From contig JADFUC010001025.1 in NCBI GenBank assembly GCA_019722365.1, forward strand, positions 310,001 to 374,000: DNA of 64,000 nt, read 5' to 3'. Source of the stretch: Lithospermum erythrorhizon. Its lineage: Eukaryota > Streptophyta > Magnoliopsida > Boraginales > Boraginaceae. The notes under the pieces were generated by a model. That model ran no database searches and had not been told where the DNA came from. It was given only the letters and a program-made list of their open reading frames with translations. This document shows, piece by piece, positions 1 through 64,000 of this stretch. Numbering within the stretch: the stretch's first letter is position 1; every line of letters starts with the position of its first letter. Position numbers and translations under genes: made by a program.

Positions 1-200
1 ACCCCATCTCCCTCTCCCCCGAACCTCCTCATTCCATCAAAATTGTCCCAATCCCTCCCCCTCGAAAAGCTGAGCCCCCCATCCCTCCCCCGAAACGCTA
101 TACCCCTTCCCCAGCAGACCCCCACCTTCTCCCCCTCGAATCCTCCCTTCCTCCCGAAATTGCCCCCCTCCTTCCGAAAGCGAGCACCCCCCCTCCCCTA
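1..200. repeat. Pyrimidine-rich low-complexity tract
   Basis: The plus strand is almost entirely C and T, made of irregular CCCTCCCCC-like runs broken by short AT patches. No period is strict enough to call a satellite and no gene is visible. Its strand asymmetry could support triplex DNA, which is inference only. Confidence 0.7.
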
Positions 201-630
201 AAAATGTCAAGATAAATGTAGACGCGCCGAGAGCGAGCGGATAAATGTTCGGAGAAGGTCGGGTTCTTCAAGTAGTTGGTGGCCGATTAAGGATAGGTAG
301 CTAGTACCTAAAGTAGGTAGTGGTACGGACATTTCAATTTTAATTTTATTTATTTTTTTAAGTAGTTTTAAATAACCCCATGTTATGTTATTCTAAAATA
401 TTTCCTAAAAATCTAATATATGTATAATTTCTAGTTTATCCTCATGTTAAATAAATTTTCAACAATTTTATTATTAGAAAAGCATTTTCAGGGGATAATT
501 TGACAAAATAATAATATTAAGGGATAAGTTAACAAGATAAAAGTATAAAGGGGCAACAAAAAAATTCGACTATAATTTAGTCGCAACAAGAAATTAATCC
601 TTAAAAACATTGGTAAAATTTAGTTAGTGT
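201..630. other. AT-rich spacer, no gene seen
   Basis: AT-rich non-coding sequence before the left copia LTR. No open reading frame with recognisable content and no clear repeat was found. Confidence 0.5.
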
Positions 631-965
631 TGTAAACCGATATCAAACGTGCTCAAACTAACTCACAAAGTACTCAAACGATATATATATTCTTTATCTT
701 GAAAGTTTTGTGTGTTTATTATGTAGCAACGTGAGGTATTTATACTACAAAATTACCCCCCTTTAATACTATTCAAATACTCCTATTACTATTCATTTTA
801 CATTTGACATTTCAACATTTGCGGGCTCACATTTACAACACTCTCAAATATCAAATAATACTCGATTACACACGGGAACACACATATCGCTCAAGTTAAA
901 AACCTTACGAGGCAAAACCCAGCTGGGACAAAACCCATAGTGAAAAGAGTACAATAGTATGCTCC
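631..965 (-). repeat. 3' LTR of the copia element
   Basis: Shares long near-identical stretches with 6841-7190, for example the block around actattcaaatactcctatt and the sequence ending gtagtataaa on the minus strand, which would be the LTR TATA box. The inner part contains the aaaaccttacgaggcaaaac-type block (plus strand) common in copia LTR transcripts. Confidence 0.7.
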
Positions 966-1102
966 CCTCAACAAACATAGTAGTTCTTCAAAGATCTCAA
1001 AGTGACGATTCCAATACTTTGAATGCGCTTGAAAAACTCGACGCCGAAAGAGTTTCGCAAAGTAGACCGCTACATTATTATATGAACGGATATACTGGAT
1101 AT

Positions 1103-1352
1103 CTACCTCTGCTTTCTTTCAAGTTCTTGAGTGAATGAAAAGAACTTAGGGGGGATGTGTTTGGTCCTATCACTTTTGATATATCCTTCTTTCATCTGAG
1201 TAACACATGCAGCATTGTCTTCATACATAATTGTTGGATTCTTATCAAATGGTAAACCGGATGCTCCTTGGATATGTTGTGTCACTGATCTTAACCATCT
1301 GCACTCTTTGCTTGCTTCGTGAAGAGCTATTACTTCAGCATGATTTGAAGAA
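1103..1352 (-). pseudogene. copia RNase H fragment
   Basis: The minus strand encodes the C-terminal RNase H of a Ty1-copia polyprotein. Visible blocks are NHAEVIALHEASKEC (about 1297-1350), then PTIMYEDNAACVTQMKEGY and DRTKHI followed by PKFF. The YEDN aspartate belongs to the catalytic set of this family, and the DRTKHI block is diagnostic of copia. The frame is open for about 60 codons and then closes, so only the domain tail survives. It lies directly upstream (in element sense) of the polypurine tract and 3' LTR, as expected. Confidence 0.85.
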
Positions 1353-1799
1353 GTTGTTACAAGGGTCTGCTTTTGGGATCTCCAGGATATTGCAGTGTCA
1401 CCATATGTAAATAAGCATACCCAGCCTCAGGATTTAGCATTATGTGTATCCGAAGCAAATAACTCATGACCGCATAACCAAGCAAAACTCGGGTTTTGTA
1501 TTGAATAGGATAAAACAAACCAAGATCGACGACCGGCTATCGAATATGTTTTATCCCTTCCAACGCTCTCAGGCGCAACTAAATCTCGCTTAGTAAATTC
1601 ACCGCAAAGCTATATCGCCCTTGGGTATTGGAATTAGCAAGATACATTGTTGCCCAATTGCACCGAGGTATGGCAATTTCAAAGATCAAGATCTTCTTCA
1701 TTTTCTTCCTTAGACTAGGCGGATCCTTTCAATATTAAGTGTTCTCCATCATCGAGTACTTAAAGCGGTTTGCCTTTATCCATGTTAAACTCTTTTAAT

Positions 1800-2110
1800 A
1801 CCCTTTATGCGGTAATTTGATCGGTGTACCAAAAAATACCATTTTTAGTGTACTCAATCAGAAAACCAAGGTGAACTTGGTCTCTCCCTGCATCTTCATT
1901 TCAAATTCTTTTCTTTAAAGAATTCATCGCTTTCTCTTTGATTTCTTTATTAGTTCCAATAATATTTAAATCATCAACATAGACAAAGAATGACACAAAA
2001 CCGATATTATTTTCTTTATAAAAACACAAGGACAAATAGGATTATTGATGTAGTCCTCTTTGGCAAATATTCACTTAGCCTATTATACCACATCTCGTCC
2101 GATTGTTTTA
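1800..2110 (-). pseudogene. copia reverse transcriptase fragment with YVDD
   Basis: The minus strand reads SFFVYVDDLNIIGT, the catalytic palm motif of Ty1-copia reverse transcriptase. The YVDD codons lie at 1970-1981. Flanking sequence is recognisable only in pieces because of frameshifts. The two aspartates coordinate the catalytic metals in an active enzyme; this copy is not translatable end to end. Confidence 0.85.
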
Positions 2111-3479
2111 ACCCATAAAGTGATCTTGCAACTCCAATTGCATACATTTCTCCGGTTTAGATGTTTCAATCATTTTAAATCCTTCCGAATTTTCATGTAT
2201 ATCACTATCAAGTGATCCATATAAATAGTCGGTGAATAACATCCATAAGATGCATATCAAGATTATTAGATAATCGACAAACTTATTAAAATAAATCTTA
2301 AAAAGAATGCAAGGCCCATAATGATAATAAAGCTACCTCATAATCAATTCGTCTTTGAGAAAACTCAGGCACAAGACGCAGCCTTGTATCTTACAATCTC
2401 GTTTTTCATTTCGCTTTCTCACAAATACCCACTTATAAATCCTCAATGTTTTATACTCAGACAGTCACAATAGGGCCCAAATACTTTTCGATTTTAAGAG
2501 ATTTCAATTCGCATCTATCAGATCTTTCCATTTCGCCAATCAAGTCGATTTTGGATATTCCTCACAACTACGTATCTCGTTCAGATCATCATTTTCATTC
2601 ATAATTTCATATGCAATGGAGTAATGCAAATATTTTAATAATATGCTTATTTTTCCGGGTTCCAAAGATTTCCTCGTGATAACATAATTGATAGAAATCG
2701 AGATCATTCTTATTTCGCCATTATTAATAACTTCATTTTCATCATCTGTACTTCAAGAGCACTTTTTCTATCCTCGGCTTATCATTATCGCTTAGTGTCT
2801 TATCAAGATCACTTTCATTCTGTGATCAATCTTTTCTCGACCCTTTTCTTTCTCGGTGATTTCATCCTTAGAACCTGTGCCGCCACGCCAAAGTGCTCTC
2901 GGATGTACTTGCTACATCATTTTGTTTCGAATTTCAATACGAAGGAGTATTAATAGCCGTACATGTGACTTGTCACTCTTTCATATCGTAAGAACGACCG
3001 AAATTGATTGCTAAGCCTCAAGTGCACAATTTTCTTTACATTTTCTTCCCATGCATTTATTATACGGGTCCCGATAGCGCGAAGCACGGCACATACCACA
3101 TTATGTCCTTCTCGATCGCTTTTTCTCTCCTGTAGAGGAAAACTGCTCGTCGAAATGACACCGCAAACTCGTCGAAAAACATCACCAAGCAGCGCTCAAG
3201 CATATTCTCAATGGGTAGAGGCGACTCATACCCACATATATGCCCAAACCTCTGTGAGGTCCCATCTTTGTTCTTTGTGGTGGAGCTATTGGTACATAAA
3301 CCGCACAACCAAAATCTTTAGATGGGGAAATATCTCGGTTCTCGACTCACCGCAGCCGAGCATGAGTATGTTTATGATTGTACCCCCTTCTGGTCTTAAA
3401 CGTATTACGACGCAAAGATGTAAAAATTGTAATGACCCCATATAGTACCGGTAATTTTGTTCTCATTATCAATGGTCTA

Positions 3480-4000
3480 GCAATATATCAAGACGTTAAT
3501 TAATGATTCGGGCTAAACCATTTTGTGTACGCATTACGAGGAATGCGATGTTCAACAGTAATTCCAATTGACATGCAATAATTATTAAATGATTAAGATG
3601 TAAATTCACCAGCATTGTCAAGTCTAACTTTCTTTATAGTATAATCAGGAAATTGTGCTCTTAATTTGATTATTTGAGCAAGAAATCTTGCAAATGCCAT
3701 ATCTCGACTTGACAATAAACAAACATGTGACTATCTACTAAATACATCAATTAATACCATAAAATAATCTAAATGGTCCGTAGATGGTGGATGGATAAAA
3801 GCCCACATATCACCTTGAATTCTTTCAAGAGAGACGCAGGGATTCCATGCGGTTTGCATGGTGCATGCCTAGTTATTAATTTTCCTAGAGAATGCCTTCA
3901 CGCTCAAGTATTAATCTTTAAACCTTCGGACGACCATGTGTACTTTAATTATTTTCTCATCATTGTGGAGCCGATGACCTAAACGATCATGCCACAAGAA
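3480..4000 (-). pseudogene. copia pre-integrase and integrase core fragment
   Basis: On the minus strand 3956-4000 encodes LWHDRLGH, the histidine block of the GAG-pre-integrase region. Around 3560-3800 the frame pieces give YFMVLIDVFSR-like sequence, then KLRAQFPDYTIKKVRLDN, AGEFTS and a GITVEH block. The D and DNAGEF aspartates belong to the DDE triad of retroviral-type integrases. Several indels separate these pieces, so this is a relic. Confidence 0.85.
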
Positions 4001-4782
4001 TACGCTTGGGATCTTCTTTTATTACGGTTACATTCAATTTCAAGAATATAAGCTTTAATGCAATCCGTAAGGTAATTTTGTAGTTTCTCTAATATTTTCT
4101 TCTTTTCCCAAAAATACTAGCAGTAATACAGATGTATTTCATATTACCTTCTTCGCTTATTGTTTCAAGATCATACCCTTGATTTATATATGTCATTAAA
4201 ACTTAATAAGTTTCTTTTTGACTTTGAGAATACAAAGCGCCATTAATGACAAATTTTGTTCCATTTGGTAATATAAATACGGCATTACCGATCCTTCAAT
4301 CAAGCTCCAGACCTCGGAATTGTATTAATTATCGCTTTTGGTGATTGATGTCGCGAAAATATGTCTTCTTCTTGAGGATCAAGTGCTGGGTTGTTCCAAT
4401 CTGTTCGGGATGCAAATGTCTCCAGCAGGTTTCATGTTAAGCCTTCTTCGAAATATGTAATGATATAAGACTTAAGAGAGAGTAAATCAACATAACATAT
4501 AATCAACATTATTATTTCATAGATATAAAGCAAACATTACATACTAATGTCACACATAATACGACACAAAAAGATTATTCATCACACATTATTCAAACAT
4601 AAAGTAGTTCATCATATCACTAGTCTAAGTTCATTCCATTTGTTCCATCACCGGTTCCGCGGCCTCAAGATATACGTAGTCATCCTCGTTCATGTCGCTT
4701 CCATTAAAATTGACTTCCTTTTCTTTCCATTTCCTTTTTCTTCTGGCTGTATGATTTATATCTTTTATTAAAGATGTTCTCA

Positions 4783-5608
4783 AGCTCTACACGCCCTAGA
4801 CCAATGACCTTCTTTCCTCGCATCTCGTAATAATAAATTGTCATTATTTTTAATGAACCTTTCTTGGATTTTTCTTACCCTTTCTTGTCGATTTGGGTAA
4901 TTTCGGTAGGTCTACTATAATTCACTCTAAAACCACGCCCACGACCTCGACCACTTAAAATTACCACGACTCACCACTACCGACCTCTCGAATCGATCAT
5001 AACCACCACGAATTCTTTAAAGTCGCCAGATGCATTTCCTCGAAATGCCATTGTCCCGCGGGCGTAATCGATGGTTTTCAAGAAGACTTCATTATTCTTT
5101 TCTCAAGCATCAAAAAGCATGCACCAATTCTCAATATTTTATATTCTCATTCTATATCATCGTTTTGCAACAATAATATTTGTGATGCATGAAACGCTGA
5201 AAACGCAACAAGGCAGAGTTGTAATCAATAACACTTTAAAGTCTCGAACCTTAGTTTGTTCCATCTATCGATTGCCGCAGCAAAGAACTTCCTTGGGTAT
5301 CCAAATCTTCTTTTGAGTTCTTCCCATAAGAACTTAGGACCTCTACATCTCGGATATTCTAATTGTAGAGCATCATCAAGATGATCCATCATTAGTCTTA
5401 TGGCTTTAGATTTTTTCATGTAAAGTTCTTCTTCTTCCTTTTTCTTTCTCTTTTCCAATCATTTCTGATGTTTGTGCATTATCTATTCCAAGTAGAATTT
5501 TTTTAAGCCCCTTACATCGGTATATCTTATAACTTTGTTTGCCCAAGACATGTAGCTTGTCTCCTTCTTTGAGGTTGTAGGAGCGAAGTCGAGCTTATAC
5601 TTGGACAT
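4783..5608 (-). pseudogene. copia gag remnant
   Basis: The minus strand starts with ATG at 5608 (MSKYKLDFAPTTSKKE), runs through YMSWANKVIRYTDVRG, and is then frameshifted near 5480. In the next frame it continues with LMMDHLDDALQLEYPR and FLWEELKRRFGYP at 5225-5458, matching the UBN2-type gag domain of copia elements. Near 4783-4830 it ends with GHWSRAC, the second half of a CCHC zinc knuckle whose first cysteines are mutated. Gag would coat the genomic RNA in virus-like particles. Confidence 0.75.
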
Positions 5609-5831
5609 CAGATTCTAAATCACAAATAAACGCAATCAATACGAAATGACATTTTATTCAATATTACATTCTCGCATTCAATACATAGATCAAATCTTAT
5701 TCAATTACAAATACCACGCTCACTCTTCAAGCAAATCTCTACCTAAAACAAAAATAAACAATCCAAGCTAAGATTAGAAATGGTAAAATACTACTCAATA
5801 AAAATATTGTCATTCCTTACCTATCTCTTCT

Positions 5832-5909
5832 TCAACTTAATAAAAACCCATTATTTAAAAGAAGAGAGAGTGCCAATATAAGGACAAACACTAGAAAATA
5901 TTTTGCCAT
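5832..5909 (-). CDS. Putative 25-codon signal-peptide-like ORF in copia leader
   Basis: The minus strand opens at ATG 5909 and reads MAKYFLVFVLILALSLLL then NNGFLLS before a stop. It is a strongly hydrophobic stretch after a lysine, as in the first exon of small secreted peptides. A TATA box (5971-5980) lies about 60 nt upstream, a GT donor at 5819-5820 and an AG acceptor at 5743-5744 bound a possible 78-bp intron, and an AATAAA hexamer sits at 5653-5658. The stop falls before the donor, so either it is a decayed first exon or the arrangement is chance. I do not recognise the peptide. Confidence 0.3.
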   Translation of the reverse strand: MAKYFLVFVLILALSLLLNNGFLLS

Positions 5910-5970
5910 TATGAATCTGTTTATAAAATACTTTTGAGAAAGATGTTTAGAAATGCGGAAGTGGAACGAA

Positions 5971-5980
5971 GTATTTATAG
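5971..5980 (-). promoter_or_regulatory. TATA box in copia leader
   Basis: The minus strand reads CTATAAATAC, a good plant TATA box, about 860 bp inside the 5' LTR. It is separate from the LTR's own TATA-like motif. It would direct transcription through the small hydrophobic ORF and the gag start. Confidence 0.45.
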
Positions 5981-6469
5981 GCGAAATTTTTGAGGTTTGG
6001 CCCGTTATCAAGTACTGCTTTATTACCGCTTACGACCGCTTTGAGGATGAAAAAATATTAATTTTATCGTTTCATTACCAAGTAGAAAAACGGGAAGGAA
6101 AAATATTTTTTAAGCGTTAAATACACGGCTGCTAACGACATAACGCATTTATCATACGAGCAACGAACACATATGATAATGTAATACATATGATTATAAA
6201 CAAATAATTCATGCCAATAACAAATAAAAATAAGCGACACACATGATAATAAAATAAGTGGGGGTGTTTTATACCTCCACTAAGTTATGGGCAAATAAAC
6301 ACGATATGGAGATTTAACTCTCCACTAAAATAACCAGCGCCATTACAAAGACTCGACCTGACACGCCAGCTTTTCCATAATAATACCAATTTCTTTATTA
6401 TGGGGACGCCGTATCTGGTACGCTTTTCTATAACAAGAGCAACAATCCACAATAATAACACAGCCTCCT

Positions 6470-6760
6470 GACCATAATACTGACATATGTACCAAGCCAT
6501 TCATAATAGCTTCCAATTATGTATCACTGACATATAGCCGCCATCTATACTGTAAAAACATAAATAATAATAAACGCTTTTGATTATAGAATAATTTGAC
6601 ATATACCATTATCTATAATAGGCTCCTAAGATAGAATACTGACATATACCAGCTTATCTATAACATGGGTAAAACATAAATAATAATATCTCATTTAATT
6701 ATGTATCACTGACATTACCGCGCTATCTATAATAAAGGTGAAACATATAACAAAAATAAA
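6470..6760 (-). repeat. Irregular tandem repeats in copia leader
   Basis: Copies of a block containing ctgacatatacc and ttatctataa, followed by aaacataaataataata, recur about five times at uneven spacing (near 6478, 6528, 6597, 6647 and 6709). They lie between the 5' LTR and gag. Repeats in this position could be transcriptional enhancers or packaging signals, but nothing here shows it. Confidence 0.55.
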
Positions 6761-6840
6761 TATCAAAAAAGCCGAGCAAGATATATAATATACCTAATAA
6801 GAAGCGCTACTATAAAAGACGATCACATTGAGCAACACAG

Positions 6841-7190
6841 AAACCTGATATCAAACTACCAAACTAGTCTCACAAAAGACTAAAAATGATATATACGTTT
6901 TATCTTCGAAAGTTTTTATTATGTAGCTGTCTTGAGGCAGATTTTATACTACAAAATTACCCCCTTAATACTATATTCAAATACTCCTATTACTATTCAT
7001 TTTACATTCGGAGCCATTTTAACATTCAAGGGACTCATGCATTTACAAATCAAGTGACAAATTTTGTTAGCCGACATTTCAAGATTTACCAGAGTTGACT
7101 CAATCCCATCAAACAGGCGACTCAACTTAAAATGGTCACCTGTATTAAAAATGTACCAGTTGTCAAATATCAATCCAAAAACCTTGTGTT
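6841..7190 (-). repeat. 5' LTR of the copia element
   Basis: Partner of 631-965. The best match runs from the aaacctgatatcaaac edge to about 7055; beyond that only patches such as caaatatcaa and aaaaacctt align. On the minus strand a TGATATCAGG at the LTR/internal junction resembles the initiator-methionine tRNA primer site TGGTATCAGA. Confidence 0.6.
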
Positions 7191-8038
7191 ATTGATAGTA
7201 TTAAACAGAGCCTTCATGATTGGAATACATTTTTTTAAAATAGCTACTCATCGAGTGAGCACCGAATATACCTCAAACTCCAGATAATGGGCCTCGCAAA
7301 CCACGCCACCAAAGAAACTACGCTAGGCACGGCCCCGTGCGATGCGCCGAATTAAGAAAAGCCAAGGCTTAGGAGAATAAAACTCAGCGACCTTTGGCTT
7401 GCCACGAGCCTCACCTACTCCACCAACCGGACAAATAGCCCCTATTATTATGGAGGATGGTAAAATCAAATCCTGTGACATATTAGTAATACCTTAAATG
7501 GCATGAATGATTAAATGAATAGATGTATTCTGTATTTAAACAGAGTATCTTCTATCGTAATCCCAGACTGATTCTGGAGTGTCACAACACCTCAACCCGA
7601 GGGTTTAATATACAACACGATAGCAAGTGTAGAATGTGATTCTTGCCTATCAACTGAATATATCGACCGCCAGTTCTATACAATCAACTCAACAATTGAA
7701 GTATTCGACAGGAGCGACTTTATGAACTACCAATTCATTTTCTAATATGACTGAAAGACTCCTTGTCGACTAACAACATTGTTCGTTGCCATGATACATG
7801 GAGGATTCCTTGCAAAAAGAGGCACTTCAAAGGCCTTTGATTTAAAATTGGGCTCATAGTATTCTACACCTGCAACTGGTAAAAGAAACACAATAGGGTC
7901 ACTTAGAACATCTGTAATATTATGCACCTTTAATCAGTAAAAGATACGAATAATAGGGCTATAAACAAATAATGATAGGGAGTATTCACAACAGTCCAAA
8001 CAGTTCAATTATTGTGGCAGCTGAAGTAGTTTTTGCAT
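7191..8038. other. 3' flank of the RWA gene
   Basis: Between the copia LTR and the RWA stop codon. The part nearest the gene (about 7740-8038) is probably RWA 3' untranslated sequence or holds a very short last exon: minus-strand acceptor-like ttacag and ttgcag sites are each followed within a few codons by a stop. The rest shows no gene. Confidence 0.45.
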
Positions 8039-11000
8039 CTACTTTAGTTGTATCCAAAGAAATGCTATATGTCTACGGGTGCTACAATCATTGAAGGCAG
8101 GACTTACCAACATCTGGGGCATTTTCAGAAGTATGGCTGACAATACATATATGACACCACCAATAACTAGTGCTCCCACTATGTTGTAGCCCAGGCGCTT
8201 ATCGTCTTTTGTGGGCACGAATGCAGATTTTAATGTGTTGGTCAACACGAAAAGTCTATAAGACACCTATAAAGATAGAACATCAAGTCAGTTTAAGTTG
8301 TCTTTCATGTTTCCATGAGAGGAAAAATTAATCCACTTACTGCAACATATATTGATGTGGTCAGCATAAAGTTCAATAGAGGGTAGTCTGGGATCAAAGA
8401 GAGCAACATCTTAGGCTGACCATCTGGCACGCTAGATCTGCAAAGAGAGAAGGTTATCAAGAAAGTGTTTCTGGAAGCTGATGGCAAATTTATAAGCAAG
8501 GCTATTGAACTTTGTAGTCCTAGCATCACTACTAATCAGGCTCAAATAATATTTATCATTCCCTTTTTACTTTTCTGGATGGCATCATAATTAAGATTAT
8601 GACATAGGAAATACTGAGAGATCAATTGCTGAGTCAGAATTTGGCAAGGCCCCATTTGGCCAAGCTTTTTTACCGGCTTAAAACAAGTTTCCATGTTCGG
8701 TTAAAAACTGAATTTATTAATATTTGTAATCAACTAACTGGAGATGGAGAAAGTGAAATACTGATTGAGGTAGAAAAAGCGGTTTACCATTACAATCATA
8801 TATTACATGTGCTAGAGGCAAAACGATATAAAACTGGATTTGTGAACAGAAGACTGTAACAGCAACTCAGAACTGATTCATATATGAGTGACTCTCAAAA
8901 TAAACAGAAAAAGAAGCACACCAAATGGGCCCTTAGTTTTATATCCACTGATTAAATAGAGAAGTCATGATTCACCGCTAGGTTGCTAAAACTGGTATAA
9001 CTTCAAAAAAAATGCAACTGTAAATTGGAGAATCAAAAGTGAAGATGTGCCAAACTAAGATCTATATTTAACTTTGTTGAATTAATTATAAACATGGATT
9101 TCAGTTATTGAACACACCTAAAATAAGAGAATTAGATTATCTATAGTGGCACACCTTAACCAAATGTGAAACTGAGAAATATAAGTTTCCAATGTGATTT
9201 TCCCGAGCCATCTGTCAACAGCAAAAGATAAGGTTCTTAGGTAAGAGATCAATTCAGACACACAAAAAAGAATTTAGTGGTTCAATATGATTGGAAGAAT
9301 TTCCGAATGATTGTCCAAAAAGCACTTACGCAAGAAGTGTCAATGAGTAACTCCGTAATGACTGAGAGACATTTCTCAAGCATATGTAAACCCTGGAAGG
9401 GGAGGAAAATTATCAGCACATAAATAAGTGTAATGAATGAATGTTATGCAGAAGCTACCAACAGGACTAGCGGAAGAATGCATACGTTATTGGGATCCAT
9501 GATGTATAAGGATGGTATTGGTTGTACGTTATCTTTGGGAGCTTGTAGATGTACTCGTACCACATATATCCCACCTGAAAGATGATTATTATGAAAAATA
9601 CATAATGAATTGAAATTATACAAGGACATGCAGAAATTAAATAATACCACCGAGGAAATTATCACTGCGCTTGTTTTAACTGATATCCTACGCTTCCACT
9701 CTGCTTCCTCCAACTTTTCCATCCATCTCTCCACCTGTGACAATTTATATGTTAGAGGGAAAGGAATGCTAAAATACAACAGGAAAAGAAAGGACAAAGG
9801 AATAAATAAATAAAAACAGGAGTAAGCCTGCCTAGCTTCTGCGTGAAGTCAAACATCAAGAATAACAAAATCGACAAACAAGTGACCAGTTGTTCTATAT
9901 ATTCTTACTGTTGGATGGTAGTATGCATATATCATTCCAATTATCCATATGTAACGATCAAGTCCAGAACGAAAATGCCACTCATGCAGAGGGTTTTCCT
10001 TGGGTTTTGCAGGGTCTTGATATCCTGCAGGCGAGAAAGAAAACTTAATACATGCCTGACTCGCAATCAATGAATAGAAGATAGTGATCAAAGTTGCTAA
10101 CCGAGAAAGAAAGTGAATGGGCTCCAAAGTACTTCAAACACTCCAGGCACCTCCCATATCAGAATGACAACTAAGAAACAGGAAAAGAATTTGGCAGCAA
10201 TAACAGACCCCTTGTCGTTATATTTGTTGAAAATTCCAAGAGCACCATATACCATAAGAGTGAAAAGAGTGTGCATAGGACAGATGTAATATAGCATATA
10301 ATCATTGTCAAGGATTATGCAGCAAAATAACACCAAAAAGTTTAGCCGCCACATCATCTGCGCAGAACAGAATAAATAAGTCCAAACCACTATGAAACAA
10401 ATGATGTTTTTTGGAAGAGTGAAATAACATCTTGGATGGACGTACCTGAGCGAACCTTGCAATACTAAAATCTTTTCGCACATAATAATAAGAGAAATTT
10501 CCAAACCCTGTCATCCATACATATGCAGCAATGAAAACTCTTATTGCATTGTAGATTTCAGTGGCAGCGAAATAATGATACATTAGGAATAGAACCTGTG
10601 CAGGGAGGGTAAAAAACGGTGAGAAACCAAATCATGCTGAGGTCAATGAAAAAAAAATATGCATGGAACTTGCATGAATACAAACAAAAACATCACAGTT
10701 CAACTCATAAACGTTGCATGCAAAGTAACATTATATGAAGCAGAAATTCAGAATATTGAAACAAACTATGATTTTCTTGGTATTGTGGACTGGAAATCTA
10801 AAAGTCGAAGACAACATCACTAAGATAACATAAATAAGTTCAATTTTCCTGAATTCAATCCCAGAAACATCCATGTCTCACATCACAACATCAATATACT
10901 ATCGACATAATAATTGGCATGACGCCTAAGCATGGTGATGGGAAATTTTCACAAATTTCCTGCACATTTTGTCAACATTTAAATCAAAGGCCGATAAGTA

Positions 11001-13926
11001 AACCATAAATATTTTAGAGAACCTGCATCCATCCTTTCCACTCCTCTGTCTGATGTCTGTTTAGATACATCATGGACTTATCCGAGAAGAGTGACTTCTC
11101 ATGATGGATCTTGAAGGAAGTGATTGCCGAAACTATAATCAGAAGGAAGTACAGAAATAAGAAAAGGTCTCTGTTGTAGCTCTGCAGATAGAAGAAAACA
11201 TAAGTTATGCACTTGAGTTATAGAAACATTATTAGACCATAAGCATTTGCATTTTACTAGCATTTCCTTTATTTTCATTGTTTTCCCATATTTTTTTACT
11301 TTGATTTCTCTATGTTTTTCCAATATGGATTTTGGACATCCAGCATGCTTATAATAGTTATGTACACATATCGTATAGCAAGCATACTATCAAAAAGGAG
11401 TTTATAAATCTGAAATAGAAAATGCATCATACATTATGCATTCGATATCAGTTTTATTTCCATAAATGGACTTAGGTAATAATTAAGGCATTCAGTTGAA
11501 CATTTCTTACATACTAATCCATTAACATGGTCACAAAGTAGATCACTTAAGATAGAAAATCTGACAAAGGCCAAAATGAACATAAATTTTTTTAGAGTGT
11601 TACCTAAAATAATATGGCATAAGAAATATGCTAATTTATATTACTGTAGAAGGAGATTCACTATCTTATAGAACATTTTAACAACAAAGGCATCCTCTAC
11701 AAGGGTCAATTGAGAGAATATATACGGAAAATCATTAATAACAAACTTTATATATATATCTTCCAATGGAGCTTTCTTGCAATACTAACATAGTTAAAGG
11801 AAAAGAAAACCATTGGACTATTACAAGGCCAACAAAAATATCAATGTTCCCTTTCATGCTTCATTGCGTCCAGCGCATATAATCTAATAGATTGTGCAAT
11901 TCATTTTGAGGACAAGATATTGCATTGAACTCGACATATGTCAGATTACCGAGCAATTTCAGAAATGATTGCAATTCATTGAACCAAACAAGATCTTATA
12001 ACGTCAATATATGTAACTGATGTACAAAAACATAAGTTCAGTGGCTTCACCTTTTTCGATTCACCAAAAAAGTTTGTTCGGTCACATATGTAGAAGTATA
12101 TTAGAAGAGCTCCGAATTCGGATCTGCAATAATGATATACTGAGAACTACGGTCCAAGATAAAACCAAACCAAATCAAATTAAACCAAGCCTTATCCCCA
12201 TAAGTTGGTCAATGATTGTTCATGAAAATAAAAGTGATTTGACTTACATGGCTCTTAAAGTCAATCGATGTTCGAGCAAGAATGACTCATCCAGCATAAA
12301 GAATCTGCCGTGGTACCAGAAATACAAGGAGGTCATGTATAGATAAAATATCTTAATAAAAACCTTCAAAGCAAAGGCCAAACCTCACAACAGTAGATGT
12401 CACAGTAGAACTCTTAGCTCTGGATGCTTCTGACTGGAGGCCACCCCCCTCCAGCAAAACTGCCCTATCATCATCTTTAACCGCTACATTCCCAAGTTCA
12501 ACCGAATTGATATCTGAATGCCTGTGGCAGAGGCAAAAAATATTCAAGCAGATAAGATAATAGGTCAAGCCAAATTATCAAAGGATCAACAACGACCTCA
12601 ACTGTGCATCTATATAGAAACATAAATTTTGGTAAGCTACTCGTATAAAGTATAAAAGAAAATGTAAGAAGTGAAAATAGTCAACTTCGTTAAAGAAAGA
12701 CATACTCAGTAAATATTCGGAGGATAAATTTATCCCTGATTAAGTTCGAGAACAGATTCAAATCTCTAGCCGATAAATCAGACCAATGATGGCAATATTC
12801 ATTTAATTAGCTTCCGACTTTCGGCCTTATTTCAAAAACAAAAAAATTATGCAATTCACTTCAAAATACGTACTCACCCGACAACCTCATGTAGATATAC
12901 ATAATTGACATATCAACTTAGTTAATGAATAAAATCAACGGAAAACAACAAATCGAGTTAGGATTATAACTCACGCTTTTAATAACGACTTTCTCCTGAA
13001 CTCCAAGTACTCCGAGTATATCCATGCTGCAAAAAACGGTACAATTCCAAGGAAAAATGACACCTACAATTCAGTAAAAGCAATTTAACATATGGATATC
13101 CAGACAGTACATACACTTAAGCACAATGCACAAGCGGAACAGCATAAAGAACCAAATGACAACATCATCTTATCTCAATCAGATCAATAAAAACATTCTA
13201 AATTTGAACTGAAATTAACACAGTGCAGAAATCTAAACTGAATAATTAACCCAAATAACCAACTAAAAATCACTTAAACCAATCATACAAGATTAAATAA
13301 TAATCAAATACTACCTCCATCCCAAAAAGTTAGTCTTGTTTGCTTTTCAATTGTCAAAATTAACAAACAACATAGCCATGCTCGACACACATGTAACATT
13401 GATTTGAATCAAAACTATTGTTTTAATAGTTAAGTATAATTCGATATAGTTTTCACCAAATACTTTTGTAAGGTGGGACGGGAACCGCTACTCTTGTAAT
13501 ACGCACTAGGTAGCCAGCCGAGTAAAGTAAAATAAATCATGTTAAAATGAGCGAAGTCACTTGGCTAAATGAAAGTGATGAGGAAATGGGCTGTATCTAC
13601 TTTATACCACCAACTGACCACCCATAACTTTACCACCAACTTGACCACCCACCAACAACCACCGTTGCGGGGCTTTCACCAAATTCTGTGTTATTGTTAG
13701 AGTATGAGATCCCTACTAAAATCAAATAAATGTATAAAATCAGTTCATTATTATTAATTCATCGAAGGTATTAATAAATGAAGGTAGCTGGCAGCGTGTA
13801 GCTTCGATTACTGAAACCGCATGGATTCGCGTGAGCGGCCAAGTGATCTTAATTGATTTTAGGATGAAGCCGTGATTCGTAACGAGAGGATATTAAACTA
13901 ACCTGACCAGGTGTGTAGATCACCAT
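8039..13926 (-). CDS. RWA: RWA-type cell-wall polysaccharide O-acetyltransferase
   Basis: Encodes a REDUCED WALL ACETYLATION protein (Cas1p-like family), a multi-pass Golgi membrane protein needed for O-acetylation of xylan, pectin and xyloglucan. Fifteen coding exons join in frame: 13903-13926, 12975-13063, 12384-12521, 12248-12304, 12051-12123, 11023-11181, 10446-10595, 10102-10357, 9909-10024, 9648-9734, 9486-9574, 9330-9392, 9155-9211, 8341-8437 and 8039-8266. All introns are GT-AG. The sum is 560 aa, or about 540 if the good donor at 8106-8107 is used and a tiny last exon follows; the family is about 540-570 aa. Signature blocks: WIYSEYLEF (residues 23-31), [12 protein letters not shown] (from 167), [13 protein letters not shown] (from 189), [12 protein letters not shown] (from 252), [14 protein letters not shown] (329-342), FVPTKDDKR (from 501). 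Start: ATG 13926, eight codons, then exon 2. No frameshift or stop seen. Which RWA paralogue cannot be told. Confidence 0.93.
13311..13495. mobile_element. Stowaway-like MITE in RWA intron 1
   Basis: Begins tactacctccatcccaaaa and ends near gtgggacgggaaccgctac, a degenerate inverted copy of the ctccctccgtccc-type terminus. The length, about 185 bp, suits a Stowaway MITE. It lies inside the 839-bp intron between coding exons 1 and 2. The TA target duplication is not certain. Confidence 0.55.
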
Positions 13927-14189
13927 TTCTGGAATTGTTTCAGCTGATTAAAGTGTCACCAAATTAGAGATCATATAAGGATTTATTAAGATCGAGTATC
14001 CCCCAAGAGAAAATGGAAAAATGAAGGAAATAAATCAGATCTGATGTGAAAATGTAAGATTTGATGCGCTACGTGTGAATATAATTAACTAAACAATTAA
14101 TTTGGGATGGATGGAGTATTAATTAGGTGTTGATATCAGAGTGGAAATGAGTGGAACTCACAGATATGCTATTTTGTTCTTTAAAATTT
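13927..14189 (-). promoter_or_regulatory. RWA 5' UTR and proximal promoter region
   Basis: Sequence upstream of the RWA start codon, AT-rich. It contains a second Stowaway-type terminus, gggatggatggagtatta, at about 14104-14121. No confident TATA box was chosen. The promoter space before the LTR-flanked element is only about 260 bp, so regulatory sequence may extend into, or have been displaced by, that element. Confidence 0.35.
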
Positions 14190-16885
14190 TAAATGTTATA
14201 GAGAAGTAATGTGGATGTATTGTCGCAAAATTATGTCCCAACAACGGAGATTGATTATGTCGAAGATATTAGGCGCTACTGCCATTAATCTTTCATATAT
14301 ATTATTGTATATTGGCTTTATAAATGTCAGCTTATTATATTGTATACAATACTTGATAATAAAAGTAATAAAAATATTCTACTTTCTGTTTATTATTAAA
14401 TACATTCATTGTTAATTATATTAAATATGGCGTTATCGGCGTCAGCTTTGAATTGGAGTTGAGAAAATAGCCGAGTTTGGTAGCCGCCCGCCCGTAATGT
14501 TGATCAAGTAAGTCAATCTTTCTTTTATTCCGTTATTCATCTTTCGATAATATTGAAGCATGGCGTATGTGGTTAATATGAGAAGAAACCAAGCGTTGTT
14601 GGTATATTGTATCTTTATTGAAGCCAATGGAGAAAGGTGTAGTTTCTTTTATAAAATATTCAATGGAAGCCGCTATGTAAGAATATACTAAATTATTGTA
14701 GGGTTGTTAATGAATAATGATAACTACATCAAATATCTTAGTCAGCCTTATTGCATGATATGACCAATGCATGTATATTATATTTAGACAAATTAATGGG
14801 TGTATATGAATATATGATAAGTTTCACATGTTATCGATTTTATCCGAATTGAAACATGAGTAATTGTATACGATAATTCATTTTATACGTCATTGTTATT
14901 GACGTTTACATATATATATATTAAACGATACAAATGATATTTATACATATAATTTATGATATGTAAAAAAATAGATTTATATATTTATGAGTCAAAAAAG
15001 ATAATTATCAAATAACTAAATCTCAAGGATTTATTGTTGATTAATTTGATATATTTGTGATGTATTCCTGATATATATAATATAGGATTTACCAATGATG
15101 TATTTTAGTTCGGAAGACTAGTTCACGGACTTGTAGTAATATTGATTGAAGATAAAGCTGGACTAAATACCGAAGATTTATTAATGATTATATTTGATAT
15201 TTGATTTAGATGCCAGCTTTGTTTTAATATGTGATTGATATTCACGTTAATATCTGAAACACATTTGAAATATATTCATATTAATATTCGAAAGACATTT
15301 GATATATATTCTTGTCCGGAAGATAACAATGTCCAATCATTTGATTATATTAATGATTATCTAATGAAACAAATGCAATATCTATTATTCATTATATATA
15401 TGTCCTGAAGAACATTTATGTAGCACCTGAAGAACATTTGGTTATATATTCGGTGCAAATATGATTTTGATTATCACTAGTTCAGAAGATTAAGAACTTT
15501 AGAATTTACATCGAAATGCAAATTAAGAACTTTGAATATTCAAAAGAATTTCATCGTTCGCCGTTATTTGAAAATTATACAAAACCGTATGAGTTCACTT
15601 ATGAGACCGAACACTCATATAATTTGAAGAATTGATTGATTAAAGGCGATATAATTTTATTGATTAATTCACTTTACTATAATTTATTATAGGTCGGAGA
15701 ATACCATCTGAATGAAATTGCACGAGTGTGTAGGCATATAAGGTAGTGTAAAAATTAATTGAATCTTTCAGAGAGCCAACATATCATTTCTTGAAGGAAT
15801 AATGAATTCTGTCATGTAGTTGGTATTGTGATTATACATGTAGGCTAGTCGCTAGTGATATATACTAGTGTAGTCTAATGAAAGCATAAGTGAAATTTAG
15901 ACTCAGTCTAATGAAATATGATACTAGTGAAATATATATCAGTCACCAGTCACAACGAAACTTCATATAAGTGAAATTTAGACCAGTCTAATCCAAATAT
16001 GATACTACTACGGTATATATTGGGTATGTATGTGCAAATAAGCGAAATAAGATTTATCCGCAAAGATTTGTACCCGAGGAAGCACTAAGCTGAATTTATA
16101 AAGTGTCACATACGCTGTGATGGAGGAGTATCGAAATTATAAATGATGTTTGAGTAGCGACAAAGATAACCTCTTTGATTTGCGTGCATGACTTATAATA
16201 CGTGCAGCGAAATGCGATATCGTGAAAACATGTAGAAGGATTTATGATGCATAGGCTTACATATCTATATTCTCGGGAACTGCTTTCGGTTGAGTTAATA
16301 TGAAAATATTTGAATATTTAAAGTCATCGAAGATGGATTGCAAGTTCAAGCCCGTTATTAGACATTTATTTGCATGATCATTTTATTATTGTCAGCATTA
16401 ATATATGTAAAGTCTATTGATAGTATGATACATGTTTAGCTTCTAACTTTATATTATATTTTATGTGATTGTATAATATATTTGTTTGCTGATAGTGGTA
16501 TAAGACATTTGAATTATTTAGTGTAAAAGTGACATAAAATCTTACATATCTTTCTTGTGTTAATTCTTATTGATAATCTAAATATTCATGATATTATGAA
16601 GATTAGGCCTATAGTTTATAGAGACTACGAAGAGTTCTAAGTTGAATAAATTATCATGAGGTAAAGTTAGCACAAGAACTCTGTAGAGTTCTCGGTTATT
16701 AAAGATGTTTTATAATGGATTTGAAATCGAGGGTAATAAATTATCAAATAGGCTTTTCGTTGTATTGTATACAACACAATAATAAAAGTAATAAAAGATA
16801 TTCTCCTCCTTATTTATTATTGTCTCTGTTTATTTACATTGTTCTTAGTTATATTTATAACATTAACTTAGTACTTCCTCTCGAA
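14190..16885 (+). mobile_element. Non-coding LTR-flanked element (LARD-like)
   Basis: Two direct repeats share ttgtattgtatacaa, then aataataaaagtaataaaa, atattct, and a tttattatt / acattgtt / ttatatt tail: left at about 14300-14425, right at about 16755-16870. Both would be LTR 3' halves. After the left copy comes tggcgttatcggcgtcagct, possibly a degenerate primer-binding site. The 2.3-kb interior is AT-rich with no recognisable gag or pol, so this looks like a large retrotransposon derivative that would need enzymes from elsewhere. The outer start of each LTR is poorly defined. Confidence 0.45.
15845..16025. repeat. Tandem repeat inside the LARD-like element
   Basis: About two and a half copies, some 65-75 bp long, of a block with agtgaaatttagac, cagtctaat and aaatatgatacta. 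Upstream (15080-15560) a looser recurring motif of gaagacatttg / gaagaacatttg type is present. Confidence 0.55.
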
Positions 16886-17224
16886 TCTATTACAATAGAA
16901 ATTCGATAAATAGATAAACTCTCTAAAATAATAAATTTCTTCAGATATAGATTTAGATTTGTTGAAAAATTTATGAAAATTGATAAAGTAGTAAGATAAT
17001 AATTTTTTTCAAAATACTCCTTATAATATTAGGTCCCAAAGAAATCATAAGTTAATAATTTTTAGACATTGAAAATAAGAATTAAAGGACTAGGTAAACC
17101 CGGGACCAACATTTACCGACTCAGCTTGACTTCATGACCAGCTCGAGCGTTAACGAGGCGGAACGAGTAATTACCGGTACCGCTCGGCATATTAGTCGAT
17201 GAAAAATAAAATAAAATATTGCCA
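16886..17224. other. Spacer, no gene seen
   Basis: AT-rich up to about 17090, then more GC-rich where it enters the outer part of the gypsy LTR. No gene, RNA or clear repeat recognised. Confidence 0.4.
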
Positions 17225-17757
17225 TTGATAATGGGGTCGGTTTCGGTAATTGGTAGGATCCTTAGCTTCAAGTTGACTTTGTGCGCCTTGGACGAATAGG
17301 AGTTCCCTCTGAAAACAAGGACGTTGCCCGGCCGAAACCTCAAACAATCGAGTAGTAAATGATCGAAGAGTCTAGTTTACGAAGAAAATGTAGGAATGAA
17401 GTGAAGCTTTATTTGATTTGGCACCGAAGTTTACATTTTATAAATTATTAGGACCGTTCTTTAATTAGAACATTCATTTCTTTTTATTGCCGATTTAATA
17501 ATTTGTAGCTCGTTAAGGGGTCGAGTAACTACGATCTTAATTACCGCTTAATTAAAAATAGAACCGTATGGATTAGTCATAGCGGCTGCTTATAAATAGA
17601 GTTAGGCGGCTTAACCCATTTAATTTTGGGCTTTTTGCTACAGCCCCTTTCGTGTGATCGAGGTCCATTTGTTCGGTGTCTTGTTCTAGCCGCGATCCGT
17701 TTTCCCGGGGCCGATCTTGTTGGACGATCTTGGATCGGCCCGTTTATGGGATTATCA
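17225..17757 (-). repeat. 3' LTR of the Tat-type element
   Basis: Aligns with 24265-24805 through gtgcgccttgg, the cgaag...tagttttacgaa region, aaggggtc and tacgatcttaatt blocks, ttaattttgggctttt, and the ggatcggcccgttta edge. Divergence between the two LTRs is obvious by eye, so the insertion is old. Confidence 0.75.
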
Positions 17758-19440
17758 TTTGCCCCGGACCGCCCATTTTCTATGGGCGGATAAATGAATA
17801 TGGGTGGGTCTCTTCAATTCCACTTAAGCGATTATAACTCCTTGAAGCATGTGTGAGACATTTTGCCTTCGAGCCAAAATGCGTTTTTCCGTTTCATAGC
17901 CTTCCAATCATTAGCAGAGACTTTTGGCGCCATAGCTTCTCTGCCGTGCCGTCGCCCGCTTTTTGAATTTGAAAAGGTTCCTATTGTCTATAAATTGGGA
18001 AGATCGCTACAAGCCTCCCTACATTTCATACTTGCGATTTCTTGCCGTCTTCTCCAGCTCTCCGGTATTCATAAATAACTTCGCTTTTCCCGTAGCGCAT
18101 TACCAATGGCCATTAGAAGGATAAAGTAGAGAGGCGAAGTCCATGAGGAGTAAGTTGGCCTCCCCTCTTGCTTACTCACTTCTCCTTCTCCTTCCGGGCT
18201 TCATTTGTGGAGTGCTTGGCGTATCGAGAGCTGCCCGAAGCAAGGCCCTTGTGACGCCTGCAGACCGGGGATAAATGGGAGGATGGGAACACGGATTTTT
18301 GGCCTCGAGCCTCAGCCACGGCCTTCATTGTGGTTACATGTATTTTCCTCACCTCCGTTTTAATGCCACTTTCTTTATCTTTTCTTTGTCGATGGTCGCA
18401 GTGGCCCGCATACTTTGTACCGTGAACCTTGGACTGGCGGCGAGCGTCTCAAAAGTAAGAAGCGTTGGGCCGGGGCTACAAGGTCTTCGCCTCAATTATT
18501 ATTTCTTTAGTTATCTCTCTTTGTGATATTCTTTTTACTTTCATATGATAGTATTCGCCTCTGAATATATGTTTTAAATGCAATTTGAAGTCTCCCATAA
18601 CTTTGGTGTCTTACGATCCATTTCGGGCCAATCTTGTTGGGCCGTCTTAAGATCGGCCGTTTATTATGGGATTATCATTTGCCCCAGAACCGCCCGTTTT
18701 ACATAAGGCGGATCGCGAATATGGGTGGTCTTGATTCCACTTAGCGAAGCAGTGCCTTAACCGCTGGCGTGTCGGGGACATTTGCCTTCCGAGAGCCGTC
18801 GTTTTTCCGTTTCATAGCCTTCCAATCCAATACTTGCAACTTTTTAGTAGCCACTTAACTTCTCTGCTTCGTCGCCCGCTTTTTGAATTTGAAAAGGTTT
18901 CACATTGATATAATTGGGAAGATCGCACCTGAAGCCTCCCTCATTTCCTTACTTGCGATTTCTTCTTGCGTGCCCTCAAGCTACTCCGGTATTCATAAAA
19001 AATAACTTCCTTTCGCGTGGCGCGTACAGCGCGCGTTAGAAGGATGTCTCCTGAGCGAAGTCGCGAGGGGAGTGAAGTTGGCCTCCCCCTCTTCTTCTCG
19101 CCTCGCTACTCCTTCCCGAGCTCGTTGTGGGTCTTACGTACCGGTACACGAGCAAGGCCCGCAGCGACGCCTACCGCCCACTCTGCAGACGAGGGATCAT
19201 GCGAGAGGATGGGGAACACGGGTTTAGCCTCGAAGCCTCAACCACGGCTTCGACTATGGTTACATGTATTTTCCTCACCTCCATTTGGTACAACTTTCTT
19301 TATTTTTCTTTATCGATAGTGCATGATGGCCATACGCCTGTACCGACAAATCTTGGACTGACGGCCCGGCCGGGGAGCGTCTGAAAGTAGAGGCATTGGA
19401 GCGGGGAGGCACAAGGTGCTTCGCCTCCCAGTCGGCGATG
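17700..19440 (-). repeat. Tandem duplication of about 0.85-0.9 kb across the LTR edge
   Basis: Two direct copies, about 17700-18510 and 18600-19440. Shared blocks include tttatgggattatcatttgcccc-type sequence, tttttccgtttcatagcct, gtcgcccgctttttgaattt, aattgggaagatcgc, gttggcctcccc, gtggttacatgtattttcct and cttggactg. The unit contains the first ~60-100 bases of the LTR, the polypurine tract and internal 3' non-coding sequence, so it is not a simple second LTR. Confidence 0.8.
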
Positions 19441-20399
19441 GCCCAGGATGTTGCTCTCTTGAATCCCCGGGGACTTAAAGGGGCCGGGAAGAGAAGGGCA
19501 GGCTGGCGGCAGAGCCGCTTTTTCCGCCCGCCCCGAGAGAGAGGAGGGCTGCAGGCGTTGCACTTTCTGAGATCTTGGCCGTGGTCTATTGTTCTATCGG
19601 ACCATCATCCTCTGACTTCCGGACCAATCGACACTACCGGCTTTGGTAGGAGTATAAGCGGCGGTACACAGTGGGAGTGGCCCAGACAATGAGCCTGTGC
19701 TTCCCAGCTTAGGAGATCACCACCCGGCTCACTGCATTTGGGTTTTTTTTTTTATATATATATATGTCTCTCTCACCACTTTGGGGGTTTATTAATATAT
19801 TTTCCACTATTCTTGCTTTTTTGCGATGTGCTCTTTTAGCACAGCAGCCGACTTGTCTCTAGTTCTATTTTATATGTTTGGTATTTACTCCTCCATATTA
19901 GCCGGAGTTCGCCTCGGACTTGCAGTCGAGGGAAGATCTCGGCCGCTTGCAGTAGGGTCCCTACCTTAAAGTTTTGTGTCCACCTTGTTAAATACACTTC
20001 GGATCCTCCCTCGTACTCTTATGCATGGGGATGAGGACTGTCCTTGATGGGGAGTGGATTGTATATGAGACATCTCTTAACCCGGAACCTCCTCTTTATC
20101 TAACTTATGAGGATTTGGTTCTCTCTCTAATTAGTCGAGGCGATAGGATATACTCAAACATTGAATGATTTACATCAATTTGCATATTTATGCACTCACA
20201 GAGTATTCGGACATAATTGATACTCTACCCACATAGAACTCTTTGAATATTCAAGGCGATTTCAACTGAATCAAATCTTTTATTCATAATAAAGCGAATA
20301 CCAACGCCCTTACGTAGTATTTCTACCGAGTGGCGTATTAATGATCCTTGACACCTAAGCGCGCGAGGACTTCCGGTTCGTATGTTGGCCTTTCTATTT

Positions 20400-20850
20400 C
20401 GAGACCCAGTATGGGCCTACGGGGACCAGATCTCCACTTGAGAATTATGCGGCGGTTTTGTTGTAGTGGCGGTTGCACGCCACTTGTATCCTGTGGTTGG
20501 GGTTGTCAGGAAGGATGCCATTACCCGTGGGAGCTCACGGTCCCAATGACCCCCACCTTTCACAGGCCCAGAGCACAACCCGACACCCTTGAAAATTACC
20601 CGTTGTTAGCTTCCACGTGGCTTGGGGATATGACAGGGCGGTCCGATGTTACGTATCCGGCTACAACACAGGTCTTTGATCTTTCCGGCCATGAGCGTGT
20701 CTCGTGTGGTGACCCGGCGCCGGGACTTGGGGATATCTTTGGCGTACCTCGGCTTGTGATCGCGTCTCGACATGATCACGGGCGTCGCTGCTACGGATGC
20801 CCCGAAATGACTATCGTTCATCCATGCATGCGACCCGCAGATCAATAATT
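20400..20850 (-). pseudogene. gypsy integrase remnant
   Basis: On the minus strand about 20410-20490 reads CNRHYNKTAA, then a stop, then FSSGDLVP. This resembles the ARYYN...F..GDLVLR block just after the catalytic core of Ty3-gypsy integrases. Upstream sequence to 20850 keeps an open frame but I cannot align the DDE residues with confidence. Confidence 0.5.
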
Positions 20851-21099
20851 CCTCCCGAATTTGACATAACTTAAATAGCGGGCTGGAAGGAGCTCCAGTG
20901 AGGACTAATCAATGAGGTATACCTCAGTACGCCTCACCGGATCTTGTTAGCCACGGGGATCTTGGGGAGGATTCGATTACCGAAATTCGTGATAGTGCAG
21001 TACCGTGGTTAGATGCAGTCATTGCCCGCCTCCGAGGGAATTATCCATCTTCCTTTATCAGAAAGTCTTAATACGCACTTACGTTCCACGGGATAGAAT

Positions 21100-21210
21100 T
21101 AAAATTGTCCCAACATTTTTCTAATTAAAGACCAATTGTGAGTGCTTACATTACCGGCTCGTTGTTCGTGGGCGTGAAGGCAAATCTCGAGACATACTCG
21201 ATTTTGTGAC
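21100..21210 (-). pseudogene. Second RNase H-like domain of Tat element
   Basis: The minus strand gives SPGHKIEYVSRFAFTPTNNE, which matches the SP-G-IEYA-RF-F-ATNNEAEYEA segment of the extra RNase H found downstream of the normal RNase H in Tat-type gypsy elements. Stops follow directly after. Confidence 0.7.
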
Positions 21211-21389
21211 CTGGGGAACCCTGATAGGATTAACTTGCCCACTGAACACTTTGGATTGCTCGCCATCTAGAGTATAAGCAATAGACCTACTGCTCGGTGA
21301 ATTGCCGGCTTGGTCGATTAACTCGGGTGTTTTCGTCGCCCGGCCCATTGGAAGTACGTTCAACCATGAAGTCGGCTGGGGCTGAGCAC

Positions 21390-21700
21390 TTATGCTCGTT
21401 TGCGGCTTGTACCGGAGAGATCAAATTCACGGATCATAGCCCGTTTGACTATCTGCCGAGGACTGCCCGGTTCTCCAATATGCGCGTGGTTGATCAGTAA
21501 CCACTCCGGATGGGCCTCAAAATATGGTTTCGGCTTCCGGCGGCTGACAATCAAGGCATACCGGTTTCTCCATCGAGGATTCACAAATACCGGCCCTCGC
21601 TCATGCTTGGGCGGCGTAATAATACACCGATGCCACACCTTTTCTCGCCGCAGGTAAGGGCCGGCATTTTGCGACTCGAGAAGCGCAAATAGAGATGTAG
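21390..21700 (-). pseudogene. gypsy RNase H fragment
   Basis: The minus strand encodes RRKPKPYFEAHPEWLLINHA, then GSPRQIVKRAM and REFDLS. This matches the KL-PYFQAHP-V-VLTDQPL and W-IELSEFD blocks that end the RT-RNase H module of plant gypsy elements. It lies downstream (in element sense) of the RT fragment, in the expected order. The frame stays open for about 100 codons. Confidence 0.75.
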
Positions 21701-21889
21701 AATTTCCACGCAACCAACCGTGCCGGTGAGGAGGCGCTTAGATGCGCCTTCCAACTCTGAAAAGACTTAGCTCTGGAGTCCATTCAAACTCTTTCCCATA
21801 GCAATATGAATCAGTCGAGGCAGTATCTTTCCGTCGGTACTTCTACTTATATGTTCGCTTGAGACTCTGCTGTGGAACTTCCACCGCGC

Positions 21890-22370
21890 GCTATCTTATC
21901 GGGGTTAGGCTCAATTCCCCGATGGCTGATCATGTAGTCAAGGAACTTACCAAAGGTTACTCCAAAGACACACTTATCTCGGTTAAGTGGGCATACGCCC
22001 ATGAGTTCTCAAGCTCTCCGATTGGCCTCATGATCTGCCGCTCGACTCTCGATGGCATGTCATCTCATAGTTTTCCATGTTTCGGCCATATGGTGGAGAA
22101 CACCTTTTTGACCATCCTTTGGTATGGCCCAGCGTTAACAAGCGAAGAGGCCATAACCGTCCGTCAATAGATTCCATACTTTCGATTCGCGAATGCGGTT
22201 TTCTCCACATCGTTTTCCCCCATGAATACACATGATAGCGGAAGGGATCGGAAAAATCCACCACTGTATCCGGCGCCAGAGTCCACCCGGCCTAGCGATG
22301 TTAGGTGAGGTACTTGATCCCAGCCGAGGTAAGCTTTGTTGATCACTGAAAGTCCGTGCCACATACACCC
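21890..22370 (-). pseudogene. gypsy reverse transcriptase fragment
   Basis: Pieces on the minus strand include DVEKTAFAN, YGLFAC, YQRMVKKVFSTIW-like sequence and, at about 21895-21985, KCVFGVTFGKF then MISHRGIEPNPDKI. The last block is the thumb/connection segment of Ty3-gypsy RT. The catalytic YVDD is degraded beyond recognition (GRNMENYEM occupies its place). Confidence 0.8.
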
Positions 22371-22699
22371 GCGTCCATTCGGTTTGGGACTATAGCGCGC
22401 GTTAGCCCGTACGTAGGAAACAGAGTTCCCAGTTGCATTTGCCCCGTTGGTTTATCCACCTCCTCCCAGGATGGCCTTTTTACTTATCTTTCAAGAAGGT
22501 CGCCTTGCAGCGATGGGCTTATAATGTGGCTCGGCGTATAGCCGATTGACACCTCAGAGTGAGGACTAGAAGATCACGTCTCACGAGGACTCGGGAATGA
22601 GCATGGCTCGTGCGTTGTCCCAGTGTAGCTCCAATCTTGAAGACCCTCGCCGGATCCTGTGAGCAGGATACTCACCGAGATCTGCTCATCTGACCGCCC

Positions 22700-24264
22700 C
22701 GCTTCTTAGGGCTTTCGTCTGGGACCTCCAAGGTGCACACATTCCGATCCCTGGAACCTTCCGATCCCCGGGATGTGGTGCCCTCCTCTACATTGTGCCT
22801 TTATCCACTTGGTAGACGGGGAACATCTCGTGCCTCGCTTAAGGCGCCTGTATCTCTCCCCGTCCCGTATGGTGTTGTTAACTTCATCTTGGTGTATAAG
22901 GGACACATTTGCCTCGAGCGTGACAGCGGGGCGCCGATAGTTCCGTTATAGGCTCAGTCATGCATTAATACACAATAGTAGACTACCATCTTCGTGGCAT
23001 GTTCTGAATCTTCCCATTGTAACCATGAGTTCGAAACCCAGGGGACTGCTACATCGCTGTGAACCCCACCAATGGAGTATAAACCCCGTGCAATCGCCCG
23101 GCTCAACTGACTTGAGAATCACAGCGTCAGCGGATGTATACCGAACTACCGGTGTGCACCCAGCATCCGTCCCGTTTAAATTCGGCCCAATGCGGGTGAT
23201 AACCCCATTAGTTTCATGAGGAACTGTCCCTTAAAATATTTTACGGAGAAGGACGTCGGGAAACTCGGGGCGTGCTCCCAGCGATTACCAAATAAATATC
23301 GTGGCATCGCCGTCGGCTCGAAATCTCCTCGCCCGCTCACTTGCCCCAAGATAATGTTGACCACTCCCGGTAATGCTAGGAGGACCGTACGGGGATCTCG
23401 ACACGTCCTATCAAGCGTTTATTCACGCTATGGGTCTCCTTGTCGACATAATCATTCAATTTTGTTCCCGGTGGATAAGCTTCTCTATCTCGATCTTCAG
23501 GTGCCGTCCCGATCGTCGATGTCATTGCCCGTGATCTTTATAGTCTTGCCCGTAATCTTTGGAGTGCCCGTGATCGTCGATGTCGTCGGTGGATGGAAAT
23601 GCTGCCTGATACACCACAGGATGAAACTCCAGCGATGTGCTCCTGGGGTCATTCTTTCCCGTTAATTTGATAAACAGGGGAGTTTCATTCCGGCCCGGCG
23701 TGATTGCGCTCCAGAATGTCGAGGAAAATTGTGCGGAACTGCGAGTTGAGTGTTGGTCCCAACGCCTCATCTGGCCCTCTTGCCGATGGGGCATCCGGCG
23801 CGGCTTGCAAGGTTGCCATTGCATCCGTGGGGGTGTTGGGGCTATACCAGCGTCGAGGGGTGGCGTTCTTTGCCCGCTGGGATCGTTTCCACCGTACGGG
23901 GAGTATGGGTATAGTCTCCCGATCCTCAGGACGGATGATAATTCCACGGGTTATCTCCCACTTTCATTGGAAGCGTGCTTCCTAGAAGTTGTTGCATTAC
24001 GATGGTTATGATGGTCCCCGTAAATACCATAATAACCACCGTCGGTGGGTTGAATTTCCACCGAACTCCTCCGGACCTCGAGTTGATTAGTTCTTGAGTG
24101 TTGGGTGGGAGCATCCTCTAGCGGTAGGTCGATCGAGGGTTGTTTAGGTTGGGTCCATCACTCCAAAGTGGACGGTTTTTCATTACTCGTTTGTTTCCGT
24201 AATGCTCCGCAAAGAAGGATTAGGCGGTGACTTTTTAATCTGAAGTCTCCCATTTTGTGGTCGC
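22700..24264 (-). pseudogene. Probable gypsy gag/protease region, unrecognisable in detail
   Basis: Lies between RT and the 5' LTR, where gag and protease belong. Open stretches on the minus strand (22706-22906, 23522-23947) are rich in proline, arginine and glutamine as in gag spacers. I cannot identify a zinc knuckle or a protease DSG motif, so the label rests on position. Confidence 0.4.
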
Positions 24265-24805
24265 TTGATGATGATCACGGTCGGTTTTCGGTGGCGGGCC
24301 GGATCACAAATCGTCAAGTTGAACTTTGATGCGCCTTGGTCGAGTGGGAGTTCTGCAAGCAAGGGGGCCAGGTTCGTGGAAACAGGCGTCGAGTTAGTAA
24401 AGGATCGAAGGGTTTAGTTTTACGAAAGAGAATTTGGAATCAAGTGAACTTACTTGATTTGTACCGAATTTACCTTTTATAGTTTATTCGGACCGTTACT
24501 TGGTCAAGCCTTGATGGCTCTTTTAGTGCCAATTTAATAATTTTGTGGCCCATTAAGGGGTCTAGTAATTACGATCTTAATTGCCACCTTAATTGAAGCC
24601 AAACCATGCTGAATTTAGTCCTCCCATTTGTTAACCTGCTCCTACTGCAGTGGACGGGCAACCCGTTTAATTTTGGGCTTTTACGCTCTGGCTCTTGTGA
24701 TCGTCCCAGATTTATTCGATGTGCGTGCTGCCTGATCCATTTTGAGGAGGGCGATCTTGTTGGCCCGTCATGGATCGACCCGTTTATTATGAGCTTATCA
24801 CTCAG
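24265..24805 (-). repeat. 5' LTR of the Tat-type element
   Basis: Partner of 17225-17757. Its outer end on the minus strand begins TGAGTGATAAGCTCATAATAA (positions 24785-24805), compared with TGATAATCCCATAAA in the other LTR. Confidence 0.7.
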
Positions 24806-26649
24806 GTATATATTATATAAAAATAAAATACTATATAGAGTGCAAACTTCACCCGATATGTGATTGAGATAGCGAATAAATGTGCAATGTACTACCATAA
24901 TCCATTAGGTCCACATCCAAACAATTTAATTAACTAAGTCAAAACCTAAAAACCTAAGGTAAATACGATAAAGTATGTTTAGTAATGTCCTAATCACTAT
25001 TTCACTTCATCAGTTCATCACAAACATTGTCACCTCCGCCTTCTTTCGAAGTCCTCAACTATGATTCACAATTAGCTCTACTAAAGGATCGGGTAACCCG
25101 ACACCCTTTCGTTACCCATTTCGAAAAACCCGACTAGATAACCCATTTCGAAGGTTAACCAGTGACTCGGTAATTTTTTACTACGTTACTATCGGGTAAT
25201 TACCCGACTCGGTAAAAAGAAAAGACCCGTTTGGATATAGGTATACATTGCTTGCGGCTCGTGAAATGAATCTGCGACTCTACATAGTTGTTTCGCTTTG
25301 TTTAGAGTTGAATCTTGTAAATAAGCAAAGCCCCAGATTTGGAACTTTATAATATGTGTGTGGTCTAAATAGAGATCTTTGTCTGATTGTGTTGTTTGGT
25401 CGGGATATGCCCGATAGACTACTTGTGTTTGTTTTTAATATTATCTGGAACCTTTGTATGTGAAAAAAAAAAAAAAAAAATTAAATTTTGTTGAAGTTCG
25501 TCTCTAATTTTTTTATTACATTCAATAATTTTAATTATTTTGTCTTCAAATTGTAACATAAAATTTTAAAGAATTTTAGATGCCAAAAGTGTTTCATTTC
25601 TCATAACAGGTTTCGAAGGCAACGTATCATCCTCGCCTTCATCCTCAACGTTGTTTTTAATGATACTAGCCACAATTTCATCAGCTCAAAATCTCTAAAC
25701 CTGTTCATTTCCACGCCTTATAGTTCATTAGATTGCTCCGATATCTACTTTTGAATATTTTAAAGTCTTCCTTTATTTTATCTGCCAGATGTGTTTCAAG
25801 AATACATTAAATATAGTTATTCTTTTCGTGTACAATGAATAAACTTCAAATTATCTTCGAATTATGTACATACAATTAATGTACTTTAGACAAAAGCTTT
25901 TCAAATTAATATATTATTAATTTATCGATAAATTAATAACTTTATAAATTAATAAATTTCATCGATCCCTACATTATTAATTAATATATAGAGCTTTTTA
26001 TTATAGTTGTTTTTAAGTAGTTGTCTTTCTAATTATTTACATGTTGATTAAAAATTATTAGAATTTTATATATAAACCCCTATTTAGCTTAATAAATGAT
26101 TGTTATCCAGTTCATTTAATACTTACTATCCATTTTAACATACATTGCAAAATATCCAACTACGGTGTCTAGCATCTGTTTTTGTAAGAATAGATCATGT
26201 TAGCATACATTACATGTGGTTGTACACATCTGTTGCAATAACATCAAGGCAAGATTATCTCCAAAAATTTCATTTTCAAATATAAATACACAAAAAAAAA
26301 ATTTGAATGAAATTGAGTCGGAGTAGATTACATATGATGGACATATATTTGGAGTAGATTTCCAGGCTGAAAGTGATCGATAAATGAAGACGACGGAGGC
26401 AGGGCCCGGTGCAACCGCTCAGGGCCTCCTTTCAAGAGGGGCACCAAAATTTTAAAAATGAATTAGCCCGATTTTATGAACATTTAGCCCGAAATATTAG
26501 AGTTGCTTCTATGGACCAACTTATTCATTTAACCCAAATCTTATTAGTCATTATTAATGTATTTATTAATAGTTGTCCTTCTCACTTAGTCCACATTTAA
26601 TAGTATATTTCATGTGAAGTTAGAAGATTTATTCAATCACTCAAATTTT
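24806..26649. other. AT-rich spacer with transposon-like scraps
   Basis: No gene seen. Around 25085-25230 there are repeated gggtaacccga / acccgactcggtaa words with inverted copies, reminiscent of hAT transposon ends. An A run of 18 lies at about 25464-25481. Near 26400-26450 a gggcccggtgcaacc...agggcctcc stretch also resembles degraded DNA-transposon ends. None can be bounded. Confidence 0.4.
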
Positions 26650-27390
26650 CTTTGCTATGGACTAAATTACATAAAGTTGATTAATTATCCTCTGATGGAG
26701 CATGTGATAGTTGATTAATCATTTTTCGGCCTGAAAATATGGTTCCCGATCAAAACGGGAAGAAAATATGGTCGGAAGTGAATCCATGCCCGAAAAAATG
26801 ATTCGGGGCGAAGCAGGCGAAAATGCGTCAAATTCAGCAGGCGGAAAAATATGGTCAGGTTGGCTTGGTAGAAATATGGTCGTGGGTCGAAGCGGGCCTG
26901 AAAATATGGCTCGAGAATTCGGCGAAAATATGGTCCAGCCGAAGCAGGCGAAAATATAGTCACGTGTCGAAAGCGGGCGAAAATATAGTCGTCGAAGCAG
27001 TAGAAAATATGGTCGAGAAGTCGAATCGGGGCAAAAATATGGATTCCGAGGTGAAAGCAGTGAAAATGTCCATGGGTAAACGGACGAAATATGGTATGTG
27101 ATGCAGGGTCGAAAACGGCGAGAAAATATAGTCGAGAGTCAGCTTAGAAAATATAGTTCGGGGCTTGATCCGAAATATGTAAATCGGCGAAAAAATATGG
27201 CTCGAGTCGAAACCGGCCCGAAAATATGGTCTCGGGTCGAAAGCAGGTCGAAAATATAGTTTACAGGGTGAAAGCAGTTTGAAAATAAGTTGAGGATCGA
27301 AGCTTGAATTAGAAAATATGGTTCGGATCGAAAATATATATTTTAGGTGGCTTGGCAAAAAATATATATTTTTATTTAAAATTAATCAAA
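26650..27390 (+). repeat. Left minisatellite arm
   Basis: About 23 degenerate copies of a unit of roughly 30 bp, approximated by ggtcgaaagcgggcgaaaatatg with a variable tail. The ...aaaatat(g/a)gt core marks each copy from 26731 to about 27330. The period is a multiple of three, so open frames run through the array; these are by-products, not genes. Confidence 0.85.
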
Positions 27391-27848
27391 CATCATGTTA
27401 ATTTGAAAAAATTTGAAAAGCCTTCAACATCCGAGTTAATTTGAAATGAAGAGCTACTAAAGAAAATCTTTAATACCACAAAACTTTCTTTAACTCATCA
27501 CAAATTTATAGGAAGATAAGAGTTCTATACTTCCATACTTCCATTGCTTATGAGGAAATGAAATTGAAATGGAATCGGAGGAAAACGAAGATGTTATAGA
27601 AAATTCCTACATCCATAATCCATTTGAATTGCAAAATACTAAAGATGAAAAAGTTGCATGCATGATTGATCAAACATATGTTATCTTCTTTGAATATATT
27701 AATATGAAAAACATATTTCATTGAACTTCCATTATTTTCTGCATTACTCTCTGTCAAAAAAGTGTTGCTACTAATATACAATGAAGTACATAACAGATTT
27801 AAGAGTATCAACGCTCATTCATATGATGTTTGAAGGACTAGAATAATT
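27391..27848. other. Spacer between left arm and PP2C stop codon
   Basis: AT-rich; the part next to the stop codon at 27849-27851 is presumably PP2C 3' UTR. No other gene recognised. Confidence 0.45.
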
Positions 27849-29778
27849 CTACGTGTCGTGAAAGAAGAGGCAAATAGCTGAAATATCATCCCTGGCAATG
27901 CCAGGTCTCTTGTGTTTCCATTTGCAAGCGGCGCATTTAACTAGCCTTTTAGCAGCATCGTGCCTCTCTGGAGTTGAAGCAACTATGTCTATCGCTTCTT
28001 GGTTCGAGATCACATCCCATACCTTGAAAATAGATAGCCGAAACGATTAGAACCCAAATTGGCACAAACATAGAAATTTTAATCCAGCCTTGGATATTCT
28101 ACAGAAAGGGAAATGCAGTATAGAACTATAGATTGTAAGTAGTTGGTGCCTATGCCTACCCCATCTGTTGCCAAAATGACAAAGTGGTCTCTGTTGGTTA
28201 TTCTTCTTTGTATTACATCTGGCTCAGAGATAAGACCAAAGTCTTTTATGTAGTGATCACCAAAGGCTCTTGATACTGCTAATCCTGGACCATTGAAGCA
28301 CTCGCCTTTAGGCATCCATATTCTGTATAGCCCTTGTTCATCTCGGGAGGATAATACTCGTCCCCCGGATTGCTTTATACGCTCACACTCCACTGTGATA
28401 GAGATCAAACAAGCAAAAACTGGTTTAGTACTAGAAGTAATAAACTGGATATAAAGATGAATGCAATCATGGCCAGTGGAACAGTAGATGAGATTAAGCT
28501 GAACAAGAGAGAGGGTGCTAACGAGGTAAGTTCGGCTTGAAATCAACTGTAAGTTGAATAGGTACTAAGATACCCTCCTCATCAGAAGTGGTTGCAAGAA
28601 CAGCTCTAGAATCTCCAACATTTGCAACTATCATCATATCTCCCTGCAAAAAACACCATATAAATTGTCAGAGGCAGTCTAAGTTCTTTTTGTTGGAAAT
28701 CATGGAGGGGCTACCCCCAAATGGGGGCAATCAAGTTTCAGGAATATAGCCTGAAAATATTTATTTCAGAACCAAACCAGAGGAAATTAAATAGACTAGC
28801 AAGATCAATAGGCTTATTCACTTTTTATTGACCTTTGACAGTTGACACTAAAACTCTAATTAAACATCCCAAAATAATGACCACAATGAATCTGAAACTA
28901 TTGCCAAATCCTTTAGTGGTCCTGTACAAAAAGATCACATATTATCCCTAATCAACATGGGAGAGCCGGAGAAGGGGGTGACCGGGTGACAGGTTATCTT
29001 GGTAGAGTAGGTGACTGATTACATAATCTGCTACAAACCAAATAATTTTCTCGCATTAACACAATAATTAATTAGGCGTACTAAGCAGAACTTTCTGGAC
29101 TTTTTTGCAAGAGTTTAGGAAAGATCTCTAGTTACCTGTCTGATGACTGACAAAGCTGTAGTTCCACTATAAAAGGAATCAATATCTGGATGCTGATTCA
29201 GCTTTTCATCAATAGACAAACATGTTTTCAAGAAACATTTCTTCCATACATCTAACTGTAACAAATTTCGTTTAAACTCTAAACCGAAATCAATCTCATC
29301 ATCAAGTGAGTTTTGTACTAGTACATTCTGCCAATTCTTCAACAACGATGCAGGCATCAGTTTTCGGACTTTTCTGGAAACAAGATGTCCCCATGGACCA
29401 TGCCCATCAAATATTCCACAAAATATCATGTCTTCTTGGTATCCAAACTCCTGAAATTCATTAAGAAATAATAAATCAGCACTTTAGAAACCTTGAATTA
29501 TAAGAAGCAATCATTTCTAAGACATTTCGACGCACCTCCCATACAACAAAGCAGTCCTGATTAATACCCTTTTGTCCTCTCTTTGAATAAATTGAAGTAA
29601 AACTATCCGAGCTCTTCGCATCAACGATACATGGAGATGTCAATACCAATCCATTATTCCTTGCCTCCTTGGTTATGGAGTCCAAATCATCTGATTGCGC
29701 ATCAAGGGAGCTCTTTCTTGGACTTCTAATGGAAAGATTTCTAGCAAGGCCAGTGAAAAATGTTGATATCTGCACCAT
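27849..29778 (-). CDS. Protein phosphatase 2C, plant clade E-like
   Basis: A Mg/Mn-dependent Ser/Thr phosphatase of the PPM/PP2C family. Five exons join in frame: 29536-29778, 29136-29450, 28523-28643, 28160-28392 and 27849-28022, giving 361 aa, the usual length for single-domain plant PP2Cs of this type. Metal and catalytic motifs are intact: GINQDCF (about 71-77), GIFDGHGPWG (from 93, DGHG at 96-99), SGTTAL in exon 2, ANVGDSRAV (from 193), SRAFGD in exon 4, LATDGVWD (300-307) and ARDDISAICLFF near the C-terminus (D349-D350). ATG 29778 is the first ATG of the open frame and follows ctgcagaag, so a 5' UTR intron may end just before it. Clade E is inferred from the overall layout and C-terminal block. 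It lies between two inverted minisatellite arms, about 0.46 kb from the left one. Confidence 0.93.
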
Positions 29779-32640
29779 CTTCTTCTGCAGTTCGATAATT
29801 CCCCTCACAATCACTTGAAATGCTGTTCACTGTACCAAAGAAAATTTAGAAATGGTTTTCTCATCATAATAGAAAGAATCGAAAATGGTTTGAATTATAA
29901 GTACTATCATAATTACTGTTTGATTGATGGAATCTATAACATGTCATCTTATGATGATCAGACACAAAATAATTGATGTGAGATTATTTCTGCTCCGATT
30001 CTTATCCTGTATGAATGGTCCCTTACTTTGACAGTCCAAGTCATGAACAAGAGGCTAAGAAGACACACCATATGTGTTGAATTTGGCATTTTGAAACCAA
30101 GCAAAATTCCCAAAATGCAAAAAAGCCTTTGAACAAGTATTTTTTGTAGTTTTTCTTAAAGCCTCATACAGAATTTGCTAAATTTTCCAATTTCCAGATA
30201 TCCTGATTATAATTCTTCTATTTCTGTGATCTTCTCCTTTTTCTTTTAGGGTCCATCAGTGAAACATAACTCACATGCTCCAGGCTTTTTCCATCTACCT
30301 AGGTCCAACATATCATTTTTGCAGACATAAAACATAAAATCAAATAATATATTTTTACTTCAACCTTTATTAGATACAGGCATCGTGATAGAACTAAGGT
30401 GGGGTTGCTTGATCAAAGCTTTAACGGATTATATATGTCCTATCTCGCTCTTCGAAAAACAATCTTGCGCTCAAAATTAAACGATTAACTTGTTCATTGA
30501 CTATGAAACATAAGAATATCACATAACTTGATATTATAACATACAAAACGAGAGAACTTAAGGGGATCTAATATTTGAGAAAATGTCTAGAACTAAAATT
30601 TCTTCTCAGAAACATCTAAAATTCTAATAGAGAATATCATGGACCCTAAATCCTATATTGACTCCACATAAAACATTTTTAGCTCCCAAAGCTTGGAATT
30701 TTTATATTTTTTCCAGATCAATGAACTACAAAAAAATCTCAACTCTCCTAACTTTGAATAACCAATAAACAGACTATACATAGATAAACATTATTTTAAA
30801 ACAAGAAATATATTTCAAAACTAGCAACGAAAACTAAAAATACCACTCAAAACATCAACAAAGGGACCAATTAGAGGCAAATTAATTTAAACATCTTCAA
30901 TCACAGAACCATAATACTATTTAGATTTTTTTTTTTTGTAAATTAGTGATGAAGAGTTAATAGTATTGCAAATTACGATATTGAATATTACAAATAAATA
31001 ATTGAACCCAAAACCTTCCGTAAAAGCTTGGTCAGATGCCACCAAATTATTGAGTCTGGTTCTAAAAAATAAAAGGCTGCCCAAAAAAGTTACCAACATG
31101 ATAATTATGGTAAAAAATTATCTACTCAAATAAAAATAAAACTAAAAATTACCAAGAAAGCCAGAAATATATTTATTACCTAGTCTAATTAAAAAGGTTG
31201 GATGATATTGATGAACTATAATCACCCTTCTGCAAGCATAAGTTCCAAAACTCTTTAGCTATTATCAAATGTACCAAATTATTTGACCTCCATATTTTCT
31301 CTATTTCCTATCAAAGCCTTCTAATTATATATACACAACAATCTATAATATTTGACTGTTTCATATGAAAGATATACATATAAATATATATAATTTGGTC
31401 GACCAGTTTCTTGTTTGCATAGTTAATATACTGTGCATGTCACACTCAAAGGTTAAACAACTTATAGTTTAAGAAATATATAAAACAAGTCGTGCATTTG
31501 TGGCCAAGCATTTTAGGAACTAGATTATCACCTAATTAAATAGTAATCATAAATTAATATCATAATATGCATGGAAGTTTGATTGAGACGTATGTGGTTT
31601 TGTAGATTATTAAGTGTTTACGGTTTAATTAAATAAAGTATCCTAATGGTTGTACAAGGTTAGGCGGTAATATTCATTATGCAGTGGGTACAACTAGTTT
31701 ATATTATCACAGATTATATATCATCATGTATGTACTATTTAATTCCTAATTTAATAATCGCTCGCATCATTGCTTATATACTCTTTTGTCAATTGTTAAT
31801 CATCATTTCTTTTAATTTGGTTTATCTATCGATAATCGTCATTGTTACCGTCACTAATCAAAAAAATCATCATTAAACAACTTCATGAAGGAGACTTTGG
31901 TGTTGGACAATGACTCTTCTACCGTACCACTACAAATTCCTCTAGTCATCAAGGGTTGCCGACTTGGGGGTGGCATGGCGTCCATTAAGGAGATGAGGCG
32001 GGGAGTTGCATGATTATGTATGTGGTGATGTGCAGTGGCAGAGCTTCGAACGAACAAGGGATAATGTACCCTTAATTTTGAAAATTTTAGTTTATCATAC
32101 AATTATAAGTTATTCTACATAAAATAGAAATTGACGACTTATTTTTTGGGTGCTTACAAAAAATGTAAGCATGGTGATTACTTGGATCCTCACAATTGGA
32201 TTTCATAGTTTAAGTGGATTTTTCATGTTTACAAAATTTAGTTAGTAATAATAATATGTCCAATAATATTGAAATTCCATAGATTATCAATAATATTATT
32301 CACTAGTATTATTGAAATATCATAATTTATCAGTAATGATATATACTAGTAATAAGCACCGTGGTTATAATCTTTGTAAACAGTCAAGGTGAACTTCGCA
32401 CTTGACACCCCCTCCTCTCAATAGTGAAAAAACTCGCTAAATAAATTCTAATATTTTATGCCCTCCTTTCGGTTTTAGTTCAAGTCTGGGCCACTAAAGG
32501 AGCATGGTAATCTAGTCTGCGATGAGGCGCGAAAAATGAACGCAAAATTTGGCAGAGTGAAACAAAAATTATATTTGGAAGATGTATTTTTTAACATTGG
32601 CCCACTTTAAGGCCATTATTTTAAATACGTAGTAAACGCT
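29779..32640. other. PP2C upstream region and AT-rich spacer
   Basis: The first few hundred bases should contain the PP2C promoter and 5' UTR; I could not fix a TATA box. No coding content was recognised to 32640. At about 32036-32060 there is a gcagtggcagagcttcga segment like those seen at degraded DNA-transposon ends. AT-rich related blocks (aataatattgaaat / agtattattgaaat) occur at 32258-32330. Confidence 0.4.
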
Positions 32641-33260
32641 AAGCCTTCTCACGAATACTAAAGCTTCCACGCGAGTGCATGCAGCAAGTCCTAGTGTAAA
32701 AACTCTATGCTGGATGAATATAAAAACACAACCGAGTCAGCCTGGGGACTTCCTAGCGTAAAACTCTACGCTTTGGATGAATATAAAACATTAGTCTCTT
32801 TGGGAGGTCTTCCTCAAACCTCTATTATAATAAAGCACTATATTTGTACCCCAAAAAGTCGAGACTTTTATTTTCTTTCCGCTTTGAGCAGGTTATCTGG
32901 ATCACACCATTAACTAACGCAGTTAAGTCATCAAGGTCGAGTAAAAGGAGGACCGATCACCACCCCTTCTACTCTCTATTTGGCTGAAGAACTTCATCCC
33001 TGAATCATCAAAGCAAACAACTAAGCTTTGCAAACACAAACAAACAATTTTCTTTTAAGCGATACTTCGCCTTCATTCGCCGAACATCAAGCTAGAAGGC
33101 TTCTAAGGCAAAGTTGTCAAGTTCTAAATCCATTGTATCTCGGACCACTGCCTTCAAAAGTTCTAAGCACATATAAGGTGGTTAAATCAAGTTTACGAAA
33201 TCATACTCTCGCATGCCCTAAGCCCGATGCTTACCTTATTTAATTTTCTAGCCACAGTTC
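32640..33260 (+). mobile_element. LTR-like fragment
   Basis: The sequence tttgtaccccaaaaagtcga..., followed by pyrimidine-rich sequence and then by ggttatctggatcacaccat and aaacaaacaattttctttt, has the look of the transcribed end of a gypsy LTR. No partner LTR or pol sequence was found in the window, so it could be a solo LTR or a scrap. Confidence 0.35.
32695..32815. repeat. Tandem duplication of about 60 bp
   Basis: Two adjacent copies share gtaaaa(a)ctct, then gctggatgaatataaaa against gctttggatgaatataaaa, and end near gggacttcct / gaggtcttcct. Confidence 0.7.
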
Positions 33261-35069
33261 TCTTCGTTATTCTTCCGTGTTCAACGAATTTCCCTACAAG
33301 GTGTTCTTTTGCATAAAGTGCGGTGATGCATGATGTCTTCACTTTAATTTTACAAGAAGCATAATTGGGTAAGTGGCTGCTAAATTAGAGATAATTTGGG
33401 GTGTGTCTTCGTAAGTGTGTGCCATCATGTTCTTCATAAATAATAGACATTTTGATGTCTGCATTGTTATAATTTTATGTCCTACATATTTCACACCATT
33501 CATCTACTTCCATTCAACAATATAATTATTATAAGGGTGTATTTGTTTTTACGGAACTAGAATTGAATTCATATAGAATTTCCAATTCCATTTTTCACGT
33601 GTGACAACATGTAGAATATGAATTAGAAAATCTTATTGTGTTCCTTATTAGGTTAGGGAAGATGGTTGACTAGTGGTTTTATGTTCTTTATTAAATTTTA
33701 TTTTAAAATTGATATCAATCGCACAAAAATATTAAATCAAAAAGCTACGTGATTGGCACACACACTTAACAGACACTTGACGGAATTTTTTACGATAAAG
33801 GCAAAGAAGACGCTTATATGATCGATCGAAATATTTTGTAACACACGCGATCCACTCACGACATATGTGAGACGTTGCCGCCATTAACCCTTAATTATAA
33901 CCTATGATAATATTAGACAACAATCTCGATTAGCCCAACCAAAGGGACTTACTTAAGTGACGGGTTCCTCTCGCTGAGGTCTTCGTTCGTGAAATCATAA
34001 TTTAGAAAAGACGCCCATTTACTTAAACTACGGCACAGGGAAATGTGAGGTGGCTCAACACCTCAAGTACATTTGTTTAAAAAGTTCAAAAGCAATAGGT
34101 ACGGCGCGTAAGGCACTGTATATGTCCAAGGTGGTTTCGCTGAATCATGAAAACATGCAATACGCCGCTAAGAAGAGTCTACTATTCATTCATAAGGTCT
34201 TGGGTTCTACCCTTTGCACCACCATATATATTTTTGTATACATGCATTAGTACCTTAGCTAGTCTAAATTCATTTTTTATAGTTTATTGTGACCTAATTA
34301 CAATTTAATCACTTTTTGATGGACTAATTTAAGACAACATTTACGAGAAATTCTGAGAATTACCTCACGTCAACACCCCTTTTTAATTTTTAGCACACTA
34401 TTTTTTTTTGCTATTAATACCACACTCCCCTGGGTTCTAAATATATACAAACAGCTTCAACTATCGGATACTTAACTCGGATGCTACTTGATCAGACAAA
34501 AAATAATAAACATATGAACTACAAGAGTGTACCTTTCTTTCTTGAATAAATTGGCAAAATTTTAAAATGATAATGTAAAACGCATTCACACCAAAGAATT
34601 ATCATCAAATCCTTCCGCACGCTTTTACTAGAACGACAATGTAAAAACTTGGAACAAAATGAAAAATAAATCAATTCTTTTCAAGGGGACGGTCTGACTA
34701 TTCTTGAGGAGCGAGAGAGGTTTTGATTTTGCAAATCAAATTGTGAGTTATATGTCAGATATGAGAATACACTCTTAATATAATACATCGAGGAGAGTTT
34801 TAAGGAGATAAAAACTCTCCTTTCTCTATCCAACGACACGCCACTGTCTATCCCTATCTCGAGACTCGATTTTTCGCCTCAATGCTTCCTTCCATGTTTC
34901 AATTTTATAGACGGGAAGTTTATAATATAATACTCTCTCCATTTCAAATTAATTTGGAGGTTTGAGTTTTTAAAATATTTCAAATTAATACGGAGGCTCA
35001 ATTAATTTTATTTAAAATAATTTAAAAATACCCCTAAAAGAAAACTAAAAACATACTCTGCATCTAAGA
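33261..35069. other. Spacer, no gene seen
   Basis: AT-rich. At 34932-35030 ctctctccatttcaaattaattt and caaattaatacggagg form an imperfect inverted pair of MITE type. Near 34195-34220 ggtcttgggttctaccc resembles a tRNA B box, as in SINEs, but no A box or tail supports it. Confidence 0.35.
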
Positions 35070-35880
35070 ATGACCATCTTTTGTGAAAATATATATTTTT
35101 GGCCAATTTCACCCGAAAATATATTTTCGTCTGCTTCACTCTCTAGACCATATTTTCTAACCAAGCCGATCCTTAGACCATATTTTTGGGACGCTTCAAC
35201 CAGACTATATTTTCGTGATCAAGCTCGACCTCGGTGACCATATTTTGGCCCGCTTTCTAGCCCAAGCCATATTTTCGTTCAAGTCAATTCAAACCTATTT
35301 TCGAGCATTTCACCGGCCATATATTTTCGTGCCATTTCTAATTCCTGAGGATATTTTCGCCCGTTTCAACCCGAGGATAATTTCTCGCCCGCCGCCCGGA
35401 ATCCATTTTCGCCTTTATTCGACTTCCATTCATATTTCATGTCTGCTTTCACTCGCATTATATTTCGGCCAAGCTTTTAATTCTATACCATTTTCGACCT
35501 GCTTTCAACCCGAGACTATTTTCTACTCGGTTTCACCTCCAGTCATATTTTCGCCTGCTTTCACCCTTTGGTGACCATATTTTTCGAACGCTTCGACCCG
35601 AACCATATTTCGCCAAGCCACCCTCGACCATATATTTTCTCGGCCGATACGGGATGACATTTACCTGCCGCCCGAAAATATTTCGCCCGATTCAATTCTC
35701 GACCATATTTTCCTCGCCCGCTTTGACCGACTATTTTCGCTAGCCAACACAGGCTTGAGTATTTTTCGCCCATTCACCTAGCACTCATATTTTCGGCCCA
35801 TTGCTTCGATCATCGATCACTTGCCACATCACTTTTTTTCATCAAATGGTTATAAATCTTTAAGGTCTAATTGCCATTTC
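35070..35880 (-). repeat. Right minisatellite arm (inverted)
   Basis: About two dozen copies of the reverse complement of the left-arm unit, recognisable by accatattttcg followed by cccgctttcgaccc-like sequence, from about 35095 to 35800. The outer flank to 35880 (ttgccacatcac...ggtctaattgccatttc) partly matches the left outer flank after reverse complementing. Confidence 0.85.
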
Positions 35881-36092
35881 AATCATTTTGAAATTTAATA
35901 GCAAATCCATGAGGATTTTATTTCATGCTTGATTACTTTCCATATCCGAAATTCTTTAATTTTATCAATTAATTTGAATCTTGAATAATTAACATAATTT
36001 TCTCACTCTATTTATTATTATTACAATTTTTATTATTAAGAAGTTTCGCAAACCTTCCCACCAATATGTCCTCCGTGAGTTCCCTAACTCAC

Positions 36093-36196
36093 CTTCCTCC
36101 ACCAAACCTAGCAGTAGCGATTTCATCAACCTCATCAATGAAGATAATAGCATGAGCATTTTCTTGCGTAAGATGGAACACATCACGAACCATACC
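36093..36196 (-). pseudogene. Single-exon fragment of 26S proteasome ATPase RPT3
   Basis: The 104-nt segment is bounded by tttcag on its 5' side and gtgag on its 3' side and encodes [20 protein letters not shown] followed by [15 protein letters not shown]. This is the Walker B region (IIFIDEVD) of the proteasome regulatory AAA ATPases; MVRDVF and EIATARF point to subunit 6B (RPT3). Substitutions at normally invariant places (for example DEVDE where DEVDA is usual) and the absence of neighbouring exons mark it as a captured or relic exon. It lies about 200 bp outside the right minisatellite arm. Confidence 0.75.
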
Positions 36197-38164
36197 CTGA
36201 AATAGTATAGTAACGGCGGTAAACTAAAGTGAGACGTTTTAAACGGATAACGTTGGGTTAACAAAGAATTATCTTCCCCAAGAAATCATCACTTCCTTAC
36301 ATTTCTTCCCCGACGGCTCCAACAACTAAATTACATCATCAATTAAGCATTTGATAATCCAACTATTATCATCAAATTTATGTCACACACATTTTATACT
36401 TTACACTTTCCTTGAAAATATCATCGTCCTAGATTCATTACTCATTTCATCCTAACATCAATCATGTTCTATAATTCATACAATTTTCTCCATTTATCAC
36501 CAGCCTTAAATAATCTGTTTCAATCGCACTATCATCCTTGTTTCATCCAATTAATCAACACTATATATTCAGTCTCGGAGTTTCATTACCCTTGGAAAGA
36601 ATGGATTCATATCCGATTTGGTACATTCCAGACTTTTGAGACAACTTCAACTAGTCGTATCATCTTAATATGCTTCTCACAAAGGTTAAACTTTCTATTT
36701 CATCTGGTAATTTCTCCTAAGGTCCCTCCAAATGGTATATCAACTAATTTTCCTTAAGACAGTTCTTTCTCCCTCGGACTTACTGTTCTAATCATTATCG
36801 AATTTCCATTTCACTTAAATATTTTATTTACTGGGAGAATCATCTTTTCTCCCTCTCAAGGTCCCGAAATTTCCATCATTTCACTTACTTTTTCAAAGCA
36901 ACACTCAACAACTTAAGCAACTAAGAAACTTCCTAATAACAACCACACTATATTATAAATTTTCAACCCATTACAACCCTTATTCATCCTTTCTCTTGTT
37001 TCGCATATGCTTAATATGACAACTTCCTGATTCATTTAACCTTTTCCTCATATACCGAATCGGATTAGCCTAATTTCAGCTACTAATTCCCACTTTATAT
37101 CTACTAATAAAGTGCTACCACACTAAATTTCACCAATATCCCTTCTTCCCAATATTCCAGATATACAAACATGTTACACTGCCTCTAGATGATTGATAAC
37201 CTTACACACAACAGCTTAATCGTCACGACATCTTTGCGGAGAAAATTTTCCATTTCAACTTATCCTCTATCTCCTTAGTACCCATCAAGATGGAATTTCC
37301 AATATCAACCTCGTTACTTATTAATTTACCTATTCTTTCTTTTGTCTCATATTCCTACTCCGCAACAGACAACAAGATTCATTAACTTATTCTCATAATA
37401 TTCACAAGTGGTCCATCCTTATATGTCAACTAGATTATCCTTCCTTATATGGCAACTAAATTAATTCTTACCCTACTCTAATACTCGGGTACAACTATCA
37501 TAATTATCAACAACATTCTTCCACCAATTATTCTTAAATGCACAAGGTTTAACTTTATGCTTCTAATGATCAACAATCTTACACCCTAATCACAAGACAT
37601 TCTTTAAATATAATGTCACAAAATTCCACTTTAACTTACACTTAATACTCTTAGATTTACATAAATGCATCAACCTCTAACTCCTAGTCTAACATTGAGA
37701 CTTCTTCCCAATATCTTTGACATATCTTTCTTCTCTAACAAATTCCAACCTATCCATCCATATCTTAACGCCTTCATTCCCATAGATTTCGGCATCAATT
37801 CACATCCTCTAGCAGCCAACCGTTATCCGCAGTAAAGATAGAATCTACTCAACTACCGCGTTCTTAATAAACATCAACAATGAAAACGAGAAAGGCTCTT
37901 TGTAATCCAACTTCAATTGTATATTCACCAAACTTATCTTTCAAACCTTATGTTAGCTCGTAACAAACGAATATGATCAATCTCAACCTTCCCTAAAGGT
38001 TCTCACATAATGAGTTTCAACGAAAATCTTCGAGGTGGCATCCTCAATCACAACGGTCAACGGAAGAAGGAAAGATCTGCACTACCAAAGAAGACTCAAA
38101 TATCTAAAAACTCTACCATCTTAAACCCAGGGCACATAACCACACAGACACCACGTAAAATTGA
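36197..38164 (-). other. Pyrimidine-rich sequence, possible internal gypsy remnant
   Basis: The plus strand is rich in C, T and A with almost no G for nearly 2 kb. On the minus strand an ATGCCACCTCGAAGATTT occurs at about 38021-38038, which looks like the MPPRR start of chromovirus gag, but the frame closes quickly and no gag domain follows. No gene supported. Confidence 0.35.
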
Positions 38165-40200
38165 AACCTAGGCTTGACAATTAAAATTGCAACGATCCGC
38201 CTCAGTCGGCCGCAGGTTAATCACATCAACCCCGAACATCTGAGTCACCATACAACCCGACCAAAGAACGCAGGAAAATACAACATGACTATGCCCAGAT
38301 GGTGATCTAAGACAACAACAAATATTATACTTCACAATTTCATCAATACATATAATAATATACAACACATTTCCAGAATACATCTTTTGATACAATATAG
38401 GGTACACACTAAAGACTATTCAAGATCATTAAGATATCCTAAATCCACCCAAATTCTAATCATGATTTACCTGTGCTTCATTCCACACCGCCTAACGCCG
38501 ACTTTCCCCGGACAACAAATAATACCGGGGTCCTCTAAACACAAGTATGGTACTGAAGCTCAATGAATACTCATATAACAAGTCATACTCAACCACACAT
38601 ATATAAACATGTAATATCGCATCTTCGTTATCATTACTTTCATTATACCTTATCATGTATGAGATCCTCATAATTTAACATCTCCAATTTGTTTACTACG
38701 ATTCACTTAAAATTAATTCATTTATATTAGCTCCCATTATAATATCAATAACGCAGTATAATATACTATCATCTACAAAAATCAAGTGAACTCCAGAGCA
38801 TATATATCACATAAGCGTTAACAATCCTATTCCGCCCCCTATTGAGTCTACAATTCACCCTAATAGAGGAAACCCACGTCACTGGCCGGGCTTCACACCG
38901 CAGACGAGACCAATAAAAACAACTCTCCCGGCTACTTCTACACCCCAAGCAGCCGGGAGCCCGCACTTCACAACTCGGCAGCTCCCTATTGCAGTCTGCC
39001 ACCTCACTCCTAATGTAGTAGTCAACAACATCATACAACAATCACTCAACCCCAAAACCACTGCATGCAGGTCCACCAAATCGAATAGAAGTTCACACAT
39101 AATCACATACATCAAATCATCTCAAAATACCGTATTGTTATAGCAATATCATATGACCGGCCGCATTCCTTTGAATACCGGATTATAGGTCGTTTGATTC
39201 TACCAAATACCGAGCAATACGCTCATTGATTCATGTATCACGCGATCCTAAGGACCGTTGATTCTCAAGAATACCGGAGATATCACCTCCCAATCACAAC
39301 GCAAATCATATCCACTTTCATCATCATTTCTCATCATTTCATAACATATCATAACATCTTTTATCATTATTTCTCAATGCATATATCTCATCATTTCTCA
39401 TCACAATATCATCATTCTTTTCATATATGATTACCAAACATGCCTTCACAGTACAATCGGCCCATTTTAAGATAAGGTTAATATTACCTTCTTATTAATT
39501 TCTCATATCACCATATCTCATAATCTCAACATCATATTAACTTTCATAATCTAATCACCCTTTTATCATCATGTCATCTTCACATAACATCATAATTCTC
39601 AACATCTTTATATTCATATCAATATCACAATAATTCATTATTCAATATTTTCATCTCATCCTTTAATGTTATCAACCAATTGATTTATTCCTTTTTAGTC
39701 ATTATATTCATAAATGTTATTAGAACATCATTTAATGTTTATTATATAACATTAACTCTTACCCATATATAGTCATGGTCGTAATATCTCAAATCTATAA
39801 CATCCCAATATTTCGTGATCTTTAATCTTCAATATAGCTTTCTTTCTATACTATCAATTAGTTCAATCAACTCAATACCTCATACTTATACACGCGTACT
39901 ATTATATCATACTAATATAATCAAGATTACATTTTACTAATTTTGTCTTAATAAGTAACTTTCCATATCTTTACTAATCATCATATTATTATACCCATAA
40001 TCTTTTTTAATAGCCATAACAACCCAAATATACAATACACATATTCATAATGTATAAAGATTATGTAATCAGCGATATAAGTACTCACCTCTAATCAAGC
40101 CAAATATCAACAACTTTACTATTTAATCACCTATTCGATATCAACTTTTCTTCTTTCGAAACTTAGCAAATTTTAGGAGTATGATTTTGAGGAGAATTAT
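38165..40200 (-). mobile_element. Gypsy-type LTR fragment (minus strand)
   Basis: On the minus strand the order of blocks (an AT-rich body, a central GC-rich part near 38880-39000, and a ggttgtatggtgactcag...gttgatg...gccgactgaggcgg block near 38200-38265) parallels the end of the chromovirus LTRs at 45050-45130 and 52320-52400, which also carry ggtgact...ggttgatagcgact. A second LTR was not identified. 39300-39700 is dominated by atcatttctcatcat-like low-complexity sequence. Confidence 0.4.
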
Positions 40201-40249
40201 ATCAAAAAAAAAAATTTAGGCAGAAACGTGAGGAAAACTCAAACAAAAT

Positions 40250-41105
40250 AATAGTTAAGAAAGCCGAAGAGAGAAAAATTTTATATATGTCGTTTATGAA
40301 CTTTCAAGTACGCGGCAGTACTTGTGGCCTACAAGAGAGTGGCAACAAGAGTAGATACAAGACGACAATATTTCGCTTCTTAGCTCCCGGAGTGAAAGTT
40401 TAGTCGTACTTAACTACACACTGGCCGAGTTTGAATTTATTTAAGTAGAGTAATACTCAATTATTTACTCAAATCATAAATTCGGTTATTTCATTCAAAA
40501 GGCAAGCTAAAAGCTCTCATATTTAATCTTTCATCATCTTTAGTGTAGTTGCTTCCAAATTGCGTGATTATCGAATCTTATTCATTATTGTGATTGGTTG
40601 GAAAAAATTCTGTGCGGTGTAGTTACAAGGTTGTTATTCTTGGTTGGAGAGAGAGTGAAATCAGGAGTGGTGTCTCGGGTTCCTAGTCTCGTCGACAGAG
40701 TCAAACTTAGCTCGGAGCTGGGTCACTTGTCAGGCTGTGTGTTTGATAATAGCTCCTGAGAGAGAAGTTGCTTGGTAATCAAACAATTCTTCAAGAGCGC
40801 TTATCGTTACCAAAATTCCAGGTTGGAAAGTTCGGCGTCGACAGGAACCAAGCTCGTGAAAATCTTCAGATTGCCTCTTCCTTACCTCTTTACTTTCAAG
40901 TGTTTTCTTTATTTTGCTAATTATATTTTAGTTGTCTATCACTTGACTACAATCATTCTCGAGTTTGGAGTAGAAGTTGATTTATTGAATAATTTATATT
41001 CACATAGTTTATTATTTCCGCTAATTTAAATTAAAACTTGAGAAAGCTGTAAGGTTAATTTAAAACCTTATTCACCCTCCCTCTATCGTTATATTTAGGC
41101 TAACA
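40250..41105 (+). mobile_element. Probable solo copia LTR
   Basis: The 3' part reads gtaaggttaatttaaaacct then tattcaccctccctctatcg, the hallmark end of many plant copia LTRs just before the primer-binding site. No primer-binding site, gag or pol follows, so this is most likely a solo LTR or a truncated end. Left limit approximate. Confidence 0.45.
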
Positions 41106-42700
41106 CCTATTTCTGCTGGTTCTTCAAAGGCCGAACCTAAATCGGTTCGTTCCATCGATTTTCACGGTTCCTGCTTAGTTTCTGCCAGACAATTTTGGAG
41201 CCTGCCTCGAACTCAAACAAGTCCCAAGCACTGCATCTAATCCATGTATTTTCAATGAACTTATTTTAGGATTACTTACCACTCTTTTTACATGTATTTG
41301 TATTCCCTATATTATTAGTTTTAGAAAAATGTATATATCTTATTTCATTATATCAATAATGAACAAAGTTAAATCTAAATTCACCTTCTTAAAATGTGCA
41401 CATGCAAATACTACAAGATCTTGAAAAGGATAATAAATAAAAATTGAGAAATCTACATAAAATTTAGAAATCGGTTCGCCGGCTTATTTCAAAGGTCAAC
41501 TCTAAATTAGTTCGGTTCTATTTAATGCCCAAACCTAAATCGGTTCTCGTTCGACGGTTCCAAAATTTCAAGTTATTTTCAATTCATTTCGTCTGCTTGG
41601 GACTGCTCGGATTTTGTGCATACCTCAGTTCACGTGCATGTATGAACTTGGCCTAAAACTAAAAAATAAAGCATTAATGAATTTTCTTTTCAACCCATTA
41701 ACTTTAGAACTACTTTATCATGTTCACCATACTTAAAAAGGAAATTGATTGTCATTAAGATAGTACGTCATGTGTTAGTATAGATTGATCCGACTAACAT
41801 GCGGTTAATATGAATTTTTCACAATCATTAGTTATCGCGTCAATCGAGATTCGATACCGTCGTATTTTGTATTATGTCACTTGCTTTCGATGGTTAGCTT
41901 GTTCCAGCTTATATATTTTTTATTTTTAATATCTTTTTTATGTGTAAGCTTTTCATATTTTTACTTTATAATAATATTATTATATATTATTTTGATTGCG
42001 TAAGTAGTGATTTTCTTCAATTAATTTTCTATATTTAAGTATTTAAATAATTTTGGAGTGCTTTGAAGTATTTTGATGTTCTAGTTTTTTTTTTTGATTG
42101 ATTGAAATTTGATATTGAAAATTATTTTGATGTGATAAATTAGAATTCATTTATTTCAGGAAAATTTATATGTCAAATTGGAATGGACAAGTTAGATGGG
42201 TAAAGTGACTTCTTTGCTTTTAGTATCTGGTACTAAATAATATACTTAGTACTAGAAATATTCTTATACTATACATTAAGTTTCCTTTATACATTTGAGC
42301 AAATGTTGTTCTTGTCAAACTCTAAATTAATTTAATTGATAACAAGAGAATTCAAGACTTAAATATCTAATTTGAAAATTATTATAAGAGACGATCATCA
42401 TAATACTACTCCTTTTGTTTTTTTATAGTTGTCATTTTAGTAAAAAAAATTATTTTTTATAATTGTCATTTTAGCATAATAAATAGTTTTTTTATATTTT
42501 CAATGTACTTTTTGACTACTTTTCTGTTGAAATAAACAACCAACCAATGATATTGTTTAAATTGATTTCTATTTTATATTTTCAATGCCTTTTTTGACTA
42601 TTTTGTGCTTAGTCGGACTTGACCTCCGACTTGTGTCTCGTGTTTGGCAGTTTTAGTCGAGAAGAATTTGGGACTTGTTCGGAATGATACCCAGTCAATT
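41106..42700. other. Spacer with possible MITE
   Basis: No gene. Near 41130-41180 and 41470-41570, cctaaatcggttc / cgacggttcc words recur as in degraded hAT-type ends. At about 42405-42560 ctactccttttg..atagttgtcatttta, with an internal copy taattgtcattttagca, resembles a Stowaway-type MITE, but the far terminus is unclear. Confidence 0.4.
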
Positions 42701-45131
42701 TGTAAAACCCGGTAGCGACTTCGTTAATAAATAAATTAAAATGTGAAATTTTTAAATTGATTCATTAAATTGGAAACCACTTAATATTTATGCGTTAATG
42801 TTAATGTTGGAAGTTAGTTGTGAGATAAATTAAAGCGAGAAGTATCGTCGAATTAAAGGTTGGTTCAGGTTGGGCTTTTGGGCCCAACCCAATTACTAAC
42901 CCGTCATATAACTGAAACCCCAAACCCATTAATTTAGCACCACCTTGAGACCAAGTGAGGAAATGCTGCCGCTGAAGTTGATTCTTAACCTCCCATTTTC
43001 TCCTCCATCTGCCGAGCTTTGGACTTCAAATTTTCGGAGAGCACTCATCGTCTAAATCGTTTCAAAGGTAAAAAAGGTGCGTATTTTTTGATTGTTTTGT
43101 GAAATCTCCAAACTTTGACTTTTGTTGACTTTTTTGATATTTTTGAATTTATTGCTCAATTGATTCTTGGGTTGTAGATTAATTTATTCTTGGATTGAAA
43201 TATGTTGTTTGATGTAAAATTTTGGAGTGTTTAGAGGCCGATTGACTTTTGAATTTTTGGATTGACTTTTTGGATTTTGGATAAATTATTGAATAAGTGT
43301 GCACAGAGCCTAAATTGTAATATAGGGATTGATAATGATCGATATTTGGGGTAAGAAGAATCTTTGTTATAGTGAATTGACTTTGAATTGTCGTGAGTGT
43401 TTCGCTAAAATGTGGTGGTTAATGTAAATAAGTTAGTGGATCATTATTGTGATTGTTTTGGGATACAAATATGAATTATAAGTGTTGGGAACAAATAGGT
43501 TGGAATTAATCGTAGTGGATTTTGGGTAGTAAACGAACTTAGGGATTAGGGGTTGAGAGTTATGGTTAAATTGATTGGGAAAAGGTTGAAATTGGAATTA
43601 TTAGGTATTTGGAAATGTTGGGGGTTAGCGGAATAAGATATAGGGCGGTGCTCGAATTTAGTCCGGGTAATTGAGGTTTATGCATCGAGGTTGTTATTGA
43701 AAGCATGGCGGTAATCTTCGTGGGTTGTAATTTATAACGATGAAAAAAAGGTTAAAAAATTAAGTATTTAGAATTGGATAAAAGGATTGGCGTAGTTACG
43801 GAGTTGTGATTTTTATTTTGTAATGTGTGCATTCGGACTCGGGACGTGGGCAGTGAGGATCGATTATTTGGCAGGCGTGAGTGGTCTTGCTTGAGGTGGA
43901 GATTTATCGCTTTTTATCTTGTTATGTTTGGGTGTTGTGTATGATAAGTTAATTTGTTAAGCTGATGTATGCAATGTTGTGAACTGTCGGTGTGTATTGT
44001 TATGAGATTATTGAATTGTTGAACTTGTGTGGTAATTAGCGTTAGATGCGTGTTGGTGTGTTTATTGGAGAATTGTTATGTAAGGTACATTTATGTTTTA
44101 AGCGTAATATTTGAGTATGTTTATCTTTGAGAGTATTCTGTATTAAGTATTGGTATAATTGTATTGTGGAAGTAATAAAGGGGTGTATCTACGTTGAGTG
44201 CGGGTTTTGTGCGATTTGGTTCTATTGTGTGTATAGATGTTACTTTGAAGCGTTGTGTGTTTGTTGTATGTGTTTGACATTGTCACGTGTGATTTGTGGA
44301 TGTTGAGATGATGTAGGGGTGTTAGAGGGTGAGTGTAGGAAAGGATATGATGATGTTGGGTGTTCCGGAGATTGAACTGCCGGGAAGGATATGTTGTTGT
44401 TGGGGTTCGGAAGGGTGGGCACACTTAATGGATGAATTATTATATATGATATTTGTGGTTTCACTTTTGTAAATCATTGTTGTGGTTGTGGTATTCGCGT
44501 GTTGGGTGAAATTTTCTTGGTTCTTGTTTGATTATGTGATGTGATATATATGGCTGTGAGTACGTAAAGTAAAGTTACAAGTGGCGCATTTATTTACGAT
44601 GAGTATTACCTTTATGATGTGTCTTGAATAGTTAGCATGTTTATTGCTATGTTTATAATTGTATTTACCCGTCTTATTGCTAAGTACCGTGTATATATTT
44701 ATCCCGCCTACGTATCTATCGTTCGGATATGGCAAAGTTACCATCGGGTGATCCGTTTCCACTTAATTTGTCGAGCACCCGCCTCCCTTGATTGGCCGTG
44801 CAAAATTTAGGATCCTCGGCGGTCACTCTCTTTTCATTTTGGGTGTAAGCGGTTATTTATTTTTTGTTTTGATATTGAAATTGTAAGATGCTTTGAGTAC
44901 GTTTTGTGACTTGGTTGTTGTGGTGTTTTATGTTTTTGGGTTTGGTAGTAATGCGCGATGGTTAAATTTTGTATCGATGTTTTCGGTTCGAACTATGCTT
45001 TTTTATCAATGTCGAGGTTCTCTTTGGTTTTAGGCGGGCTTTTCGTGTCAACCGTCGATTGGTGACTGCGATATACGAGGTTCATGGCGACTCGACCTCG
45101 GGCGTGCGACTCGATGCGGATTCGTTACGAT
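42701..45131 (+). repeat. 5' LTR of the chromovirus
   Basis: Long stretches are identical to the 3' LTR, for example around 43440-43560 and 50640-50780. Contains ttgggcttttgggcccaa palindromic sequence near the start and ends directly before the primer-binding site. Confidence 0.85.
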
Positions 45132-45133
45132 TA

Positions 45134-45145
45134 TGGTATCAGTAG
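45134..45145 (+). other. Primer-binding site (initiator Met tRNA)
   Basis: TGGTATCAGTAG matches the TGGTATCAGAGC primer site, complementary to the 3' end of plant initiator methionine tRNA, in 10 of 12 positions and lies 2-3 bases after the LTR end. Confidence 0.85.
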
Positions 45146-46005
45146 TTTGATTTAAGCGAGTTACGTGGTGTGTTTTACGTATAAAGTTTTGTAAAAATTT
45201 TGTGTCATTGAGTCTTTTATGAGTCTAAATTGTTTTATTACTGCTTTAGTAGGTATCGAGGATGCCGCTGAGTTGAGTTCTTGAGATCAAATCGCGGACC
45301 CGTTAGGGGTAAATTATACAGAGTAGGGCTGGTGTGGGTAGAGGTGATCTGGGAAGGGCCGGGGTAGACCCGAGGAGGTAGAGTCTTTGAGAGCAGGCTC
45401 GTGGAGCTAGAGGAAGGGGCGTGGTGAGGGCCGGCGTGGACCCGACGGGTCCCGGGAGGAATGCATTCCGGAGGTGAGTATGAGGATTTTGGAGAGGCGG
45501 TTGGGTGGCGCGGGCCCGGTACCCGACCAGTGATGGCGCTCCGGCGGTGGTCGGACGGTGCTAAACGGGTTTCTGAAGAGGATTTTGAGTTTCGTAGTGC
45601 CTTGACGCGGAGGTTGCGTCGAATTCTTGGAGGCATTAAGAGAATAAGTTTGAACCCGATAGGTTTAGGGGATTAGTGAAAGTGAAGTTTGCGGTGTACA
45701 GGTTATTAAAGGCGAATTTGGGAGTTGGTGGAACCATGACCACCAGATTTGGTGGCTAGGGGTGATACCGATCCTTGGGCTAAGATTTGGGGAACTTTTA
45801 GGCCCGAAATTTTAGTTTTGGAGACTCATATGTATCTGCGATATGGAGAGAGTTAGTTCAGTCTGACGGGGAAACGATTGATAGGTATGAGAGGGATTCG
45901 ACTTGTGCGGCTTGATTAGAACCTGAGATTTGCGAGGCTTTGAAATTTGAGACTCGGATCCGGGAGAGATTGTCCTTTTTCCCTTGCAGTTTTCGCAGTT
46001 GAGGA

Positions 46006-46506
46006 ATGCGGCGTTGCAGGTGGAGAGAGGACATAAGCGGGAAGTCCGGAGGTGAAAAGAGAGGGAGGTCGTGTGGGCCTGAGCCATGCAGCCCAGGGGA
46101 CTTGAGGAGGAACTTTTCGGCACCGCCGAGGCGAGAATCATTTAATTGCACCGTACATTCGGCCAGACTTTCAGGGGCTTTCTCAGCGCCTCGCTTACCT
46201 CCTAGAGTGAGTGGGTTTCACGGTGGTATTTCGGGTGTTCCGGCCGATGTACATGTTCAGTGTTATCAGTGTGGGCAGAATGGGCACAGGGCGAAGGATT
46301 GTCAGCACCAGAGGGCGGTGTGTTTTCGATGTCGTGGCCCAAGGCATTTTGCTAATCATGTCCTTGTATGTGGAGTCTGGTCGGCGGCCATACATTTCGA
46401 CACGATTTGGGAGAGGTGGATGCAGGCGTCGAGGTGGGCGGTTTGGAGGACGGCCCAGTCGAGGTCGAGATTTGGTGGTAGATCGCCCAGGTGTAGCGGT
46501 ACTTGA
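46006..46506 (+). pseudogene. Chromovirus gag C-terminus with zinc knuckle
   Basis: An open frame of 166 codons contains CYQCGQNGHRAKDC (46261-46302), a perfect CX2CX4HX4C nucleic-acid-binding knuckle, followed by CFRCRGPRHF, a degenerate second knuckle. Gag packages the element RNA. The gag start region (from about 45250) and the following protease (expected near 46500-46650) are too frameshifted to read. It is part of an inactive copy. Confidence 0.8.
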
Positions 46507-47039
46507 TACGAGTGGAGTTGCTTGCGAGGCGGGAGGGCAAATTAATGCGATCAGCGCGGCGGGAGGCACGGGATATTAGGATGGTGGCAGGTACACATCT
46601 TTCTTGATGCTTGATGCTCGCGTATTTGATTAGGAGCCCATAGCGCTCTTTTATATCTACGAATTTTGCTAAAAGGCTATCTTTGAGTTCTACGAACATC
46701 GAGTACCATGATTATAATGGCAGCGGTGGGGAGGCGGTTGAGATAATGGAAGTTTATAGTAATTGTCCACTTAAGTGTTGATGTCGTGTATTAGAGGTAG
46801 ACACATTACCCTTTGAGTTGGTGGATTCGATTTGATTTTGGGAATGGGTAGTTGGGAAAATACCATGTATAATAAATTGTCACCGTCGAGGAAATTGTGT
46901 TTACTAGCCAGAACAGGCTGAGTTAGAGTTGTGGGGGATAGGAGATTTCTATCGTCTTGTGTGATCTCGGTGTTAGAAGCTCGTAAATTCTTGAACAAAG
47001 GGATGTATCGAATTATTTGGGATACGTAACGGACTTGAA

Positions 47040-47830
47040 GAAAGAGGAGCCTAAGCTTGAAAATGCGGATTGTGAGAGGAATTCGGGGATGTATTTCGAA
47101 GGATTTGCAGGACTACCTCCGACAGAGATTGAATTTTTACCGATTGAAATTAGTGCAGGGGGGCGGCTCCGATATCTATGGCACTTCGTCTGAGTGGCTC
47201 AGCGAGTTGAAGGAGTTGAACAGGTGCGGGAGTTCTTTGGAGAAAGGGTTTATCGAGGCCAAATTATTCTCCTTGGGGTTCTCTCCCGGTATTGTTCGTC
47301 AAGAAGAAAATGGAGCGTTGAGGCTTTTTATTGATTCACCGGCGGAGTTGAACAAGTGACTATCAAGAACCCGGTACGTTGGGGTCGATGATCTTTTTGA
47401 CCAATTAAGGGATGCGGTGTTTTCAAAGTGATTTGAGGTGCGGATATCACCGGGTTGAAATTAAGGAGGATGATATATCAAAATCGTTCGTCTGAATATA
47501 GACATACATGAGTTCTTGGTGATGTCGTTTGGGTTGTGAATGCCTTTACTTGACTTTCATGGACTGATGAATCGTGTTTTCGAGAGTTCTTGGATAGGAT
47601 TAAATTGGTGGTATTTATTGATGATATCTAATCTATTCTAAGAGTGAGTTGGAGCATGAAGATGTCGTTGAGAAAGTATTGGAATCTTACGGGTAAATCA
47701 GTTGTACGCAAAGTTTTCAAAGTGTGAATTTTGGTTGGGAAGGTGCAATTCTTGGGTCATGTTATCTCGGGCGAAGGTGTTAGTGTGGACCACCCAAGGT
47801 GGAAGCGGTGATGAATTGGGAGAGGCACTT
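47040..47830 (+). pseudogene. Chromovirus reverse transcriptase fragment
   Basis: Across several frames the plus strand gives DLQDYLRQRLNF-shifted DLPGLPPTEIEF, LEKGFI, NYSPWGSPVL, KKNGALRL, ELNKVTIKNP, DDLFDQLRDAVF and the catalytic FIDD at 47614-47625, followed by a stop, then SKSELEHEDVVEKVLE and FSKCEFWLG...FLGHVIS. This is the normal motif order of Ty3-gypsy RT. At least four frame changes separate the pieces. Confidence 0.88.
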
Positions 47831-48239
47831 GAGTGTGAGGCGGGGTAGAAGTTTCTTGGGTTTATTTGGGTATTCTGGAAGGTTAAATACAGACTTTAGT
47901 TGATCATTTCTTCTAGATGACTAAGTTGACGAGGAAAGTGTACCGTTGTTTTAGGCGAGTGTGATGCTGTTTCAATGGTGAAGAGGAGATTATTTCTGGC
48001 CTTGATGTTGGCAATGCCGTCGGGGAATGAGGGTATGTGGTGTACGTCGATCTTGTATCGAGGGGTTAGGTTGCGTATTGATGCGAGCAGGGTCATATGC
48101 ATCTAGAGCAATTGAAGAACCATGAAGAATTATCCTACCCGTGACTTGGAGTTGGTAGAGATTGTTTTAAACTTTGAAAATTTGGAACACTTACTTGTAT
48201 AGGGGTTAAATGCAGATATTCTGAGACCACTTGGAGTTT

Positions 48240-48513
48240 GAAGTATACTCGCCGCTTGAGAGGAGTTGAATTTGAGGCGAGCGAAGATGGGCCGAGTTTA
48301 CGAGTGACTTCTGATATGACGATTGAATATCATCCGGGGAAAGCAAATGTAGTGGCGGATGCCTTGAGCCGAAAAGGGAAGTTGAAGGAGCCAAAGAGGG
48401 AGTTGAAACAGATTGGGGTAGACTTTGAGGTTGGAGGTGATGGGTCTTTGTTGGCTTATATGAAGGTGAGACCAGTGTTGCTAGATAAAATAGGGGGAGA
48501 TCTGAGAAGATGA
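48240..48513 (+). pseudogene. Chromovirus RNase H end
   Basis: The frame reads MTIEYHPGKANVVADALSRK at about 48319-48378, the conserved C-terminal block of gypsy RNase H (D-Y-HPGK-N-VADALSR). It then continues as a linker toward integrase and stops at 48513. Confidence 0.85.
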
Positions 48514-48659
48514 GAAAGTCACGAGGCCTAGTTGGGAAGCCCGAGCGAGGGAGGCCATCGGAGTTCACGGTGGGTGATGATGGTGATACTGATTGGGGAG
48601 GCGAGTGGTTGTGCCCAACCGCCCGACCCTAAAAAGGGAGATCTTGGATGAGGCTACAT

Positions 48660-49250
48660 GATACCTCATATAGTATACATCAGGGGAGTACAAAAATGTA
48701 TCGAGGGTAAGGGAGAACTATTGGTGGCCGGATGAGAAAGAAATTGCGGAACTTTGTAGCGAAGTGTTTGATTTGTCAGCAGTCGAGATTGACCATAAGC
48801 CTTCAGCGGGGAATTCTTTTGACCGTTACGATACACAATTAGACGTGGAGAAATCGCATGGACTTTGTGTTGGGCTTTGAACTTCGGAAAAGAAATGATG
48901 GGATTTGGGTAATTGTGGATGGTATCTAAGACCGCTTTCATTTCTACCTATTAAAAACAGCTGATGGGCGGAAAAGTTGGCGAAGATGTATGTAGACCAA
49001 GTGGTGGCGAAATTGCGTAGGGTGCGGAGTATTGTTTGATTAGGGGCCTTGAGTTCAACGAGGTTTGGGGAGGATTCCGGGGCGTTAGGGGCGAAGGTCA
49101 ATTGAAATGCTGCGTTTCGTCCTCAGCGGACGGGTTATCAAAGAGAGACGATTGAGCGTTGGAGGACATCTTTGAGAGCTTGTGTGTTGAGTTTTACTCG
49201 GTAGTTGGGACGAGGTTGCGAAAATGGGTTAAACATAATAGCAGTTTGTA
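48660..49250 (+). pseudogene. Chromovirus integrase fragment
   Basis: Contains SIHQGSTKMYRGLRENYWWP followed by CLICQQSRLT, i.e. the H...H/CX2C zinc-binding N-terminus of integrase. MDFVLGF (about 48859-48879), LAKMYVDQVVAKL (about 48977-49015) and RACVLSFTR (about 49177-49203) follow, from the catalytic core. Frames change repeatedly and stops are present. Confidence 0.85.
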
Positions 49251-49445
49251 GTTCGAGGCTTTGTATGGCCGAGGTTAACAGGACTTCGATATCTTTGGAA
49301 TGAGGTAGGGAGAGAAAGATTTATGGAGTGCGAGTTGGTGGAAGTTCGATAGAGAGGGTAAAGGTGTCTGGTGACATTTGAGGGCCAATAGCGGGGATAG
49401 ACAAAGAATGCAGTGATGTTGTAGTGACTTGTCTATTCGAGGTAG

Positions 49446-49850
49446 GTGGTGGGTATTCTGAACTCTCCATGGAAGGGTGTGATGAGGTTCGGAGAAGAGG
49501 AAGTTGAGTCCCGTTACGTTGGGCCGTTTGAAATCTTGACAAAGGTGGGGGCGGTGGAAACACCGTTTAGCCTGCACAGAGAGTGGAGAGGATTCATGAT
49601 GTGTTCCATGTGTCTTGTGAGGAAATGCGTGCGGATAGTCAGCAGCGTCTTGGAGTTTCAGCCGGATGACTTGGGGGTAGATTTGACCTATGAGGAGGGA
49701 CCGGTGAGGATCTTGGATCAGAAAGAGAAGGTGCTGAGGAACAAGGAAGTGAAATTGGTAAAAGTTTTGTGGAGGAATCATCGAGTAGAGGAAGCCACGT
49801 GGGAGCGCGAGGAGGATATGAGAAACCGTTACCCGCAGCTTTTCGTCTGA
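49446..49850 (+). pseudogene. Integrase tail with chromodomain-like module
   Basis: A 134-codon open frame with SPWKGVMRFG, SRYVGPFEIL, VLEFQPDDLGVDLTYEE, PVRILDQKEKVLRNKEV and VKVLWRNHRVEEATWERE ending at PQLFV. The last part is the divergent chromodomain that targets chromovirus integration to particular chromatin. This is the best-preserved coding stretch of the element and it ends at its natural stop, about 90 bp before the 3' LTR. Confidence 0.88.
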
Positions 49851-49926
49851 GGTTAGTGATCTTGGTTGTTTTGATTCATACCTTTTGTAGCTTTGAGTTG
49901 AGAATTTCGAGGACGAAATTTTTGTT

Positions 49927-49938
49927 AGGTGGGTAGAA
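49927..49938 (+). other. Polypurine tract
   Basis: aggtgggtagaa abuts the TG of the 3' LTR, the position of the plus-strand primer. It is less pure than usual, with two T residues. Confidence 0.7.
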
Positions 49939-52407
49939 TGTAAAAACCGGTAACGACTCGTTAATAAATAAATTAAAATGAGATTTTAAATTAATTTACG
50001 TAAATTGGAAACCCCTTAATATTTTATATACGTGCGTTAATGTTCGGAAGTTAGTTTTTCGAGATAAATTAAAGAAAGCGAAAGTATCGATCGAATTAAA
50101 AGTTCGGATTTTCACCGGTTGGGCTTTTGGGCCCAACTTGATACAACTCCATATAAGCCCAAAACCCCAAAACCCATTAATTCTTTCTTAACTGCCGAGA
50201 CCGAACCCATTGAAGTTAAGTTCTTCTCATTTTCTCACTCCGTCTCGAGCTTTGGGCTTCAAATTTCGGAAGCTTCCCCTCATCGTCCTCGTCGTTTCAA
50301 GGTAAAAGGTAAAATGTTTTGAATTATTTTGTGAAATCTCGAACTTTGACTTTGTTGACTTTGATATTTTGAATTTTATTGCTCAATTGATTCTTGGGTT
50401 GTAGATTAGACATTCTTGAATTGAAATATGGTGTTTGATGTGAAATTTTGGGTGTTTGGGGCGGAGTTGACTTTTTGATTTTTGGATTGACTTTGGATTT
50501 TTTGGATAGTATTGAATCGAATTATTACTGAGGCACAGAATTGTAATATGAGGTTGATAATGATGGAGTATTTTGGAGTGAAAGTCTTTATTTATAATTG
50601 AATTGACTTTCGGGTGATCGTGAGTTGACTTTCGCTAAAATGTGGTGGTTAATGTAAATAAGTTAGTGGATCATTATTGTGATTGTTTTGGGATACAAAT
50701 ATGAATTATAAGTGTTGGGAACAAATAGGTTGGAATTAATCGTAGTGGATTTTGGGTAGTAAACGAACTTAGGGATTAGGGGTTGAGAGTTATAGTTAAA
50801 TTGATTGGGAAAAAGGTTGAAATTGGAATTATTGAAATTATTTGGAAATGTTGGGGTTGAATAAGATATAGAATTTGATTATAAATTTAGTCAGAGATGG
50901 TGAGTTTATCATCGAGTTGTTATTGAAACATAAGCGGTAATCTTTACGTGGATTTATGTGATTTATAAGGAAATGAGTTAAAAAGGCGGTATTTAAATTA
51001 GGATAAAAGGATTAGTAGTTACGAGTTGTGATTTTATTTTTTGTAATGTGTCTTGTTGGGACTCGGGACGTGGGGCAGTGAGATCAGATTATTTGCTTGG
51101 TAGTGAGTGTAGCCAAGGTGGAGATTATCATTTCATTTTGTTATCTTATTTATGTTTGGGTGTTGTGAACTGTCGGTGTGTATTGTTATGAGATTGTGAA
51201 TTGTTGAACTTGTGTGGTAGTCGCGTTAGATGCATGTTGGTGTGTTTATTGGAGGGTATTTGTGTGTAGTACATTTATGTTTTTTAAGCGTAATATTGAG
51301 TATGTTTATCTTTGAGAGAGTATTCACAATATTCATGTTGAGTATAATTGTGTTGTGGAAATATAAAGTGTATCTCGTTGAGTCTGCCGAGGTTTTTGTG
51401 CGATTTGGTTGTATTATTGTGTGATATAGATGTTACTTTGAAAGCTGTTATTATTGTTTGTTGTGTGTGTTTGACGTTATGCGGTGTGATTTGTGGATGT
51501 TGAGATGATGTGGGGTGTTCGAAGGGGTAGGCACACTTGAGAAAGGATATGATGATGTTGGGTGTTCGAAGGGTGAGCCTGCCGGGAAAAGGATATGTTG
51601 TTGTTGGGTGTTCGAAGGGTGAGCCTGCCGGGAAAAGGATGAATTGTTATATATGATGTTATTGTGGTTTCACTTTTGTAAATCATTTATTTGTGGTTGT
51701 GGTATTAACGTGTTGGGTGAAATTTTACTGGTTACTTGTTTGATTATGTGATGTGATATATGGCCTGTGAGTTACGTAAGTCGAGTTTTCTACAAGGTGT
51801 GCATTTATTTCTGATGAGTATTCTGCTATGATGTCTTGAATAGTTAGCATATTCACATTACTATATTTGTATAATTATTTACCCATCTTATTGCTAAGTA
51901 CCCGATGTATATATTTATCCCACTTCTTGTATCTTATACGTTGGATATGGGTAAGTTACCGTCAAAGTGATCCGTTCCACTAAAATTATTCAGTACACCC
52001 ACTCGCCTTAGTTAGTGCCACTTTGGGAAGCGATTGAGTTCGCGAGTGTTCGGTGACTTTATTTAGGTGGAGCGGTGGTGGATCGTCGGTGATCCTATAA
52101 CATTTTAGGTATAAGCGGTTGTTATTTTTTTGTTTGGAAATGTTGAAATTGTAAGATGTTTTGGTATATTTTGTGACTTGGTTGTTGTGGTGTTTTATGT
52201 TTTGGGTTTGGCTAGAAATGCCACGATGGTTAAATTTTAATGTCGATGTTTTCGATTTAGAACTATGCTTTTTATCAAGCTGTCGGAGTTACTCTTTGGT
52301 TTTAAGCGGGTGTTTTTCGTGTCAGCCAATCGTTGGTGACTCGATATATAGGTTGATAGCGACTCCGTACCGGAGCATACGACTTCGAGGCGGGTAAATT
52401 CTGCAGA
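49939..52407 (+). repeat. 3' LTR of the chromovirus
   Basis: Partner of 42701-45131. Ends near ctgcaga before the caatc flank. Confidence 0.85.
51512..51650 (+). repeat. Tandem repeat of about 48 bp in the 3' LTR
   Basis: Three copies of a unit containing gttgggtgttcgaagggtga, gcctgccggg and aaaaggatat. The 5' LTR has a shorter, rearranged counterpart near 44340-44420. Confidence 0.75.
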
Positions 52408-52412
52408 CAATC

Positions 52413-53382
52413 TTGACCGAATTTTCTAAGGCGATTCACAGAAGTTTTAAAGGGCAATTTTGGGCCTATAAATCTCCATCAGCTTTGTTTTGGAGTTCTA
52501 TTATATAAATTTATTGAATAAATTAGGTTTCTTGAATAACTTATTTCTTATTACATTAACTGAATAGTATAAGGGTGGGTTGTATTAGATACGTGTTTTT
52601 GTCTTACGAAGAGTTGTTAATTTCTGTGAGATTTGTTGGTAATAGTGTATCTTTGTAGTCCCATTTTAGGAATAGTGTAGACGTTAATTACGATAAATGC
52701 AGGTGCAGGTGATACATATTGGGAGCTATGAGGCAGGCGATTGTTTGTAATTTGTTGAATTTATGAGTGAAATACGTTTTTTGTGTAATCTAAGTAGATT
52801 AGTCTGTAGCGTTGTTAGGGAATCACGTTAGACATCTGTCTTTATTTTTGTCAATTTTCTTTTATTTTATAATCAAATTGGTGTACCGTTCGGACCTCGA
52901 ATCGTTCGAACCGAACCTCGAACTTTTGAATTTTTCAAACCGAATCGAACATCAATTTTTTTATTCATTCTAACTCGAACTGAACCAAACATAAAGCCCG
53001 GTATAGTTCGATTAGTTTACATAACTAACCGCCTAATTATGTCAATGTAATGTATTTTAAAATATTGTTTTATGTATCTCAACTTTTTATAACATGTCAT
53101 AAATTGACAGGGGAATCACAGACCCTTTCCCTTTCCACTCTAGAAGCTAACTTACAAAACTTAGACACCAACTAAGGTCATACAACAATAACTACAAGCA
53201 ACCAAATTTCATTGGCCTACACTCAAATACTTTTATTTCAGATTTGAACCTGACACAAGTATCCCACTACCAATTAACCAGTTGAATTCCAATTTCTAGT
53301 ATACAATTAATTGAGACCTCCAAGAGTCCTTGAGATGATATATGAACATGAATGGTACCAATGTACAAAAATTATACTTTGG
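52413..53382. other. Spacer, 3' flank of the lipase gene
   Basis: Contains the lipase 3' UTR next to 53383 and AT-rich sequence. Around 52875-53010 repeated cgaacc / gaaccgaa words with inverted copies look like low-complexity DNA-transposon ends. No gene recognised. Confidence 0.4.
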
Positions 53383-55381
53383 TTAGTGTCTGTCATTTGA
53401 AGATTCAAAATCTGAACCATCCTCATTTTCTAGCTCCCTAATTAATAACTCCATCATCTTCTTATACATGGGCATATAATGATCTTTTATCATAGTCGTC
53501 GACAGTCTAAGCTTGTTATATAATTCTCTGCGCGTTTCGTATATGGAAACTTGTTCTTCTTCACTGGGGTTGTCATCCATCATATCAGATGACACCATGG
53601 ATACTATATGCATTATTTTGCCTGGAGGGTACAAGTGTTGATTATCCGACACATCTGATGAGGATATGGGGGTGTGGCTCTCCACTGCATCGGCCAATAC
53701 AGTCTCCTCTTCTACGATTTCTTCCACTGCAACAGCAGCTTCTTCCTGTTCATTGACATCAGCCTCTTCCTCCTGCCTCTGGAGTTCTTTCTCGAGTTCA
53801 TACCACAACTCGCCTTCAGCTATTTCTCTCAACGTTGGAGGGCTCATAATTTTATCAGCTCGAATAAGATCCTCCTCTTCATCAGTGTCCTCATGCCCTG
53901 ATCCACCACTTGATGAAGAAGAATACTGCACTGTTATATTTGTCTCAGTGTCTTTGCTGGATGCTCCAGAAGATCTCTCAGTTAAAAGTGAAACCTCAGA
54001 TGTCCTCCCGGACAAAAGTGAAACTTCAGCATGTTCATCTGGTATCAGACTGGATGGAGCAACTGCACGACGACGTGGACCCATACATGCCCAGGACGAT
54101 AGAGAATACTGAGTACTGACAACTGCTTGAGCTACATCCTGTGCACGCTTCATCACCACCTGCATGAATGAGAAGTCGAATCCAATTTATGTTTGATAGC
54201 TACAGGCTATGATTCAAATCTGTGATGGTGCACAAGATAACACATTTAAGATATTTATGATTCTTCATTTTTCTTCTTAAAATGGCTCATACAGCAACAG
54301 TTAGATATCCTTTGTTTGTAATGAAAGCGCTGTGCCAACTTCACATTAAAAATTTAAGTTGAAATACGACACCTGAGTGCTACTAGAGACTGGCCTTAAA
54401 ATTGAACCCGCTACTGCCATTTTGGCCTTAGCATTAGATATAGATGGTAGACGAGAACTTAGAGCAGTGGCTGAGCGATAAACCATATTTAGAACCCTGT
54501 TCCTCTCAACTTGATCACGCAGATCACTAACCCAAGAAGATGCTGTCACCTGAAAATGATAGACAATCCAGGAGGATTTGGTATGTTAAATTGCACAAAA
54601 TCAGATGGTACATGCAACATTACATAAATATTAAAACAAACTTCATCACACCTCGGAACGAAGATCATCCACAGAAGCAGCTGAAAATGTGGGCACTAAA
54701 TCAGAACCATTTATTATTGTGGTAATGAAGTGCTTCCCCGATTCAGCCAATTCCCAGGTCATGCAAGCACCTGCATGATTGAAAGGTGAAGACCATCAGG
54801 ACAAAAAAAAATGTAGCTAATCAATTGACTGGAGAAATAATTATGAAAATAAGAGCTCGAATCTTATATATCCAGTTCTTAAAAACAAAACCGAATACAG
54901 ATAAGCAACATGCCTGGTGCAAATGTGACACAAGTAGTTGAGGAAAATTCTTTCTGCTCACGGAGTATGTATGTCAGTAGTGCGGCTGTACCACCTCCAA
55001 GTGAATGACCAACAATCTGGAATCCATGAAAAGTGAGCTTTCTGATATAAGTGCATAACTAGTCTAGTAACACAACTAACAACCTATGCACTGTAATCCT
55101 CTGGATTGAGGAAAAGATTACTGCAGCAGAAGAATGTAAGTAACGAACATATCCAGAACGGAAAAATATGAATCCAGTAAATCATTAATTTTCCTGACTA
55201 ATTAGAAAATTCATCTCATTGCTCCGCTTTCCAAACCCCACTTAGTGGGAGAAGGCTTGGTTTGGTTAGGTTCATCTGATTGCTCTGCTTCTAAGAAACT
55301 TCACTTAAACTCCAATTAAGTCATGGAACCCTTAACTTGAATATGCACTCATGCGATATGTTAACATAATGGGGATCTTGG

Positions 55382-55414
<33 letters not shown>

Positions 55415-58076
55415 AATGTAGTGGTTAGGAACTCACTTGTAAGGGTAAGGGTTGACTGTTGAAACCTGGACTGCAGGGTTAAAAAATAAAGGAATAACAT
55501 AATAGGTATCTCGATAATTTACCCAACCCATAGAGAAGACAAAAAATGCACAAACAAACATGACCAATCATTACAAAATAAACCAGCATATAAGATCTGT
55601 CATTTAAATAATCATTTCATCTTCGGAGCTTAAGTCTATGTAAAATGTACTACATAAAGGCATGTAAATTTTCTTAAAATAAAGGCATGCAATCTTTATG
55701 CAATTGTCTCGGAAATATTTAGGGAAACTTTCCTCATGGATATGGAAGTCAAGATCCTCCAGATAATGAAAGTAAATGGGCACTGAAGAAATCAAAACTC
55801 AAATAGAGGCCAGATTCAAGAACAAATAGAAAATTACTCTCTTCTCCATTCTCGCTGCATAGTTTATTCATTGTAAATAATTTATACTTCCTCACCAAAC
55901 TCAGAACAACTATCACATGGAAATATAAACAGTATATCTAAATTACAACTAATTTCATTTAAAACTAGGAAATTTTCTCTTGATTGATCTAACATACAAA
56001 CAAAACAGGATGTGGAAGGTAACAAATTTGTCAAGAAGTACCTTGACTTCATAATCAGGATTCTCAGCAAGACCCTTGAACAAAAAAGGCTTGCTCAGAT
56101 TTGCAATCCATCTTGCAGCAGCGACCATTCCGCAATGAGCATATCCCAAAACTAGATTACTTATCCCTCCATCATCCAGAACTGAATGGTGAAAAGGGAC
56201 CACGGTACCAGTGGCAGCAGTGAGCGTATCTTTAATACTATGTGTACCACGAATCAGGAGTAGAAAACACTTCGAATCTTTATCACATATAATTGTAAAA
56301 GCAGGCTTCAGCAGCTGCAATACAGAAAAATAAATAGCACAGACTGTAAATAAACGAAGCTATTGTGAGTTGTGACTAATTTGAAAATCATTTGAACAAC
56401 ACTTGCATACCCCTGCTTTGGGCTTTTGAAGGAGAACATCTTCTAGAGAGAAGCCAGCGGACTCCAAAAAAACTGGAAATGGCTTCTTTGAGAAAAACAT
56501 ACAGAGAGTCAACAATTTCAAATAATGATATAAGCGTGATATGATTTCAGGGCCCTTCAATCGTGTACTATTTTCTCCAACATATAAACTAGCAACGGGT
56601 AGGTTACCCTGCAAAAATATAGCGGAGATAAACTGTAAATTCTAGACGTAAGAGTTACAACATTTCAGTCAAAGTATCAAACATGATAGCAGATACAAAA
56701 CAATGCTTCGAAAAATCTGCTTGCTATTAAAAATTATCTTCACTAACTTGTTTAAGCATTATATAGACAAACTCCATCTTCTCAATTTTCCTAGCAGACC
56801 GACCTACAGGACCACCAAATCAACGTGGAGCAATTCAGCAGGCTTTCCAACTTATTCACTTAACACCAGGTCTATAGTTTAACTAATAATATGCCCTTCT
56901 CTAATAACTACAGTAATTCTAGAGCAGCTAACTATGAACTATCAACAACAAACTTGATTTTCAACCAATGCTAGAAACTATAACCACTTAAGGTCATATT
57001 CAACAAATTCCCGTCTAAATGTAATAAAGGTGTTTGTTTGAGCGATAGAAACTGAAATGGAATTGGAGAAAACCTCGATACAAGTTTTGAAAATTCGTAT
57101 GAAGTTTTCATACAATTCCAATTTCACACAGTAAACACACCATAAGATCAGTAACAAGCAAACCAAACTAATGCTGAATCAACTACAAATTTGCAATTTC
57201 CAATTCAATTCCAACTCCATGCATCAAACAAACACACCAAAAGATCCATTACAAATCAAACCAAACTAATGCTAAATGAACTACAGATTTGTAATTTCCA
57301 ATTCAATTCCACAAACACACCACCATATCAATCACAAATTAAACCAAACTAATGCTAAATCAACTACGATTTCGTAATTTCCAATTCAATTCCAATTTCA
57401 TGCATGAAACAAACACCAAAAAATCAATCACAAATTAAACCAAACTAATACTAAATCAACTACAAATTTGTAATTTCCAATTCAACTTCAATTCCATGCA
57501 TCAAACAAACACCATAAGCTCCATCACAAATTGAACCAAACTAATGCTAAATGAACTACATTTCAATTCATTTCCAAATTCATATATCAAACAAGCACAC
57601 CACAATATCAATCACAAATTGAACCAAACTAATACTAAATCAGCTACAAATTTATAGTTTCCAATTCAATTCCAGTTTAATGCATCAAAGAAACACACCA
57701 CAAGAACAACCATAAATGGAACCAAACAAATGCTAAATCAACAACAAATTTTCAATTTCCAATTCCAAACCAAAAAACCAACCTGCCTTTTAATGAGGTA
57801 TTTGATCCCAAAAGCCAAGTCCCCAATAGGCCATTTCCCCAATGTTTCAGAGTAAGTAAATTTAACAGTTTCAGCCAACGTCGAAATCGTCTCCATCCAA
57901 GTAGCAGGAGCTTGAGCCACCGGTCTCCATCGCGATATCCGCCTCGATTTCTTCAACATTTCAACCCCCTCCTCATTCTCACCCCCTCCCTCCACCGCAG
58001 CCGAATACCGCCGTGTCAACACATAATACAGGAGCACCACCGCCCCTGCCGTAGCGGCCATCGTTGTCGCCGCCAT
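53383..58076 (-). CDS. Lipase class 3, mono-/diacylglycerol lipase-like
   Basis: An alpha/beta-hydrolase of the Lipase_3 family with the N-terminal module of plant mono-/diacylglycerol lipases; it would hydrolyse acylglycerols at a membrane. Seven exons join in frame: 57783-58076, 56411-56608, 56042-56314, 54914-55016, 54652-54770, 54373-54549 and 53383-54159, giving 646 aa. Residues about 6-21 form a hydrophobic N-terminal anchor. The nucleophile elbow is GHSLGG (258-263, Ser260), the likely acid is Asp313 in NGSDLVP, and the likely base is His572 in GKIMHIV. LLIRGTHSIKDTL precedes the elbow as in the family. The region 420-560 is acidic and low-complexity and includes two SEVSLL copies. All introns are GT-AG except intron 4, whose donor is GC (54912-54913). 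Start: ATG 58076, first in frame. No disruption found. Confidence 0.93.
55384..55413 (+). repeat. Thirty-base G run in lipase intron 3
   Basis: An uninterrupted run of 30 G on the plus strand (C on the transcribed sense strand), followed by taatgtagtggttaggaactc and gttgaaacctgg, which weakly resemble SINE A and B boxes. It lies in the intron between lipase exons 3 and 4. Confidence 0.9.
57126..57780 (-). repeat. Minisatellite at the 5' end of lipase intron 1
   Basis: Seven starts of aaccaaactaatgctaaat (one or two mismatches) at about 57160, 57258, 57341, 57437, 57533, 57621 and 57719 give a unit of 83-98 bp with atttgtaatttccaattcaa and atgcatcaaacaaacac inside. The array runs up to the exon 1 splice donor. 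Confidence 0.88.
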
Positions 58077-58138
58077 CAAAAAAATGCACAATCTTCACCT
58101 GGGCATCTATATATTCTTACATACAATATAAATCTTCC

Positions 58139-58515
58139 AAAATATTAACCCAAAAAATTCAAACTTCAAAATTCAACAAAAAATTAACCTAAAAAAGTGA
58201 ACTTTACAGTCAAAAAATACAAATAAAAAATTAACCTGAAAATTCCACTTTTGAAATTGAATTCAAGAAAATATTAACCTACAAAGGTGAACCTTACAAT
58301 CAAAATAAAGAAATTTAACCTCTGAAATTGAATTCAAGAAAATATTAACTTAAAAAAGTGAACTTTACAATCATAATCAAGAAAAGTTAACCTAAAAATT
58401 TCACCTTTAAAATTGAAATCAAGAAAATATTAACCTAACAATTTGGCCCATAAAACCCAAATCAAGAAAAAATTAACCTAAAAATCTGAACTTTAAAATC
58501 AAAATCAAAAGAAAA
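58139..58515 (-). repeat. Minisatellite in the lipase promoter/5' leader
   Basis: About nine to ten copies, roughly 36-42 bp each, of attaacctaaaaa(a)gtgaactttacaatcaaaatcaagaaa with variants. It begins about 60 bp upstream of the lipase start codon. A TATA-like gaatatataga (minus strand, about 58105-58115) sits between the array and the ATG. Confidence 0.8.
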
Positions 58516-60066
58516 ATCAAGAAAAAGTAAGATCTGGGGAAGCATAAAATTGTAGATCGAATAAATTATATATATGTGTAATAATAATTGTATAATTGTG
58601 TAGGGAATTAAAAACTAAAATGTATATATCACAAATATATGATTCTGATGCATATATAAATGGTAATATATATACAATTATACAATTATTATAATTATTG
58701 TAGATTTGAGTGTTGTGTGTGTTTGCAAGCACATAAATTTTTATATGAATTGTATATATATTTCGATGTGGGAGAGTTTGTATCTCGTCACTAGATTATA
58801 CTTAACATAATTTAATACAATTTCTAAATTATTAAATTATACTGATATTATATTATTATCTATTTTACATACGAATATCAGTTGTGATTGCTTTATTATA
58901 CACCATATATTGGATATATATATATAAAAAATGTACATCATACTTATAAATTTATGATATAATAATTTATTACCTAATAGTATTTTAGAAAATATTAGAT
59001 TTAAAATGAGGTACAAAATAGATAGAAGTTTTTTCGTTTACATTTGTATAATTTAGTTTTTTAACTTAAAATCTCGTAGAGTTTTTTAATTTAGTTACAT
59101 AGATTTTTTCAATTTATTTATATTAGCTTTTGTGACCGTGACTAAGTTAACATATGTATGTTTTCTACAAAATTTATAACAAAGTAATTAGTAATACAAC
59201 ATTATCTTGAAATTAAAATAGTGCACCATATGAATTATACTTATTTTATAAAATTATAATTATGCTTGAAATGATTTTTATAATTGACATACATATCAGT
59301 TTGATAAAATTTTGAGATAGTGATTTCCTATATTTTATAGTATTGTATATGTCAAATTTTGTACAATAACACTTATAAATTTTAGCAAAAAAATAATTAT
59401 AAATATCTCTTGTACAAGTTGATGAAGTTATGATGGAAAACAATTAGCACATTAAAATGTTAAAAATATTATATTTTGCCGTTATTTCCATTCAACAACT
59501 TGTTTACAATAAATATTTATCAATAGGCCCTTATAAATATTTCGACCAAACCAATGCAACGGATTCAAAGCTTGCTGCCATTCCTTATGGTCGTTTATTT
59601 TGGGTGAATGTAGTTTAATATTAACATTTACCTTTTTTGAATATCACAATTTTATTTTATATAGGTTAATCTGTGTTAATATAAGTTAATAGTTTCATCT
59701 CTATTACCCATCAATTCATTCACCTTCAAATCTTGGTGTAGTAGGAGGTAAATAACATTTTAATAGTTCTCAAACAATATTTTAATAGTTTCACCTATAT
59801 TCATCTAGACAAGATTAATGGTATCCAAATAACATTTTAATAATTTCACCTACATTCTCCTACACTAGGTTTTTTTATAGATAATAAACACATTAAACTA
59901 CATAGTTGTTTGCTTGTAAGCTTACATTGCTATTATGACCGACATTCATATTTAAAGTTTTACAAGGATTCTGAAAGTGAAAACATTATAAATTATCAAA
60001 ACACCCGATATGAGTTGAGTGCCAGAGAATATTATTGAAACATTTTGAAAGCTTCAATTCAAGATC
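58516..60066. other. AT-rich intergenic spacer, no gene seen
   Basis: Very AT-rich with many tatata runs. Short recurring attttaatagtttcacct-type words occur at 59755-59855. No coding or RNA gene recognised. Confidence 0.45.
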
Positions 60067-60600
60067 CTACCAATCTTGTGTATTCTTGATCATCAGAAGC
60101 CTAGTGAATAAATCTTCCACAAATTTTGTAGAGATAGAATTATTAGAATTCTCATTGAAAACTTGATTTGTTTGTTCAGGAACTAAACTTCTCATAATTG
60201 GAAGATCGGAACCCAAAATAACATTGGAAGTCCATTGACTTTTGATAGAGATGATCCATTTATCTAAATTGATTGGAGAATGAGAAAAGATTCCTATGCA
60301 CAATTGATAATCAACGATTCCTTGATTATTGTTGTGGTTGACTTGATAGTTCCTCTTGTTGAGAAGAGTACAATTATTGAATAAGTAATTTTGTTGGAGG
60401 TCGTCAAACTCAAATTGTCTTGACAATTTGAATTTTCTATGACTCTGTTTATATTGAAATTCAAAAAGCCAATCTTTGAAGAAACCATTAGCTCTCGATA
60501 TGATTTTCATACTGTCAAAGGAGGTGTGGTTGAAAATCATATCATTTCTATGGAGCCAAATACTCAACAAAATACTACCAATTTTAATAATATTCTTTCT
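60067..60600 (-). pseudogene. LINE-like polyprotein C-terminal remnant
   Basis: The minus strand carries an open frame beginning IKIGSILLSIWLHRNDMIFN and continuing HTSFDSMKIISRANGFFKDW to a stop at 60067 (at least 167 codons). An IW-.RND-.F. block, then RA..F...W, is typical of the segment between the zinc-binding domain and the RNase H of plant LINE reverse transcriptases. No RT motif lies upstream in the window and the usual RNase H residues are not evident, so this is probably a 5'-truncated LINE. Host gene origin is possible. Confidence 0.5.
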
Positions 60601-61229
60601 ATTATCTGTAGAATTTTTTCATGGTTTTGAAAGCAAAAACAAACAAAATAGCGTAATGCAATCAAAGCAGTTAAGTAAAACATAAGAACAACTTGATCAT
60701 ATCTTGTTAATACGACGATAATTATAAAAAAGGAAGTTATTTCACCATCGGTTGAACAAAAAGTGCACCATATCAATGAAAGTGATGCTCTTCCTTTCTA
60801 GATTTATCTTTTGTCAGTAATCTATCAAGGAGAAGTTTTGAAATAAAAAATTTAATTTTTTGAAAGGTTCAAATACGCAAAGGTTGATCAAGTCGTATAC
60901 CGGCATTGCTTGCATTTTGTTTCTAGGAGTTGGGGAGTATTGTTTCGCTTTTGATTATGTTTCATCTTATCTCCATGTAACGGCTATGAATAGCCAAAGT
61001 TTAGAGAGATTGGGCTTAGTAGTAGATAACTATCAGAAGGCTATATATATACAACCATCATTCCCTAAATTTAATACGAGACTCTCATTATCGAATTTAG
61101 CAAAGTTGTTCTTGTTGTTTACAATTCCAAATTTTGATCGCAATTCAATGCGTTTCGAGTGTGATCTAGCTTCTATACCTAACATCCTGCACGAGCAAAG
61201 TGCCTGGTGAGACACAAAAACATCATCCA
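60601..61229. other. Spacer, possible copia leader
   Basis: The open stretch 60860-61210 (plus) has no recognisable domain. If the copia element to the right has a 5' LTR, it should lie here, but no primer-binding site or LTR pair can be seen because the right LTR is outside the window. Confidence 0.35.
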
Positions 61230-62010
61230 ATAAAACTCAAAATGGCGTAAGAGAAAACGATACACGATACCAAAATTTGACGGTCACTACGACTACTGAT
61301 GCAGCTCATGGAAAATCTGCTATGCATAAAAGGTCAAAGGGGAACAATTGAAAGAGGGTTTGTAGAACCATCGACACAAAGCATCTCTTACTAACAACCA
61401 GAGCCTTGGCTGATTTAATCGAGGATCAAAGATCATAAAGGAAACACTACTCATTTCGTGCAATGACAGACTGTTTCAGCAACTTTTTGGATCGAAGCAC
61501 TTCAAAGATTGTATGACTTTGAAAAAGAAGTACGGAGGAAATGACAAAAGCCAAGAGATCACCGGTAAATGCCTCGGTAAGAGATTTCGAGGTAATGGAA
61601 TGAATAAGAACGAACTATCGAGGATTACTTGGCAAAGAGTAAATGGGGCCAAACAAGTGTTATTAAACGAGAAATCATGACTCGACTCCAAGATTATAGA
61701 GAAGATTTTAAGGACATCGACGATAAGTTTACTTATATCAGAGTGTCAATCGAGGAATCAACCGACATCAAGCCTTTATCTGTCATTTAATTGCAAAGCA
61801 CACCCAACTCGCATGCAGCAGGCTTCTAGCGTATTCAACAAGCGATTTAGGTGATCAAGTTTTGTATGGAAGAGGAAAGTTATAATAAAGTGTGGACGTG
61901 GCTTCTCCAGAGGGAAGAGGGAAGAGGCAAACAACTTTACAACAAAGCCACAAGAGAGCGCTATATGTCACAACTTAGGACACTTTCAATATGAATGTCC
62001 TAATCAAACA
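61230..62010 (+). pseudogene. copia gag with CCHC zinc knuckle
   Basis: Fragments read TIPKFDGHYDYW, then LMENLL-like sequence, MTLKKKYGGNDKS, SKIIEKILRT, VSIEESTDIKPLS-like and ELQST-like sequence. The end is CHNLGHFQYECP (about 61967-62002), a knuckle lacking only its first cysteine pair member in frame. These are the UBN2-type gag blocks of plant copia elements. Frames shift at least five times. Confidence 0.8.
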
Positions 62011-62094
62011 AGCGAAGCTCATTACGTACCGCTGGACGGCTAAGAGAGTATGTTTTAATGGCTCAACGTAAGGGATAAATCAAACAAAGAAAGC

Positions 62095-62590
62095 AATGTA
62101 TGGTTCATCGATTCGACGCTTCTAATCACATGCGCAAATAACGAGAAACTTTGTTAGTCTGTATAAAACATATTCACATACAGAATATCGGGAAACAACA
62201 TCAAAATATTGGTCATAGAAAGGCAATGTGAAAATCACACTTAACGGGACTATTTCCATGGAGTAAGCAATGTATTTGGTTCCCCGAACTCAAAACAACT
62301 CCGCGAGCGTAAAAAGTACCCCAAGAGAAAGTGCTTAATGCTTTGTTCGGGTGAGAAATTTCAGACTATATCTCACCCAACAAAGCGGGAGGATTGCTCA
62401 AGAAAGGACGAGTACCAATAGAATGTTCACTGTGGATCTCGTGAGGTGCAAATGGCAGTGAAGAAATCGAGGAGCAGATGCTCACAAACTACCACATGTG
62501 AGAACTCACAAGGTTGCGGCACCAAAGATACGGGCATCTTAGTTTCAAGTGGCCAAGGACACCGCAAGAAAAGAAAATGGTAACAAAGTA
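62095..62590 (+). pseudogene. copia protease and pre-integrase remnant
   Basis: NVWFIDSTLLITCANNEKL at about 62095-62151 corresponds to the VWFLDSGCSNHMCG aspartic protease block, with the DSG glycine lost. At 62510-62590 the frame reads LRHQRYGHLSFKWPRT, matching LWH-RFGHLSFK-LK of the GAG-pre-integrase domain. Confidence 0.8.
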
Positions 62591-62639
62591 ATGCCGCATT
62601 TCAAGGCTATCACATGCGTGATTGTTTTAAAGGGGAGAC

Positions 62640-63360
62640 AACTAGGAATGTCATTCCAAAGCAATCACAACGGAGAGCAACTACAAAATGAGCTAATCCA
62701 TTCTCGATCAAGCATGGACCTATCTCACCAATATCAAACAAAGGAAAAAAGTATTTTTAAGTTTTATTGATGACTATAGAAAGTTACGGTCATATCTGTT
62801 AGCAAATAAATCGATACTCCGAATACCAAACAATTCAAAAGCATGGTAGAAAAGGAGACAAACGCGAGCATCAAATGTTCAAGCAAGCCGACAGAGAGAG
62901 AATACACCTCCATGTAATTTATGGTCGAAAATCGCGTTAAGGAAGCGGATCAAGAGACAAATTTTTACAATGCATATACTCCACAACAAAACGGAGTTGC
63001 CGCCGAGAGGAAAAAATAGACCGCCAAGTGAACATGGTCGTCATTATTAGTAGCAGCAAGATGCCTAAGTTTTGGGACTGAAGGGCCAACTGACTCCTTC
63101 TATGTTCTAAAATGTATGTCCAACATCGTCAAGAAAAATGTTACTCCACGTGAGGCTCGAGTGGAATTAAGCCTTCAAAGTGGAACACTTCATGGGACGC
63201 TTAGCACATGTTCACGCGCTAAGGTTAAGCATAGTTCGATAAAAGGAGTCAATGTGCATTTTCTCGGGATACAAGACACTAAAGCGGATATAGATTTTTC
63301 ACGTAGAAACAAAAAGAGTTGTGATTAGATGTCATATTTGAGGAAGATAAGCAATGGACC
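62640..63360 (+). pseudogene. copia integrase remnant
   Basis: Readable pieces: QRRATTK, HGPISPISNKGKKYFLSFID followed by DYRK (62709-62780), then QNGVAAERKNR (about 62986-63020), VTPREA (63140-63157) and SSIKGVNVHFLGIQDTKAD with the equivalent of VISRDVIFEEDKQW near 63305-63360. The FIDDY aspartate of the catalytic triad is retained. The order agrees with copia integrase. Confidence 0.82.
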
Positions 63361-63731
63361 GGGGAAAGAATACGAAAGAATGTGACCGCGCACGTTGAAC
63401 GGAATGACGCATTACCGCGATGAAATCATGTCGGAAGCAACCAAACGCGAACCTCAAGTGAAATTCGGTGAAAGAGCCAAACGTAGAACATGTGGGAAAA
63501 TGAGGTCGAACATGAATCTTCAACCGATCACACAATGTAAATAAACGGCGAGTAGCCCAACCAAAGAAGAAGTGGAAGACTACGTAGAGTACCTACTGGA
63601 TTTGGTAGACTATGTCACAGAGAAGATCTAAGTAATGAAGATGTAAGGAATACGGTTCAAGAAATAAGCATCGTGACCTATTCGAGCGTTGTTTGAATAT
63701 ACATCCAGTACAAGGAAGCCAGTAAAGTACG

Positions 63732-64000
63732 GTGTTTGAGGATCAGAATGGAAAGCGGTATAAACCTTCAATCATAAAAACAACACCGGACAATGCACTA
63801 CCGCAGGACACGCACAGTGTAAAATGGATATTCAAAACAAAGAGAGATGAGAATGGAGAGATCACCAAACACAAGGCTAGGCTGATGGCAAAAGGATATT
63901 CACAAAAGGAAGGAATTGATTATTCTCGGAGGTCTTCAGACTGTGAGTAAGGACGGATATGTACGAGACTAATCATTGGTCTGGCCGCACATAAGTGGAT
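63732..64000 (+). pseudogene. Start of copia reverse transcriptase
   Basis: The frame reads ALPQDTHSVKWIFKTKRDEN then GEITKHKARLMAKGYSQKEG and IDYS before a shift, then RLIIGLAAHKW at the right edge. VKWIFKTK and KARLVAKGY are the N-terminal blocks of Ty1-copia RT. The catalytic YVDD should lie a few hundred bases beyond the window. Confidence 0.88.

What the first reader, a model, noticed from the sequence alone, without database searches (positions are those of the whole stretch)
26650..35880. Inverted minisatellite arms around an intact PP2C gene: a possible plant fold-back transposon
Two arrays of the same ~30-bp unit, each about 0.7 kb with roughly two dozen copies, lie in opposite orientation 7.7 kb apart. 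Both the outer flanks (gagcatgtgatagttgat versus the reverse complement of the right flank, ggcaagtgatcgatgat) and the inner edges (aaaaatatatattt) match. Arms built of short tandem repeats are the defining structure of Drosophila FB elements, whose unit is about 31 bp. A plant element of this design with a complete, intron-containing phosphatase gene as cargo would be unusual. Inference: gene capture, or a gene trapped between two insertions.
Basis: partly seen in the sequence, partly recalled or inferred. Interest (0 to 1): 0.8.

Follow-up and report, generated by a model that had tools for sequence, protein, structure and literature searches.

The report
Shared minisatellite arms in plant MITEs
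The gene is not inside one big transposon: it lies between two separate, half-decayed small transposons, whose repeat-filled middle also occurs in two other small-transposon families of the same plant genome.

Summary
The two inverted 29-bp arrays are real; the fold-back element with PP2C cargo is not supported. The genome is Lithospermum erythrorhizon (2020 assembly). Elsewhere the arrays form arms inside one compact element: minus units, then plus units, reading outward to terminal inverted repeats. The window pair is the reverse: its units read toward the gene, and its matching inner edges are transposon tips (Stowaway-like, next to TA), both of type B. Each array is thus the surviving half of a separate Stowaway-type MITE, and PP2C lies outside both. 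The outer flanks match no better than shuffles. The two copies are no closer to each other than to other copies.

More interesting: the same unit fills the arms of three end-families with unrelated termini, F1 (Stowaway-like) and F2 and F3 (Tourist/PIF-Harbinger-like). Of 41 array clusters, 37 carry one of these ends on the expected side and none on the wrong side (26 and none of the 30 that gave no end seeds). F1-type ends without arrays exist. Inverted repeat arms in a plant PIF/Harbinger element, and an internal region shared between MITE families, are each known; one minisatellite across two superfamilies I did not find in my paper searches. Arrays may hold nanopore errors.

The parts
26727..27345 (+). 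left array of 29-bp units, the surviving arm of a Stowaway-type (F1) element; its left half is missing
27340..27454 (-). type-B end of the left element; tip at 27454, TA at 27455-27456
   Evidence: relatives at 80-86% over 778-852 of the query
27849..29778 (-). PP2C gene outside both elements; exons 29536-29778, 29136-29450, 28523-28643, 28160-28392, 27849-28022
34931..35045 (+). type-B end of the right element; TA at 34931-34932, tip CTCTCTCC from 34933
35090..35800 (-). right array of 29-bp units, the surviving arm of a second F1 element; its right half is missing
35815..36017 (.). separate repeat abutting the right array; 79% identical to L026 6749-6952, which lies outside the L026 element; not an element end

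Best explanation
The two arrays are halves of two separate insertions of a non-autonomous Stowaway-type (Tc1/mariner-like) MITE family, here called F1. Its complete form is one end (A or B), an array of 29-bp units reading outward, a centre, a second array reading outward the other way, and the other end. Each window copy kept its type-B end and one arm and lost its type-A half, perhaps by deletion at the unstable hairpin (inferred). PP2C sits in ordinary sequence between the two B tips. The same minisatellite fold-back middle also fills two Tourist/PIF-Harbinger-like families, F2 and F3, so it behaves as a module found between unrelated transposon ends. The likeliest route, in my view, is copying by template switching or gap repair at the hairpin, followed by transposition of each chimera with its own ends (inferred). 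Shown: arrays, ends, polarity, three end classes, array-less copies with F1 ends. Inferred: transposase classes (from tips and target duplications), the exchange route, the deletion history. The confidence given is for the two separate half elements; for the exchange route see the section on the most novel reading.
For: Units read toward the end in all 9 one-orientation clusters that have an end, the two window clusters included. In 31 of 31 clusters with both orientations the order is minus then plus, apart from one leading stray plus unit in L011 and in L023. Ends on the expected side in 37 of 41 clusters, on the wrong side in 0 of 41; without the 11 clusters of loci that supplied end seeds, 26 of 30 and 0 of 30. 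Both ends identified in 14 clusters (8 of them not seed loci), always of one family. Window tips of type B next to TA. No full type-A end in the 64-kb window. Window B ends 69% identical to each other; the left is 72% to its best relative, the right 84% (14 ends). Unit consensus F1 against F2 differs at one polymorphic position; identical 29-mers in F1 and F3 copies. End seeds of the three families share only AT-rich matches of up to 29 bases.
Against: The type-A halves of both window copies are not seen, so their loss is inferred. Both window ends were in the five-sequence type-B profile and in the seeds, so their own scores there overstate. TA is not next to every F1 tip: 12 of 16 matched tips in 11 copies. 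Four clusters had no end by the rule (two in L012, L033, L039), though one search shows an end at the first L012 array and in L039. Loci were found by the unit and 18 of the 38 regions were partly chosen for visible pairs or ends, so frequencies are biased. Unit trees are not fully mixed: 58% of nearest units are in the same family, 34% for shuffled labels.
Confidence: 0.82

Rival explanations
1. One large fold-back element with tandem-repeat arms that captured PP2C.
For: Two arrays in inverted orientation around an intact gene.
Against: Inner, not outer, edges are the conserved tips; outer flanks at chance level; order plus-then-minus in none of 31 two-orientation clusters; both ends type B; pairs with a long gap (L012 4.5 kb, L027 2.1 kb) have minus-then-plus order and no reading frame over 120 aa.
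Confidence: 0.03
2. The shared unit reflects separate captures of one host minisatellite by three MITE families, with no exchange between the families.
For: Partial clustering of units by family (58% against 34% for shuffled labels); F3 has its own derived right-arm unit and a recurrent centre; MITEs can take up host sequence (proposed for coral CMITEs, PMC2872659 Discussion).
Confidence: 0.3
3. Misassembly or nanopore error explains the half elements or joins arrays to foreign ends.
For: About 20-fold R9 nanopore data, DBG2OLC, Pilon (PMC7261806 passages); a later paper puts the genome near 709 Mb (PMC8435551 passages); unit spacings below 29 are frequent, most in F1.
Against: The two ends of a copy agree in family in 14 of 14 clusters, and no end is on the wrong side; random joins would mix them. 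Target duplications agree cleanly in L027 and L032.
Confidence: 0.1
4. The two window arrays are one F1 element torn apart and rearranged around the gene.
For: Both belong to F1 and lie 7.5 kb apart.
Against: Two B ends and no A end; the pair is not closest to each other: the left copy ranks 11th of 13 for the right one and the right copy 6th of 13 for the left.
Confidence: 0.05

Closest known systems
MtPH-A6-4, PIF/Harbinger-like elements of Medicago truncatula (PMC2213677; passages seen)
   Same: [quoted passage not shown] a few members without repeats; residual ends beside the repeats wherever they occur.
   Different: One family of one superfamily, and the repeat stays with it. Here the unit is 29 bp and occurs with three end-families, one of them Stowaway-like.
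CMITE families of Acropora corals (PMC2872659; abstract, Discussion and one Results section seen)
   Same: [quoted passage not shown]
   Different: About 100-bp elements, all with TTAA duplications and piggyBac-like tips; no tandem-repeat arms. Here two superfamilies are implied.
Drosophila fold-back elements: Tetris and Galileo (PMC4079207 passages; FB itself recalled)
   Same: Tandem repeats inside long inverted terminal parts.
   Different: Tetris has a family-specific outermost domain and 220-bp repeats; Galileo is a P-superfamily element. Tips and duplications differ from those here.
Stowaway MITEs (recalled; named in passages of PMC4486113)
   Same: CTCCCTCC-like tips, TA next to most tips, no coding capacity seen.
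   Different: Typical Stowaway MITEs are a few hundred bases and lack minisatellite arms (recalled).
FARE and other fold-back MULEs of plants (named in PMC4486113 passages)
   Same: Plant fold-back elements with long palindromic ends, so a plant fold-back element as such is not new.
   Different: Mutator-like; the ends here are not of that kind as far as tips and duplications show.

Membership tests
Stowaway-type MITE (F1, both window copies) | CTCCCTCC-like terminal inverted repeat (consensus recalled) | tested here: met
   window right tip CTCTCTCC, left tip eroded
Stowaway-type MITE (F1, both window copies) | TA target duplication | tested here: inconclusive
   TA on both sides in 4 of 5 copies with both tips matched; 12 of 16 tips in all, over 11 copies. 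The window copies have TA at their one remaining tip, so duplication itself cannot be seen there
Stowaway-type MITE (F1, both window copies) | mobilised by a mariner-like transposase | not tested
   no transposase search was answered
Tourist/PIF-Harbinger MITE (F2, F3) | 3-bp TTA/TAA target duplication | tested here: inconclusive
   read by eye: clean in L032 (F2) and L027 (F3); equal only if one tip base is taken as lost in L022, L024, L045; unequal in L009 and L023; other copies eroded or one-ended
Tourist/PIF-Harbinger MITE (F2, F3) | G-rich tip of the GGGNNTGTTTGG kind (recalled) | tested here: met
   GGGTGCGTTTGTTT and GGGCCTGTTTGGAT tips
Tourist/PIF-Harbinger MITE (F2, F3) | mobilised by a PIF/Harbinger transposase | not tested
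   one search did not complete
FB-like fold-back element spanning PP2C | arms end outward in conserved tips | tested here: not met
   outer flanks at shuffle level, inner edges are the tips
FB-like fold-back element spanning PP2C | target duplication just outside 26650 and 35880 | not tested
   no element boundary was found there to test against
FB-like fold-back element spanning PP2C | empty site lacking arms and gene together | not testable with these tools
   no relative genome is held for this plant

The most novel reading that the evidence does not exclude
A 29-bp minisatellite in fold-back form is a transferable middle module. It has been copied between Stowaway-type and Tourist-type MITEs in one plant lineage, so that two different transposase systems spread the same repeat. 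The window pair is two decayed products of the Stowaway branch.
Probability: 0.5. Interest if true: 0.65.

Novelty: new variant of a known kind. Interest (0 to 1): 0.45.

Why it matters
It would give a plant case in which a transposon's middle, not its ends, is the part that is shared, crossing between superfamilies with different transposases. That is testable with accurate long reads in the borage family. It offers a way for short minisatellites to reach many sites, and it warns that inverted repeat arms around a gene need not be one element.

Tried and rejected
Rejected: FB-type element with PP2C cargo (polarity, end type, outer flanks). Rejected: the repeat at 35815-36017 as an element end, because its relative in L026 lies outside that element. 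Not supported: an intact core with one fixed centre moving between families; a centre recurs in several F3 copies but varies in F1 and F2. Considered, not shown: nested insertion of one MITE in another; among best-hit ends no F1 end lay between an F2 or F3 end and its array. Rfam gave no match in the window. Paper searches listed the precedents named here and, in the listings and passages I saw, no minisatellite shared by MITEs of two superfamilies; most subscription papers are not held.

Unfinished because the genome search did not complete: genome counts of type-B ends and F2 ends, PP2C paralogues, a transposase family, the outer-flank repeat. In one search the script stopped with an error after printing one locus.

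Full report
Observation. The window holds a plus-oriented array of a 29-bp unit at about 26727-27345 and a minus-oriented array at about 35090-35800. Their inverted alignment scores 133 against at most 37 in 200 shuffles; the inner edges score 63 against at most 28; the outer flanks score 22, which 19 of 200 shuffles reach. So arrays and inner edges are real matches and the outer-flank match is not. The spacer holds an intact PP2C gene of five exons with GT/AG introns, 361 aa, 99% identical to a protein named Lithospermum erythrorhizon.

Which genome. The window is C1772:310001-374000 of a genome of 366,103,689 bases in 2391 contigs. One contig, C2086, is 3,439,996 bases long, exactly the largest contig reported for the 2020 red gromwell assembly, which has 367,405,101 bases in 2465 contigs (PMC7261806, passages). 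That assembly used about 20-fold R9 nanopore data, DBG2OLC and Pilon. A later paper argues that the true size is about 709 Mb (PMC8435551, passages). Array sequence should be read with caution; unit spacings below 29 are frequent, most in F1.

The array is a genomic family. A 24-base unit pattern with up to 3 mismatches has 155 forward and 141 reverse matches, against 2 and 1 for the reversed control; 100 places were listed. I read 20 regions of 9.9 kb around the best places and 18 shorter ones, these chosen partly because both strands or an end were visible. One of the 20 (L013) overlaps L012 and was left out of the counts.

Anatomy. In most copies both arms lie in one compact element: minus units, a centre, plus units, so units read outward. 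One search lists 41 array clusters (39 genomic, 2 window). Of these, 31 contain both orientations, all in the order minus then plus apart from one leading plus unit in L011 and in L023; in some the minority is one or two units, and the lone minus unit of L037 lies outside its A end. In 32 copies the gap between the last minus and first plus unit core is 3-380 bp. L027 and L012 have 2.1 and 4.5 kb between opposed arms, with no reading frame over 82 and 120 aa; the L012 gap holds a 370-bp direct-repeat pair like an inserted LTR element, and whether its far end is one element is uncertain, the only F2-like end there being 2.1 kb beyond the array at 72% identity.

Three end-families. Three pairs of end sequences recur beside arrays. 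F1 ends, types A and B, have CTCCCTCC-like tips, mostly next to TA (12 of 16 tips; both sides in 4 of 5 copies with both tips matched). F2 tips read GGGTGCGTTTGTTT-like and F3 tips GGGCCTGTTTGGAT-like, next to TTA or TAA. By eye the 3-bp duplication is clean in L032 and L027, needs one lost tip base in L022, L024 and L045, and disagrees in L009 and L023. An end was on the expected side in 37 of 41 clusters and on the wrong side in none. Because 11 clusters come from loci that supplied the end seeds, the fairer count is 26 of 30 and 0 of 30. Both ends were found in 14 clusters (8 not from seed loci), always of one family. The four clusters without an end by this rule are two in L012, L033 and L039; one search does show an end at the first L012 array and in L039.

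The window pair. The left array reads toward a type-B end with tip at 27454 and TA at 27455-27456; the right array reads toward a type-B end with TA at 34931-34932. Both were among the five sequences of the type-B profile, so their own E-values overstate; the independent support is the match to other loci. No full type-A end was found in the window. The units therefore read inward across the gene, opposite to the 31 two-orientation clusters, and the gene lies outside both tips; the left tip is about 0.4 kb beyond the PP2C stop codon. Among 14 type-B ends the two window ends are 69% identical; the left is 72% to its best match and the right 84%, so they are not a special pair. This fits two separate insertions that each lost the type-A half. 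One-orientation clusters also occur elsewhere: 8 of the 10 are genomic, though one region was cut at the array and two of them are far arms of L012 and L027. In the 9 of 10 that have an end, units read toward it.

The shared middle. Consensus units are AAAATATGGTCCCGGGTCGAAACGGGCCG for F1, the same with T at one position for F2, and AAAATATGGTCTCGGGTCGAAACGGGGTG for F3, which also has a derived right-arm unit. One 29-base unit is identical in F3 (L014) and F1 (L026, L020) copies. Over 350 units the nearest unit in another locus is of the same family in 58%, against 34% for shuffled locus labels (0 of 2000 as high): the families share one repeat but have partly gone their own ways. End seeds of different families share only AT-rich matches of up to 29 bases. 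A type-A end query listed 40 places: by comparison and the fetched loci, 17 have array units nearby. Six without listed units were read; three of them have units (L047, L052, and two units in L049; these are within the 17) and three do not (L048, L050, L051). L048 has both ends and no array, L050 an A and a partial B end, L051 only an A end. The other 20 places were not read; three of these have a type-B match near by. Of 40 places listed for an F3 end, 19 lie within 1.2 kb of a known unit; the rest were not read. F2 end counts could not be obtained.

Mechanism. Shown: three end-families, one repeat, a consistent outward order, array-less copies with F1 ends. Inferred: F1 moves by a mariner-like and F2 and F3 by PIF/Harbinger-like transposases, and the repeat passed between them by template switching or gap repair at the hairpin (about 0.5). 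Separate capture of one host minisatellite is not excluded (about 0.3).

Known relatives. [quoted passage not shown] Coral CMITEs share an internal region between families with different terminal repeats, all with TTAA duplications (PMC2872659, abstract and two sections). Drosophila Tetris and Galileo have tandem repeats within long terminal repeats (PMC4079207, passages). Fold-back MULEs occur in plants (PMC4486113, passages). MITEs giving rise to tandem repeats are reviewed in PMC9659126 (passages). One minisatellite between ends of two superfamilies was not seen in the searches named. The finding as given is explained as two decayed MITE halves flanking a gene; the family behind it is a new variant of a known kind.

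Noticed in passing
window 42701-52365: Two 2.4-kb direct repeats 78% identical (42701-45093 and 49939-52365) enclose frames matching a zinc knuckle and, just under its cut-off, a chromodomain: probably a decayed gypsy-type LTR retrotransposon.
   Followed up: partly
window 19327-24011: Several open frames of 110-170 codons in a stretch that reads unlike the surrounding AT-rich DNA; the two frames scanned match no Pfam family and Rfam finds nothing. Organelle-derived DNA is a guess.
   Followed up: partly
window 55384-55413: A run of 30 G, perhaps a sequencing artefact.
   Followed up: no
window 57103-57776: About seven copies of a unit near 97 bp in tandem.
   Followed up: no
window 35815-36017 and L026:6749-6952: A dispersed repeat, 79% identical, beside an F1 array in both places but outside the element in L026.
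   Followed up: partly
L024:5400-5930 and L014, L015, L036, L042, L045: F3 right arms consist of a diverged 29-bp unit (TTTGTCGAAAATGAAGTTTCGGGTCGAAA), with a recurrent centre where it meets the ordinary unit.
   Followed up: partly
L012:4700-9200: The 4.5-kb gap between opposed arms holds a 370-bp direct-repeat pair 82% identical, probably an LTR element inserted there.
   Followed up: partly
L015:5330-5619: The F3 end and its flank are present twice in tandem, 97% alike over 58 bases of the end.
   Followed up: no
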